From the NCBI GenBank assembly GCA_016219285.1, contig JACRNJ010000002.1:1-52504 (forward strand): a stretch of 52,504 nt of DNA, in the 5' to 3' direction. Source of the DNA: Deltaproteobacteria bacterium. GTDB lineage: Bacteria > Desulfobacterota > GWC2-55-46 > UBA9637. Below the pieces are notes generated by a model that searched no databases, was not told the origin of the DNA, and worked only from the letters and a program-made list of their open reading frames with translations. The position numbers and the translations under genes were made by a program. Shown in pieces: positions 1-52,504 of this stretch (its first letter is position 1; each line of letters opens with the position of its first letter).

Positions 1-427
1 CTCAGGTTTTTTGTTTCTACTCAAGAATATCTTACCTGATGAGGCTTCCTTTTAAAAACTTATTTTGGACAGATGTGGAGAAAAACCCTCGCCTTCAGGC
101 GAAGACTTTAGTTCAATTATCCTATAAAAGAAGCACACACCCTCCCCTTATTCCCCTCCCGTCAAGGGAGTAGTCTGCCGATTTATCGGCGATTTTAAAA
201 TACGCCCATGGTGCACCCAACAGAAGGTTGGGTCGGGCAAACTACGTCTACTTATTTTTATCGTTCACTATAGTCCCCTCCCTTCAAGGGAGGGGATATT
301 TCTTTTAATTTCCCTCTCCCCTTGAGGGAGAGGGTTAGTGTGAGGGGTAAAGCTGTTGTATTGCTTTAGTCGGCTTACAGCCGAATTCCAAGCTGCCGCC
401 TTCAGGCGGTAGTAGTTGACTTGCCTA
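1..427. repeat. Gene-free left edge made of REP-like palindromes
   Basis: No convincing coding region lies in 1-727. This part is a string of short palindromes: TCGCC/GGCGA at 89-102, CCCCTCCC/GGGAGGGG at 274-296, CCCTCTCCC/GGGAGAGGG at about 312-334, a TCGGCT/AGCCGA hairpin near 368-384 and CCGCC/GGCGG near 395-408. One larger GTAG-bounded element is listed separately (170-245). The rest, 500-727, is AT-rich with no gene; 680-715 can form a weak GCAAT/ATTGC hairpin that could end the leftward act operon. Confidence 0.7.
170..245. repeat. GTAG...CTAC palindromic repeat, copy 1
   Basis: The element begins GTAG, contains the hairpin GCCGATTTATCGGC, then a second arm with GGTTGGGT and GGGCAAACTAC, and ends CTAC. 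Related copies are at 37942-38019 and 40903-40955. The 5' GTAG next to a hairpin resembles the foot of REP elements recognised by RAYT transposases. I infer a non-autonomous REP-type element. Confidence 0.65.
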
Positions 428-431
428 TATA

Positions 432-479
432 ATATATCTGTCTATCCGTATATATAGATATATTTGATTATGTTGTCAA
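432..479 (-). promoter_or_regulatory. Leftward promoter with ArsR-type operator (copy of the 8.8 kb one)
   Basis: On the minus strand, TTGACA (479-474), a 17-base spacer and TATATA (456-451) form a sigma-70-like promoter. The flanking sequence matches the arsR promoter at 8810-8857 over about 50 bases with few differences, including ACGGATA and ACAGATATAT. It faces off the left edge with only repeats between, so its gene is either outside the window or lost. Confidence 0.6.
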
Positions 480-727
480 GTAAAATTTGCGAAATTGCAA
501 AATTTATAGTTCTGCAAACAGGATGAATAGTATTCTCTATCAGGCATGTAGATATCCGGACAGTTAGTTTTGACGCTGTGTTTAGTCAGAAATTATGTTT
601 ATCAAAACATACAACTGCATTTTGTGGTTAGCTTAATAAGGAGATGTCGTTATAATATTACAGCAATAAGAAAGTTATGGGCTGAAGGTGTGAGGCAATA
701 ACACATTGCTCTATCTTCACCGCCCCT

Positions 728-1303
728 TTATTTTTTAATGCTCATAAGGTATGACACAACATCAGCAATCTCAATATTTGAAAGTAGTGCATCTTTTGGA
801 AACATCATTGTGTTATAACGGCCAAATCTGATAGTCCTTGCCAATTCTTTTTCTCCCAAAGGGGACATGTCTAAATCAGGGGCCTCAAAAATTTTTTTGG
901 CGCTGCCGTCCCTGTCATGGCACGAGGCACACCTCAATTTGAAAGTCTTTCCCCCTTCTTCCTGATTTGGTTTATAGTTAAAGTTACGGACATATTCGGC
1001 AACATCTTTAATATCATTCTGGCTCAATATATCTGCCCATCCTTTCATCTCTCTGCCATATATCCCATACTTAATTATTATCAATATCTCTTTCGGACTT
1101 ATAAACAGTTTATTTGTCCTTAGGTCTTTTGCCGGCATTGGTTTGATGGACTTGCCGTATTCAGATACGCTTCCATCTTTACCGTGGCACTTTGCGCAAT
1201 ATTGCTCAAAAATCTTTTTGCCATTCCCGTTTGCAGAGGCCTCAGCGTAAATACCCAAAACAAGTAGCAATAGAATCATAATAAAAAAATTAATTTTTTT
1301 CAT
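728..1303 (-). CDS. Diheme c-type cytochrome
   Basis: A 191-residue secreted protein with a signal peptide (about 1-25) and two class-I cytochrome c domains, heme motifs CAKCH (36-40) and CASCH (125-129). It is the last gene of the minus-strand ACIII-like operon, about 180 bases after actF. It is well placed to accept electrons from the quinol-oxidising complex or pass them to a terminal oxidase or reductase. The tandem CxxCH layout is like cytochrome c4/c-551 type carriers. The heme count is certain from sequence; the redox partner is inference from gene order. Confidence 0.85.
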   Translation of the reverse strand: MKKINFFIMILLLLVLGIYAEASANGNGKKIFEQYCAKCHGKDGSVSEYGKSIKPMPAKDLRTNKLFISPKEILIIIKYGIYGREMKGWADILSQNDIKDVAEYVRNFNYKPNQEEGGKTFKLRCASCHDRDGSAKKIFEAPDLDMSPLGEKELARTIRFGRYNTMMFPKDALLSNIEIADVVSYLMSIKK

Positions 1304-1483
1304 TATGCACCTCCTAAAGAATTAAGATAGAGTTTTTATTATTCCAAAATAAAATATCTTTCCTTGCAACCCTTGGTAGCTATAAATCCCTACCATCAAA
1401 AATCAAACATGCACGGTTTTGGTTAAAATCTATACCCAGTTTTATACTTTGTCAAGCGCATTTTTGAGGCAGGTCATTTTACA

Positions 1484-2611
1484 CTATTTCTGCGTTGTTG
1501 TAACTTTTGGAAATAATCTCAAAAATAATAGAATTGAAATGACCGTAGCCGCCAACCCTGCAAGTGTTAATGAAACCCCGGTCCATGTTGCCAATACCGG
1601 CTCGCTTCCACTTTTAAACACAGGGAGAATCATAAGATACCTGGTAGTCCATGTCCCTATGCAAATGATAAAGGCTGTTATTGACAGACCTGATATTGAA
1701 AGCTTTATGCGTCTGAAAATAAGCGCAAAAAACGGCAAGACAAAAAGCGCCAATATCATGGTTGAAAAGACGCCGGTATAATTACCACTCATTTGCTTAA
1801 ATAAAGGCCCTGTAAGATTTGGCAGGTCGCTGTACCAGATAACTATGTGCTGTGACCAAAACATATATATCCACAACAGTGTGAAGCCAAGAAGCACTTT
1901 TCCCATTGAATCCAAATATTCTTTATTTATACCTTTTTCTCTTCCTTTAGATAGAAATATACGCGCCATTAAAAATAAAAATGCTGTGCCGCCAAATACA
2001 TTACCGACCCAAAAATAAGCGGGAAATATGGTGCTCTCCCAATGCGGAATAATCATCATTCCAAAATCCCACGCAACATTTGTATTGGCGATAATATAAA
2101 AGACCATTACAAAACCAGCCATCAGGTTTAAACGTTTTTCAATGTCATAAGATACATGCCCTCCATCCTCTTCTATGCGGCTTGTACTGAAGTATATGTA
2201 GCTCATTATATAAAAGGCCGCCATTGTTATGAGAGTTCGCCACAAAAACAGCCCTTTGCCCAACCACGGACTTACATGCCCGGCATCATGTCCATGCGAA
2301 GGAGTTGGAGACGCCCAGTAAAAAAGATTTTCTGTGCCTCCAATGTATATTATGAGAAAAGTAATAAATGCCACAGGTATAAAAGAGAGTGTCAGTATCT
2401 CGCCAAGTCTTGAGAAATATCTCCCCCATTCTGACTTGGCTATCCGCATAATCGCTGAAAAGATTATTCCGGTCTGTGTCATGCCGAGGTAAAAGACAAA
2501 ATTTACAGAAAGCATGGCCCAAAGTGTGGTTGTCTCTGCCGTAATTGTTAAAGCATAGGCAAATGATATGACACCATTTAAAATTAAGATTATGAGTATA
2601 CCGAGCAGCAT
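1484..2611 (-). CDS. actF: ActF-like NrfD-family membrane subunit of alternative complex III
   Basis: A polytopic membrane protein (about 375 residues, roughly ten hydrophobic helices) paralogous to the ActC-like protein at 3731-5077; both carry FYWxxP-type loops of the NrfD/PsrC quinol-binding family. It follows actE, as in ACIII operons (A-B-C-D-E-F). The ATG at 2611 would start inside the first helix. In-frame codons reach a stop at 2656-2654, and an ATA at 2653 preceded by AAAGGA would add 14 residues (GSKIDIGFWIGLN after the start). Either the start is non-canonical or the N-terminus is short. Confidence 0.8.
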   Translation of the reverse strand: MLLGILIILILNGVISFAYALTITAETTTLWAMLSVNFVFYLGMTQTGIIFSAIMRIAKSEWGRYFSRLGEILTLSFIPVAFITFLIIYIGGTENLFYWASPTPSHGHDAGHVSPWLGKGLFLWRTLITMAAFYIMSYIYFSTSRIEEDGGHVSYDIEKRLNLMAGFVMVFYIIANTNVAWDFGMMIIPHWESTIFPAYFWVGNVFGGTAFLFLMARIFLSKGREKGINKEYLDSMGKVLLGFTLLWIYMFWSQHIVIWYSDLPNLTGPLFKQMSGNYTGVFSTMILALFVLPFFALIFRRIKLSISGLSITAFIICIGTWTTRYLMILPVFKSGSEPVLATWTGVSLTLAGLAATVISILLFLRLFPKVTTTQK

Positions 2612-2649
2612 ATTAAGACCTATCCAAAAACCGATGTCTATTTTGGAGC

Positions 2650-3279
2650 CTATTTATTCCTTTCACTTACACCAATGACATGCTTTATATAGTTCACAAG
2701 ATGCCACCTATCTTCAGGAATGATGGCATCCCCATATACAGGCATAATGGCCAGGCCGCCGTATGTAATTGTATAGTAGATATCGCCATCTGGTTTTCTC
2801 TGCACGTACTCAGAGGTTAAATCAGTCGGAGGAACATATTTCTTGCCCACGGTCCCATCTCCACGACCGCTCTCTCCATGACAGATTGCACAGTAGGTGT
2901 CATACATAACCTTGCCTCGCGCAAGAGATTCATAGCTTGGCGCTATAGGTTTTTGAATCGTTGCCGCGTTGCTTCTCTCCTTAGCGTGCATATCCTTTCC
3001 TTTGTTAGATACTGTCCCTTCCGGCATATCAGGGGGGTTATTTTCCTGAGCCTTATGTGAAGGCTGATTGAACATATCCCAGGACCACGGCATGGCATAG
3101 CTGGATACAGGAAGCAGGAAGCAGCAAAGAATAAAAAGAGAGGCAAGATTCAAGAGGTAAGAGGCAAGAATTTTTCTTGCTTCTGACTTCTGACTTCTGA
3201 CCTCTGACTTCTGACTTTTATTTCTCTTCAACGGTCTTGACCTCATTGGCGCCTGACTCTTTGAGAGTCTTTGTAACAT
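2650..3279 (-). CDS. actE: ActE-like monoheme cytochrome c subunit
   Basis: The conserved part has a hydrophobic signal (LFILCCFLLPVSSYA), the MPWSWDMFNQPS segment typical of ActE, and one heme motif CAICH in a cytochrome c domain ending near the C-terminus. ACIII ActE shuttles electrons in the periplasm. The upstream portion is suspect: residues 20-36 (KSQKSEVRSQKSEAR) come from a tandem heptamer repeat at about 3178-3222 and overlap actD. No ATG with a ribosome site lies close to the signal peptide. TTG at 3153 is the best internal alternative. The true start is unresolved. Confidence 0.75.
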   Translation of the reverse strand: MLQRLSKSQAPMRSRPLKRNKSQKSEVRSQKSEARKILASYLLNLASLFILCCFLLPVSSYAMPWSWDMFNQPSHKAQENNPPDMPEGTVSNKGKDMHAKERSNAATIQKPIAPSYESLARGKVMYDTYCAICHGESGRGDGTVGKKYVPPTDLTSEYVQRKPDGDIYYTITYGGLAIMPVYGDAIIPEDRWHLVNYIKHVIGVSERNK

Positions 3280-3727
3280 CGTTAATATCAGCCTCGCTCA
3301 CATCAACAAGGAGTCCAAAACTGTCTATCGAAACCTCAGGGTCGTAAATCTTTTTTTTGTAAGACGGCAGCTTAGCGAAAAGCACGAAGCCCATCAGGGT
3401 GAAAAACACCCCGAAAAGTATTGTTGTTTCATAAGATATAATCACTGTAGGTGTAACGGCAAAGATAGCCCTGCCCCCCCTCGGAAGGACATATAGCGCT
3501 GCAGTGCCGAGCGCAAGGAGCGTACCAACGAAGAATCCGGTAAAACCGCCCAAAAAAGTAAAATATTTTACATAATTCTTCCTCTCACCAAGGACATGCT
3601 CTATCTCATGTCCAAGCGGTATTGGAGAAAATATCGTAACATCGCTGAAGCCGGACTTTTTCAGCTTATCTGCGGCAGCCAGCATATCATCAACATATGT
3701 AAATAATCCTAAAACGGCTTTACCCAT
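3218..3727 (-). CDS. actD: ActD-like membrane subunit (DUF3341)
   Basis: A 169-residue protein beginning MGKAVLGLFTYVDDMLAAADKLKKSGF, with an ATP-grasp-free ferredoxin-like N-terminal half and two central transmembrane helices (about 60-80 and 100-120). This is the architecture of ActD/DUF3341. It lies between actC (3 bases upstream) and actE. In ACIII, ActD is a structural membrane subunit without cofactor. The gene has a GGAAGG-type ribosome site and a plain ATG. Confidence 0.85.
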   Translation of the reverse strand: MGKAVLGLFTYVDDMLAAADKLKKSGFSDVTIFSPIPLGHEIEHVLGERKNYVKYFTFLGGFTGFFVGTLLALGTAALYVLPRGGRAIFAVTPTVIISYETTILFGVFFTLMGFVLFAKLPSYKKKIYDPEVSIDSFGLLVDVSEADINDVTKTLKESGANEVKTVEEK

Positions 3728-3730
3728 CTT

Positions 3731-5077
3731 CTAATGACCTTCCTTCTTCATTGGAATGCCTATATCCTCTTTAACTTCGTAGATGGAAACACTTGGCCAA
3801 AGCTTTATGAATAATAAAAAGAGCATTACAAAAAATGAAAAAGAACCTATTGTCATAGATATCTCTGTCAAACTCGGCGAATAATCATGCCACATATAGG
3901 GCAGAAACTTTCTTGGCAGCGAGGTTGTAATTATAAGATATCTTTCTATCCACATTCCCACATTAATGCCGAGAGAGACAATCAAAGAAATTAGTATAGA
4001 AGCCCTGAGCTTTCTGAATATGAGAAGGAGGGGCATGAGTGTATTTGTAAATATCATGAGCCAGAACATATATGAATAAGGCGGAGTAAACATACGGTAT
4101 TTAAGCGCCTCATTCTCAAAAGAGGTGTCGGCATACCATCCGGTAAATACTTCAAGGACATTGATATATGACCATAACAGAGACATTACCAAAAGCAGCA
4201 TACCAAGCTTATCAAAGTGATTGGTAGTTATATATTTCTCAATCCTGAGGGTCTTTCTGAGAATTACCATCAACGTCACTATACCGGCAGAACCTGAATA
4301 AATTGCGCCTACGACAAAGTAAGGCGCAAAGATAGTCTTATTGAGTCCCGGCACCTTTGACAGGGCAAAATCCCACGATACGATGCTATGGACAGAGACC
4401 GCAAGCGGTATGATTAAGACTGCAAAGAATGTGTATGCCTTATTTAACCAATGCCATTCCGCATCGGTGCCGCGCCAGCCAAGCGACAGGGCGCCGTATA
4501 ACTCCTTCCTCCACCCGGTAACTCTGTCTCTTACAGCAGCCAGGTCAGGTATGGAACCAAAATAGAGAAATATCATGCTTGCCGTCATATAGGTGCTTAT
4601 AGCAAACACATCAAACATAAGCGGAGACTGGAAATTTAACCAAATCTGCCTCTGGTTTGGATAAGGCATTGTCCAGTAGAAATTCCACGGCCTGCCCATG
4701 TGCACAAATACAAATACAGCCGCCGTAAGAACTGAGAAGAATGTCATAGCCTCAGCGCTCCGGTAGATAGACCTCCTCCACGGGGTCTGCGTTATGAATA
4801 GTATTGCAGACAGAAGCGTGCCCGAATGGCTTATGCCTATCCAGAAAATAAAGTTTGTCAGATATATACCCCAAAATACAGGTGTCTGAAGGCCGGTTAC
4901 GCCTTGCCCTGTATAAATCTGATATGCCCACGGCAGCCACCATAAGAAAACGACACCCGCTATGCTTAAGAAGAGGGCGATATAGTATCCCACACCGGAC
5001 TTTGTCATCGTCCTTACAACATCTTCATTGACCTCTCTGTAAGAGATGTCACTCTTCATGTGTTGCTGATGAGCCAT
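3731..5077 (-). CDS. actC: ActC-like NrfD-family quinol-binding membrane subunit
   Basis: A 448-residue protein with about ten transmembrane helices. NrfD/PsrC-family features include the FWIGISHSGTLLSAILF segment and WDFALS/GWYADTSFE loops. In ACIII it forms the quinol-oxidising membrane module and contacts ActB. Its ATG (5077) overlaps the end of actB2 by 29 bases and is preceded by GAGGGTGATGAAAG, which suggests translational coupling. Length and order agree with ACIII operons. Confidence 0.88.
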   Translation of the reverse strand: MAHQQHMKSDISYREVNEDVVRTMTKSGVGYYIALFLSIAGVVFLWWLPWAYQIYTGQGVTGLQTPVFWGIYLTNFIFWIGISHSGTLLSAILFITQTPWRRSIYRSAEAMTFFSVLTAAVFVFVHMGRPWNFYWTMPYPNQRQIWLNFQSPLMFDVFAISTYMTASMIFLYFGSIPDLAAVRDRVTGWRKELYGALSLGWRGTDAEWHWLNKAYTFFAVLIIPLAVSVHSIVSWDFALSKVPGLNKTIFAPYFVVGAIYSGSAGIVTLMVILRKTLRIEKYITTNHFDKLGMLLLVMSLLWSYINVLEVFTGWYADTSFENEALKYRMFTPPYSYMFWLMIFTNTLMPLLLIFRKLRASILISLIVSLGINVGMWIERYLIITTSLPRKFLPYMWHDYSPSLTEISMTIGSFSFFVMLFLLFIKLWPSVSIYEVKEDIGIPMKKEGH

Positions 5078-5834
5078 CTTTCATCACCCTCTTTAGATAG
5101 ATTACAGACGGATCTGCGTTTAGTTCTTCCAACAGCTTGTATTTTCTCTGGCTCTTTGCCAGTTTAAAAACCTTGCTGTCAGGGTCGTTCATGTCCCCGA
5201 AGGTCATTGCCCCTGTGGGACACGACTGAACACAGGCAGGCTGAACCTCGCCATCCCGTATGGACCTGTTTTCATCCTTTGCCCTGTCCTTGGCCGCCCG
5301 AATCCTCTGTATGCAGAATGTGCATTTTTCCATAACACCCATTTCCCTTACCGTAACATCAGGATTTAATTGCTGGTTCAGCGGCTCATCCCGTTTATAA
5401 GTAAACCAGTTGAAGCGGCGCACATCATAGGGGCAGTATGTGGCACAGGTAAATGTCCCAACACAACGGTTATATACCTGAACATTCAAACCGTCCTGAT
5501 TATGATATGTTGCATAAACAGGGCATGCGGTTTCGCATGGCGCCTTACCGCAGTGTTGGCACATAATCGGTATAAACTTTACCTTTACATTCGGGTATTC
5601 CCCTTCCACATACCTCTCAATCCTTATCCAGTTTAACGTCCTTTTATTGCCGCATTCTTCTTTACCAACGACAGGCACATTATTCTCGGCATTGCAGGCA
5701 ACAACACATGCCTCGCACCCGTTGCACCTATCAAGGTCTATGACCATGGTCCATTTATGGTCATATTTTTCATAGTAGCCTGGTATACGATATATTTTGA
5801 ATCTTTCCAGTATCTTATCTAAAAATTTCCCCAA
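5049..5834 (-). CDS. ActB2-like [4Fe-4S] ferredoxin subunit
   Basis: A 261-residue protein with four cysteine groups of the NrfC/DmsB type: CNGCEACVVAC, CQHCGKAPCETACP, CVGTFTCATYCP and CTFCIQRI...CVQSC. Group three reads C-x4-C-x3-C, lacking one Cys of the usual CxxCxxC (GTF in place of the second Cys), as expected where a [3Fe-4S] cluster replaces a [4Fe-4S]. In many ACIII complexes this domain is fused to the large subunit as ActB; here it is separate and starts directly after the B1 stop. It should wire quinol oxidation to the cytochrome subunits. Confidence 0.88.
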   Translation of the reverse strand: MGKFLDKILERFKIYRIPGYYEKYDHKWTMVIDLDRCNGCEACVVACNAENNVPVVGKEECGNKRTLNWIRIERYVEGEYPNVKVKFIPIMCQHCGKAPCETACPVYATYHNQDGLNVQVYNRCVGTFTCATYCPYDVRRFNWFTYKRDEPLNQQLNPDVTVREMGVMEKCTFCIQRIRAAKDRAKDENRSIRDGEVQPACVQSCPTGAMTFGDMNDPDSKVFKLAKSQRKYKLLEELNADPSVIYLKRVMKDGSSATHEE

Positions 5835-8102
5835 TTATCCCTCCATACCCATTTTAGAGAACTCATCAGGCGTTACGGTTTCAACTATCTTTCTTCCAAA
5901 TTCCCTGGTGGAACCTTCCATCTTTACCATGTTTCCCGGAGCATCTCTCCTCGCAGTAATTTTGACACGTGTAGAATTTAATGGTATGGCTCCGCTTCTT
6001 GGGTCTACCTTGAAAGGCAGTATTTCTATGGGATTTACGCCCCTATCTGCCGCATATCTGCCATATAACCTATGCCCCTGGCCTATGGGAATACTGACAG
6101 TATCAGGCCTGATCCCGGGATAAAGGTAGGCCGGGATATTTATATTGCCGTAAGGCGACTCTACCGATACCATATCGCCGTTTTTTATCCCCATACCTTG
6201 TGCGGTCTTTGGATTCATTTCCACCCATACCCCCCATACCACAGAAGTCATTGGGTCAGGCATCTCCTGCAGCCACGGAAGGTTAGCGCCTCTGCCATCA
6301 AGATAACCTGAATGCGGATAAAGGCACAGATAAAACGGATAGTTTTTATCATCACCGTCAAATTTAGAGGGTTCTTTTTGCAGATAGACGTTTATTCCTT
6401 TAGTTGAGATATGACCCGGTTTTAGTGAGGAGATATCAGGGAGCCGCCACCATCCCTTTGCCAGCAGGTTATCCCAAAACTCGTCAAAAGTAGTTTCTTG
6501 TATAACTATCCCCTTATTTTTATCATATATCTTCTTCCATGAATCCTTTAGAAATGCGTCAAAGCTATTCCATGGCACCTCTTTTTTTATAGCTCCGCCT
6601 ATCTTTTCAGCTACATCAATAAAAATATCCCCTGCATTTCTGGTATTAAAAACAGGACTGACCGCAGGCTGCATCACCGTTGCTATAGAATAGCCCACAG
6701 ATGGTTCTGCAAAGTCATCGCCCCAATCCTCCAGGGGGGTATGGGTGGGCAGTATAAGGTCTGCCATAGCAGTAGATTCATCCATAGAACCGGACAGGCT
6801 GACTATGAAGGGAATATTATTTATTGCATCCTCTATCTTCATGGTTTTTGGAGTAGTGAAAACAGGATTGGCGTTATAAAGGATAAGTGTTTTAATCTTG
6901 CCGTTTGAGGCATCTTTTGCAAAAGCTGTTATTTTTTTAATTGCGCCTCGGCGGTTGGAGAGAGAGGCTCCCTTTGGATTTGAAATTACGCCGCCATTCT
7001 TTCCAATATTTCCCGCCAGGTGGTTCAGGATATTGACTGCTATAAGTTGAGACGCTCCATTTTCATAAGAGGCTACATTCTCCCCGCCAATAGCGAGGCT
7101 TGGTTTGTTTACAGCAAACTCTTTGGCCAAAGCCCTGATTCTTCTTTCGTCCACTTCAGTTAAAACCGCCACATCCTTTGGATGATATTTATTTAATATA
7201 TTTTTCCATTCCTGCGCATCTCTGCCCTTATAATAACCTTGTTCAAGAATTGCATAGGCCATGCCCAGAGCCAAGAGTCCTTCTGTCCCTGGCTTGATAG
7301 GTACCCATTCATCAGCATTAGCTCCTGTAAGTGAAAGACGCGGCTCTATCTGAACAACCTTTCCCCTTATCCCTGGCCGTCCTTGCCGCATATGCCCATA
7401 GCCCTGGCTATAGTTCACAGGGGATACCCATGTATTTAAAAAATCTGCGCCAAGGGAAAGGAGAAATTTTGTGTTTTCTATGTCGTAATATGGGAGTGTA
7501 TCCTGACCAAACGCAATATTATTTGCTAAAAGCAGATTCTCATGCTGGAAAAGTTCGTATTGCAGATAATTGGATGAACCATAGGCCTTGATAAAGTTTT
7601 CCAGGAAGGAATTGAGATGGCCTCTGATAGAAGAGGTAAGGAGGTATAACTTTTCAGTTTCTCTCTTATTGTTGCGCAGAGACGAAAGATTTTCTGAGAG
7701 CATAGCAATCCCTTGCTCCCATGTAATCTCCTGAAATTCCCCTTTTCCTCTTTCACCCTTGCGTTTTAAGGGGTTCTTTATCCTATCGGGGTTATAAAGG
7801 GCTTGAAGGCTTGCCTGCCCTCTGGCGCACAATTTTCCTTTATTAATAGGATGAAGCGGGTTGCCCTCAATCTTTTTTGCCCGGCCTTCCATAACCCTTA
7901 CGATAATTCCACAGCCGGCGCTGCATTGGGCGCATACACTTGTGTACCAGTTGGCCACACCGGGTATGATGTCCTCAGGCGGCACAAGATATGGGATAAG
8001 TTCAGCCGATGGGTTCTTGCTTTTTTCCCCAAGCGCAAAACCGGCGGCTGCCCCTGCCCCGCCCACCCCGACTAATTTTAAAAAGTCTCTTCTGTTTAAC
8101 AT
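5835..8102 (-). CDS. ActB1-like molybdopterin-oxidoreductase-fold subunit
   Basis: A 755-residue protein with a TAT-type N-terminus (NRRDFLKLVGVGGAGAAAG). The N-terminal Fe-S motif is complete (CAQCSAGC ... GKLCARG). The body has the Mo-bisMGD fold but no Cys or Ser at the usual Mo-ligand segment (YELFQHENLLLANN), so it is probably not a catalytic molybdoenzyme. This fits ACIII ActB1 or QrcB. Well-studied ActB1 domains hold no cofactor, so the kept Cys set is notable. The C-terminal molydopterin dinucleotide-binding-like domain is present (about 570-755). Confidence 0.82.
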   Translation of the reverse strand: MLNRRDFLKLVGVGGAGAAAGFALGEKSKNPSAELIPYLVPPEDIIPGVANWYTSVCAQCSAGCGIIVRVMEGRAKKIEGNPLHPINKGKLCARGQASLQALYNPDRIKNPLKRKGERGKGEFQEITWEQGIAMLSENLSSLRNNKRETEKLYLLTSSIRGHLNSFLENFIKAYGSSNYLQYELFQHENLLLANNIAFGQDTLPYYDIENTKFLLSLGADFLNTWVSPVNYSQGYGHMRQGRPGIRGKVVQIEPRLSLTGANADEWVPIKPGTEGLLALGMAYAILEQGYYKGRDAQEWKNILNKYHPKDVAVLTEVDERRIRALAKEFAVNKPSLAIGGENVASYENGASQLIAVNILNHLAGNIGKNGGVISNPKGASLSNRRGAIKKITAFAKDASNGKIKTLILYNANPVFTTPKTMKIEDAINNIPFIVSLSGSMDESTAMADLILPTHTPLEDWGDDFAEPSVGYSIATVMQPAVSPVFNTRNAGDIFIDVAEKIGGAIKKEVPWNSFDAFLKDSWKKIYDKNKGIVIQETTFDEFWDNLLAKGWWRLPDISSLKPGHISTKGINVYLQKEPSKFDGDDKNYPFYLCLYPHSGYLDGRGANLPWLQEMPDPMTSVVWGVWVEMNPKTAQGMGIKNGDMVSVESPYGNINIPAYLYPGIRPDTVSIPIGQGHRLYGRYAADRGVNPIEILPFKVDPRSGAIPLNSTRVKITARRDAPGNMVKMEGSTREFGRKIVETVTPDEFSKMGMEG

Positions 8103-8149
8103 AATTTTTAGTTTTATCTTTTAACCTGTCTGCTCCCTACTGCCTACTG

Positions 8150-8677
8150 TCATTTATGGCATGTCCAGCAATCTTTACCGTTTTTCACTTCTCTTCCAAT
8201 AATTGCTACTGCCCCGTTAGTATGGCAATCTAAACACCAACCCATCTTTAATGAAGAAACACGGGTAAGAACATCCATCTTTGCAACATCCCCATGACAC
8301 GTTTGACAGTGCACACCAGCCTTAACATGCCGTTTATGAGGAAAATACACATAATCCGGAAGGTTATGCACCTTAATCCAGGGTATAGGCTCTTTCCTGT
8401 TCCAGTAATCTGTCAGTTTTTGTATCTCAGGCGCATCTTGTTTGATAATCTTGTGGCAGCCTATACACTTGCGGACATTGGGAACCCCTGCTACTGTGGA
8501 CTTATCGGCATAGATATGGCAATACATACAAGGGATATTGTTGTCGCCGGCATGAATCTTATGGCTAAATGCAATGGGCTGGATTGGGCTTCTGTCTGAA
8601 AAATAAACGGCGTTTACATTATAACCAATTGCAAAGGTGGCTACGCCAACAACAATGTATAATATAACCTTTTTCAT
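8150..8677 (-). CDS. actA: ActA-like pentaheme cytochrome c
   Basis: A 175-residue protein with an N-terminal membrane anchor or signal (about 3-22) and five CxxCH motifs at 50-54, 71-75, 124-128, 148-152 and 170-174. Extra His residues (FSHKIH, FPHKRH) match the cytochrome c7/c3-like ActA pattern. It is the first gene of the minus-strand operon, with AAGGAG about 14 bases before ATG. Known ActA is the pentaheme, lipid-anchored cytochrome of ACIII. Confidence 0.88.
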   Translation of the reverse strand: MKKVILYIVVGVATFAIGYNVNAVYFSDRSPIQPIAFSHKIHAGDNNIPCMYCHIYADKSTVAGVPNVRKCIGCHKIIKQDAPEIQKLTDYWNRKEPIPWIKVHNLPDYVYFPHKRHVKAGVHCQTCHGDVAKMDVLTRVSSLKMGWCLDCHTNGAVAIIGREVKNGKDCWTCHK

Positions 8678-8809
8678 AATAAAATGAGACTCCTTCTCCT
8701 ATCAAATATTTTACCCCTCGTCAAGTAAAAAAATACAGGTAAAACAATACGAAAGTATAATTTTTTTTGATACGCTGTTTTAGCTGAATTTGTTTAAGCT
8801 AAATTTTAC

Positions 8810-8857
8810 TTGACAATATAATCAAAAGTATCTATATATACGGATAAACAGATATAT
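8810..8857 (+). promoter_or_regulatory. arsR promoter and overlapping operator
   Basis: TTGACA at 8810-8815, a 17-base spacer and TATATA at 8833-8838 precede the regulator by about 20 bases. The -10 is embedded in a dyad-rich stretch (8829-8857) containing ATACGGATA and ACAGATATAT. The ACGGATA core recurs in the minus-strand copy at 432-479 and in the second ArsR operator at 50706-50725. Autorepression is inferred. Confidence 0.6.
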
Positions 8858-8861
8858 TCCC

Positions 8862-9194
8862 ATGAAAACAATTACAAAAATATACAAGGCGCTTTCAGAC
8901 GGAACAAGGCTCAGAATACTTAACGTCCTGCATGATGGGGAACTCTGTGTCTGCAATATCATGGATGTTCTGGAGATGGGACAATCAAAGGTGTCAAGGC
9001 ACCTTACCTATCTTAAAAATGCAGGGCTTGTGCAAGACAGGAGGAAAGGGGTTTGGGTCTACTATTTCTTGTCAAAAAATAAGTCTTATCTTCCTTTGAT
9101 AAAGTGCCTTAAAGAATTAAGGAAGGATGTAAAGGAATTACGGTCTGATGCCAAAAGGCTTGCTAAAAGCAAAGTAAAGGTAGAATGTCGATAA
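8862..9194 (+). CDS. ArsR/SmtB-family metalloregulator (CVC type)
   Basis: A 110-residue winged-helix protein. The segment GELCVCNIMDVL (Cys29, Cys31) is the alpha3 thiolate site typical of arsenite/antimonite-sensing ArsR, followed by the recognition helix QSKVSRHLTYLKNAGLV. The C-terminal tail is Lys-rich. It sits between the ACIII operon and the molybdoenzyme cluster, at the head of the latter, and may repress both or only the plus-strand cluster. The CVC motif suggests a thiophilic or redox ligand, but no arsenic gene is recognisable here. Confidence 0.85.
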   Translation: MKTITKIYKALSDGTRLRILNVLHDGELCVCNIMDVLEMGQSKVSRHLTYLKNAGLVQDRRKGVWVYYFLSKNKSYLPLIKCLKELRKDVKELRSDAKRLAKSKVKVECR

Positions 9195-9249
9195 CACCTA
9201 TACCAACGTTTGATAAACTTGACACAACAAAAAACAGGCCAGGAGGGTT

Positions 9250-9915
9250 ATGTTAAAAGAAATTGCAGAAGACGTAGATTTATCACGGACAGCCCAAAGC
9301 AGAAGCAATGTTTATCGCCTCTTTTCCATGTGTTACATAAATGAGGTCACATCGGAGTTTTTAAAAACTCTTAAATCAAAAAATGTCATGAATTCACTAA
9401 GCGAGTTTGGTGTTGATTTCAGCAAGATATTATTTGATGCGCCCGAGGAGAAGCTATTGGATATACTTGCCGGAGAATATGCAGCCCTTTTTATTGTGCC
9501 AGGCGGCATCCCACCATACGAGTCAGTGCGGCTTAAAGGTCTTCTCTGCCAGGAACCTGAATGGAAGGTCAGGGAATTTTACAAACGGTGCGGTTTAACG
9601 GTTAGGGATGATTGCAAGATATTTTCCGACCATCTGGGTATGGAGCTGGAATTTATGGGCTATCTAACTGATAAGGAGGCTAAGGCATGGGGTGATAAAG
9701 ATGAAAAGACAGCAGCAGAATGGCTTAATCTCCAGAAAGAGTTTTTTGCCAATCATCTCAATAAATGGGTTTTTGGGTTTTTAAATGATATGGATAAGTG
9801 TGCATTTCATCCATTTTACAAGGAAGTGGCAAGGTTGACAAAGACGTTTTTAGAGGTGGAAAAACAAGACCTAACGTCACAAGATGCAAGTTGCAAGATG
9901 CAGGTTTCAAGTTAA
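9250..9915 (+). CDS. TorD/DmsD-like molybdoenzyme chaperone
   Basis: An all-helical protein (221 residues) with the TorD-family signatures AGEYAALFIVPGGIPPYESV and DHLGMELEFMGYL. Such proteins bind the TAT leader of molybdoenzymes and help cofactor insertion. The partner is presumably the TAT-leader protein at 18791, or also 14816. A strong ribosome site (AGGAGGG) precedes ATG 9250. The last 12 or so residues (SQDASCKMQVSS) derive from a tandem repeat (9885-9960) that runs through the stop codon, so the native C-terminus may have been shorter. Confidence 0.82.
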   Translation: MLKEIAEDVDLSRTAQSRSNVYRLFSMCYINEVTSEFLKTLKSKNVMNSLSEFGVDFSKILFDAPEEKLLDILAGEYAALFIVPGGIPPYESVRLKGLLCQEPEWKVREFYKRCGLTVRDDCKIFSDHLGMELEFMGYLTDKEAKAWGDKDEKTAAEWLNLQKEFFANHLNKWVFGFLNDMDKCAFHPFYKEVARLTKTFLEVEKQDLTSQDASCKMQVSS

Positions 9916-9962
9916 GACCTGCAATCTTAAATTTATAACTTGTCACTTGCAACTCGCAACCT
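9885..9962. repeat. Heptamer-type tandem repeat over a gene junction
   Basis: Variants of the words TTGCAAG, TGCAGGT and CTTGCAA are repeated in both orientations, spanning the end of the torD-like gene and the start region of the polyferredoxin. A similar block is at 18705-18768. Confidence 0.7.
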
Positions 9963-9969
9963 TCTTTTT

Positions 9970-11214
9970 ATGATTAGTTTTATCCCAAACAGATGTCAGC
10001 CATGGCTTTACAAAAAGGCGGAATGCCGTCTCTGTGCAGATGTCTGTCCAATTGAGGGGTGTATACGATTTGAAGGCAACACCATATGCATTAAAACAGA
10101 GGATTGTATAGGCTGCGGCATATGCACAAATGTTTGCCCGAGCAGCGCTTTGGTAATGGACAGCCTTTCTGATAAGGAGATTTTAAATAGATTACAGGCA
10201 AATGTGGATGGAGATAGTCTCATATTTGGTTGTTCTCTCGGCCCTAATAATGTAGATACGAATTTAAAATCGCAAATCGTAAATCGTAAATCGCAAATCA
10301 ATATTAACCTTCCCTGTCTTGCTATGCTTAAGGAATCGCATCTTGTATCTCTGACCCTATCGGGTGTAGATAATATCCATATAGATATCAGTCATTGTGA
10401 TAGCTGTTCATTTAAGTATGGGAAACCCACTATTGCAAAGACTGTATCCTATGCTGACACTCTTTTGAATGCAATGGGATATTATGATTGCATAAGAACA
10501 GACACCAGACACCAGACACCAGATACCGGCCAAGATAAGAAATCAACCCCTACATTCTGCAAAAATAAAAAACAAAACATAAAGACCATAACCCCCGGCG
10601 CTGAGTATTCAAGGCGGGAACTTCTCAATTTTTTCAGAGAAAAGGCAGTGGAAAAGGTTGTTGGTAAAACCAACGTTAAGAAAGTGGATGGTAAGGGAGT
10701 AGATGGCGTTCCTGACAGAAGGAAACTGCTTCTGGATGTTTTGCAAGCAAAGGGTAATCTCCAATTGGATAAGCTTGAAGAGGGGCGATTCCCGGTTCAT
10801 CAAATTAGAATAGACAGCGACTGCACATTGTGCAATGACTGCAATCTGTTCTGCCCCGCAGGGGCTTTAACAAAGGTGGAGCAGAAGACGGAATCGGATG
10901 ATGAGGCAGGGGAGGTAAGGATAGACTTTAACATGTCGTTGTGTATAGGTTGCTATCAGTGCGCTGACTTATGCCGTGAAGATGCGATGCACATTGAGAA
11001 GTTCATAAACCTTGCGGCTTTTGCTGATGCTGAAATAAAGACCCTATTTAAGAAGACAAACCAGAAATGCCCTTCCTGCAATAGATATTTCTATCCGGAA
11101 GATGGCGCGGAAGAATGTCTTATCTGCGCAAAGAGAAACAGTATAGACCAAAAGATATTTGGTGGCCTGTTCAACAATGATACAGAAACAGAGGAAAATA
11201 AATCAATACAATAG
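9970..11214 (+). CDS. Polyferredoxin with four [4Fe-4S]-type motifs and a C-terminal zinc-ribbon-like end
   Basis: About 414 residues from ATG 9970; a TTG at 9940 in the upstream repeat is less likely. N-terminal motifs CRLCADVCP and CIGCGICTNVCP form one 2x[4Fe-4S] ferredoxin domain; a second pair (CTLCNDCNLFCP, CIGCYQCADLCR) lies near 285-345. The tail has CPSCNRYF...CLIC. Two linkers come from tandem repeats: around 10262-10300 (KSQIVNRKSQ) and 10497-10530 (TRHQTPDT). It lies between a molybdoenzyme chaperone and a cytochrome, so electron transfer to the downstream complex is likely. Exact role unknown. Confidence 0.75.
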   Translation: MISFIPNRCQPWLYKKAECRLCADVCPIEGCIRFEGNTICIKTEDCIGCGICTNVCPSSALVMDSLSDKEILNRLQANVDGDSLIFGCSLGPNNVDTNLKSQIVNRKSQININLPCLAMLKESHLVSLTLSGVDNIHIDISHCDSCSFKYGKPTIAKTVSYADTLLNAMGYYDCIRTDTRHQTPDTGQDKKSTPTFCKNKKQNIKTITPGAEYSRRELLNFFREKAVEKVVGKTNVKKVDGKGVDGVPDRRKLLLDVLQAKGNLQLDKLEEGRFPVHQIRIDSDCTLCNDCNLFCPAGALTKVEQKTESDDEAGEVRIDFNMSLCIGCYQCADLCREDAMHIEKFINLAAFADAEIKTLFKKTNQKCPSCNRYFYPEDGAEECLICAKRNSIDQKIFGGLFNNDTETEENKSIQ

Positions 11215-11228
11215 AAAAGGAGGGTGGA

Positions 11229-11966
11229 ATGAAAAGATTATTTATTTCAATTTTTATGGTTACTGTCCTATTTACAGCATCAGAAATTCTGGCTGCAGCA
11301 AAGGTTTCATATGAAGGCTATAAAAAGTGCGGGGGCTGCCATAAGAGCCAGAAAGACTCATGGTTAGAAACAGCTCATGCGAAGGCAATGCATGCCCTTA
11401 AACCAAAGGAACATGCAGATGAGAAAAAGAAGGTTAAATTAGACCCTGAGAAGGACTACACACAAGATAAAGATTGTGTCGGCTGCCATACAACAGGTTT
11501 TGGTGAAAAGGGCGGATATAAAACAGGGATGTCTGAAGATAAGGCAAAATTTTTATCAGGGGTAGGCTGCGAGGATTGTCATGGCGCAGGAAGTCTTTAC
11601 AGAAAGGAACACAGCGCTGCTGGCAAGGCTTTTAAGGCTACACAAAAAGCAAGCCCGAGAAGCAAACTTGTTGAAGCAGGACAGTCATTTGATTATGAAG
11701 AGGCGTGCGCAAGATGCCATCTTAACTATGAAGGTTCTCCATGGAAGGGGGCAAAAGAACCATATACACCATTTACACCAAAGGTGGATGCAAAATATAA
11801 ATTTGATTTTGAAAAAGCAGTTAAGAAAACAGGCAAGGTTAAAGCCATGCATGAACATTTTAAGTTAAGGGGCGTATTTGAAGGCGAACCGATTCCGAAG
11901 ATTAGGGCAGAATCCCAGAAGGGCGCAAAAGAAGCAGCAGCAGGAGAAGAGGACGAGAAGGACTAA
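11229..11966 (+). CDS. Tetraheme cytochrome c (c554-like)
   Basis: A 245-residue secreted protein, signal peptide ending at about ILAAA. It has four CxxCH motifs (CGGCH, CVGCH, CEDCH, CARCH) spaced as in the cytochrome c554 family (PF13435), with an N-terminal YEGYKKCGGCHKSQKDSWLETAHAKAM segment. The C-terminus is charged and low-complexity (KGAKEAAAGEEDEKD). It probably relays electrons in the periplasm for the neighbouring molybdoenzyme complex. The heme count is direct; the partner is inferred. Confidence 0.85.
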   Translation: MKRLFISIFMVTVLFTASEILAAAKVSYEGYKKCGGCHKSQKDSWLETAHAKAMHALKPKEHADEKKKVKLDPEKDYTQDKDCVGCHTTGFGEKGGYKTGMSEDKAKFLSGVGCEDCHGAGSLYRKEHSAAGKAFKATQKASPRSKLVEAGQSFDYEEACARCHLNYEGSPWKGAKEPYTPFTPKVDAKYKFDFEKAVKKTGKVKAMHEHFKLRGVFEGEPIPKIRAESQKGAKEAAAGEEDEKD

Positions 11967-12051
11967 CCCGAAAAATGCACTTGGTTTTTATTTTTCGGGA
12001 CAAACGCAAGATTTGAGCTTTGACGCAGTATTTGGCCAAAGATTGCGTTTG

Positions 12052-12077
12052 CCAAAAAATGCAACTGCATTTTTTGG
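12052..12077. terminator. Strong A/T-flanked hairpin, possible bidirectional terminator
   Basis: CCAAAAAATGC and GCATTTTTTGG form an 11-bp perfect stem around AACT. It lies in the 227-base gap between the c554-like gene and the methyltransferase. A second small palindrome (CTGCCGG-A-CCGGCAG) follows at about 12093-12107. It could terminate the cytochrome transcript. Confidence 0.5.
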
Positions 12078-12192
12078 GCTAATGTTTTTTATCTGCCGGA
12101 CCGGCAGAAGCCATTTTTGTGCGCAACCATTATTTTCCGCCGATGGCAATAGCAAAGGGATGTCCCTCATTATTCCCTAAAGGAGGAGTTAG

Positions 12193-12984
12193 ATGACTCA
12201 AGTGAACGGGAATGGGCTGGATGGCTATACACTACCTACCCTATCTGCAGTAGTTCGAGAGCAGTTGCGCGAGCAACTATTTAGCAACGTATGGAACACG
12301 GAATTGAACGAAGTGTTTGCCGATGTGGCGCCCTACTACGATCGCGCCAACTATAGCGCCAGCCTTGGGTTGTGGGGGTGGCTTCTGCAAAGATTCATGT
12401 CCACGGTTGATGTCCATCCCTGTGATCGGATGTTAGATGTGTGCGCCGGCACTAACGTTATTGGTATCGCACTGCTCAAACGGGAGCCAAGCCTCGATGT
12501 GCATGCAATTGATCGCAGCGCGGCGATGCAGGAGGTTGGCCGGCAACGTGCCGCGGCAAAGGGATTTCATATACACAGATCGATTGGAGATGTGCACAAT
12601 CTACCGTTTCCGGATAATCATTTCGATGTTGTAACGTTGCAGTTCGCCTCACGGCACCTGCGTATAAGACGCGTGTTTGAGGAGATCCACCGCGTTCTCA
12701 AGCCTGGCGGACATTTCCACCACAGCGATATGCTGCGCCCCGGCAATCCGGTCGTCAAGCGCCTTTATTGCGGGTATCTGCGCACATGTCTCGCGTTTAC
12801 GGCATTCCTGTTCCGCAGCGGGCCGACGGCGCGTAACTGCAAGAAGTATTTTGTCAATGCGATTGAGATGTTCTACTCGGCCGATGAACTGTCGGTAGTG
12901 CTGCGTGAGTTGGGATATGTGGATGTTACTGCTAAAACCGTGCTGTACGGCATGCTTGGCTTCCATCGCGCCGTAAAACACTAA
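12193..12984 (+). CDS. UbiE/MenG-like class I SAM methyltransferase
   Basis: 263 residues; motif I LDVCAGTNVIGIALL, an acidic motif II (VHAIDRS), motif post-I (GDVHNLPFPDNHFDVVT) and HRVLKPGGHFHHSD are of the UbiE/MenG type. UbiE-type enzymes methylate the quinone ring, so a link to the quinol complexes nearby is plausible. Its DNA is visibly richer in GC and uses codons such as CGC and GCC more than its neighbours, suggesting transfer from another genome. It has a clear AAGGAGGAG site and its own start. Other small-molecule substrates are possible. Confidence 0.75.
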   Translation: MTQVNGNGLDGYTLPTLSAVVREQLREQLFSNVWNTELNEVFADVAPYYDRANYSASLGLWGWLLQRFMSTVDVHPCDRMLDVCAGTNVIGIALLKREPSLDVHAIDRSAAMQEVGRQRAAAKGFHIHRSIGDVHNLPFPDNHFDVVTLQFASRHLRIRRVFEEIHRVLKPGGHFHHSDMLRPGNPVVKRLYCGYLRTCLAFTAFLFRSGPTARNCKKYFVNAIEMFYSADELSVVLRELGYVDVTAKTVLYGMLGFHRAVKH

Positions 12985-13012
12985 AAAAGGGAGGAGCTTA
13001 TGGGAGGGCTTC

Positions 13013-13738
13013 ATGTCTGAGGCAAAATGGATGAGTAAAAGGACATATGGTTTGCAGAGTCCGCCGAGCCTCGGCGTTCCCGGCAAAAAACGTTATGCCA
13101 TGGTTATTGACCTCAGAAGGTGCATTGGCTGCGGAGCATGCGTTGTTGCTGACGACCCTCCATGTGTGAGAAACTGTCCCACCCAGGCAACATATAAACA
13201 TGAAAGCGGTTTTATACTTCAGAGGTATAACCGGTGCATTGGGTGTAAAACCTGCATGGTTGCTTGTCCTTATAACGCAAGACATCTGCTGCCCGCTGCA
13301 AGGACAGACCATTCCCAGCCAACGGATGTTGCAGATAAGTGCGACTTCTGCATCCATAGAGTTACAAGAGGACTTATGCCTACATGCGTTACTACATGTA
13401 TGGGCGGCGCAATTACATTTGGGGATGTAAATGATTCTGAAAGCGAAGTGTCAAGGATGCTTGATACACATAAGACAATGACGTTGAGGTCTGATAAAGG
13501 AACGCGTCCGCAGGTATATTATATTGGCCTTGACGGAGATATAGCTGATGTAGCGGCAAGCTATGCTGATAGAAGCGTTCAAATGAGAGAAGAGTTTAAT
13601 ATTTTCAAAAGAAACCGTTTGGGCGCAGGAAACATCATTGAAGGAGAGTCTGAAACAGGCCCCGTGGGTTTCCCCTTACAGGTTATTAGAAATATGATAA
13701 ATTTCGTCAAGGATATAGTTGAAAAAGGATATAGATAA
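13013..13738 (+). CDS. Fe-S subunit of a molybdoenzyme complex (B-prime), with an internal deletion
   Basis: A 241-residue NrfC/PsrB-type ferredoxin subunit. The first cluster motif is CIGCGAC (37, 40, 43), but the fourth Cys and about 35-40 residues up to the next motif are missing: CVVA runs directly into DDPPCVRNCP (Cys51, 55). Motif three (CIGCKTCMVACP, 75-85) and motif four (CDFC...CVTTC) are complete. It therefore holds 13 of 16 expected Cys, so one or more clusters must be altered. A strong GGGAGGAGC site precedes it. Adjacent NrfD and the degenerate large subunit suggest they form one half of the complex. Confidence 0.8.
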   Translation: MSEAKWMSKRTYGLQSPPSLGVPGKKRYAMVIDLRRCIGCGACVVADDPPCVRNCPTQATYKHESGFILQRYNRCIGCKTCMVACPYNARHLLPAARTDHSQPTDVADKCDFCIHRVTRGLMPTCVTTCMGGAITFGDVNDSESEVSRMLDTHKTMTLRSDKGTRPQVYYIGLDGDIADVAASYADRSVQMREEFNIFKRNRLGAGNIIEGESETGPVGFPLQVIRNMINFVKDIVEKGYR

Positions 13739-13758
13739 CCGGCTAAAAAGGAGAAGAC

Positions 13759-14730
13759 ATGGAAAAGGAACTTATAATGAACGCATTCCATGATGTTTAT
13801 TGGGGCGTGCCAATATCTATCTACTTCTGGCTAATGGGTGTAAGCGCAGGTGCCCACGTCATTTCCGGGTTCGGATGGGTCTTTGGACTAAAGAAATATA
13901 AACAGGTTGGACTGATAGCTACCCTGTGGGCGATATTGGCGCTTTTGATAGTGCCACTGATACTTATTCATGACCTCGGCAAGCCAATGAGATTCTTCTA
14001 CCTTCTTTTGCCTTTCTACTGGCACAACAGCGCGCCTATGTCATGGGGCACTGTGCTGATCATGCTATATCCCTGCATGATGAGCATCTATGCCTACTTT
14101 ATGTATAAAAACAATGAAAGGATGGCCTTTATTTTCGGCATCGGTTCTATTCTGTCTGCGGCGTCTACCCATTGGTATACAGGTGTAGTTATTCAGTTAA
14201 ACCCCGGCAGAGATTTAAATCACACAGCGATAGCCTCGCTACTTTTCCTTGTCGGCGCATTCATATCTGGAACAGGATTTCTAATTGTAACCTTCTGGAT
14301 TATGAACATATTCCTTAACCCGTTAAAAAAAATCAGAGATTCTTTTCAAGAGGGTTTTATCAAAAGATTCATAAAGGCTTGCAGCATTGGAGAGAAGGTA
14401 GAGGATTCACTGATTGTGGAGATGGGACAGGTTATGGCTATCGGTATAGTTGTTGAACTGATTCTAACATTAAACGAATATCTCCAAATGATTTATGGCA
14501 CGATGGAGGAGCAGTCTAATCTTTACGATGTGCTATTGGGGGCATTCAGGGTGCCTTTTTTGGCATATGTGTTTTTTGCAATGTTAATTCCATTATTCAT
14601 ACTCTATCTATCGCCTATAAAGAGGCGTCCATTTGGCGTAGCTATTGCAGCAGGATTGGTATGTATAGGGATATTCGGCATGAGGCTATGGTGGGTTCTT
14701 GGCGGACTGTTTCAGCAGTCATTCTATTGA
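13759..14730 (+). CDS. NrfD/PsrC-family quinol-interacting membrane subunit
   Basis: 323 residues with about eight hydrophobic helices, the NrfD-type segment GVPISIYFWLMGVSAGAHVI and the loop LIHDLGKPMRFFYLL. It is the only membrane subunit in this cluster, so it should exchange electrons with the quinone pool for both Fe-S/Mo pairs. It starts 20 bases after the Fe-S subunit with AAAAAGGAG. Family assignment is firm. Direction of electron flow is not decided by sequence. Confidence 0.85.
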   Translation: MEKELIMNAFHDVYWGVPISIYFWLMGVSAGAHVISGFGWVFGLKKYKQVGLIATLWAILALLIVPLILIHDLGKPMRFFYLLLPFYWHNSAPMSWGTVLIMLYPCMMSIYAYFMYKNNERMAFIFGIGSILSAASTHWYTGVVIQLNPGRDLNHTAIASLLFLVGAFISGTGFLIVTFWIMNIFLNPLKKIRDSFQEGFIKRFIKACSIGEKVEDSLIVEMGQVMAIGIVVELILTLNEYLQMIYGTMEEQSNLYDVLLGAFRVPFLAYVFFAMLIPLFILYLSPIKRRPFGVAIAAGLVCIGIFGMRLWWVLGGLFQQSFY

Positions 14731-14815
14731 TATTGTCCAAATGGAATTAGTAAGAAAATGTTATTGAATCTTCTTAATATAAGGCAATGAAATTGGGGAA
14801 TGGAGGCAATATAAA

Positions 14816-17233
14816 ATGGCATTAACCCGCAGAGAACTTTTGAAGCTTGGAGTTGCAAGTTCAATAGCCATTACTATCGGACCAAGGGTATTAAGGGCTA
14901 TGGAGCTTATGCCTGGAGGCGAATCTCATAATTATCTGAAGATTACAGAACGTATCAGTGTACCGTATACAACATGGGAAGCAAAGATTAGAAATTCAGG
15001 ATTAGCGTTTATTGAAAGTGGAAAGATTGTTCAGTTAAGCGGAAACCCAAACCATATAACTACAAGAGGCCGCTTGACGGCGCAGGAGAGCGCTGCCTAT
15101 CTGCAAGTATATGACCAGGACAGGATAATATATCCTTTAAAGAGGATTGGGGATCGAGGCGCCGGAAAATGGAAGAGGATATCATGGGATGAGGCTATAG
15201 GAAGCATATCGGAAAAAATAACAACTTTAATTGATAATGGAAGAAATCAGGATATATGCCTGGTTACCGGCAGGGACTCTTCTGGAGGCGCGTGGAAGAG
15301 GTTTATGCATACATTAGGAACTAATAGTATATTCAGACAGGATTCAATAGGAGACTTAAACAAAAAAACAGCCATGCTCAACACATGGGGCGCAGAAATA
15401 GAGACCCCTGACTTTGCCAACAGCAAATACATCATTATCTTTGGTTCAAATCCTTTTGATACATTTCAGCCTTATGCCCAGCAAATAGCTGACGGCAGGA
15501 TTGAGAAGAGATCTAAATTAGTTACCTTTGATGTTAGGGTATCCAATACCTCTGGGCTTTCCGATGAATGGGTGCCAGTTTTCCCGGGGACAGATGGCAT
15601 TGTGGCATTGGCTATGGCAAATGTAATTATGAGTAGTGGGCTGGCGGATACAGAATTTATCAATAAATGGACAAACTACCCGGCAGATAAATTGGCTAAT
15701 CACCTGAAACAGTTTACCCCTGAGGTGGCGGAAAAGGCAAGCGGGGTGCCTGCCAAAGATATTATAAGAATAGCAAAGGAATTTGCGACTACTAAGCCGG
15801 CTTCAATCTTTACATACAGGGGCGTAAGCGCGCACCCTTATGGCGTATACTCTGAAAGGGCATGCATGCTTCTGCCAATTATTACCGGAAACATAGAGAA
15901 CAAAGGCGGATATTGTCTGCCGAGATATGTTAATTGGCTTAATGTCGAGCCTGCGCCGCCTGTACCGAAAATTAAATTAAGACAAGTCTTTCCGTTAGGG
16001 GACCCCGGATATTTATTTCCTTTTAGGGTTAGGGATGGAGAAATAAAGGCAGGCATCTTGTTTAATTATATGACCAATCCGGTCTATTCAAGCCCAGCAG
16101 CAAACATGTGGAGAGAAACACTTAAAGACTCATCCGTCATTCCCTTTATTGTTGATTTCAGCCCATTTATGAGTGAGACCGCTCTGTATGCTGATATCAT
16201 CCTTCCTGATGCCCATTATCTTGAACGGACAGAATCAGATACGAGCCCATCGCTTTTTCCATGGATAGGTTTAAGACAGCCTGTTGTTAAGCCTATGGGT
16301 GAGGCAAAGGAGACGAGAGAGGCGCTTAAAATGATTATAGAAAATGTGGACACCGACGGCAGCCGCGGTATGAAAAAGTATTGGGGATTCATAGCAGATG
16401 GATGGATGAAGGGACAGCTTGACGAAATACCAGGTTTTAAAAAGGCCGGCGGCTATGAAGCTTTGAAAGAAAACGGCGTATGGCCTATCTATGGAAAGAT
16501 TGACCCGAAGACAAAAAAAATAGTAGATAAAAGCGATAATCCGGTTGAGGCAGAATACGGAATTCACAGAAAAAAAGGATTTGATACGCCCTCAGGGAAA
16601 ATAGAGATATATTCAAAGGGATTTGAAAAGCAAGGATTGCAGCCACTGCCAACATGGAAGCAGATACCCTTGCATAAGGATATAAAAAAGGATGAATTGA
16701 TACTTGTCACATATAAGGCAGGTTTCCATATAAACTCTATTACCGCAAATACAAAATATCTTTCAGAGATGCTTCATTCAAACCCCGTGCATATAAACAA
16801 GGAGACAGCAAAGGAGTTTGGCATTGAAGACGGGGTGCTTGTAAGGATTATTTCACCAGTAGGATATATGGTAACAAAGGCGAGAACCACTATTTCAATA
16901 CACCCCAAGGTTGCAGCAATTTCCTCTTCCTTCGGCCATTTGGCATACGGGAGGGTAGCTAAGGCTAAACCAAAAGATAATACCTTTTTTGAGGATGGCC
17001 TGCCTCACGATAAAGATATCCGTCATAACCTATGGTGGAATGATAGTGGCGTAAATCCAAACGAAATAATACCTGTTATTCCTGACCCTATATGCGGGGG
17101 ACAGGGCTGGAGCGACGTGGTTATAACAATTGAGCCGGCAAAGGCTGAAGACCGCTACGGAGATATTCAAGTTGACAATGCTAAACATATTGCATTTTAT
17201 AAAAAAATGCTGGAGTTAATTCATGAGTCATAA
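14816..17233 (+). CDS. Molybdopterin-oxidoreductase paralogue lacking all cofactor-ligand cysteines (A-prime)
   Basis: 805 residues with a TAT-like leader (MALTRRELLKLGVASS). It is clearly homologous to the protein at 18791, for example DEWVPVFPGTDGIVALAMANVIMSSGLADTEFINKWTNYP against the paralogue. At the Fe-S motif YTCLVC reads YTTWEA (53-56) and GRLC reads GRLT (88). At the Mo-ligand site SVCESSKK reads SIGDLNKK (Gly179). It is therefore predicted to bind neither the [4Fe-4S] cluster nor Mo through a protein thiolate. It may be a structural or regulatory partner, comparable with NuoG or ActB1. It overlaps the next gene by 11 bases. Confidence 0.85.
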   Translation: MALTRRELLKLGVASSIAITIGPRVLRAMELMPGGESHNYLKITERISVPYTTWEAKIRNSGLAFIESGKIVQLSGNPNHITTRGRLTAQESAAYLQVYDQDRIIYPLKRIGDRGAGKWKRISWDEAIGSISEKITTLIDNGRNQDICLVTGRDSSGGAWKRFMHTLGTNSIFRQDSIGDLNKKTAMLNTWGAEIETPDFANSKYIIIFGSNPFDTFQPYAQQIADGRIEKRSKLVTFDVRVSNTSGLSDEWVPVFPGTDGIVALAMANVIMSSGLADTEFINKWTNYPADKLANHLKQFTPEVAEKASGVPAKDIIRIAKEFATTKPASIFTYRGVSAHPYGVYSERACMLLPIITGNIENKGGYCLPRYVNWLNVEPAPPVPKIKLRQVFPLGDPGYLFPFRVRDGEIKAGILFNYMTNPVYSSPAANMWRETLKDSSVIPFIVDFSPFMSETALYADIILPDAHYLERTESDTSPSLFPWIGLRQPVVKPMGEAKETREALKMIIENVDTDGSRGMKKYWGFIADGWMKGQLDEIPGFKKAGGYEALKENGVWPIYGKIDPKTKKIVDKSDNPVEAEYGIHRKKGFDTPSGKIEIYSKGFEKQGLQPLPTWKQIPLHKDIKKDELILVTYKAGFHINSITANTKYLSEMLHSNPVHINKETAKEFGIEDGVLVRIISPVGYMVTKARTTISIHPKVAAISSSFGHLAYGRVAKAKPKDNTFFEDGLPHDKDIRHNLWWNDSGVNPNEIIPVIPDPICGGQGWSDVVITIEPAKAEDRYGDIQVDNAKHIAFYKKMLELIHES

Positions 17234-17885
17234 TGAATCAAAGGTTTTTTTTCTGCTCCGCAAATACTGGAAAATTGCGGCTGCTATAACTGGCTTTATG
17301 TTTGTCTTTATTGTATTGCCTTTATTTCTAACTTATGGAAGCATTAAAAAACCGGTTTTCTGCAGTATATGCCATGAGACACTGTATGACGATAAAGATT
17401 ATGAAGCAAATGATAAACACTATAAGGTCTCTGGAGGAGTAATGGTCGGATGTGCTGAATGCCACCCTCATCCTTATTTTGAGTACACAAAGTCCGAACA
17501 TTACTCTACGAAAACAGAGCATAAAGCAGGATGTGTCAATTGCCATAGGCCGCATACAATAGCAGCTTTTGCCGGATATATGTATCTTGCAATTTCTCCA
17601 TGGGAAGAGGTAATGGAGGCAATGACAAAAGATATGGAAAAGTGGGAAAAAGATATCAGGCACAAGATGGCAAAACGTGTCCGGGAGGAATTTTTAAAAG
17701 ATGACAGCAGGCCATGCAAGGAGTGTCACAGTACATCCGGGGCCGGTATGGATGAAGCTTTGGAACCGCATAAGATAGGAATTAAAGAAAATATGACATG
17801 CATCGAATGCCACTTCAACCTTGTTCATAAAAAGGTGCCATGGCCGGAAATGGAGGCTAAGAAGGAAAGGCTTGGTATAGAGTAG
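17223..17885 (+). CDS. Pentaheme NapC/NrfH-like membrane-anchored cytochrome c
   Basis: 220 residues: one N-terminal transmembrane helix (about 17-37) then five CxxCH motifs at 47-51, 77-81, 104-108, 165-169 and 193-197. The first two thirds, with YGS...FCSICHE and a central CVNCHRPH, match the NapC/NirT/NrfH quinol dehydrogenase family, which usually has four hemes. It starts inside the 3' end of the large-subunit gene. It should connect the membrane quinone pool with periplasmic partners. Confidence 0.85.
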   Translation: MSHNESKVFFLLRKYWKIAAAITGFMFVFIVLPLFLTYGSIKKPVFCSICHETLYDDKDYEANDKHYKVSGGVMVGCAECHPHPYFEYTKSEHYSTKTEHKAGCVNCHRPHTIAAFAGYMYLAISPWEEVMEAMTKDMEKWEKDIRHKMAKRVREEFLKDDSRPCKECHSTSGAGMDEALEPHKIGIKENMTCIECHFNLVHKKVPWPEMEAKKERLGIE

Positions 17886-18009
17886 GAAAAAGGTGCGGTT
17901 AGCAGGAGAGATTGTATTAAAAGAGGGTAAAAAATAATAAAAAAAAGGAGGTGTTGGCGAGACCCTACAAAGATATTTAGAATCAACCAAATTTAAAGGA
18001 GGTGGATTT

Positions 18010-18693
18010 ATGGCAAGAATGACAATGGTTATGGATGTAAGACGCTGCATAGGCTGCCATGCGTGCACAGTGGCTTGCAAGACAGAAAATGATGTCCCTC
18101 TGGGTGTATGGAGGACACATATCAGAACAAAGGAGGTAGGAAAGTATCCTTATGTCCGCAGACATTTTTATCAGTGGATTTGCGCACAGTGTGGTAATTG
18201 CATTGAGGCGTCTGAAAATAATGGCGTTGGTGCAGTTTCAAGAAGACCTGACGGCATAGTTACAGTTGATTATGAGAAACTTACCAAGGGAAGAACACAG
18301 AAGCAGATTGATAAGGAGATAGATGCCGCAATAGAGGCATGTCCCATTGGCGCATTCTCAAGAAACCCAATGACAGGGATGCCTGAAAAATGCAATCAGT
18401 GCGCCCACAGGGTTGACAAGGGGCTTGTCCCTGCATGTGTCCAGACCTGTCTTGGCAGGGCAAGAATCTACGGAGACGCTTCGGATCCAAAGAGCGAGGT
18501 TGCAAAGATACTTGGAACCAATGCTGCCAGACCTGCCCCGCCAAATGACTGCGATGACCCGCATGTCCATTATATTGGTCTTGACGGCAACCTTGTTGAC
18601 CGTGGCGCATTAGAAGGGCAAGTTCAGGTAAAGACCGAAGACTTTGTTTCCGGCAAGATAGACCAGGTTGTGAATGGACTGGGAGGAAAGTAA
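18010..18693 (+). CDS. Fe-S subunit of the molybdoenzyme complex (B), with incomplete motifs
   Basis: 227 residues of the NrfC/DmsB family. Motif I is complete (CIGCHACTVAC, 13-23). Motif II is reduced to CAQCGNC (58-64). Motif III keeps only the last Cys (ACP, 111), its first three replaced in the stretch KEIDAAIEACP. Motif IV is complete (CNQC...CVQTC, 128-147). So about 12 of 16 Cys remain and the losses differ from those of the B-prime subunit. The gene has AAAGGAGGTGG before ATG and is followed by the Mo-ligand-containing large subunit. Confidence 0.8.
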   Translation: MARMTMVMDVRRCIGCHACTVACKTENDVPLGVWRTHIRTKEVGKYPYVRRHFYQWICAQCGNCIEASENNGVGAVSRRPDGIVTVDYEKLTKGRTQKQIDKEIDAAIEACPIGAFSRNPMTGMPEKCNQCAHRVDKGLVPACVQTCLGRARIYGDASDPKSEVAKILGTNAARPAPPNDCDDPHVHYIGLDGNLVDRGALEGQVQVKTEDFVSGKIDQVVNGLGGK

Positions 18694-18704
18694 AAGGATA
18701 GTTA

Positions 18705-18768
18705 CAGGATGCAAGTTGCAAGGTGCAAGTATAAAAAACTTGAAACCTGCAACTTGAAACTTGAAACG
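18705..18768. repeat. Heptamer-type tandem repeat between B and A genes
   Basis: Words such as GCAAGTT, GCAAGGT, TTGAAAC and CTGCAAC are repeated in the 97-base gap before the catalytic large subunit; a ribosome site (AAGGAGG) follows directly. Confidence 0.65.
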
Positions 18769-18790
18769 TTAATTAAGGAGGTAAAACCTT

Positions 18791-21379
18791 ATGGAATTAA
18801 ATAGAAGACGATTTATACAATTAGGCGCTGCAACAGGCGCTGTCATGGCAATAGAAGGTCCATTTGCAAATGCAATGGAACTTGAACTTGGCGGCAGGGG
18901 TGTTGCAGTTGATAAAAGTAGCGGCATAACCAATAAGGGCAGCGATTTTGATAAGGTCGTCCCATACACCTGTCTTGTCTGCAATATAGAAGATGGCGGA
19001 CTTGCCTATATTAAAGACGGAAGGGTAAAGAAACTGGAGGGCAATGACAAGCATGTTTCAACAAGGGGAAGGCTTTGCGCAAAAGGTAATTCAGGCATAG
19101 GGCATGTTTATGACCCTGACAGAATCCTCTATCCTTTAAAGAGGACTGGCACAAGGGGAAGCGGTCAGTATAAGAGGGTTTCATGGGATGAGGCTATAAC
19201 AGAGGTTGCAGGCAAGTTAAAGGCTGTTATAGACAGCGGACATCCAAATGAAACCATGCTCCACTGGGGCAGGGATAGAAGCGGCGGCGCATATGGCAGG
19301 TTTATGAAGACACTCGGGACAAACACAGGCGTGAACCACACATCCGTCTGTGAATCCTCAAAGAAGATAGGCATGGAGCCTACATGGGGACCTGACATTG
19401 AAACCCCTGACTTTGCAAATACAAAATACATCCTCAATTTTGGCAGCAACATCCTTGAGGCAGCATATTTCCATAATCCATATTCGCAAAGGGTTGTGGA
19501 AGGTACCGTAAAAAACAAGGCAAAGCTTGTAACATTTGATGTCCGTCTTACAAACACTGCTGCAAAGAGTGATGAATGGTATCCAATATTCCCGGGCACA
19601 GATGCTATTATTGCGCTTGCAATGGCAAATGTAATTATGAGCGAGGGTCTTGCGGATACAGATTTTATCAACAAATGGACTAACTATCCTGCAGATAAAC
19701 TTGCAGAATACCTAAAGCAGTATACGCCCGAGATGGCTGAAAAATATTCAGGTGTTCCAGCAAGGCAGATTAAAAGGGTTGCCATTGAATTTGCCAGTGT
19801 AAAACCAGCAACAACATACACCTACAGGGGACCTGCAATGCGTCTCTACGGCTCATATAATGAAAGATGCACAATGCTTCTGCCAATAATCACAGGCAAC
19901 ATTGAGGTAAAAGGCGGCTATTGTCTGCCAAGGGGCATGGGCTATGGTCAGCCTGCAGATGGACCAGCGGGCGGCAAGGAGCCGAGTTTCCTTTCTTCAC
20001 CGCCTGATTATCCATTGGCAGGACACAAGGTTTCACACCTTGTGCCTTTCTGGATTAAGGAAGGCAAGCAGAAGATAAAGGTGCTTATGAGATACATGAA
20101 CTCTGCAGCATATACCTTCCCTGCTGCCAGTGTATGGAAAGAGGTGCAGATGGATGAGAAACTCATCCCGTTCAGTTTCAAGATAGACAACCAGATGAAC
20201 GAGGATACAGCCCTCTTTGACATAATCCTGCCTGACTGCAGTTATCTTGAAAGATATGACCCTGAGAGTATGCCTTCGAGTTTATGGCCATGGGTTGGCT
20301 TAAGACAGCCTGTTGTAAAACCGCTTGGCGAGGCAATAGAGTTCAGGGAAATCCTCAAGATGATAATCCACAAAATAGACTCTGACGGCAGCAGGGGCAT
20401 GAAAAAGTCATGGAACTTCAAGGATGGAGAGGATTATGTGAAACAGCAGTTTGCAGGCGTAGTACCTGACTGGGAACAGTTCAAAAAAGATGGTGTTTAC
20501 CCGATCTACGGGAAACTTGACCCAAAAACAGGCATGATTGTCGGCAAAGATGGCATACCGATAAAGGCAGAGTATGGTCTTCCTTATAAGGAAGACCCAA
20601 AGGGCAAGGTAACAGTGGATGGTAAAAAACGGGCAGGATTCGGCACTGGCGATGGGAAGATAAACATCCATGTGGCCTCATGGGAGAAGTATGGGTTCAA
20701 CCCGCTTCCTGTATTTAAGGCACACCCATGGCACTGGAACAAGGACGGCTCATCAAAACTGTCTGATGACCAGATGATACTTACCACATTTAAATGGAAT
20801 GTCCATGTCCAGTCAAGGACGCCAAATGTCAAATTGCTGACCGAGATGGTGCATTCTAATCCTGCATGGATAAATACTGCAACTGCCCAAAAGATTGGTA
20901 TAAAGAACGGTGACCTTATCAGAATCACAAGCGGTGTCGGTTATATTGTGACAAAGGTAAGGGTTACAGAGGGCATCCATCCAAAGGTTATCGCAGTATC
21001 CAATACATTTGGCACAAAGTTTGGCAGATTCGCAACTGCAAATAAGATGAGCGGCAATGGCCAGTACGGCGCTGCAGATGATGCGGACATCAAGAATATC
21101 TGGTGGAAGACAGAAGGCGTTAATCCAAACGATGTGATTGTTGTTTCGGCAGACCCGATAGGCGGCGGGCAGGGTTGGTTTGACACAGTTGTTACAGTAA
21201 CCCCTGCACAGTCCGGAGATAAATTCGGCGATGGGAAAGCTGATAATGCAAAGCATGTTGAGTTCTACAAGGAGACTATGGAATATGCCTACAGCGGCAA
21301 GAAGCACAAAGAGATGCATCCAGAGGTAAAGATAGACTGGAGCGCACTGCCAAAGCCTGAACTCAAGAAAGGGCATTAA
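18791..21379 (+). CDS. Catalytic-type molybdopterin oxidoreductase large subunit (A)
   Basis: 862 residues with a TAT leader (NRRRFIQLGAATGAV). Motif for the N-terminal Fe-S cluster: Cys61, Cys64 (CLVC) and Cys96 (GRLCAKG); the usual third Cys of C-x2-C-x3-C is replaced within NIEDGG. The Mo-ligand candidate is Cys187 in HTSVCESSKK. The C-terminal dinucleotide-binding domain is complete. It belongs to the DMSO-reductase superfamily near the PsrA/PhsA/TtrA types. The substrate cannot be read from sequence. It is the last gene of the cluster and has a clear downstream terminator. Confidence 0.85.
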   Translation: MELNRRRFIQLGAATGAVMAIEGPFANAMELELGGRGVAVDKSSGITNKGSDFDKVVPYTCLVCNIEDGGLAYIKDGRVKKLEGNDKHVSTRGRLCAKGNSGIGHVYDPDRILYPLKRTGTRGSGQYKRVSWDEAITEVAGKLKAVIDSGHPNETMLHWGRDRSGGAYGRFMKTLGTNTGVNHTSVCESSKKIGMEPTWGPDIETPDFANTKYILNFGSNILEAAYFHNPYSQRVVEGTVKNKAKLVTFDVRLTNTAAKSDEWYPIFPGTDAIIALAMANVIMSEGLADTDFINKWTNYPADKLAEYLKQYTPEMAEKYSGVPARQIKRVAIEFASVKPATTYTYRGPAMRLYGSYNERCTMLLPIITGNIEVKGGYCLPRGMGYGQPADGPAGGKEPSFLSSPPDYPLAGHKVSHLVPFWIKEGKQKIKVLMRYMNSAAYTFPAASVWKEVQMDEKLIPFSFKIDNQMNEDTALFDIILPDCSYLERYDPESMPSSLWPWVGLRQPVVKPLGEAIEFREILKMIIHKIDSDGSRGMKKSWNFKDGEDYVKQQFAGVVPDWEQFKKDGVYPIYGKLDPKTGMIVGKDGIPIKAEYGLPYKEDPKGKVTVDGKKRAGFGTGDGKINIHVASWEKYGFNPLPVFKAHPWHWNKDGSSKLSDDQMILTTFKWNVHVQSRTPNVKLLTEMVHSNPAWINTATAQKIGIKNGDLIRITSGVGYIVTKVRVTEGIHPKVIAVSNTFGTKFGRFATANKMSGNGQYGAADDADIKNIWWKTEGVNPNDVIVVSADPIGGGQGWFDTVVTVTPAQSGDKFGDGKADNAKHVEFYKETMEYAYSGKKHKEMHPEVKIDWSALPKPELKKGH

Positions 21380-21433
21380 AAAGGTTTTAGATTGCTCTTA
21401 TAAATTTTTTAAAATCACTTAAGAGGGTTATCC

Positions 21434-21466
21434 AAAAAAGGCAGACTAAGCGGTCTGCCTTTTTTG
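21434..21466 (+). terminator. Rho-independent terminator of the molybdoenzyme cluster
   Basis: GGCAGAC and GTCTGCC form a perfect 7-bp stem with a 6-base loop, flanked by six A on the 5' side and T6 on the 3' side. It lies about 55 bases after the large-subunit stop. Confidence 0.9.
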
Positions 21467-21589
21467 TTTTTAAGACCGCACTATTTTTCCTGACTGCGCT
21501 GAAGTTATGAGGCGTCCTTTTGATTGAAAAAATTTCCTTAAGATGATAAAACCTTGCAATGAAATATAAACCGGAGGTGTAAATAGGCT

Positions 21590-23086
21590 ATGAAACCCAT
21601 TAAGATCCTTATCGCAACACCGGAGGCAATACCGTTTGCAAAGACAGGCGGATTGGCAGATGTGACGGGAGCATTACCAAAAGTTCTTAAAGGCCTTGGC
21701 TGCGAAGTAAGGCTTATTATGCCGTTTTACAGGCAAATACAGGAGCCAGGCGAAAAAACCGATATCAAAGACACCGGCATTCAGGTTTCTGTGCCGCTTG
21801 GTTTCAGGGAGATAGATGTGTCTGTGTTTGAAGGCTCAGCCAATGGTATACCCGCCTATTTTTTAAAACGGGATGAATACTACGACAGGAAATATCTATA
21901 CACCATGCCAGACGGCGACTATTTTGACAATGCAGAAAGGTTTATCTTGTTTTCACGGGGAGTAATTGAGGCAATCAAAAAACTTGATTTTCAACCCGAT
22001 ATCATCCACTGCCATGACTGGCAGACAGGTCTTATATCCACATATCTAAAAACCATTTATAAAGATGCTCAGTTTTTTGCAAACACTAAAACAGTATTTA
22101 CCATCCATAACATTGCATATCAGGGACAATTTCCGGAGTCTCACTTTAGTTTAACAGGTTTGCCTCAAGGAGCCTTTACTCCGGATGGGATTGAGTTCTG
22201 GGGGAATATGAATCTGTTAAAGGCAGGGATTATATTTTCAGATATTGTTACAACAGTCAGCGAAAAATACAGCAAGGAAATCCAGACCCCTGAATTTGGT
22301 TATGGCCTGGAAGGTGTCTTAATGGCAAAGAAGGACAAGCTTTTTGGCGTGCTGAACGGCGTTGACTATGACGACTGGAGCCCTGAAAAGGATAAATTTA
22401 CAATTGCAAACTATGATTATAAAAATTTAAGCGGCAAGGCAGAGTGCAGGAAAGATCTTTTAAGAGAGTATATGCTCAATCTGCCGGATAATGCGCCTGT
22501 TATCGGAATAATATCAAGACTTGCGGACCAGAAGGGTTTTGACATACTTTCGCAGGCAATGGAAGATTTGATGTCAATGAATATAGGCATGGTTGTGCTC
22601 GGCACAGGGGAGAAAAAATATCACGACCTGTTTGCAGAACTTGCAAAAAAATATCCCAAAAAACTCGGCGTAAAGATTACATTTGACAACAAGCTCGCCC
22701 ATAAGATAGAGGCAGGCTCTGATATGTTCCTCATGCCTTCAAAATACGAGCCATGCGGTCTGAACCAGATATACAGCCTGAAATACGGCACAATCCCGAT
22801 AGTGCGGGCAACAGGCGGGCTTGATGATACGATTCAGGATTATACCCCGCCCCCCAGCCACCCTCTACTAAAGAGGGGATTTTCGAATGAGCCGACAGGC
22901 AATGGTTTTAAGTTTAATGAATATTCCAGCCATGCATTGCTCACGAAGATAAAAGAGGCTGTTAAAATATTTCCTAACAAGAAAGAATGGGAAAAACTTG
23001 CTCAGACTGCCATGCAGCAGGATTTTTCATGGCAGCGGTCTGCAAAGAGATATGTGGAGTTGTATGAGAGACTTTTGACCCCTTGA
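21590..23086 (+). CDS. glgA: Glycogen (starch) synthase
   Basis: 498 residues, GT5 family. The N-terminal KTGGLADV loop (18-24) binds ADP-glucose. FTIHNIAYQGQFP, ISRLADQKGFD and PSKYEPCGLNQ complete the family pattern. It transfers glucose from ADP-glucose to the glycogen chain. Near residue 418, at the position of the usual short VxDxD loop, the insertion PPPSHPLLKRGFSNE is encoded by a C-rich repeat-like stretch (22843-22890) with CCCTC/GAGGG arms. It ends nine bases before the convergent cas6 stop. Isolated from other glycogen genes. Confidence 0.92.
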   Translation: MKPIKILIATPEAIPFAKTGGLADVTGALPKVLKGLGCEVRLIMPFYRQIQEPGEKTDIKDTGIQVSVPLGFREIDVSVFEGSANGIPAYFLKRDEYYDRKYLYTMPDGDYFDNAERFILFSRGVIEAIKKLDFQPDIIHCHDWQTGLISTYLKTIYKDAQFFANTKTVFTIHNIAYQGQFPESHFSLTGLPQGAFTPDGIEFWGNMNLLKAGIIFSDIVTTVSEKYSKEIQTPEFGYGLEGVLMAKKDKLFGVLNGVDYDDWSPEKDKFTIANYDYKNLSGKAECRKDLLREYMLNLPDNAPVIGIISRLADQKGFDILSQAMEDLMSMNIGMVVLGTGEKKYHDLFAELAKKYPKKLGVKITFDNKLAHKIEAGSDMFLMPSKYEPCGLNQIYSLKYGTIPIVRATGGLDDTIQDYTPPPSHPLLKRGFSNEPTGNGFKFNEYSSHALLTKIKEAVKIFPNKKEWEKLAQTAMQQDFSWQRSAKRYVELYERLLTP

Positions 23087-23095
23087 TTCCACCTA

Positions 23096-24040
23096 TCATT
23101 CTATTTCATACTTTCCCAGACCAAAACTTGTTCCTTTACCTGCATGGATAAATTCGCCAAGCCTGATTAAAGGCATAAACTCTTCCATATTGCCTTTAAA
23201 ATCAATCTTTCCTATGAGTCCTCCCATCTTCATCCTAACATCCTGTCTTGCGGAATACCTTTCCCAATCATACCACTTGAGTTCGCTTGACACAGTTTCA
23301 ATCTTTTCTGCCCTTTCTATGAGTCCTTTAAAGTCAAGCTCAAGTCTTTTGCCGCAGTGGAAATAAGATAAGGTTGACACCCTCCTTAAAAGGCTTCTTA
23401 TGAGATGATGAAACTTAAAGTCTACAACGAGGTCTCCATCTGAAATTATGCGGAGAGGGGTTAAGAAGTTAAGACGCAGAGTTTTAATATTCTCCTTTTT
23501 AGCGCGCATGATATCCGAAGCTGTTAGGATATTGCAACTCCCTTTCAATGTCCTGTCATTGGAAGAATAAATCGGTTCATATCTGCCATCCGTCATTAGA
23601 TGTTTTACTTCCAGGAGTTCATATTTTCCCCTTCCCTTTCCAATCCCCAATTTTCCAAGTTCGTCAAATGTGTAGATAAAGTATGGTAGATATTCTGTTG
23701 CCCTGCCTATAAGGAGCAGATTAAAGAGCAAGGTTTCGCCGGGAAGATATGTTGTCTTTTTTTCAAGGGGAGGCTCTATAACAAATGGGTGCTGGATGCT
23801 TTTGTAATTACGGAGCGCCTTTGAGCCTTCCGGCGGTGGGGTTTCAAATATATAACAGTAGATGCACTTTGATTTGAGAAGGCAATTGTCGCAGGTCTGT
23901 CTTTTAACAGTGCATACTATCTTTTTGAATGCATGCCCAAAACCGCCGCGAAAAGTTGAACCCTTGTACGGAGGCATGACTATAGGGTCTTTTGCCTTTA
24001 AAGAAAGAGAAAATTTAGAGAAATAAAAATTGTCTAACAT
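23096..24040 (-). CDS. cas6: Cas6 endoribonuclease for CRISPR RNA
   Basis: 314 residues. N-terminal YKGSTFRGGFGHAFK and a cysteine group (CDNCLLKSKCIYCY) are typical of Cas6 proteins that accompany type III systems. The C-terminus ends with the Gly-rich loop GKGTSFGLGKYEIE of the RAMP fold. It cuts the repeat transcript to leave an 8-base 5' handle. It is separated from cas2 by the array and by a RAYT element. Its ribosome site (AGAAGGG) lies inside a remnant of a CRISPR repeat. Confidence 0.88.
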   Translation of the reverse strand: MLDNFYFSKFSLSLKAKDPIVMPPYKGSTFRGGFGHAFKKIVCTVKRQTCDNCLLKSKCIYCYIFETPPPEGSKALRNYKSIQHPFVIEPPLEKKTTYLPGETLLFNLLLIGRATEYLPYFIYTFDELGKLGIGKGRGKYELLEVKHLMTDGRYEPIYSSNDRTLKGSCNILTASDIMRAKKENIKTLRLNFLTPLRIISDGDLVVDFKFHHLIRSLLRRVSTLSYFHCGKRLELDFKGLIERAEKIETVSSELKWYDWERYSARQDVRMKMGGLIGKIDFKGNMEEFMPLIRLGEFIHAGKGTSFGLGKYEIE

Positions 24041-24056
24041 CTTGCAATCCCTTCTG

Positions 24057-24676
24057 TAGGGTGGGCTGTGCCCACCATCCCACCATCTTGATATTATTCA
24101 CCACCAATATCTTCCGTAAAATTTATTTCGCTCATACCCCACTCCCTTGGATATACCCCTGCTTTTACATATCTGTGAAAGGTTGAATATATCCAATCTT
24201 TAGGGGACATTACCAATCCATGTTTTACGGGATTATAATGTATATAATCACAATGGATAGCAAAATCCCTCTCATCTTTTATCTGATGTTCCCAAAAACG
24301 TCTCTGCCATATTGTACCTTCCCTATGCCGTTCCCGTGATTTTGTAGGGTGGGCTGTGTCCACCAAATTTCTTGCCCTCTTGGTAAACTCTTTTTTAATT
24401 AACCCCCATCTCATGGAATAATTAACATCACCGTCAGGCAATCTCCATATGCAGTGCAGGTGATCCGGCAGCAAGACCAATGCTTCCATTTTAAAGGGAT
24501 ACGAGAATCGGGCTTCATTTATTACATCTCTTAAAACCTTTCTACACGCCTCCAAACAAAGAATAGGTTGTCGTTGATAGGTTACCAATGTGAAAAAGTA
24601 TGTATTGCCATCTCTTGCTCTACGGTAATTAGACATTATTGGCCTTTACTATTTTGGTGGGCATAGCCCACCCTAC
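24057..24676 (-). mobile_element. RAYT-REP composite element inserted in a CRISPR repeat
   Basis: Two REP palindromes in inverted orientation bound a transposase gene: GTAG + GGTGGGC-tgt-GCCCACC at 24057-24077, and its mirror ending CTAC at 24656-24676. A third related copy lies inside the coding sequence (24344-24364). GTAG at the foot of the hairpin is the known recognition feature of TnpA-REP enzymes. The element interrupts a repeat whose 14-base end is at 24043-24056 and whose 5-base start is at 24681-24685. Confidence 0.8.
24094..24636 (-). CDS. REP-associated tyrosine transposase (RAYT, IS200/Y1-type)
   Basis: 180 residues with the Y1 transposase pattern: FFTLVTYQRQPIL, the HUH motif in LPDHLHCIWRLPDGD, then RRFWEHQIKDERDFAIHCDYIHYNPVKHGLV containing the catalytic-type Tyr (YIHYNP). 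RAYTs cut and join single-stranded REP DNA. Residues around 91-97 (DTAHPTK) are encoded by a REP-like hairpin within the gene. The reading frame is intact and the flanking REPs are well conserved, so the element may be active or recently active. Confidence 0.88.
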   Translation of the reverse strand: MSNYRRARDGNTYFFTLVTYQRQPILCLEACRKVLRDVINEARFSYPFKMEALVLLPDHLHCIWRLPDGDVNYSMRWGLIKKEFTKRARNLVDTAHPTKSRERHREGTIWQRRFWEHQIKDERDFAIHCDYIHYNPVKHGLVMSPKDWIYSTFHRYVKAGVYPREWGMSEINFTEDIGGE

Positions 24677-24680
24677 TTGG

Positions 24681-24829
24681 CTCTCGAATAATAGGGGGTA
24701 TTGTGAAGACAACAGTAATAGTCGCAATCCCTTCTACATAAGGTCTTAGTTTCTCTCTTCTCCCATCTTCTTTTCCTCTATCTACCTTCATAGTCGCAAT
24801 CCCTTCTACATAAGGTCTTAGTTTCTCTC
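24681..24829 (-). CRISPR. CRISPR mini-array: two full repeats, one full spacer, one repeat split by RAYT
   Basis: Two identical 37-base repeats lie at 24721-24757 and 24793-24829 with a 35-base spacer (24758-24792). On the minus strand, the transcribed sense inferred from cas order, the repeat starts GAGAGAAAC and ends GGGATTGCGAC, giving an ATTGCGAC handle. A second stretch of exactly 35 bases (24686-24720) is followed by GAGAG (24685-24681), the start of a third repeat, after which the RAYT element begins. The missing end of this repeat is found next to cas6. Confidence 0.88.
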
Positions 24830-25028
24830 ACCACCCACTTTTTCTTTATAAATATCAAAATATTATAACCTCCTTTTCTGTAACCTCTGTTTATCAACAT
24901 CTTTTCACCTCTTTTCATGTTTCATTATGAAATTGTCAAAGAGCGTATTGCATAATGCTTACGGCATGTTACGATAATTCCTGTAACCTGCCTCTGATTT
25001 GGCAGATTTTAAAAATCCGTGCAACTGA
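24830..25028 (-). promoter_or_regulatory. Putative CRISPR leader
   Basis: About 200 AT-rich bases between cas2 and the first repeat, with no ORF. On the minus strand it lies upstream of the array, the usual leader place. I see no certain promoter boxes in it. Confidence 0.5.
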
Positions 25029-25313
25029 TTACAATATATAAACTTTTTCCTCTTTGCTCACCTCCCCCTGACCGATAATCCTGATTGCCTTTTCACAATT
25101 GCCGCACAGGGTATAAATCCGTATGCTGTCTTCTGCCTCGTTGACCGCCTTCATAAGCCTTGCCGTCATCTTCTCCAAAAGTTCCCCGTCTATCAGGCAC
25201 TCAAACACGCTGTATTGAACCCTGTCGCCGAAGTCATCCAGTATCTTGGCAATCTTTGTGCGTCTCGGCGTATCAGGTATGTCGTAAGAGACAAGGTAAA
25301 GCATATCATACAT
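25029..25313 (-). CDS. cas2: Cas2 adaptation endonuclease
   Basis: 94 residues, ferredoxin-like. The N-terminal LVSYDIPDTPRRTKIAKIL with the conserved Asp, followed by RVQYSVFECLI and the RIYTLC strand, is typical of Cas2. It forms the Cas1-Cas2 integrase. It overlaps cas1 by 8 bases and precedes the leader. Confidence 0.93.
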   Translation of the reverse strand: MYDMLYLVSYDIPDTPRRTKIAKILDDFGDRVQYSVFECLIDGELLEKMTARLMKAVNEAEDSIRIYTLCGNCEKAIRIIGQGEVSKEEKVYIL

Positions 25314-26307
25314 CCATCAGGAACGGCATGTATTCGTTCTCGCCCTGGACACATGCAGCAAGTTTTTCTATCTGTATTCTGAAACACTTCCTGAATGTTG
25401 TCTTTTCCTTTGTATCAGAATGGATAAATTCGTTATTCATTAGCTCCTCATATTCGGCAAAGTATCGCTTCATCGCCTCTCTTGTGAGATACATGCCTTC
25501 GCCTTTTGGGTTCTTGTAAAAATCCCCTTGGGTCAACATGCGGTTGTTGATAAGGCGCAAGGTGAGGCGGTCAACAATCGGAGCCCTGAACTCCTCCTGC
25601 AAATCCGATGCAAGGGACGCCCTGCCGTAATCCACCTTGTGGTAATAGCCGAGATATGGGTCAAAACCCATGCCATCAAGAAGCGATGATATTTCGTTAA
25701 AAACCAAAGTGTAGCCAAGCGAGAGGAGTGCGTTTACCGGATCAGGGGCAGGATGTTTTCTCCTGCCGTCAAAACCAAAGGCGCCCAACATCATCTTGCT
25801 CAGTCCGCTGAAATAATGTCTTGCCGCAATACCTTCGAGACCGTTAAGGCCGTCCTGTTCCGCCGCTCTATCCACCTTTTGCCGGATAGACTCCATAGCC
25901 GCGATCTCTTCGGACAGGGGTATCTCCGGGTGATTGTAACTGAAACCCCTCATAAACTGCACAGAGTTTCTTATCTTGCCTTTTATAATATTTTTTGAAA
26001 AACTCATTTTAAACCCGTTGTCATCATGTCTTTTAAACTGGGCGAGCCTCAACTCTATATTCTTTGTCGCAGGCGATGTAATCTGCCCAATCAGCCTGCC
26101 GCTCCTTGATAGTATTGCCATCTCTATCCCATGCTCAAACATTTCCCACACAGCCTGAGTCGTAAACTGAACATTCCCGAATATCAGGACGGAATCAATC
26201 TTATGGCACTCCACATCAAGAAGAACGGCATCGTCCTTTTCCACAATCAGCCTGTCTCCCGTCTTCCGCAGGATGGAGCCTTGCTCTGTAAGGTAAAGGT
26301 TTGGCAT
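25306..26307 (-). CDS. cas1: Cas1 integrase
   Basis: 333 residues: an N-terminal beta domain (LYLTEQGSILRKTGDRL...) and helical C-terminal domain with the catalytic set in GLEGIAARHYF (Glu), YHKVDYGRASLASDLQEEFR (His, Asp/Glu). It integrates new spacers. The context is type III-A. The region just upstream (26315-26330) holds a CCCCTC/GAGGGG hairpin, and no good ribosome site is seen before ATG 26307. Confidence 0.95.
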   Translation of the reverse strand: MPNLYLTEQGSILRKTGDRLIVEKDDAVLLDVECHKIDSVLIFGNVQFTTQAVWEMFEHGIEMAILSRSGRLIGQITSPATKNIELRLAQFKRHDDNGFKMSFSKNIIKGKIRNSVQFMRGFSYNHPEIPLSEEIAAMESIRQKVDRAAEQDGLNGLEGIAARHYFSGLSKMMLGAFGFDGRRKHPAPDPVNALLSLGYTLVFNEISSLLDGMGFDPYLGYYHKVDYGRASLASDLQEEFRAPIVDRLTLRLINNRMLTQGDFYKNPKGEGMYLTREAMKRYFAEYEELMNNEFIHSDTKEKTTFRKCFRIQIEKLAACVQGENEYMPFLMDV

Positions 26308-26340
26308 AATTATTCCCCTCTTGAGAGGGGCAGGGGTGTG

Positions 26341-26586
26341 TTAATCAGGTGAGTGGTCAAATATCACCACATCGCCTGTAACAGGACTTCTGTATATTAA
26401 TTTTCTTGCCTTGCCGTGCAGGGCATGAGCAATCTTTAGATAGAGCCAGACAGGGGCAGCGCCTGTAAGAATAATATTATTGCCTTCGCCTGCAAGGGAT
26501 TTTGCTTTTTGAATATAGGTGTCAACTTCGGCTAACTTAGCATTGCCGTTAAAAAGGTGAGATAGGTCAATTACTACTTCAGGCAT
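26341..26586 (-). CDS. csx3: Csx3-family ring nuclease
   Basis: 81 residues. The segment IILTGAAPVWLYLKIAHALHG followed by LIYRSPVTGDVVIFDH matches the Csx3 core (GxGPxWL, YDPxxGxVVVxSH). Csx3 degrades cyclic tetra-adenylate and so dampens type III signalling. It is shorter than the archaeal proteins (about 100 residues) and lacks an obvious C-terminal extension. It overlaps the membrane-SAVED gene by 8 bases, so the two are likely co-translated. Confidence 0.75.
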   Translation of the reverse strand: MPEVVIDLSHLFNGNAKLAEVDTYIQKAKSLAGEGNNIILTGAAPVWLYLKIAHALHGKARKLIYRSPVTGDVVIFDHSPD

Positions 26587-27106
26587 CCTTTGTTACCTCT
26601 CTTATTAATTCCTCTGTCGCTATTCTTTCAAGGGATTCTGTGAGAAGCCCCCAGCATTCATATCCGCCATCCCTGTGAAAATGGTAGATATACACAGGCA
26701 CCCAGTTATTCAGGCAATCGGCAAGGAAAAAGGCAGAGGCAACAGGTCCTTCATAAAACAGGTGGACTTCCTTTACACCTCTTTCCGTAAGTTCTCTCTT
26801 TTTACGGATAAAATCTTTCCTCATTTCAGATATTGTATGGATTGACACTCCTTTTTTATCAATTTCCGAAATCTCCATTGTCATGCCCTTCTCTTTTAAA
26901 TAAGTCTCCACATGACCTCTTATATTCTCACCGGGTTTTAGACTCACAACCAGTGCAACACACAGTCCTTTGCCCCTTTCAATCGCCTTCTTAATCCGCC
27001 TTTTGTAGCGCAATGCCCTTGACAAGACTATCAGAACAGTCGCTACAAAGACGATGAATGTGATGATGCCTGCTATATCAGAAGTTCTTGCTATTGTCTC
27101 CCACAT
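26579..27106 (-). CDS. Membrane-anchored SAVED-domain protein, candidate cyclic-oligonucleotide effector
   Basis: 175 residues: an N-terminal transmembrane helix (about 12-30), a basic linker (RYKRRIKKAIERGKG), then a SAVED-like domain containing HLFYEGPVASAFFLADCLN and VYIYHF. SAVED domains bind cyclic oligonucleotides in CBASS and type III systems. The domain is small. Its gene lies between a CARF protein and a ring nuclease, so it probably responds to Cas10 product at the membrane. Architecture resembles the Cam-type membrane effectors; mechanism unknown. Confidence 0.7.
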   Translation of the reverse strand: MWETIARTSDIAGIITFIVFVATVLIVLSRALRYKRRIKKAIERGKGLCVALVVSLKPGENIRGHVETYLKEKGMTMEISEIDKKGVSIHTISEMRKDFIRKKRELTERGVKEVHLFYEGPVASAFFLADCLNNWVPVYIYHFHRDGGYECWGLLTESLERIATEELIREVTKDA

Positions 27107-27108
27107 GG

Positions 27109-28179
27109 TTAATATGCTTCCTTAAATGTTTTTTTATTTTCAAATTTCTCCAGCAATAATCCGCCTTGTTCTATAGTTCTTTCATATTCATCGTGCATAA
27201 ATATTTCACAAATATAGACATGCTTATCTTCTGTGTAGAAAAATATTCGTTCGCTGGTAGATCCCCCCTTATAACAGTCAAGGTCTATCTTCCCTTTTTT
27301 CTTAATTTCCGGATGAATTTTGCTTTGCAAATGAATGGGGTCTTTCATTTTTTTAAACAAGTTTTCAAATGCCTGCTTATCATATGACCCGAATTCCAAC
27401 TTTTTTGAGACTATCTGTGAAATGTAAACTTTATTTCCTTTGATTTGCAAGTAACGCTGGTAAAGAATGCGCCCCACAGGACGAAGGGTTATAAAATCAT
27501 CTTCTCTAAACAGAATATCCCGTGTGTCATGTTCAATATCGTCATAGGAATATCCTGTCGCATCACGAAAATATTTAATAGGCATATAATCAGAAGTAAT
27601 CCTGTCAATTACAGGTTCAAGCCTCTTTAGCCTTTCAATATCAAAGTCTATGGGTATTGGCGGCAATTCAATAATGCTTTCTGACCGCTCAAATATATAC
27701 CTAATTGGCAGGTGAAATATCATACCAATGAAGGTTAAATAAGGCACAGCGGCTTTATAGCCGGCAGTTGCATTCAAAACTATATTATAATAATGTCTGT
27801 TGCTTTCCACCTCGTTAATAATAACCTCTGTGAGATTAGGAATTCCTGTTCTGTCAAACTCTTTTCTATCTTGAATTTGCAGTCCCTTTATTCGTTTGAT
27901 TACGGTATTGCAACCTTTAATTTTCTCTAATTTCTTTGCCAGAGAATTTGCTGCCATCTCTCCCTCATCTGTGTCACTGCTCAAGAAAACAACCCTATCA
28001 TCTTGCATAATCCCCATGTGAAATAAGGAATTGATTTCAGCAGACGCCTTTGTAAGTATGGATTCGTCTGCATTTTTTAGAAAATCATTCAGACTCTCCA
28101 AAGAGGTATCAATATTATTTCTTTTAAGATACTCAAGCACAGAGATACCAGAAGGACATAGATACAGTGTGTTCATCAT
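27109..28179 (-). CDS. CARF-domain effector, possibly CARF-RelE (Cami1-like)
   Basis: 356 residues from ATG 28179, which has AGGAGAAG before it. N-terminal CARF domain of the APE2256 type: FLSSDTDEGEMAA and the ligand-loop NATAGYKAAVPYLTFIG, followed by ELPPIPI. A middle helical section is followed by a C-terminal region (about 285-345) with IHLQSKIHP, DCYKGGSTSERIFFYTEDKHVYICEI, which resembles a RelE-type mRNA interferase fold. It is not a HEPN-type Csm6: no RxxxxH motif is seen. CARF confidence is high, the RelE reading moderate. Confidence 0.72.
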   Translation of the reverse strand: MMNTLYLCPSGISVLEYLKRNNIDTSLESLNDFLKNADESILTKASAEINSLFHMGIMQDDRVVFLSSDTDEGEMAANSLAKKLEKIKGCNTVIKRIKGLQIQDRKEFDRTGIPNLTEVIINEVESNRHYYNIVLNATAGYKAAVPYLTFIGMIFHLPIRYIFERSESIIELPPIPIDFDIERLKRLEPVIDRITSDYMPIKYFRDATGYSYDDIEHDTRDILFREDDFITLRPVGRILYQRYLQIKGNKVYISQIVSKKLEFGSYDKQAFENLFKKMKDPIHLQSKIHPEIKKKGKIDLDCYKGGSTSERIFFYTEDKHVYICEIFMHDEYERTIEQGGLLLEKFENKKTFKEAY

Positions 28180-28199
28180 ACTTCTCCTATGTTTTAGCC

Positions 28200-28361
28200 C
28201 TCTTGAGCATTTCAAATCTTGCCTCTCTGACCCATAGCAAACCCGTCCATCATGGCACAGAGGATGCCTTCTCCGTCAATGGCAGATGTGGAGTTTTGAG
28301 AGAACGAGATTGAAGTCCATTTTTTAGAAAACCTCCAGCACCGCCCAGCCGAAGGGGGAGG
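28200..28361 (-). pseudogene. Unassigned coding remnant before the CARF gene
   Basis: One minus-strand frame stays open over about 33 codons (…NSTSAIDGEGILCAMMDGFAMG…) to a TGA before the CARF start, with no start codon of its own. Another frame at about 28332-28362 reads PPFGWAVLEVF-stop, which resembles the C-terminus of Csm5 (SPFGWAVVEAVD). I take this interval as debris of former cas genes. The parent proteins are not identified. Confidence 0.35.
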
Positions 28362-28820
28362 TTATAAAGTTCGCATATAGTTAATGAGTTTTGCCTTAAA
28401 TATTGAGAATACTTCATCTATATTTCCCAATCCTTCTTTCATGCGCTCCCAGTCTAACTGAAACCCATATCCGTGATAAACAACGTGTCTGAACTTACGG
28501 AAAGGTGACATATCTAACGAGAGAGATTCATCAAATATTGCAGGCAGAGGTTTATAAGAAGGTTCACAGAATCTCTTGAACAACTCAATATGCCATGCAT
28601 CACCTGTTGGCAAAGGGATATTGTGAAAACGGCTGATACGTTTAAGGATATTTTCTATGCCTCCGTAAAACTGTGCCATGAAACCAGCAGCGGCAGTCTT
28701 TTCACGAATAGTCGGCTCCCTGCCAGCCACATCCTTACGCAACAAAGATAATTCTTGCAATACTGTTTCTATCAATTCCAGTTCAATATTGATTTCCTTT
28801 TTAAGTTCATCAGATGTCAT
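28362..28820 (-). CDS. hepT: HepT-like HEPN ribonuclease toxin
   Basis: 152 helical residues with the HEPN motif RX4HXY (Arg111, His116, Tyr118 in FRHVVYHGY). HepT toxins are RNases silenced by AMPylation by MntA. The gene overlaps the nucleotidyltransferase by 4 bases (28817-28820). The pair sits inside the CRISPR locus between csm5 and the CARF effector. Confidence 0.82.
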   Translation of the reverse strand: MTSDELKKEINIELELIETVLQELSLLRKDVAGREPTIREKTAAAGFMAQFYGGIENILKRISRFHNIPLPTGDAWHIELFKRFCEPSYKPLPAIFDESLSLDMSPFRKFRHVVYHGYGFQLDWERMKEGLGNIDEVFSIFKAKLINYMRTL

Positions 28821-29086
28821 AGTAAAATCTTTCCTTTTGTCTTTATGTATTCCGTAAATTTGGATGGGGGGCTTAATGGCACAATATCTAAATTAGTTCC
28901 AATCTCATCTTCTACTCTTGCAGCAAACTCATACAGTTTCCACCCGGGCACTCCATCACAGGCAACATCAATATCCCTTGCCTTTTCAGGCATTTCTACA
29001 GCGCTGCCAAAGAGAATTAGTCGTGTTGCGCCATAAGACTTTGCTAAAGAAATTATTTTTTCAATCTGCGCCTGACTAATAGCCAT
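28817..29086 (-). CDS. mntA: MntA-like minimal nucleotidyltransferase antitoxin
   Basis: 89 residues with the polymerase-beta motif GS (27-28) followed nine residues later by DID (38-40). It should AMPylate HepT. One residue shorter spacing than the usual GSX10DXD. A clear AGGAGG site precedes ATG 29086. Confidence 0.82.
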   Translation of the reverse strand: MAISQAQIEKIISLAKSYGATRLILFGSAVEMPEKARDIDVACDGVPGWKLYEFAARVEDEIGTNLDIVPLSPPSKFTEYIKTKGKILL

Positions 29087-29201
29087 TTATATACCTCCTT
29101 CTGACATTTTCCTTATTATTCAACTGACAGGCTAAACGGGCACGGTTTACGATCTTACCAAACCTCCATCACCCCCAGTTGAAGGGGGAGGAAAGAAATT
29201 T

Positions 29202-29585
29202 TTATTCATTGACAATTATTGTCTTTCCTATATCCGATAATATTCTCTTGAGGGTTGCCTTGACAGATTCAATAACTCTACCGTCAGCCAGATGAAGATG
29301 ATACCTGAAAGTTTTTACTTCTTTATGATGTGCAACATTATCCCACCTTTTAATTAATCTGCCATCGTTGCCTTGCCAATGATAACTATATGTTTCTAAT
29401 CTGAGTTTATCTTTGTGAACAACGATATATTCGGCAAATTCAAGGACATCGCCATTTGATAAGTTGCATTTGATACGAATATAACCATCTTCTTCGGTAA
29501 GTTCTTTTCTTAAAATCTTAAACGAAGAGACCGAGTGACTAACGATGAGGCTTTCAATAATATCATTGAAATAATCATCAATCAT
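29202..29585 (-). CDS. TumE-like (DUF6516) putative toxin
   Basis: 127 residues, with KLRLETYSYHWQGNDGRLIKRWDNVAHH and FRYHLHLADGRVIESV, characteristic of the TumE/DUF6516 family of toxin-antitoxin components. The start ATG follows the partner's stop directly. Assigned from sequence pattern only. Activity in this family is thought to be nucleolytic, but I cannot point to catalytic residues with certainty. Confidence 0.55.
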   Translation of the reverse strand: MIDDYFNDIIESLIVSHSVSSFKILRKELTEEDGYIRIKCNLSNGDVLEFAEYIVVHKDKLRLETYSYHWQGNDGRLIKRWDNVAHHKEVKTFRYHLHLADGRVIESVKATLKRILSDIGKTIIVNE

Positions 29586-29897
29586 TTACTCAATTTCCCC
29601 AAGTTTAGCCTTTTTCTCAACAAGGCGGCGATACATTTGATAAAGAGACGCCCATTCAATGTAGTCCATATCATCTCCGACCCTGCCATTATTAAACTCA
29701 TCAAAAAATACAGAAGACTCTTTTTTGTATTTCCGTTCAAATCGTTTTAATTCTTTACCCAGTCTTTTTATATCTTCACCGTATTTCTGGATTTTATATT
29801 CCAACATCTTGGCAATCGTCTGAGAAATAACAACATCTTCTCCATACTTCTGAATGAACTTCTCTATATTTTTCACTTTAGCCAAAGTTTGCTGCAT
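29586..29897 (-). CDS. Coiled-coil partner of the TumE-like protein, putative antitoxin
   Basis: 103 residues, strongly helical and charged (KRLGKELKRFERKYKKESS), no known DNA-binding motif. It begins after a strong AAGGAGG site, 67 bases downstream of csm5, and its stop codon abuts the TumE-like start. The gene pair arrangement supports an antitoxin role; the sequence itself gives no family name. Confidence 0.5.
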   Translation of the reverse strand: MQQTLAKVKNIEKFIQKYGEDVVISQTIAKMLEYKIQKYGEDIKRLGKELKRFERKYKKESSVFFDEFNNGRVGDDMDYIEWASLYQMYRRLVEKKAKLGEIE

Positions 29898-29964
29898 ATA
29901 TTTTACCTCCTTAAGTTAGGTCTGCTCTATTCTAACAAAAACTTTAGCCGTGAACTTCTTTTTT

Positions 29965-31137
29965 TTAGTCCACCGCTTCCACCACCGCCCAGCCGAAGGG
30001 GGAGAGGCCGTTATTTGTATTTGGCTTACTTGTCTCAGAGGCGAGCCAGATGGTGGTTGTATGGTCAAAGAATTTTGGTGGTTGACCTTTACCCTGCATA
30101 ATTTTTATGTATCTGTTCCCCTCTATGGTTACTGCCTCTGCACCCGAATGTCTGCCAATGCGGAGTAAAAAGGCTGTTTGTTCCAATATTCCTTTGAATT
30201 TTTCATTTATCCTGCTGACAACTACGGAGCCGGCGTTAATTTCTCTTGTAATCTTATTCTCCTCATTGACTGCTGGTATGTAAAAATCGTTAATTGATTT
30301 TAAGAATTCTTTTGCTTGAATAGGCTCTTGAATCCCTGACTTCTGTTCAGGTTGCTGAATATTGATTATTCCTTCAAATACTGAACCTTCTTTTACTGTT
30401 TCAAGTATTTGGAATGGTCCCCGTGCCTCAAACTTTGATGTCTTCTTCTTTTTATTAACAGCATAGACTATTTTGGTTTTTACATCGCCAACAGGCAAAA
30501 AATCAGAAACCTTAACCATCCTAAAAGGGTCGGTTGAAAAATCTCCTTGAAGTAAATCTGTCTCTAATCTTTTTGCCACCTTTTTTTTACCAATAAAATC
30601 ATATTTTTTAAAATCAGGATTTAATTCATTTTGCTGCAAGTATTTATTCCAACAGTCTTTAATTTTTCCTTCCCTTGCCAATTTGCTCAAATATGCAGTT
30701 CTTAAAGAGCCTTTTAATGATGAGCCCGGAATATAGGGTAGGTTGTTGTGCGGATTATATGCAGTCCTGCTTATAGTAAATTGATTAAGTTCTTGCCTAA
30801 TTTTCTTTTCACTGTCCTTACCATAAGTAGGCAGGTCTCTAACCTTTTTATAATGAGATATTAATTCTTTGGCTATCTCAACCTCTCTGCCTTTAACTTG
30901 TTTACCTGAAATGAATTTGTAGATACTTACAATGGATGCGATATTGTCCTGCATACAGATAGCCGTAAACTTTTGTCTTTCCTCTGCTGAAAGAAACTTT
31001 ATAAATTCCATTGAGTCAAATTCTATCAATTTCTGTTTTTTCTCATCTATTACAAAGCTCGTAGGCTCATAGACATCATCACAACCGATATGAACAGGTG
31101 AAATTATGTGTAATCTGACTTTTAATGGTTTTTCCAT
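29965..31137 (-). CDS. csm5: Csm5 RAMP protein of the type III-A complex
   Basis: 390 residues. N-terminal HIISPVHIGCDDVYEPTSFVID, the central LPYIPGSSLKGSLRTAYL and the C-terminal SPFGWAVVEAVD are typical of Csm5. It caps the crRNA 3' end in the effector complex. It starts one base after csm4 stops. Confidence 0.88.
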   Translation of the reverse strand: MEKPLKVRLHIISPVHIGCDDVYEPTSFVIDEKKQKLIEFDSMEFIKFLSAEERQKFTAICMQDNIASIVSIYKFISGKQVKGREVEIAKELISHYKKVRDLPTYGKDSEKKIRQELNQFTISRTAYNPHNNLPYIPGSSLKGSLRTAYLSKLAREGKIKDCWNKYLQQNELNPDFKKYDFIGKKKVAKRLETDLLQGDFSTDPFRMVKVSDFLPVGDVKTKIVYAVNKKKKTSKFEARGPFQILETVKEGSVFEGIINIQQPEQKSGIQEPIQAKEFLKSINDFYIPAVNEENKITREINAGSVVVSRINEKFKGILEQTAFLLRIGRHSGAEAVTIEGNRYIKIMQGKGQPPKFFDHTTTIWLASETSKPNTNNGLSPFGWAVVEAVD

Positions 31138-32202
31138 TTATCCCTCCACTCCTTGAGTAATGTCTTCGGGGATAAGCCTCACAGGAATATAAAGGGAGTA
31201 TCCCTGTGTTACTGTCTTTGGCTCTGCCTTTGATATATTGGATACTGCTCTCCCAATGTATGGCTTGCGAAAAACTTCATGAGTTTTAGGTTTAAATATT
31301 GCCCCTTCATCTGCCATGATAACAGGGTTTTTGAATGGATTGCTTGATTTTGCAAGAACATCCCCATGCCTTCCAAATCTTGTAAAGGGTGTAAAAAACA
31401 TTTCTGCAAAAGTATCTTTTTCAGGGACACATGGGGAAAGGGTATAACAGGCATCGGGTGAATCACTCCCCATCTTTGACAGGTCAACTTCTGCATCCTC
31501 TCCAAGTTCAAACCTGCCAAGTCCTGTTGAGGCGTCTTTGCCAAAACCTGATATTCCTATTCTTTCCAGTCCAGTCATTATTTGTTCAATATTCACAAGC
31601 ACCTCATCAAAACCAACAAACAATGCCAGTTCAGTTTCTGGATAAAATACTTGCTGTGCAACAGCATAAGGAGCAAAACCTTCTTCGCCAGTCGTATTGG
31701 TGAGTCTATTTATCTTATTATGGCTTTGAGAAAAAATAGCAGCAAATTTCTTGGAGCCTGCCCTTCGCATCTTTTTCCGCATCTCATCTGTTATATTGGC
31801 ATTTGCTGTTTCAAGCAATTCCTTATCATCCATGAATTTTAGACCCTTAAAAGATGCGAATTTTTGCCTTTCTTTTATTAACATCCATTCTTTGGCTTTT
31901 AAGTCTTTACGCTTACCGATTTTTTCTTTTTTATCCTCAGGCAGATTGAACAACTCATCCATCGGTAAGTTTGGAGTTTTAAATGCGTAATAGGAATCCG
32001 TGCCTTTAATAAATTTAGGATACATGGATGAAAAGACTGTAAAAGGTTTTACACTGTAATTTGAAAGCAGTTCATCAAATGACTTGCCGACAAGCCGTGA
32101 ATCATAGGCAATCTGCCAGCAGAAATGTCCAAAGATGGTATCGCCCTTTAACGGTGTGCCGAATCCAGTAACAGGTTTGATTGTTATTTTATAAAGTTTC
32201 AA
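31138..32202 (-). CDS. csm4: Csm4 RAMP protein
   Basis: 354 residues beginning KLYKITIKPVTGFGTPLKGDTIFGHFCWQIAYD, the usual Csm4 opening, with a Gly-rich loop SGFGKDASTGLGRFEL. Csm4 binds the crRNA 5' handle and Cas10. It overlaps csm3 by 4 bases. Confidence 0.9.
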   Translation of the reverse strand: MKLYKITIKPVTGFGTPLKGDTIFGHFCWQIAYDSRLVGKSFDELLSNYSVKPFTVFSSMYPKFIKGTDSYYAFKTPNLPMDELFNLPEDKKEKIGKRKDLKAKEWMLIKERQKFASFKGLKFMDDKELLETANANITDEMRKKMRRAGSKKFAAIFSQSHNKINRLTNTTGEEGFAPYAVAQQVFYPETELALFVGFDEVLVNIEQIMTGLERIGISGFGKDASTGLGRFELGEDAEVDLSKMGSDSPDACYTLSPCVPEKDTFAEMFFTPFTRFGRHGDVLAKSSNPFKNPVIMADEGAIFKPKTHEVFRKPYIGRAVSNISKAEPKTVTQGYSLYIPVRLIPEDITQGVEG

Positions 32203-32930
32203 GGTTTCTTCTCCTCACTAAAAGGGTTTAATGCCTTGAATTTATCATCCATATTATTATCTTTAAACTCAAATGCAATCCTTCCATATCCCCTGCTTCC
32301 GCTTCCTCCAAGTGCATCCATCTCAAGAAGTTTAAGACCCTTTAAAAGAACCGTGTCAAAAAGCGCGGCATCATCATAATGTAGGACCTTGAATGTAACA
32401 AGGAATTTAAACCTTGTCCCTTCTGGAACTCGTTCTATAAATCTCGGATGTTCTGCTGTGCCTTTGATTCTGTTGATAACATTTTCAGATTTTTCTTCTG
32501 TCAGTAACCAACGGTTATTTTTTGCCATCTTTTGCCAGTCATCGTCCAGATAACAATCAGCGAAAGATACCCTCGTTGGACCAAATGCAGTCTCGTCTTT
32601 AATATCTGCTCCGCTTGAGCCAAAGATTTTGAGGATTGCTTCGCACTTGGCTTTTAAAGCTGAATTATCTTTGACTCCATTCTTTTGCAGTATCTTACTG
32701 GACACAACATCTCCCTCTGTATAAATCATCAGCCCGCTTTCCATCTCCAGTAAGGACCTGACCTTTCCCTTTAAAGAAGAGCCGGGGATATATGGCTCAA
32801 GGGTATGAGGATGTTTAATAACAGGGCTGTCTGTTCCGCCGATGTGCATTTCCATATTTCCAGAGCCTATATGAAGACCACTTTTTAAAATAATCTTACC
32901 TTCAAGTTTTTTGATTTCTGTGAGTTTCAT
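32199..32930 (-). CDS. csm3: Csm3 backbone and target-RNA nuclease
   Basis: 243 residues with GLHIGSGNMEMHIGGTDSPVI, where Asp34 corresponds to the catalytic Asp of Csm3, then YIPGSSLKGKVRSLLE and FGPTRVSFADCY. It forms the helical backbone and cuts target RNA every six bases. The catalytic Asp is kept, so target RNA cleavage should work. It overlaps csm2 by 4 bases. Confidence 0.92.
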   Translation of the reverse strand: MKLTEIKKLEGKIILKSGLHIGSGNMEMHIGGTDSPVIKHPHTLEPYIPGSSLKGKVRSLLEMESGLMIYTEGDVVSSKILQKNGVKDNSALKAKCEAILKIFGSSGADIKDETAFGPTRVSFADCYLDDDWQKMAKNNRWLLTEEKSENVINRIKGTAEHPRFIERVPEGTRFKFLVTFKVLHYDDAALFDTVLLKGLKLLEMDALGGSGSRGYGRIAFEFKDNNMDDKFKALNPFSEEKKP

Positions 32931-33349
32931 CTTCTACCTCCTTGAAAAGGTTGTCTTTCTCCCTTTTCATCATAAAACTTATAATAACCCATAAATGCCT
33001 CAAATAATCCTGCAAAGGCATCAAAGTCATCTTCATCCTTTATTTGATTTAAGGATGCGAATATAAAATCCTTGAATCCCTTTGAAACAAGGTCTCTACC
33101 CATTGAGTAAGCAGCCTTTGCATTGAGCATTTTTAGATAAGGCAGAATATTTTCAAAATCGGCAGGATTTGTTTTTAACATACTGTCGAATAGTAATACT
33201 TCATCGTAAAATTTCCGTATCTGAGTTGGCTTGTTTGTTTTATTGTTTCCTTCCTCAAATATCTTTTTAGCCAACCCCTCTGCCTTTGAAGAAAATAAAT
33301 CAGGGTCAATCTGCTTTTTAGCCTTGTCTTTCCAAAATTTCACTTCCAT
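32927..33349 (-). CDS. csm2: Csm2 small subunit
   Basis: 140 helical residues with FYDEVLLFDSMLKTNPADFENILPYLKMLNAKAAY, the Csm2 core. It follows cas10 after an AAGGAGG site. Confidence 0.87.
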   Translation of the reverse strand: MEVKFWKDKAKKQIDPDLFSSKAEGLAKKIFEEGNNKTNKPTQIRKFYDEVLLFDSMLKTNPADFENILPYLKMLNAKAAYSMGRDLVSKGFKDFIFASLNQIKDEDDFDAFAGLFEAFMGYYKFYDEKGERQPFQGGRR

Positions 33350-33360
33350 ATTTTACCTCC

Positions 33361-35958
33361 TTATCTTTGATTATAAATAATCTGCCATACAGGAATCTTC
33401 ATAGCGCCGCCATACTGGATAAGCCACTCAGCAGCTCTTTCCACCTCCTTTATAGCTTTATCTTTTTCTTCGCCTTTTAAATCTTTTCCGATATTTCTAA
33501 CCAGATTATATTTAAACTTTGCATGCCATTTCAGGCATTCCATTTCTTCCATATCAACCCCTTCTTTTATTTTTAAAAGCTCTTTTTCCTGCTTTGCCAT
33601 ATTAGAGAAGGTATTTAATCTGAACAGCATAGCATTGTTGATATATTTTTTATCCAGCCAATCAGAAATAGTCTTTTTAATTTCGTCCAGCTTTTTAAAA
33701 TCATGCCATTTTACCTGCTCATCAAAAAGAGTTATTGAATTCCTCTCATTCCTTTTTGATTTCTTTAGTGCGTCTTCTGCTCTTTCAGAAATGGAGGGAA
33801 CAGGTTCACCTGGCTTATTGATACTTATTCCAGCAGAGATGGTTATCTGGCTGTTGCCGCAGACATAATCAGCAAATGAATTATTCAGAAATATAGCAAA
33901 ATCAATAATCCTGTTCCATGGACCAATCAGGAAAAGGTCATCACCTCCTGCAAAAACTGTATATATATTTCTGAATTCATCCGTCTTGCTTAATAAGTGT
34001 GGTAGATATATAGAAAAATAGTTATTCATCTGCCTGCTCAATGTAGCAAGTCTTGAAAGGCTTTGTCTCCTTAGCCCACAGGCAAAGATAAGTCCAAGAT
34101 TATCCACATCAGCCTTTAGTATGCCTAATGCCTCAATACCTGTAAATTTATCCCGCTTATCAGATGGATTTAAAGCCCACTTGGCAATATGGTGAAATGT
34201 TTCAGGTAACCCCTCTTTTATCATGTCAAATAATTCATTCTTCGTCTTTTCGGATTTGTTGCCATGAAGGAGGCGGTTAATTACTTCCTCTGTTTCGTAA
34301 TCTTTCGAATACTTGGGGACATAGCCATTTATAAATTTTGCTGTTACATCCTTTGCAATGGATATGTCCCAGTATTTAAGCAACGTTCCTGCATTAGCAA
34401 GTTCACCCAATTTACCGGTTACATCAAGAGAAACATGGTATTCCGAAAATATTGGTTCACAAAGTTTCTCGCCTTTAATATCTGCATCCACAGTCGTAAT
34501 CGCAATCCTTTGAGCCTTTACTAAATTTGCACCTATATAAATATGATCCCTGCATATCTTGCAGGCGGATTTTTCATCTCCAAGTAAACTATCATTTTCC
34601 ATATCAGGGTCAGATGGTCTCTTGCCGCAGAATGGGCATAATTTTTTATTCAATTCATTATTGAACTGGTCAAGATAACCAGCAATTTCACCACCATGTT
34701 TTTCAAGGGCAATCTTGTTATATTTCTTCTTTTCAGATTCCTTGGCCAATTTATCCCAGAGGCTATCAAATCTTTTTGATACAAAGTCATCATAGGAGGC
34801 TTCTATAAATGATATGCCGATAGAAGATTCGCCATAATACATTCTTATGAGCCAGTCATTGATTCTTTCCTCAACTTTTCTAATCTTATCCTTTGTTTCC
34901 TCTGTATTTGGGGCGATAATAGTAAACTTCCCTGCTGCATTCAGGATAATAGAAGCGGTGCTCAATCCTATTTCCCCGCAGAGCATATCTCCAGCAAGTT
35001 CAGAGATGAGGGATACTGCAAAAGACCTTCCCCTTAATAGTTTAGCGGATGCCTTGTTAGTGCTGCCGCCCTCCGAGAAGATGAAATTCTGAATACTGTA
35101 AAAATCACCTGTAACAATCAAGAATTTCTTATCATCATAGTCCTTGATTTTTTCTATCTCCATATTGCCATTTTGCTGGTGATATAGATAAATGGCAGAT
35201 GCCAAAGCAGATGTTGTTTTTGAGTGGTCATAAAGAGAAACATCAGGCACAACCTTGCCTACAGTGGCAGCAGGAATATGAGAGGCAAATATCATAAACA
35301 GACTGTCAAAATGCTCAAACCATAGGTGGATATTTTGTTTGTGAGCAAGCTTTTCTAAAGAGACTACAAAATTAAAGAATAAGCTACTATATTCCTTTGA
35401 AGCCTCCTCACTATTCAGCAATTTGTATTCTTCTTTATCTACTGGAAATATATTTTCTGGTGAGAGTTCCTTTAAGGGGTATCTGAATCTATAAGACTCA
35501 AGTTTATCCTCTTTCCATTTCCCATCTGTGGCGATTCCTTCAAACATAGTAAGCAATCGAGTTTTCTTATAGTCTTTAAAAGCTATACCCTCCTTGTTGT
35601 AATCCTCAAATTCCTCCCTGTCAAAACCACTGCTTACCCTGTCTGCCATGGCAATAACCCACTGCATTGGAGTTTCGGGCTTATGATGACCGGCAGCAAG
35701 GTTCATAAATGAATCACCAAGTCCCCACTCTCCTTTGTTGAATTGCCTTGGTAAGAGTTTCTCTATGTGGTCTATAAATGCAGCAGTATATACAGCATGT
35801 TGATGTGTATGTCTATTTTGTTCTTTTATGTATGGCTGGTAAAGGTCTGCGTTGTTGTTTAGAAATTCTTGACTTACATTAAATCCAGCCCGCTCTGCGA
35901 ATTTCCCAATATCATGGAGATATGCAGCTATGGCTATTTTATATACTGTATCGTCCAT
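33361..35958 (-). CDS. cas10: Cas10 (Csm1) with HD nuclease and cyclase domains
   Basis: 865 residues. HD motif at the N-terminus (AAYLHDIGKFAERAG, His15-Asp16), a zinc ribbon in the middle (CPFCGKRP...CKIC), and the cyclase signature GGDD at about 671-674 (VFAGGDDLFLIG). Both ssDNA cleavage and cyclic oligoadenylate synthesis should be possible. The three downstream cOA-binding genes fit this. A broken copy of a Cas10 N-terminus lies directly upstream. Confidence 0.95.
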   Translation of the reverse strand: MDDTVYKIAIAAYLHDIGKFAERAGFNVSQEFLNNNADLYQPYIKEQNRHTHQHAVYTAAFIDHIEKLLPRQFNKGEWGLGDSFMNLAAGHHKPETPMQWVIAMADRVSSGFDREEFEDYNKEGIAFKDYKKTRLLTMFEGIATDGKWKEDKLESYRFRYPLKELSPENIFPVDKEEYKLLNSEEASKEYSSLFFNFVVSLEKLAHKQNIHLWFEHFDSLFMIFASHIPAATVGKVVPDVSLYDHSKTTSALASAIYLYHQQNGNMEIEKIKDYDDKKFLIVTGDFYSIQNFIFSEGGSTNKASAKLLRGRSFAVSLISELAGDMLCGEIGLSTASIILNAAGKFTIIAPNTEETKDKIRKVEERINDWLIRMYYGESSIGISFIEASYDDFVSKRFDSLWDKLAKESEKKKYNKIALEKHGGEIAGYLDQFNNELNKKLCPFCGKRPSDPDMENDSLLGDEKSACKICRDHIYIGANLVKAQRIAITTVDADIKGEKLCEPIFSEYHVSLDVTGKLGELANAGTLLKYWDISIAKDVTAKFINGYVPKYSKDYETEEVINRLLHGNKSEKTKNELFDMIKEGLPETFHHIAKWALNPSDKRDKFTGIEALGILKADVDNLGLIFACGLRRQSLSRLATLSRQMNNYFSIYLPHLLSKTDEFRNIYTVFAGGDDLFLIGPWNRIIDFAIFLNNSFADYVCGNSQITISAGISINKPGEPVPSISERAEDALKKSKRNERNSITLFDEQVKWHDFKKLDEIKKTISDWLDKKYINNAMLFRLNTFSNMAKQEKELLKIKEGVDMEEMECLKWHAKFKYNLVRNIGKDLKGEEKDKAIKEVERAAEWLIQYGGAMKIPVWQIIYNQR

Positions 35959-36055
35959 AATTATTTCTTACCCCCCTGTTCATAAACTTCCCTACATCAT
36001 GCAGCAGTGCCCCTAATATTACGGTCTGGTATTCTTTTTTCTGTTTTTCATCCAT
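35939..36055 (-). pseudogene. Truncated Cas10 N-terminal fragment
   Basis: A 38-codon frame from ATG 36055 encodes an HD-type start (LLHDVGKFMNRG), very like the first 30 residues of Cas10, then runs out of frame into the intact cas10 and stops at 35941-35939. GGAGG lies about 13 bases before the ATG. It is most simply the remnant of another cas10 removed by a deletion that fused its start to the present gene. Confidence 0.6.
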
Positions 36056-36060
36056 TGTAT

Positions 36061-36213
36061 TTACCCATCCTCCATCTTCCGCCTTATTATGAGTTCAACA
36101 AACGGCATGAACTCGGACATCTCGCCATCAGGAAGACTGCGGGACACTCCACGTATTTTTTTAAAACCATTTGTTTCAATAGATATAGTTTTATGCTTAA
36201 AACAACCGCCCAT
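36061..36213 (-). CDS. Small ORF (50 residues) upstream of the cas10 remnant
   Basis: ATG 36213 to TAA 36063-36061. The C-terminal half reads SRSLPDGEMSEFMPFVELIIRRK, faintly like the NMEEFMPLIRLGE segment of the Cas6 here, so it may be the end of a lost cas gene. It stops five bases before the remnant's ATG, as in an operon. No family recognised. Confidence 0.35.
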   Translation of the reverse strand: MGGCFKHKTISIETNGFKKIRGVSRSLPDGEMSEFMPFVELIIRRKMEDG

Positions 36214-36265
36214 TAGGCAATTTTATATGCCCATTACTGCAAATTGTCAAGATGTTAACTGTACC

Positions 36266-36298
36266 GTAAAATAGCGATTAAAAACCTCGCTATTTTAC
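36266..36298. repeat. 11-bp perfect inverted repeat in the gap before the ANTAR gene
   Basis: GTAAAATAGCG and CGCTATTTTAC surround an 11-base loop. The gap 36214-36603 otherwise holds short repeats (CTTGCCCTTGAC words at 36340-36400), no ORF I would defend, and the sigma-54 promoter at its right end. Confidence 0.5.
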
Positions 36299-36568
36299 AA
36301 ACCTGCGACCTGTCTGCGTGCTACGTACAGGCAGGCAACTTGCCCTTGACAGGTGAAACGTCTGTCAAGGACTTGCCCTTGACTAAACTAAAGTTTTGTC
36401 AAGGGCTTGCAGGTTTCCCCAAAAATCAATTTTTGGGTTTCAACTATTAATTCCGGCCATGAGGCGGAGGGAGAATCTGCCCATTTTTTACACACACCTG
36501 CCGAATATAAAATCACCAAATGTCGCTTCCCCTTTGAGATTTCACGACAAAACAGTCATCTGATAACT

Positions 36569-36584
36569 TGGCACTATAATTGCT
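36569..36584 (+). promoter_or_regulatory. Sigma-54 promoter of the ANTAR regulator gene
   Basis: TGGCAC-N5-TTGCT matches the sigma-54 -24/-12 consensus fully. The expected start of transcription is about 36595, only some ten bases before the ATG (36604), so the mRNA would be nearly leaderless. Nitrogen (NtrC-type) control is inferred. Confidence 0.75.
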
Positions 36585-36603
36585 ATTGTAGTATTATAAT
36601 TAT

Positions 36604-37185
36604 ATGTCAAAGAGAAAAATAGTAATCATAGATGATAACACTGACCAGAGATTTATTTTAAAAGGGCTTTTAACTGACAGCGGCTGCGAAGTTCTCGGGG
36701 AAGGCAAGAGCGGCCTTGAGGCAGTGGAACTTATGCAGAAACTGTCGCCTGATGCTATACTGATGGATGTTAAATTGCCGGGCATGGACGGCATTGAGGC
36801 TGTGCTGGCAATAAATAAATTGAAGCCCGCTCCTGTAATTCTTTTAACAGCCAAGAAAGATGAAGAGACTATAAGGAGGGCTGCAGAGGCCGGCGTTATG
36901 GCGTATCTTGTAAAGCCGATAAGGGAGGAAGAACTGCTGCCCACTATTGAACTTGCGATATCAAGGTTTAAAGAATTTCAGGCAGTAAGAAAAGAGAATA
37001 TAGATTTGAGGGAGACAATAGCGGCCCGAAAGATAATAGAAAAGTCAAAAGGTCTTCTTATGGAGAAGGAAGGACTGTCGGAAAGAGAGGCGTTCTCCCG
37101 TATTCAAAAGTTAAGTATGGATAAGAGGATGTCTATGAGAGAAATTGCAGAGATACTTATTACAGCGCTGGAAGGGAGAAGGTAA
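36604..37185 (+). CDS. Response regulator with ANTAR RNA-binding output domain (GnfR-like)
   Basis: 193 residues: receiver domain (Asp10-Asp11, phospho-acceptor Asp55, Thr82, Lys104) joined by a coiled coil to an ANTAR domain (about 134-190) with ARKIIEKSKGLLMEKEGLSEREAFSRIQKLSMDKRMSMREIAE. ANTAR proteins bind paired hairpins in nascent RNA and prevent termination. In Geobacter, GnfR of this type controls nitrogen fixation and ammonium genes. Five matching leaders occur downstream in this window. No cognate kinase is present here. No ribosome site is visible at ATG 36604. Confidence 0.9.
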   Translation: MSKRKIVIIDDNTDQRFILKGLLTDSGCEVLGEGKSGLEAVELMQKLSPDAILMDVKLPGMDGIEAVLAINKLKPAPVILLTAKKDEETIRRAAEAGVMAYLVKPIREEELLPTIELAISRFKEFQAVRKENIDLRETIAARKIIEKSKGLLMEKEGLSEREAFSRIQKLSMDKRMSMREIAEILITALEGRR

Positions 37186-37904
37186 TGTCAAGGGTTCTTG
37201 TGCTTCAGCATGTGAAAAGCGAGGGGTTGGGGATAATAAGCAAGTCGCTAAAACAAAAAAAGGTTGGAGCGAATTTCATAAAGATATTTAATGGGGAAAG
37301 AATACCGAGAGGCATCAATGGCTATGACGGCCTTGTTGTCCTTGGCGGGCCTATGGGTGTGTATGAGGAAGAAATATATCCGTTTATAAAAGATGAAATT
37401 ACACTTATAAAAAATGCGCTTAAAAATAATGTGCCGGTGCTTGGCATATGCCTTGGCGCGCAGTTTTTGGCAAAGGCCGCAGGGGCGGATGTTTATAAGG
37501 GAAAGAAAAAGGAGATTGGCTGGTATACGGTGGAATTGACTGACGATGGAAAGAGCGATGGGTTGTTTATCGGACTGCCTGATGAGTTTACTGTATTCCA
37601 GTGGCACGGGGATACATGGGGACAGATTTCAAATCTGTCCCCGGCAAAATGTCTTGCGTCTTCGGAATTATTTCCGCATCAGATAATAAAGGTTGGCAAA
37701 AATGCATACGGCCTGCAGTTTCACCTTGAGGTAACAGAAGAGATGATAAAAGAATGGATAGATGTAAATGATAAGGAGATGGCTTCGGTAAAGGCATATA
37801 TAAATCCAAAAAAGATTTTGAAAGATACATCAAGGAATATCAAAACCATTCATATATACGGCGAGGCGGTATTTTCAAGATTTCTAAATCTGGTTTATAA
37901 ATAG
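37185..37904 (+). CDS. Class I glutamine amidotransferase (GMP synthase GATase-like)
   Basis: 239 residues with the catalytic triad: Cys89 in GICLGAQ, His179 and Glu181 in GLQFHLEV. Stand-alone proteins of this type hydrolyse glutamine or gamma-glutamyl compounds; the substrate is unknown. Its ATG overlaps the ANTAR gene stop (TAATG), so the two are co-translated, which suggests a role in sensing or using glutamine. A 25-base palindrome (37618-37642) inserts residues (GQIS) into the loop after HGDT. Confidence 0.82.
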   Translation: MSRVLVLQHVKSEGLGIISKSLKQKKVGANFIKIFNGERIPRGINGYDGLVVLGGPMGVYEEEIYPFIKDEITLIKNALKNNVPVLGICLGAQFLAKAAGADVYKGKKKEIGWYTVELTDDGKSDGLFIGLPDEFTVFQWHGDTWGQISNLSPAKCLASSELFPHQIIKVGKNAYGLQFHLEVTEEMIKEWIDVNDKEMASVKAYINPKKILKDTSRNIKTIHIYGEAVFSRFLNLVYK

Positions 37905-37941
37905 GCATGGGTGATTAGAATTTGAGCAAATTCAGAAGGTT

Positions 37942-38019
37942 GTAGTTGCCCAATCTGGGCACCCATTGCAGCGCAATGGGTCGGGCGGATTTAAAGATGC
38001 CGATAAATCGGCAAACTAC
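37942..38019. repeat. GTAG...CTAC palindromic repeat, copy 2
   Basis: It begins GTAGTTGCCC and ends with the hairpin GCCGATAAATCGGC followed by AAACTAC. It is the inverted relative of the 170-245 element and lies just upstream of a sigma-54 promoter. Confidence 0.65.
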
Positions 38020-38055
38020 AAGGCTTTAGCCTTGAAAATACCGATTTTTAGGTTT

Positions 38056-38071
38056 TGGCATTAGAGTTGCA
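38056..38071 (+). promoter_or_regulatory. Sigma-54 promoter of the outer-membrane protein/glnK/amt operon
   Basis: TGGCAT-N5-TTGCA fits the -24/-12 consensus, with one deviation in the -24 box. Transcription would start near 38083, about 15 bases before hairpin P1 of the ANTAR leader. Confidence 0.72.
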
Positions 38072-38097
38072 ATACACAAACATAATACACAAACATA

Positions 38098-38182
38098 AGG
38101 ATACAAAGGCGTATCCTGCGCAGCTTGAATTGAGCAAGGCAAAGGCGCCTTCTTCCTAAAGGGAGAGGCGTCTTTTAATTTT
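38098..38182 (+). ncRNA. ANTAR-target leader L1
   Basis: P1: AGGATAC / GTATCCT (38098-38117) with hexaloop AAAGGC. P2: AAGGC / GCCTT (38136-38151) with hexaloop AAAGGC. Both loops have A1 and G4. The 3' part of P2 (GGCGCCT) can instead pair with AGGCGTC (38166-38172), followed by TTTT, as a terminator. P2 and terminator are mutually exclusive, which is the known ANTAR design. Confidence 0.82.
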
Positions 38183-38228
38183 CCCTGATAAACGGGGTTT
38201 TCAAAAATACACAAAAGGAGGAAAGGAA

Positions 38229-39417
<1,189 letters not shown>

Positions 39418-39418
<1 letters not shown>

Positions 39419-39502
39419 ACAGTTATCAGTTGTCAGTGAACAGTTATCAGTAAAAACAAAAACTGAAACTGATAACCGGTAACTGATAACTGATAACTGA
39501 AT
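39418..39502. repeat. Heptamer-type tandem repeat between glnK and amt
   Basis: Variants of CAGTTAT and CTGATAA repeat about ten times. The ribosome site of amt follows directly. Confidence 0.75.
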
Positions 39503-39517
39503 AAAGGAGGGACAACG

Positions 39518-40798
39518 ATGTCCACGAAGATTATTTCAGCAATGATGCTGATGGGAAGCGTATTACTGCCGGTAACGGCGATGGCAGAGGATACAGCGCC
39601 GGTAATAAATGCAGGCGATACAGCATGGATGCTTATTTCAACAGCTTTAGTAATGCTTATGACGCCAGGGCTGGCGATATTTTATGCCGGCATGGCCAGA
39701 AAGAAAAATGTTTTAGGGACGATTATGCATAGTTTTTTTATACTGTGTCTTATAAGCGTGCAATGGGTGTTATGGGGGTACAGCCTGGCTTTTGGCCCTG
39801 ATATCGGAGGGGTGATAGGCGGAATAAAGTATTTGGGGTTAAACGACGTTGGCCAGGAGCCGAATGGCACTATACCCCATCTTGTATTTATGATGTTTCA
39901 AGGTATGTTTGCGGTAATAACGGTAGCGCTTATTACAGGGGCCGTTGCAGAAAGGATAAAATTTTCTGCAGTTGTTTTATTCAGCATACTCTGGGCGACT
40001 TTTGTATATGCCCCGCTGTGCCACTGGGTATGGGGCGGAGGATGGATGCAAAAAATTGGCGTGCTTGATTTTGCCGGAGGTCTTGTGGTGCACATAAGTG
40101 CAGGCGTATCAGCCCTTGTGGCAGCAATTGTTATAGGCAAAAGAAGGGGCTATCCAAAGGAATATATGCCGCCGCATAACCTTAGTCTCACAGTTATTGG
40201 CATGGGGCTTTTATGGTTTGGCTGGTTTGGATTTAATGCAGGAAGCGCATTGGCAGCAAACGGCATTGCAGCAAATGCCTTTGTAACAACAAATACTGCA
40301 GCGGCAATGGCTGCTATTACGTGGGTATTTATAGAGTGGATGCACAGGGGAAAGCCTACAACTCTTGGCGCTATATCAGGCGCTGTGGCAGGGCTTGGCA
40401 CCATAACTCCAGCCTCTGGTTTTGTGGGCACTGCTTCCTCTCTTATTATAGGTTTGGCTGCAGGGGCGCTCTGCTACTGGGCTGTAAGCGTTCTCAAGCC
40501 AAAACTGGGCTATGATGATTCGCTGGATGTTTTTGGCATACACGGCGTAGGAGGCACATTGGGGACAATATCAGCAGGGCTTTTTGCATCGGTAGGCGCA
40601 ACAGGATTATTTTTTGGAAATCCGGCACAGCTTATAAAACAGCTTATAGGGGTCGCGGTAACAGTTGCACTCGCCGGTTTTGGAACATATATCATTTTAA
40701 AGGTAGTTGACGCGGTAGCAGGACTGCGTGTGTCTCAGGATGAGGAAGTGGAAGGACTTGATTTGTCGCAGCACGGTGAGAGCGGATATATTTTGTAA
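39518..40798 (+). CDS. amt: Ammonium transporter, first copy
   Basis: 426 residues with a cleavable-looking N-terminal signal (VLLPVTAMAED) as in many bacterial Amt proteins, then eleven hydrophobic helices. Typical segments are [46 protein letters not shown] and FGIHGVGGTLGTI with the pore His residues. It imports ammonium under control of GlnK. It is closely similar to the second copy at 41009. Confidence 0.95.
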   Translation: MSTKIISAMMLMGSVLLPVTAMAEDTAPVINAGDTAWMLISTALVMLMTPGLAIFYAGMARKKNVLGTIMHSFFILCLISVQWVLWGYSLAFGPDIGGVIGGIKYLGLNDVGQEPNGTIPHLVFMMFQGMFAVITVALITGAVAERIKFSAVVLFSILWATFVYAPLCHWVWGGGWMQKIGVLDFAGGLVVHISAGVSALVAAIVIGKRRGYPKEYMPPHNLSLTVIGMGLLWFGWFGFNAGSALAANGIAANAFVTTNTAAAMAAITWVFIEWMHRGKPTTLGAISGAVAGLGTITPASGFVGTASSLIIGLAAGALCYWAVSVLKPKLGYDDSLDVFGIHGVGGTLGTISAGLFASVGATGLFFGNPAQLIKQLIGVAVTVALAGFGTYIILKVVDAVAGLRVSQDEEVEGLDLSQHGESGYIL

Positions 40799-40844
40799 AA
40801 CAGGCATTAGGCGATAGGCAATAGGCTATAGGAAAAGAACAAGA

Positions 40845-40980
40845 CTGATACGGTGCTGTATCAGGAATAATTTATCAAGGCAAAGGCGCCTTCGTTTTAG
40901 ATGTAGTTGCCCATTTATGGGCGTATTTAAAAATGCCGATAAATCGGCAGACTACATTCAAGACAGAGGGCGTTTTTATT
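40845..40980 (+). ncRNA. ANTAR-target leader L2, with a repeat in the terminator loop
   Basis: P1: CTGATAC / GTATCAG (40845-40864), hexaloop GGTGCT (G1, G4). P2: AAGGC / GCCTT (40877-40892), hexaloop AAAGGC. Terminator arm CGCCTTC (40887-40893) pairs with GAGGGCG (40966-40972), then T5. Between the arms lies a 53-base GTAG...CTAC palindromic element, so the terminator loop is unusually long. Confidence 0.78.
40903..40955. repeat. GTAG...CTAC palindromic repeat, copy 3, inside leader L2
   Basis: GTAGTTGCCCATTTATGGGC at one end and GCCGATAAATCGGCAGACTAC (split here: GCCGATAAATCGGC + AGACTAC) at the other. It is a short relative of copies 1 and 2. Confidence 0.65.
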
Positions 40981-41008
40981 TTTAAATCAAATAAGGAGGT
41001 AGAGTGAA

Positions 41009-42382
41009 ATGTTTAAAAAAATAGGAATAGCAATAATGCTTCTGGCATATCTCATTATGCCGATGGCGGTTATGGCAGAAGAGGCTGCGGCCCCTGCAAG
41101 CCAGCCTGTTGCAGAGGCTCAGGCAGCTCAGCCGCCGGCAGCTCCGGCGCCGCCAAAGATTGATACAGGCGATACGGCATGGGTTCTGATTTCAACAGCG
41201 CTTGTTATGCTTATGACGCCGGGCCTTGCCCTTTTCTACGGCGGCATGGTGCGAAAGAAAAATGTGCTCGGCACCATCATGCACAGTTTTATCATAGTTG
41301 CAATTATCAGCATCCAGTGGGTTTTGTGGGGCTACACCCTCGCATTCGGGCCTGATAAGGGCGGAATTATCGGCGGACTCGAGTGGCTGGGGTTAAATGG
41401 CGTGGGCCTCGACCCCAATCCCGATTATGCGGCAACCATTCCGCATCAGGCATTTATGATATTTCAGATGATGTTTGCAGTGATTACCCCTGCGCTTATA
41501 ACAGGCGCATTTGCAGAGAGAATGAAGTTTTCAACATTCTTTGTTTTTACCATACTATGGGCAACACTTGTATATGATCCGGTCTGCCACTGGGTGTGGG
41601 CTGTGGGCGGATGGATTAGAAATATCGGCGCATTAGACTTTGCAGGCGGCACAGTAGTTCATATATCATCAGGTGTGTCTGCCCTTGCTGCTGCACTTCT
41701 TATCGGAAAACGAAAAGGTTATATGACAGAGATTATGGCGCCGCATAACCTCCCCATGACGGTTCTCGGTGCAGGGCTGCTCTGGTTTGGCTGGTTTGGA
41801 TTTAACGCAGGGAGTGCTGTTGCATCAGGCGGTCTTGCGACAAGCGCCTTTGTTGTGACCAACACAGCAGCAGCAGCGGCAGCGCTGGCATGGATATTTG
41901 CAGAGTGGATACAGAGGGGCAAGCCCACTGTGCTTGGCGCTGCGTCAGGCGCAGTTGCAGGACTTGTGGCGATTACCCCCGCATCAGGCTTTGTCGGGCC
42001 TATGTCGTCCATTATAATTGGTCTTGGCGCAGGGGTTTTGTGTTACATGGCCGTAAGCCTTGTAAAACCCCTTCTTGGCTATGATGATTCTTTAGACGCC
42101 TTTGGTGTCCATGGCGTAGGCGGCACATGGGGCGCAATCGCAACAGGTCTTTTTGCGACAACAGCAATAAACTCAGCAGGCGCTGACGGCCTGTTCTTTG
42201 GAAACGCTGCATTATTAGGCAAACAGTTTATTGCGGTACTTGTAACAATGGTATATGCATTTGTTGTTACCTTTGTGCTTCTGAAAGTTCTTGACTGGAC
42301 AATGGGGCTCAGGGCATCGGAAGAGGAAGAGATCATGGGTCTTGACCTTACACAACATGGAGAGAGCGGGTATAGTTCATAA
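41009..42382 (+). CDS. amt: Ammonium transporter, second copy
   Basis: 457 residues, with an Ala/Pro-rich linker (about 25-50) between signal peptide and membrane domain. The core ([39 protein letters not shown]) and the C-terminus ([14 protein letters not shown]) match the first copy closely. It has its own ANTAR leader (L2) and a strong AAGGAGG site. Two paralogues with the same regulator may differ in affinity, or one may act as a sensor. Confidence 0.94.
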
Positions 42383-42390
42383 AATTGATT

Positions 42391-42455
42391 TGGGAATTAC
42401 GATTTACGAATTACGATTTAAAATCTAAAATCGTAAATCTAAAATCTAAAATATA
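42391..42455. repeat. Heptamer-type tandem repeat before leader L3
   Basis: Variants of ACGATTT and AAATCTA repeat in both orientations, ending just before hairpin P1 of leader L3. Matching blocks are at 51914-51980 and within the polyferredoxin gene. Confidence 0.72.
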
Positions 42456-42461
42456 AACACT

Positions 42462-42531
42462 GATACACCGTAGTATCTTTATATAATAGGCAAAGACGCC
42501 TTGGGGTTACAAAACCCAAGGCGTTTTTGTT
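42462..42531 (+). ncRNA. ANTAR-target leader L3
   Basis: P1: GATAC / GTATC (42462-42477), hexaloop ACCGTA. P2: AGGC / GCCT (42488-42501), hexaloop AAAGAC. Both loops have A1 and G4. A strong competing terminator is formed by ACGCCTTGGG and CCCAAGGCGT, then T5 (42496-42531). It ends 15 bases before the Rieske gene, whose GGAGGTGG lies right after the T run. No sigma-54 site is seen upstream, so it probably acts on read-through from amt. Confidence 0.85.
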
Positions 42532-42546
42532 TGGAGGTGGTGATAA

Positions 42547-42993
42547 ATGGGCGTTATCAACGACAATATATCCAGACGAAAGTTTTTAAGCAGCAGCTTT
42601 ATGGCCTTGGGCCTTGGATTTGGCCTCGGCATGTTTGGGTTGAGATTTCTTCAATTTTTAAGCCCAAAGACGAAAACAGACAGATTTGAGGAGATACTGG
42701 TCGGCTCCATAAGCGATATATCAGACAGCGATGCAACGGTTATGGAGATTGCAGGAAGCAAGATAGTCCTTTTAAAAACAGATACAGGCCTTGTTGCTTT
42801 TTCAAGGAAATGTACGGATTTAGGCTGTCTTGTCAGTTGGGATAAGGCAAAGGAGCAGTTTATCTGCCCCTGCCATCAGGGCATATATGACAGAAACGGC
42901 AAAAACATCGCAGGCCCTCCGCCTCGGCCGTTAGACAGGTTTCAGGTGGTTCAAAAAGGGGAGAATGTTTATGTGAAGGTGAAAACCGCATAA
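42547..42993 (+). CDS. Rieske [2Fe-2S] protein
   Basis: 148 residues, TAT-type signal anchor (SRRKFLSSSFMALGLGFGLG), then a Rieske domain with CTDLGC and CPCHQG ligand boxes (about 90-115). It forms a bc-type complex with the cytochrome b gene downstream. First gene of the L3-controlled operon. Confidence 0.9.
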   Translation: MGVINDNISRRKFLSSSFMALGLGFGLGMFGLRFLQFLSPKTKTDRFEEILVGSISDISDSDATVMEIAGSKIVLLKTDTGLVAFSRKCTDLGCLVSWDKAKEQFICPCHQGIYDRNGKNIAGPPPRPLDRFQVVQKGENVYVKVKTA

Positions 42994-43002
42994 TAAAAAA
43001 AG

Positions 43003-43072
43003 CGTCAAAGTGTCATCATATCAAAGTATCAAAGCATAAAAAAACTATGACACTCTGATACTCTGACACTTT
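43003..43072. repeat. Heptamer-type tandem repeat between Rieske and cytochrome b genes
   Basis: Variants of GTCAAAGT, ATCAAAG and its complement (CTGATAC, CTGACAC) repeat across the gap. Confidence 0.7.
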
Positions 43073-43085
43073 AGGGGGTAATTCT

Positions 43086-44108
43086 ATGGAAACACTTATT
43101 GAACAGACGGCAGAGAAATCCTTAAAAGATAAAATCATTGACCTCATCCAGAAAGAAGTCCCTGATTACATGAACAACTTTTTTTACTGCATGGGGGCAA
43201 CACCCCTGATTCTCTTTCTTGTTGCAGCGGCAACAGGCATTCTTATGACCTTCTATTATATACCTTATCCGGAAAAGGCATACGAAAGTGTCATGGCTAT
43301 AACCAGTGAAATATACCTCGGTTGGTTTATACGGGGTCTGCATAAGGTGTCTATCACCATGATGATATTTACCCTTTCCCTTCATCTTGTCAGGGTTTTT
43401 GTGACCCGTGCATATAAAACCCATGGAGAATTAAAATGGCTGATAGGCACAATGCTCTTTTTTACAACACTTGCAATGGGATTTACAGGCTACTCACTTG
43501 TCTATGATCAAGTATCATATTGGGGCATGACAGTTGTAATGAATATGGCAGAAGAGATGCCCCTTTTCGGCCCCCCGCTTGCCTATCTTTTAAGGGGTGG
43601 CGCAGAGGTGTCAGAGCTTACACTTCTCCGTTTGTATGATCTCCATACCAAATTATTGCCTGTGCTTTTAATTCTCTTGATAGGCGGCCACATTATTGCA
43701 ATAACGGTTCTTGGTTTTGCAAAGGTGGAGGGTTCAGAAGGCAAACACCTGTTCTATCCCGAGCATGCAATGAAGGTGGGGCTTGTTGCCATCGGCCTTC
43801 TTATACTCATGATTAACCTTGTTATGATATTTCCGCCGACCATCGGGCAAATGGCAAATCCATCAGAGGTTGCATCAAATGTGGCGCCGCCGTGGTATTT
43901 TTCTGCTGTATATAAATGGATAACCATCGCGCCGAGGCAGCCGGCGCTTTTTGCCCTTTTGTTTTTTTCGGCGATATTTGTCTTGTATCCCTACATAGAC
44001 AGATTTCTTACAGAGAGGGGATTTAATATGGGAAGGATAAATATCGTTCTCGGAACAGTCGCTGTTGCGATCTTTTCCATGCTCACGATATGGAATGTTT
44101 TGTTTTAA
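43086..44108 (+). CDS. Cytochrome b of a bc-type quinol complex
   Basis: 340 residues, combining a b6-type four-helix part with a subunit-IV-like part. Heme ligands are the paired His residues in RGLHKVSITMMIFTLSLHLVRV and LHTKLLPVLLILLIGGHIIA. The Qo-site motif PEWY appears as PPWY (near residue 262). With Rieske and an octaheme cytochrome in the same operon it should oxidise quinol and pass electrons to the octaheme protein. Confidence 0.88.
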   Translation: METLIEQTAEKSLKDKIIDLIQKEVPDYMNNFFYCMGATPLILFLVAAATGILMTFYYIPYPEKAYESVMAITSEIYLGWFIRGLHKVSITMMIFTLSLHLVRVFVTRAYKTHGELKWLIGTMLFFTTLAMGFTGYSLVYDQVSYWGMTVVMNMAEEMPLFGPPLAYLLRGGAEVSELTLLRLYDLHTKLLPVLLILLIGGHIIAITVLGFAKVEGSEGKHLFYPEHAMKVGLVAIGLLILMINLVMIFPPTIGQMANPSEVASNVAPPWYFSAVYKWITIAPRQPALFALLFFSAIFVLYPYIDRFLTERGFNMGRINIVLGTVAVAIFSMLTIWNVLF

Positions 44109-44127
44109 GATAAAACAGGAAATAGTA

Positions 44128-44191
44128 CTAGGGTGGGCTGCGCCCACCAAAAAATATGGTTGATTGTAATGGTGGGCATAGCCCACCCTAC
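44128..44191. repeat. REP pair (inverted) between cytochrome b and octaheme genes
   Basis: GGGTGGGC-tgc-GCCCACC at 44131-44148 (foot CTAG) and its mirror GGTGGGC-ata-GCCCACCCTAC at 44171-44191. Same family as the REPs flanking the RAYT gene at 24.1-24.7 kb. Confidence 0.8.
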
Positions 44192-44221
44192 TATGCCATA
44201 AAACAATATGGAGGAGATACC

Positions 44222-45574
44222 ATGCAGACCAAGGATTTCAATCTCATGAAGTATTTTATCGGTGCGCTAAGCCTCATCCTTTTTATAGCGCTCACCATAG
44301 TCGGTTATGTAGAGGTAAAGGCAAGCAAGGAAGAGATACGGCCGTATATATCAGCGCAGAACAAAAAGTGCATTGACTGCCACATTAAAAAGGGTATAGG
44401 AGAGGGGCAGATTAATGACTGGAAACAAAGCCGTCATGCTGAAAAAGGCATTGGCTGCATTGAATGCCACAAGGCGGATGGAAAAGACCCTGACGCCTTT
44501 AAACATGAGGGTTTCATAGTTGCCACCATTGTGTCGCCAAAGGACTGCAGCAAATGTCATGAGGATGAAGGAAAGGAGTTTCAGGAATCTCACCATGCCC
44601 AGGCGGCTAAATTTATCGGCTCTCTTGACAATATACTCGGCAATATTGTTGAAGGCCCTGCTGCTGCCAATTCCGGCTGCAGGCAGTGTCATGGAAGCGA
44701 GGTAAAGGTTTTGGCAAACGGCAAGCTGGATTCTGCAACATGGCCGAATACAGGCATGGGCAGGATAAATCCTGACGGCTCAAAAGGCTCATGCTCCGCC
44801 TGTCATGCGCGGCACAGTTTTTCTAAAGCCCAGTCAAGGCAGCCTGAAAACTGCGGCAAATGCCACATGGGGCCGGATCATCCGCAATTGGAAATCTATA
44901 ATGAAAGCAAGCACGGCATCCTCTATAATGCCAATAAGGATAAGATGAATCTTAAAAATCCAAAGGAAAAATGGATTGTAGGAAAGGATTATCTCTATCC
45001 AACCTGCGCTTCATGCCATATGAGCGCGACGGAAACACAAAAGGTAACCCACGATGTGGGAAAGCGCATATCGTGGACGCTCAGGCCGGTAATTTCAACC
45101 AAGCTTGAGAATTGGGAGGCGAAGCGCAAGGCAATGAAGGATGTGTGCCAATCCTGCCACGGCCCGGAGCAGGTGGAGAATTTTTATAAACAGTTTGACG
45201 ACGGCGTAAATCTTTATAATGATAAGTTTGCAAAACCGGCAAAAGAGGCGATGGATAAACTCAAAGAGGCCAAAAAGATAACGGCAACGCCGTTTGACGA
45301 TAAGATTGAGTGGACATTCTACGAACTCTGGCACCATGAGGGAAGACGGGCAAGGCACGGTCTGTCCATGATGGGGCCTGACTTTACCCAGTGGCACGGC
45401 TTCTATGAGGTGGCAAAGCATTTTTACAATAAATTCATACCGGAGTTGCAAGAACTTAACCCAAAACTTGCCAGCGAGATACTGGCAAGGGAAGAACACA
45501 AATGGAAGAAAGGGCTTTCAAAAGAGGATGTTGCAAAGACTATGGAATATTATCAGGAGAGGTATAAGCAGTAA
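44222..45574 (+). CDS. Octaheme cytochrome c of the hydroxylamine oxidoreductase (HAO) family
   Basis: 450 residues from ATG 44222 (GGAGGAGATACC). N-terminal membrane anchor (about 10-30) and eight CxxCH motifs at 50, 79, 109, 153, 191, 211, 262 and 309. The C-terminal RRARHGLSMMGPDFTQWHGFYEV is the HAO-family signature. The crosslinking Tyr of true HAO appears to be Phe388 here, as in reductive epsilon-type HAO. Together with Rieske/cytochrome b and nitrogen-type RNA control this suggests reduction of nitrite or hydroxylamine. Function is inferred, not shown. Confidence 0.82.
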   Translation: MQTKDFNLMKYFIGALSLILFIALTIVGYVEVKASKEEIRPYISAQNKKCIDCHIKKGIGEGQINDWKQSRHAEKGIGCIECHKADGKDPDAFKHEGFIVATIVSPKDCSKCHEDEGKEFQESHHAQAAKFIGSLDNILGNIVEGPAAANSGCRQCHGSEVKVLANGKLDSATWPNTGMGRINPDGSKGSCSACHARHSFSKAQSRQPENCGKCHMGPDHPQLEIYNESKHGILYNANKDKMNLKNPKEKWIVGKDYLYPTCASCHMSATETQKVTHDVGKRISWTLRPVISTKLENWEAKRKAMKDVCQSCHGPEQVENFYKQFDDGVNLYNDKFAKPAKEAMDKLKEAKKITATPFDDKIEWTFYELWHHEGRRARHGLSMMGPDFTQWHGFYEVAKHFYNKFIPELQELNPKLASEILAREEHKWKKGLSKEDVAKTMEYYQERYKQ

Positions 45575-45657
45575 CTTAAATACCGTGTTTCGTGTCCGTT
45601 ATCCATGACCGTTTAAAGGATTTTTTACGGACACGGATACGGATGACGGTTTTTAAC

Positions 45658-45790
45658 TGATACGTCGCAGTATCATTTTAAAAAAGGCAAAGAAGCCTTC
45701 TATTTAGTAAGCAGTAAGTAGTAAGTGGTAAGTAGTTACAACTTACCACTCACGATTTACGACTTACGATCTTTAAAGAGGGCGTTTTCA
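45658..45790 (+). ncRNA. ANTAR-target leader L4, with tandem repeats in the terminator loop
   Basis: P1: TGATAC / GTATCA (45658-45675), hexaloop GTCGCA (G1, G4). P2: AAGGC / GCCTT (45684-45699), hexaloop AAAGAA. Terminator: GCCTTC (45695-45700) with GAGGGC (45778-45783), then TTTT. The long loop holds a tandem repeat block including a perfect AGTGGTAAGT / ACTTACCACT hairpin. Confidence 0.75.
45705..45772. repeat. Heptamer-type tandem repeat inside leader L4
   Basis: Variants of AGTAAGT and ACTTACG in both orientations between the two arms of the predicted terminator. Confidence 0.7.
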
Positions 45791-45823
45791 TTTTTATAAA
45801 ATGAAAGATATAGGTATGAAATC

Positions 45824-48244
45824 ATGAAAAATATAAAAAGCAAGGAAAAGCTTGTAGTCATAGGCAACGGCATGGCTGGCATGGCCTGTGTGGAGGAGAT
45901 ACTTAAATTAGACCCCAACAGGTATGAGATAACCGTATTTGGAAAAGAGAGGCATCTTAATTACAACAGGGTTTTGCTTTCACACATCTTAACAGGCGAA
46001 AAGGCTTTAAAAGATATCCTCCTTCATGATTCAGGCTGGTATGAGAAAAACGGCATAAGGCTGCATACAGGTTCAAAAGTTACGGCTATCAGGAGGAGAA
46101 GCTGCATTGTTGCCGCAGAAAACGGCGCAGAAGCGCAGTATGACAAACTTATACTTGCAACAGGCTCAATGCCGTTTATACCGCCTGTTTCCGGCATAGG
46201 GAAAAAAGGCGTTGTCACATTCAGAGATATAGATGATTGTGAGAACTTGAGAAGCCTTTCAAAAAAAGACGGCAGGGCGGTTGTAATAGGCGGCGGGCTG
46301 CTTGGCCTTGAGGCGGCATACGGATTAAAAAGCCTCGGCATGAAAGTCAGTGTTGTGCATCTCATGGACAGACTTATGGAAAGGCAGCTTGATAAGGTTG
46401 CCGCAGAATTTTTGAAACATGATATTGAGAAGCTTGGCATAGAAATACTTTTGGGTAAAGAGACTGTGGAGATTTCAGGAAATGGGCAGGTTGAAGGGTT
46501 GAGATTCAAGGATGGCAGTTCAGTGGATGCGGACATTGTTGTAATGTCAGTCGGCATAAAACCTAATATTGAACTTGCAATGTCTTCGGGCGTATATTGT
46601 GAAAAAGGGATTGTAGTAAGCGATACCATGCAGACCTATGACCCTGCAATCTATTCGGTAGGCGAATGCGTTCAGCACAGAGGCGCCACCTTCGGGCTTG
46701 TTGCGCCTATATTTGAGCAGGCCAGGGTTCTGGCGAACCACCTTGCAGGCGACTCCCGCCTCATATTCAAGAATCAGCCGACTTCAACCAGATTAAAGAT
46801 ACCGGGCATAGACCTGTATTCTGCCGGAGAAATAGACGAAAGGGCAAAGACCGAGGCCATTGAATATCTGGACAGGGGAAGCAGCTTTTATAAAAAACTG
46901 TTGCTTAAAGATAACCGTATTACAGGCATACTGATGTACGGCGATACAGCCGAAGGCCCCCGTCTTTTCTCAAGCCTGCTGCAGACGGAAGATATATCGC
47001 AAAAGCGGCGCAGTATACTTTTTGGAGACGGTATAGCAGGTAATGTTACAGCATCTGTAGAAACAATGCCAAATGATGCAATGGTCTGCGGATGCAACGG
47101 CATTACCAAAGGAATGATAGTTGAGGCAATAGAAAAGAAGGGCCTGTTTACACGGGAGGATGTGAAAAGAGAGACAAAGGCGTCAAGCTCATGCGGAGGC
47201 TGCGGAGCGCTTGTAGATCAGATACTGGAAGCTGTGCTTGGCTCAAGCTTTCAAGGAGGGGCGCAGGCTGCAAATATATGCAGTTGCACCAAGTATTCAC
47301 GGGATGATGTTATAAAGAATATCAGGGAAAAAAGGTTGAAATCGGTAAGAGAGGTTATGGAAACCCTTGGCTGGGAAACAGTTGGGTGCGAGATATGCAG
47401 GCCTGCTATCAATTATTATGCGGCAATGATATGGCCCAAAGAGTATGAGGACGACCAGACCTCAAGATTGGTTAATGAGAGGGCGCATGCCAACATACAG
47501 AAGGACGGCACATTCTCTGTTGTGCCGAGGATGTACGGCGGGGCTACAAATCCTGAGGAATTAAAGAAGATAGCAAATGTGGCAGTTAAGTATAATGTTC
47601 CCCTGGTTAAACTTACCGGCGGCCAGCGTATAGACCTTCTTGGTGTGAAAAAGGAAGACCTCGTGGGCATATGGAAGGAGATTGATATGCCTTCCGGCTA
47701 TGCGTATGGAAAGGCGCTTCGGACTGTAAAGACATGCGTCGGCTCATCGTTTTGCAGATACGGCACACAGGACTCTCTTAATCTCGGCATAGAGATTGAA
47801 AAGAAGTTTGAAGGATTGTGGATGCCTGCAAAGCTCAAGATGTCCGTAAGCGGATGCCCCAGGAACTGCGCCGAATCAGCCATAAAAGACATAGGCATTG
47901 TGGGTGTGAGCGGAGGATGGGAATTATATGTTGGCGGCTGCGGAGGCATAGAGCTTAAAGGGGGCGAGAAGTTGTGTTTCGTGAAATCTGCAGAAGAGGT
48001 TATGGAAATAACCGCTGCATTTATTCAGTATTACAGGGAAGACGCCCATTATGCTGAAAGGACATTTAAGTGGATAAGGCGGGTTGGGTTAAATACAATT
48101 AAGAAGGCTGTTGCGGATGATATGGATAACAGGAAAAAACTCTGTTTAAGGCTGGAAGAGGCGCTAAGTGTGATAAAAGATCCGTGGAAGGAAAGAATAA
48201 AGGAGAAGATAGATGTGTCTTCTCAAATCGCCGCTGTTTGTTGA
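45824..48244 (+). CDS. nirB: NAD(P)H nitrite reductase large subunit
   Basis: 806 residues: FAD- and NAD-binding folds (VIGNGMAGM, VVIGGGLLGLEAAYGL), BFD-like [2Fe-2S] domain (CGCNGITKGMIVEAI...CGGCGALVDQIL), then the siroheme/[4Fe-4S] nitrite reductase half with CVGSSFCRYG and SGCPRNCAES. It reduces nitrite to ammonium. No nirD follows on the plus strand. Leader L4 places it under ANTAR control, so an assimilatory role is likely. The ribosome site at ATG 45824 is weak. Confidence 0.92.
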   Translation: MKNIKSKEKLVVIGNGMAGMACVEEILKLDPNRYEITVFGKERHLNYNRVLLSHILTGEKALKDILLHDSGWYEKNGIRLHTGSKVTAIRRRSCIVAAENGAEAQYDKLILATGSMPFIPPVSGIGKKGVVTFRDIDDCENLRSLSKKDGRAVVIGGGLLGLEAAYGLKSLGMKVSVVHLMDRLMERQLDKVAAEFLKHDIEKLGIEILLGKETVEISGNGQVEGLRFKDGSSVDADIVVMSVGIKPNIELAMSSGVYCEKGIVVSDTMQTYDPAIYSVGECVQHRGATFGLVAPIFEQARVLANHLAGDSRLIFKNQPTSTRLKIPGIDLYSAGEIDERAKTEAIEYLDRGSSFYKKLLLKDNRITGILMYGDTAEGPRLFSSLLQTEDISQKRRSILFGDGIAGNVTASVETMPNDAMVCGCNGITKGMIVEAIEKKGLFTREDVKRETKASSSCGGCGALVDQILEAVLGSSFQGGAQAANICSCTKYSRDDVIKNIREKRLKSVREVMETLGWETVGCEICRPAINYYAAMIWPKEYEDDQTSRLVNERAHANIQKDGTFSVVPRMYGGATNPEELKKIANVAVKYNVPLVKLTGGQRIDLLGVKKEDLVGIWKEIDMPSGYAYGKALRTVKTCVGSSFCRYGTQDSLNLGIEIEKKFEGLWMPAKLKMSVSGCPRNCAESAIKDIGIVGVSGGWELYVGGCGGIELKGGEKLCFVKSAEEVMEITAAFIQYYREDAHYAERTFKWIRRVGLNTIKKAVADDMDNRKKLCLRLEEALSVIKDPWKERIKEKIDVSSQIAAVC

Positions 48245-48278
48245 GCTATCAAACTTGCCCGCTACACAGTCTTTGTAT

Positions 48279-48683
48279 TTAGCCTTTGTCTCTTAAAAAT
48301 GCGCCCAGAGCCTTATCCACTTTGCCTATATGCTCTGTCCACCAGGAAGAAAGCAAACTATTCGTAATGATTACGGTAGAAAGGGTCGCCCCTGTCTGTC
48401 CAAGCTTGTTTTTAAATTCATAAAAATCCTTTCTAAACTGTTTGTGCATGGCCTTGTGGGATGTATAATCAGGGTAGGAATGCCCTTTTTGCAGGTTTTC
48501 TTCCGCGCTGAAATGGGTTTCTATATAATCTTCCAGAAACTTCAACACATTCATAACCTCACCCTTTCCCTTCCCATGTTGACAGGCATCAAACAGGGAA
48601 TTGATTCTTTTAAACAACTCCTTATGCTGATTATCTATATCGGCTATGCCTGTTGCCAATACCTCGGTCCATTGCAGCGCCAT
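48279..48683 (-). CDS. Bacteriohemerythrin
   Basis: 134 residues with the diiron ligand pattern: His19 in DIDNQHKEL, His56 and Glu60 (ETHFSAEE), His75 and His79 (SHKAMH), and the terminal WWTEHIGKVD. Binds O2 or senses oxygen/NO. Next to a nitrogenase region it may scavenge oxygen. AAGGAGG precedes ATG. Confidence 0.92.
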   Translation of the reverse strand: MALQWTEVLATGIADIDNQHKELFKRINSLFDACQHGKGKGEVMNVLKFLEDYIETHFSAEENLQKGHSYPDYTSHKAMHKQFRKDFYEFKNKLGQTGATLSTVIITNSLLSSWWTEHIGKVDKALGAFLRDKG

Positions 48684-48705
48684 AAATCATTGCCTCCTTA
48701 TTTTT

Positions 48706-48754
48706 GTAGGGTGGGCTTTGCCCACCGATAATTGGCGGGCGCAGCCCGCCCTAC
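48706..48754. repeat. REP pair between hemerythrin and fusion-protein genes
   Basis: GTAGGGTGGGC-ttt-GCCCACC (48706-48726) followed by GGCGGGC-gca-GCCCGCCCTAC (48734-48754). The second arm differs in stem sequence but keeps CTAC at the outer end. Confidence 0.78.
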
Positions 48755-48757
48755 TTT

Positions 48758-50311
48758 TTAAAATCCCAGTAGCCTTTCAAAGCCGTCCCAGAGAATCTTT
48801 CTCGCCTCCAGACTCTTCATCGCCCCTTTCCTAAGCATATCCCCGGTATCCTTGCCGTGCAAATAGTTAGTCAGGATTTTTGTTGCAGCCTCCCCATGCT
48901 CCACATCAAGGATAATATGTGATGTCCAGTACTCCAAGTCATTTTCCTCGAGAGATACGCTCTTTTTAAGCCCAGCCACTATTTTCTTAAACATGGCTGG
49001 TATAAGCCATTCAACACCGGGACCAACAGCGCCGAGTCCGATTAGGAACGGTTCGTATCTCGTAAGCATTGTAAGCCGGTCAATAAAATTAGTTACTTCA
49101 GGAATAGGTTTAATTTTTTTCCAATCCTTCTTTTCCAGTCCCAATGCCATCAGGAATTTTCTGAAAAGGGCAGGGTGGGTCTTTTCAGGTGATAAATTTC
49201 CATACTCATCCATAAGGTTTTTAACCATTGACATCCTGTCCCATTCATGGGGAATTTTAGGGATGATATTGGCTATGTAATGTGAGAACATCTTTGCATG
49301 CTGATAATAATGAATGGCAAAGGTATTGACCTGTTCTACAGTCAGGCCTCCTTTAGAGAATCGCTCTAAAAACGGATGATTCACCGCCTCGTGAGAAAAT
49401 ACATCGCGCTTCAACTGTTCAAGAAATTCATGCTGATGGGTTTTACCGTGAAAATCTCTCGTAGGGAAGGAGCGCCTGTCCCCTAATGCTTCTATTGGGG
49501 ATGTCCCCTCCCTATTGCGGGAGACCACAAGGGTCTCCCCTACAGAGACAGGTTCGGAATGAAATTCCATGCTGCCACCCCACACATCCTTTGCCTCTTC
49601 AATAAGTTTTGTTGTTATCTCTTTAAGTCCTTTTTTTTCTGCCAGAGCCTCCACTTCTTTAATCACCATACCCCTCACAAATGAAGGGATACGTTCTATC
49701 TTTTCTTCCGCATCCTTTGACCACTTAAGCATCCTCTGCACCTTTGCCGAGCCCTCTGCCCAGTAATCATACTTCTCCTGCATTAAATCAAGGGTAACAG
49801 CGGCAATATCTTTTTGCCGCGCCATCTTTTCAATCCTCCAGCGGGTCATATCCCTCATAAATCCAGCCGGAATCTTTTCAAGCCTTTCTATTGCATCAGG
49901 GTTCCACTTGACTTCCTTCACCAGCTCTGAATCGGCAGAAGGCTTGTCAATCAATTCAAATCTGTTTCTTCCCGCTCCGCACACAGGACATCTGTGCGGC
50001 GCGCTCCCTTCAGCAACATAACCGCATAAGTTGCATTTATAAACAGATGAGGTAGTAGTGGCGGGTTTCAAACCCGCCACTGCCGGTTTTACCGTTCCCC
50101 CCATTCCTGAATTAAAGCCCTTCAGGACAGGCATGCCGGTCATGGCCTTTCTTGCCTCTCCAACGACATCTTCTGCAATTTCAAGGGTAATAAGGTTGAC
50201 ACCTTTTTCTTTGGCAAATCCTTCAATCCTTGTCTTGGTCATATTCCGCATAAACCCTTCCGGAACCCTTGCCAATCTATTTTTTGCCTCATCAGTCCAT
50301 GTCATATCCAT
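48758..50311 (-). CDS. PCP_red x3 / rubredoxin / heme-oxygenase-like diiron fusion protein
   Basis: 517 residues. Three copies of a 'PCP_red'-type helix-turn motif (at about 4-50, 138-185 and 195-245; W-x3-A-x2-R-L-x2-P-x2-F-M/V-R). A rubredoxin-like CNLCGY...CPVCG between the first and second (Cys93, 96, 108, 111). A C-terminal heme-oxygenase/PqqC-like domain (about 290-517) with several Glu/His candidates for a diiron site. Two linkers are repeat-encoded: 50058-50100 (GLKPATTT) and 49466-49545 (SRNREGTSP). Function unknown; an oxygen or redox-stress enzyme is possible. Confidence 0.7.
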   Translation of the reverse strand: MDMTWTDEAKNRLARVPEGFMRNMTKTRIEGFAKEKGVNLITLEIAEDVVGEARKAMTGMPVLKGFNSGMGGTVKPAVAGLKPATTTSSVYKCNLCGYVAEGSAPHRCPVCGAGRNRFELIDKPSADSELVKEVKWNPDAIERLEKIPAGFMRDMTRWRIEKMARQKDIAAVTLDLMQEKYDYWAEGSAKVQRMLKWSKDAEEKIERIPSFVRGMVIKEVEALAEKKGLKEITTKLIEEAKDVWGGSMEFHSEPVSVGETLVVSRNREGTSPIEALGDRRSFPTRDFHGKTHQHEFLEQLKRDVFSHEAVNHPFLERFSKGGLTVEQVNTFAIHYYQHAKMFSHYIANIIPKIPHEWDRMSMVKNLMDEYGNLSPEKTHPALFRKFLMALGLEKKDWKKIKPIPEVTNFIDRLTMLTRYEPFLIGLGAVGPGVEWLIPAMFKKIVAGLKKSVSLEENDLEYWTSHIILDVEHGEAATKILTNYLHGKDTGDMLRKGAMKSLEARKILWDGFERLLGF

Positions 50312-50330
50312 AAATAAAATTCTCCTTCCA

Positions 50331-50693
50331 TTATTTTATTCTAACCGTACAGTTTGCATCGCAATAATTTTTAACCATTTTCAATCTTTTAAAATCTCCT
50401 TTAAAAGGCTCCATATCTTTAAGGGCTTTATAGAACGTTGCGGCAAGCCTTTTTTTAAGAGGGCCAAAGGGGTCATCCTTATTTAAGGTGTAGTAGGAGT
50501 GGAGTTTGTCTTTGGTCATTCTTAAAACTCCTGTCCTTCTTAAAAGGGCGAGATGTCTGGAAATGGTTGGTTGGGGAAGGTCAATTACAGAAGTCAGGCA
50601 GTTGACGCATATTGTGGAGTTATTCAGAAGCAATATTATCCTCAATCTGATTTCTTCTGAAAATGCAAAAAGTGTATCCTTTATATCCGCCAT
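50331..50693 (-). CDS. ArsR-family regulator, second
   Basis: 120 residues, winged helix with ICVNCLTSVIDLPQPTISRHLALLRRTGVL. Possible metal thiolates: Cys29 and Cys32, plus the C-terminal YCDANC. It lies 20 bases upstream of the fusion protein gene on the same strand and probably regulates it and itself. Confidence 0.85.
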   Translation of the reverse strand: MADIKDTLFAFSEEIRLRIILLLNNSTICVNCLTSVIDLPQPTISRHLALLRRTGVLRMTKDKLHSYYTLNKDDPFGPLKKRLAATFYKALKDMEPFKGDFKRLKMVKNYCDANCTVRIK

Positions 50694-50702
50694 TTATGCA
50701 TT

Positions 50703-50731
50703 ATAATATTCGTATATACGGATATAGTCAA
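50703..50731 (-). promoter_or_regulatory. Promoter and operator of the second ArsR gene
   Basis: On the minus strand TTGACT (50731-50726), 17 bases, TATTAT (50708-50703). The spacer and its edges hold the near-perfect palindrome ATATNCGTATATACGNATAT (50706-50725). It shares ACGGATA with the first ArsR promoter. Confidence 0.7.
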
Positions 50732-50792
50732 GTAGAATTTTTAGTATGGTTTGGTTGGAAAATAGGCATGGCTGATTAAATAACAGGCGGAA

Positions 50793-50835
50793 ATATGAAT
50801 TACGAATTATGAATTACGAATTACGAATTAAGATA
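50793..50835. repeat. Heptamer-type tandem repeat upstream of nifH
   Basis: Five variants of GAATTAC/GAATTAT in tandem. The rest of the 352-base gap holds the ArsR promoter, the sigma-54 promoter and leader L5. Confidence 0.7.
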
Positions 50836-50888
50836 CAGAATCTCAAAAGCCCTTATGCCGCCTACGGTTGCTGCCATTTCACATGGGT

Positions 50889-50904
50889 TGGCACAGGAGT
50901 TGCA
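50889..50904 (+). promoter_or_regulatory. Sigma-54 promoter of nifH
   Basis: TGGCAC-N5-TTGCA, a complete -24/-12 match. The start of transcription would be about 50915, just before hairpin P1 of leader L5. Confidence 0.85.
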
Positions 50905-50917
50905 TTGACATAAAGAT

Positions 50918-51010
50918 GACATAACGAAGTGTCCATAAGAATAATCTAAAGGCAGAGACGCCTTCTTTTAAGCGGTTTCATAGACTTAAACAGAAGGCGT
51001 TTTTATTTTT
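50918..51010 (+). ncRNA. ANTAR-target leader L5 of nifH
   Basis: P1: GACAT / GTGTC (50918-50933, one T-G pair), hexaloop AACGAA. P2: AAGGC / GCCTT (50949-50964), hexaloop AGAGAC. Both have A1 and G4. The terminator pairs GACGCCTTC-type sequence (50957-50965) with GAAGGCG (50993-50999), then T5-A-T5. Confidence 0.85.
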
Positions 51011-51021
51011 GAGAATAATAA

Positions 51022-51912
<891 letters not shown>

Positions 51913-51913
51913 T

Positions 51914-51980
51914 GATTTCAGATTTACGATTTTAGATTTACGATTTGAAATCTTAAATCGTAATTCGTAAATCGTAAATT
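51914..51980. repeat. Heptamer-type tandem repeat between nifH and nifD
   Basis: Variants of TTACGAT, TTTAGAT and AATCGTA in both orientations, filling almost the whole gap; the nifD ribosome site (TGGGAGG) follows. Confidence 0.75.
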
Positions 51981-51997
51981 ACTTGGGAGGTTTAAAG

Positions 51998-52504
51998 ATG
52001 AGTGTTGCCATTGAAAAAACGCAGGAAATTATTGACGATATTCTCAAGGCATATCCTGAAAAAACCAGAAAGAAGCGGGCTATGCACATAAAGCCGAATG
52101 ACCCGTCCGGAGGGTGCGCGGTCAAGTCCAATGTGAAGTGTGTGCCGGGGGTGATGACTGCGCGCGGGTGCGCGTATGCGGGAAGCAAGGGTGTTGTGTG
52201 GGGGCCGGTCAAGGATATGGTTCATCTCTCTCACGGCCCTGTGGGGTGCGGCCAGTATAGTTGGGCAACCCGCAGAAACCTTGCGTCCGGCAAGCCTGGG
52301 GTTGATAATTTTGTGCCGTTTCAGTTTACCTCTGACTTTCAGGAAAGGGATATCGTGTATGGAGGAGACAAGAGGCTGGAGGTGATTTTGCGCGAGATAA
52401 AATCTCTTTTTCCGCTGGCAAAGGGGATCAGCATCCATAGCGAATGCCCCATCGGCCTCATCGGCGATGATATAGAGGCTGTGGCAAAGAAGATGACCAA
52501 AGAA
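51998..52504 (+). CDS. nifD: Nitrogenase MoFe protein alpha chain, cut by the window end
   Basis: 169 codons from ATG 51998 (GGGAGG 7 bases before), open to the end. P-cluster-type Cys residues lie in [28 protein letters not shown] and [11 protein letters not shown]. The first 20 residues ([19 protein letters not shown]) are typical of NifD. The absence of VnfD/AnfD features cannot be judged from this part alone. Confidence 0.93.

Follow-up and report, generated by a model that had tools for sequence, protein, structure and literature searches.

That an NrfD complex can contain a cofactor-less MopB subunit is already known from Qrc, whose QrcB carries no redox cofactor (PMC13059093), and from alternative complex III (ACIII, ActABCDEF), a quinol:cytochrome c oxidoreductase that includes a pentaheme cytochrome, a Mo-less MopB, an Fe-S protein and an NrfD. 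In the Methanoperedenaceae-type menaquinone:cytochrome c clusters (PMC7327174), quinone and cytochrome are likewise linked by an NrfD, an Fe-S protein and a multihaem cytochrome; their description names no MopB-type scaffold, whereas in the locus presented here such a subunit, A', is part of the unit.

The window, i.e. the whole stretch of 52,504 nucleotides that was analysed, contains at 13013-21379 on the + strand a run of six genes: B', NrfD, A', pentaheme cytochrome, B and A (Table 1). All six are open reading frames at the positions first assigned to them from the letters alone (hereafter the sequence-only reading), and frames and family scans confirm the gene order given there. The scans identify B' and B as 4Fe-4S dicluster proteins and find PF00384 and PF01568 in both A' and A, while PF04879, the Fe4S4 domain, is matched by A only. 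We consider it likely, with a probability of roughly 0.7, that the six genes form two modules side by side, the first of them (B'-NrfD-A'-pentaheme) an independently evolved Qrc/ACIII-like complex beside a separate active molybdoenzyme; its parts and neighbours suggest that the first module belongs to the quinone:cytochrome c oxidoreductases.

This module shares with Qrc a plan of four parts (multihaem cytochrome c, cofactor-less MopB-like subunit, Fe-S protein and NrfD-type subunit) and, judged by its residues, A' would qualify as a Qrc-type subunit without redox-cofactor ligands, having TAT/G for CCC/C. The common parts list could mean that the module simply is a Qrc or ACIII member, which is highly improbable: A' reaches 157 bits against the cut-off of 440 of the QrcB family (NF041783) and B' 89 against 400 for QrcC (NF041782), the pentaheme cytochrome of the module has no match to the QrcA family (NF041781) and matches NapC/NirT models instead, genes for ActD, ActE and ActF occur neither in the A' module here nor at its other loci, and grouping A' with the ActB-type clade is rejected by the AU test (p 7.9e-5). 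Family cut-offs and AU test thus rule out A' as a QrcB or ActB. Further differences from Qrc are that the NrfD has 323 aa here, against 10 TM helices in QrcD, and that the cofactor loss of A' arose separately. By fold and descent both A' and A are related to the large subunits of PsrABC, PhsABC and ArrAB, and B'-NrfD-A operons with a Cys-Mo A occur in the same genus (G002, G003); A' departs from them in having no Mo and Fe-S ligands, no TorD of its own and a multihaem cytochrome directly after it. A complete ACIII-like operon is present in the window, divergently oriented on the - strand at 1484..8677, and is a system distinct from the A' module. A literature search of open-licence papers found no description of the six-gene set or of an A'-type complex; the earlier statement that no enzyme with this exact set has been described is right for the exact set.

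Table 1. Features of the six-gene run and of the neighbouring operons in the window.
Feature	Position	Strand	Remarks
Membrane protein in ActF position	1484-2611	-	
Monoheme ActE-like	2650-3279	-	
ActD	3218-3727	-	
ActC-like NrfD	3731-5077	-	
Fe-S subunit of ACIII	5049-5834	-	
ActB1-like MopB	5835-8102	-	Gln at Mo-ligand column
QrcA/ActA-like pentaheme	8150-8677	-	NF041781 match, below cut-off
ArsR/SmtB regulator	8862-9194	+	Heads A-enzyme genes; ELCVCN motif
TorD-family molybdoenzyme chaperone	9250-9915	+	Conserved with A
Polyferredoxin-type Fe-S protein	9940-11214	+	Conserved in A cluster
Tetraheme cytochrome c554-like protein	11229-11966	+	Conserved in A cluster
B'	13013-13738	+	4Fe-4S subunit of A' module, 241 aa
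NrfD/PsrC-type membrane subunit	13759-14730	+	323 aa, PF03916
A', ligand-less MopB paralogue	14816-17233	+	805 aa
Pentaheme NapC/NirT-type cytochrome c	17223-17885	+	5 CxxCH, one N-terminal TM helix
B, Fe-S subunit of active enzyme	18010-18693	+	4Fe-4S dicluster family match
A, active-type MopB molybdoenzyme	18791-21379	+	Mo-Cys, Fe-S ligands, Tat signal
Terminator-like hairpin, strong	21433-21466	+	15 pairs + T run; 3' of A

Ligand loss and conservation of A'

As noted in the sequence-only reading, A' and A align over their full length; their identity is 48.6% over 843 columns (BLAST) or 51% (HMMER). Its ligand assignments also match the alignment exactly: the three Fe-S Cys read Thr, Ala and Thr and the Mo ligand Cys187 is Gly179, columns C61/C64/C96/C187 of A corresponding to T53 (14972), A56 (14981), T88 (15077) and G179 (15350) in A'. 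The ligand set of the PsrABC/PhsABC type (a Cys/Ser/Asp/Sec Mo ligand plus N-terminal [4Fe-4S] ligands) is hence missing from A'. The losses are concentrated: 29 active relatives share 118 invariant columns, of which the three fully ligand-less A' have all lost the same 12, and 10 of the 12 fall within the Fe-S/Mo segments (10/18 columns in these versus 2/100 elsewhere, Fisher 2.6e-8), a clustering that excludes chance as the cause. The Fe-S, Mo and electron-path residues lost are C61, C64, R78, C96, K98, H183, T184, C187 and E188 (A numbering). Overall, 80% of the active-invariant columns are still present, and the predicted pterin-pocket residues are mostly kept (e.g. G218, D250, R252, P268, D271, E358, H688, N690 and N780). 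Because A' retains most of this pocket, a subunit free of the cofactor is what we infer.

The nine pocket residues just listed would also fit an A' that still binds bis-MGD, with neither a protein metal ligand nor Fe-S, and has a function of some kind in catalysis or redox chemistry. DorA and TorA are bis-MGD enzymes without Fe-S. In AioA and IdrA no amino acid ligates the metal (PMC10100899). Such a role is nevertheless quite unlikely for A', in which active-site H183, T184 and E188 and relay K98 are gone together with the ligands in the three fully ligand-less copies, and which has no [4Fe-4S] left to hand electrons to B'.

The predicted model of A' (pLDDT 86) has PsrA as its best PDB match (TMt 0.81) and also matches the ArrA fold. 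Although its branch is long (0.37-0.40 changes per column), its reading frame runs through 805 codons without a stop, and the twin-arginine pair (RR5-6) is retained, as it is in all A' copies. The phylogeny of the large subunits, proposed earlier as a check, nests the A' clade inside active A-type enzymes with support 100/100. This clade comprises 7 copies from 6 genomes and 4 families. The Mo-Cys is absent in 7/7 copies, and every Fe-S Cys also in 3/7, from three families (window, G030 and G139; support of the trio 97/98). Sequencing error or private decay as the source of the ligand loss is ruled out by the full loss common to two genomes of other families and by the four further copies without Mo-Cys. 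Judged on its sequences, A' is a conserved ligand-less clade and not decay.

That the window module is nonetheless a decaying remnant is suggested by a 39-residue deletion in B' that removes conserved Cys (see below), and by frameshifts in 2/7 A' copies, from order-level relatives (G009 C81 and G010 C55). We regard this as improbable, given that A', NrfD and cytochrome are full length, the A' frame is open throughout, and the ligand-site loss, common to G030 and G139, is older than the species split. The sequence-only reading had also considered an active enzyme accompanied by a structural paralogue, and this proposal is supported by a conserved, intact, Tat-bearing ligand-less clade of PsrA/ArrA fold that nests within active enzymes.

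In the search for A' outside the phylum, a scan of genome contigs (best 80 loci) and of phylum samples found no further members of the A' clade beyond the six genomes, the two phylum samples being essentially one sample. Instead, another clade without the Mo ligand came to light in the phylum (L035/G087/G231/G369 type). It is separate from A' and shares its operon organisation, but keeps the Fe-S ligands.

Modularity of the locus and its cytochromes

The pentaheme cytochrome is of the NapC/NirT type by family scan, membrane-anchored and with exactly five CxxCH, and its gene shares 11 nt with the 3' end of A'. At every A' locus found, the next gene in the 3' direction is a multihaem one. Among the relatives, this arrangement is found for 9/9 Mo-ligand-less MopB versus 0/82 Mo-Cys ones (Fisher 1.3e-12), and TorD is encoded in 0/9 versus 62/82 of the clusters (Fisher, p 1.3e-5), counts that are not phylogenetically independent, as they reflect two origins within the sample and a third with ACIII/Qrc. 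The absence of TorD from all A' clusters of relatives further argues against a bis-MGD-binding A'.

Concerning the relation between the modules, the sequence-only reading had suggested that an active and an inactive half form one complex and share a single NrfD. A single heteromeric complex of A/B and A'/B' on one NrfD, with the pentaheme cytochrome as a bridge between the two, would agree with six contiguous genes on one strand, with two large subunits about 50% identical and of one fold, and with G008/G010, where A/B also adjoins a different NrfD-type module, so that coupling to some quinone module recurs. It is an unlikely arrangement, and the proposal is not supported. The B'-NrfD-A'-pentaheme module lies apart from A in five genomes (G008, G009 with two copies, G010, G030 and G139), in G034, G057, G013 and L025 A is encoded with neither A' nor any NrfD, and a different NrfD-type module adjoins A/B in G008/G009/G010. 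Besides, B has no motif III CxxCxxC and no last motif II Cys in the window copy and all orthologs, and is thus short of one of four clusters, the quinone-side one, which makes a shared NrfD unlikely. Finally, the window A groups in the tree with A genes of another family, hence A and A' have no single common history in this genome.

The genes for ArsR, TorD, ferredoxin and c554 upstream on the same strand belong with A. The Fe-S site of A is C-C-D-C (C61, C64, D68 and C96), where D68 replaces the third Cys, is conserved in near relatives and is probably the fourth ligand. With Mo ligand C187 (19349), these four Fe-S ligands, Tat signal (RR5-6), partner B and TorD, A has the features of the Psr/Phs/Arr Cys-Mo group; it is 90% identical to the G010 copy. 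Curated family cut-offs are all missed by A (PhsA 325/694, ArrA 175/1600 and TtrA 108/1750 bits). Its sequence is best read as that of a separate periplasmic molybdoenzyme, with B, of a PsrA/PhsA/ArrA-like Cys-Mo group. A also has R161 and K192, five residues after the Mo-Cys, placed like what we take to be the arsenate-binding pair of ArrA; the broader family keeps this pair only partly. The hint at a thiophilic substrate seen earlier in the CVC-type ArsR is weak, the ortholog at the same place in G008 reading CVN, and this, together with a score far under the ArrA cut-off, speaks against an arsenic-specific role of A. A promoter scan gave no excess over shuffles.

Proposed electron path and evolutionary meaning

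NrfD carries the motifs HDLGKP and SAPMSWG, and is 72% identical to that of G030; its identity to the NrfD proteins from active B'-NrfD-A operons of the genus is about 50%. The quinone-site motifs D-L-G-K-P and M-S-W-G are thereby kept and match residues studied in QrcD (PMC13059093). B' has no visible signal peptide and keeps its motif III and motif IV Cys. In the window, it carries an in-frame deletion of 39 residues relative to every aligned ortholog (junction about 13148-13156), which removes the motif II CxxC pair. The deletion is either real or an assembly error; it would take one cluster from the electron wire and, if real, may leave the module impaired or rewired in this genome.

In the module as we picture it, the NrfD/B' site would oxidise quinol (or reduce quinone), and the B' clusters would carry electrons to the pentaheme cytochrome, which would hand them on to periplasmic partners; these may be c554-type and other cytochromes and, in relatives, cd1 nitrite reductase. 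The A' module adjoins cytochrome-cd1-domain genes in G009, G010, G139 and G030; in the window genome the orthologous cd1 cluster is located elsewhere. The A' ancestor would have been an active A-type molybdoenzyme that lost the Mo ligand first and the [4Fe-4S] ligands second, A' then being kept as a non-redox scaffold for docking B' and cytochrome, and as a Tat carrier that may bring the signal-less B' across the membrane. For the A/B module, c-type cytochromes would be the electron partners, and there would be no direct transfer to or from an NrfD.

The origin of ACIII and Qrc from molybdoenzymes is so far known from end states only, and according to a superfamily survey the Mo/W cofactor was lost independently three times, in FhcB, Nqo3 and ActB (PMC10100899). 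To these the A' clade adds a further loss, later and independent, for which active sister enzymes at about 50% identity and intermediates (Fe-S ligands kept, Mo ligand gone) survive, so that the sequence of steps and the way the cytochrome was recruited become directly testable. We give an even chance to the broader view that molybdoenzymes of the PsrABC plan were repeatedly turned into metal-free quinone:cytochrome c oxidoreductases, with two or more hitherto undescribed origins within this phylum besides Qrc/ACIII (the A' clade and the L035/G087/G231/G369-type clade, a count of Mo-ligand-less origins that rests on 92 loci), and in each case with a multihaem cytochrome gene placed immediately after that of the dead subunit. 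In this view, the surviving A' forms show that the Mo ligand was lost before those of Fe-S. Here the converted complex would sit inside the operon of an active enzyme of the parent type, perhaps as its dedicated quinol link. The corresponding genomic rule, that a multihaem gene directly behind a MopB together with no TorD marks a Mo-ligand-less MopB, could correct many 'molybdopterin oxidoreductase' annotations in such genomes.

The six genes and the lost ligands of A'

The six open reading frames follow the order B'-NrfD-A'-cytochrome-B-A and encode two MopB large subunits, A and its paralogue A', which align over their full length with 48.6% (BLAST) or 51% (HMMER) identity. As the sequence-only reading had it, A' lacks all cofactor ligands: the Fe-S cysteines C61, C64 and C96 of A are replaced by T53, A56 and T88, and the Mo ligand C187 by G179.

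Table. Features of the window (first nine rows) and of related loci
Feature	Position	Strand	Length	Domains and content
Complete alternative complex III (ACIII)	1484-8677	-		ActD (PF11821, 130 bits); QrcA/B/C-like proteins
UbiE-type methyltransferase gene	12193-12984			53% GC, GC3 0.60
B'	13013-13738	+	241 aa	Fer4 dicluster domains (Pfam)
NrfD	13759-14730	+	323 aa	PF03916 (Pfam)
A'	14816-17233	+	805 aa	Molybdopterin, Molydop_binding (Pfam); no Fe4S4 domain
Cytochrome	17223-17885	+	220 aa	Cytochrom_NNT (Pfam); five CxxCH
B	18010-18693	+	227 aa	Fer4 dicluster domains (Pfam)
A	18791-21379	+	862 aa	Molybdopterin, Molydop_binding, Fe4S4 domain (Pfam)
N-terminal Fe-S motif of A	18971-18994	+		CxxCxxxD
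Frameshifted A', locus L109	11885-14192
Frameshifted A', locus L110	10245-12550
cd1 cluster, locus L166 (contig 4 of the window's genome, G000)	10569-17091			NirS-like, cytochrome c, NirN-like, radical-SAM-like, NirF-like

Searching the window's class (63 genomes) and a phylum sample (395) yielded six more A' copies in five genomes (G handles denote genomes, L handles loci). Those of G030 (VTS/G at the four positions) and G139 (SAK/G) are also fully ligand-less; those of G008, G009 (two copies) and G010 retain the Fe-S Cys, but in place of the Mo ligand they have Ser or a gap. In a maximum likelihood tree of 46 rows the seven A' form a single group (support 100/100) that arises within the active enzymes, and inside it the copies devoid of every ligand make up a subgroup of three (97/98). 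Together with the Fe-S-retaining copies, this topology suggests that the Mo ligand was probably lost before the Fe-S ligands. A' is hence a lineage and not a wreck, a clade shared by seven copies instead of the private decay of one genome. Of the seven copies, those on contigs C81 (G009) and C55 (G010), from order-level relatives, are frameshifted; they are split at different places and may reflect sequencing errors or pseudogenes.

Among 29 active relatives 118 columns do not vary, and A' keeps 80% of them. Twelve of these columns are lost throughout the fully ligand-less trio (C61, C64, R78, C96, K98, P109, H183, T184, C187, E188, P388 and R676), ten of them within the Fe-S and Mo segments (Fisher 2.6e-8). 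The twin-arginine pair is present in all seven copies. As the predicted pterin-pocket residues are mostly retained, that bis-MGD is absent is an inference. The AlphaFold model of A' is confident (pLDDT 86, pTM 0.89) and best matches PsrA (polysulfide reductase; TM 0.81 on target) and ArrA.

Two modules and the NrfD

Four Cys motifs, serving four clusters, are the norm in Fe-S subunits of the B type. B and every one of its orthologs have lost the final Cys of motif II and the first three of motif III, all retained in B'; the usual ligand pairing assigns these residues to the quinone-side cluster. In QrcC, Y113 is flanked by Cys ligands of the quinone-proximal cluster (PMC13059093). On both grounds, the cluster lost from B would be the quinone-side one. 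The earlier proposal of one NrfD serving both halves is thus not supported: A/B probably does not share the NrfD of A', and its sequence looks like that of an enzyme exchanging electrons with cytochromes. In G002, G003, G005 and G006 (same genus and family), a close relative of A occurs with a B'-type subunit, NrfD and TorD, matching the classical PsrABC plan. A itself scores below the curated cut-offs for PhsA, ArrA and TtrA.

In relatives the genes sort into two sets. Module 1, [tetraheme]-B'-NrfD-A'-pentaheme, lies away from A in G008, G009, G010, G030 and G139 (some loci are cut by contig ends), adjoining cytochrome-cd1-domain proteins in G009, G010 and G139, a D1-domain protein in G030, and ethylbenzene-dehydrogenase-type heme proteins in G009 and G030. 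The window's genome has its cd1 cluster on another contig, without the A' module; the orthologous clusters of G009 and G010 adjoin that module. Module 2, TorD-Fd-c554-[cytochrome]-B-A, is found in G034, G057, G013 (variable order) and partly L025, NrfD and A' being absent. G008 (ArsR-TorD-Fd-c554-[pentaheme, another Cys-Mo MopB, Fe-S, membrane subunit, Fd]-B-A) shares the window's module-2 frame with a different middle module, that of the window being module 1 plus the methyltransferase gene. This gene, between c554 and B' in surroundings of 43% GC, is probably a recent insertion.

In the tree, the A encoded in the window clusters with that of family f2 (90% identity) instead of with its counterpart from the same genus. 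This species therefore probably gained module 2, or retained it differently. Among the best 80 loci listed, those nearest to A that carry a name were deposited under Nitrospirae/Nitrospirota. In the window's B', 39 residues (117 bp, in frame) found in every aligned ortholog are missing, the motif II CxxC among them; at the junction (ca. 13148-13156), where short GAC repeats occur, CVVA is joined to DDPPCV. Possible causes are an assembly error and a real deletion, which would leave one cluster missing and the module impaired here.

Relation to Qrc and ACIII

Among 92 loci with sufficient flank, the gene immediately 3' of MopB is multihaem (four or more CxxCH) in 9/9 Mo-ligand-less cases versus 0/82 with Mo-Cys (Fisher 1.3e-12, inflated by shared history), and TorD lies within 5 kb in 0/9 versus 62/82 (1.3e-5, overstated as relatives share history). 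The window obeys the multihaem rule inside one operon, the pentaheme gene directly following A' with an 11-nt overlap and no such gene directly following A. The Mo-ligand-less cases form two separate clades in the tree, A' and that of SZUA-224, G087, G231, G207, G369, G141 and G117; ACIII/Qrc is a third, already known instance. The second clade (L035, L036, L148-L154), with the Fe-S Cys mostly present and operons in the order B-NrfD-MopB-multihaem (6, 12 or 6+16 hemes), is apparently a separate origin of a Qrc-like complex. Two MopB relatives, L054 and L071, in which Ser occupies the Mo-ligand column and TorD is still nearby, are probably active Ser-ligated enzymes inside an otherwise Cys-ligated clade.

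Wells et al. 2023 report that the superfamily lost its cofactor three times independently (in FhcB, Nqo3 and ActB), without mentioning Qrc (PMC10100899), and our literature search found no description of an A'-type complex. A' scores 157 bits as QrcB (cut-off 440) and B' 89 bits as QrcC (cut-off 400), the module cytochrome falls outside the QrcA family profile, ActD/E/F genes are absent from module 1, and the AU test rejects placing A' in one group with the ActB-type clade (p 7.9e-5). Hence module 1, which we infer works like Qrc/ACIII, is a member of neither by these tests. The window's real ACIII is oriented divergently to the six genes; its ActB1 (MopB; Fe-S Cys present, Gln at the Mo-ligand column) is encoded apart from the Fe-S subunit, and orthologous operons occur in G001 and G007 and partially in G019.

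The NrfD retains the HDLGKP and SAPMSWG stretches, which contain residues of the quinone site examined in QrcD and PsrC, and QrcB, a cofactor-less MopB in a complex of this kind, is a proven precedent (PMC13059093). We propose the direction of electron flow, the partners and the composition of module 1 as follows. Quinol would be oxidized (or quinone reduced) at the NrfD/B' site. The pentaheme cytochrome would receive the electrons via the B' clusters and pass them through periplasmic cytochromes to a cd1-type nitrite reductase in relatives or to A/B in the window. A' would be non-redox, joining B' to the cytochrome. It alone among the partners of B' bears a Tat signal, and it would carry the signal-less B' across the membrane.

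The Fe-S site of A

The N-terminal motif of A, CxxCxxxD followed by a more distant Cys, points to D68 as a probable Asp ligand of the Fe-S cluster. This residue is kept in near relatives, and remoter members show Cys or Asp at the same position. Across the wider family, this alternation would provide a natural series for Asp-ligated [4Fe-4S] clusters.
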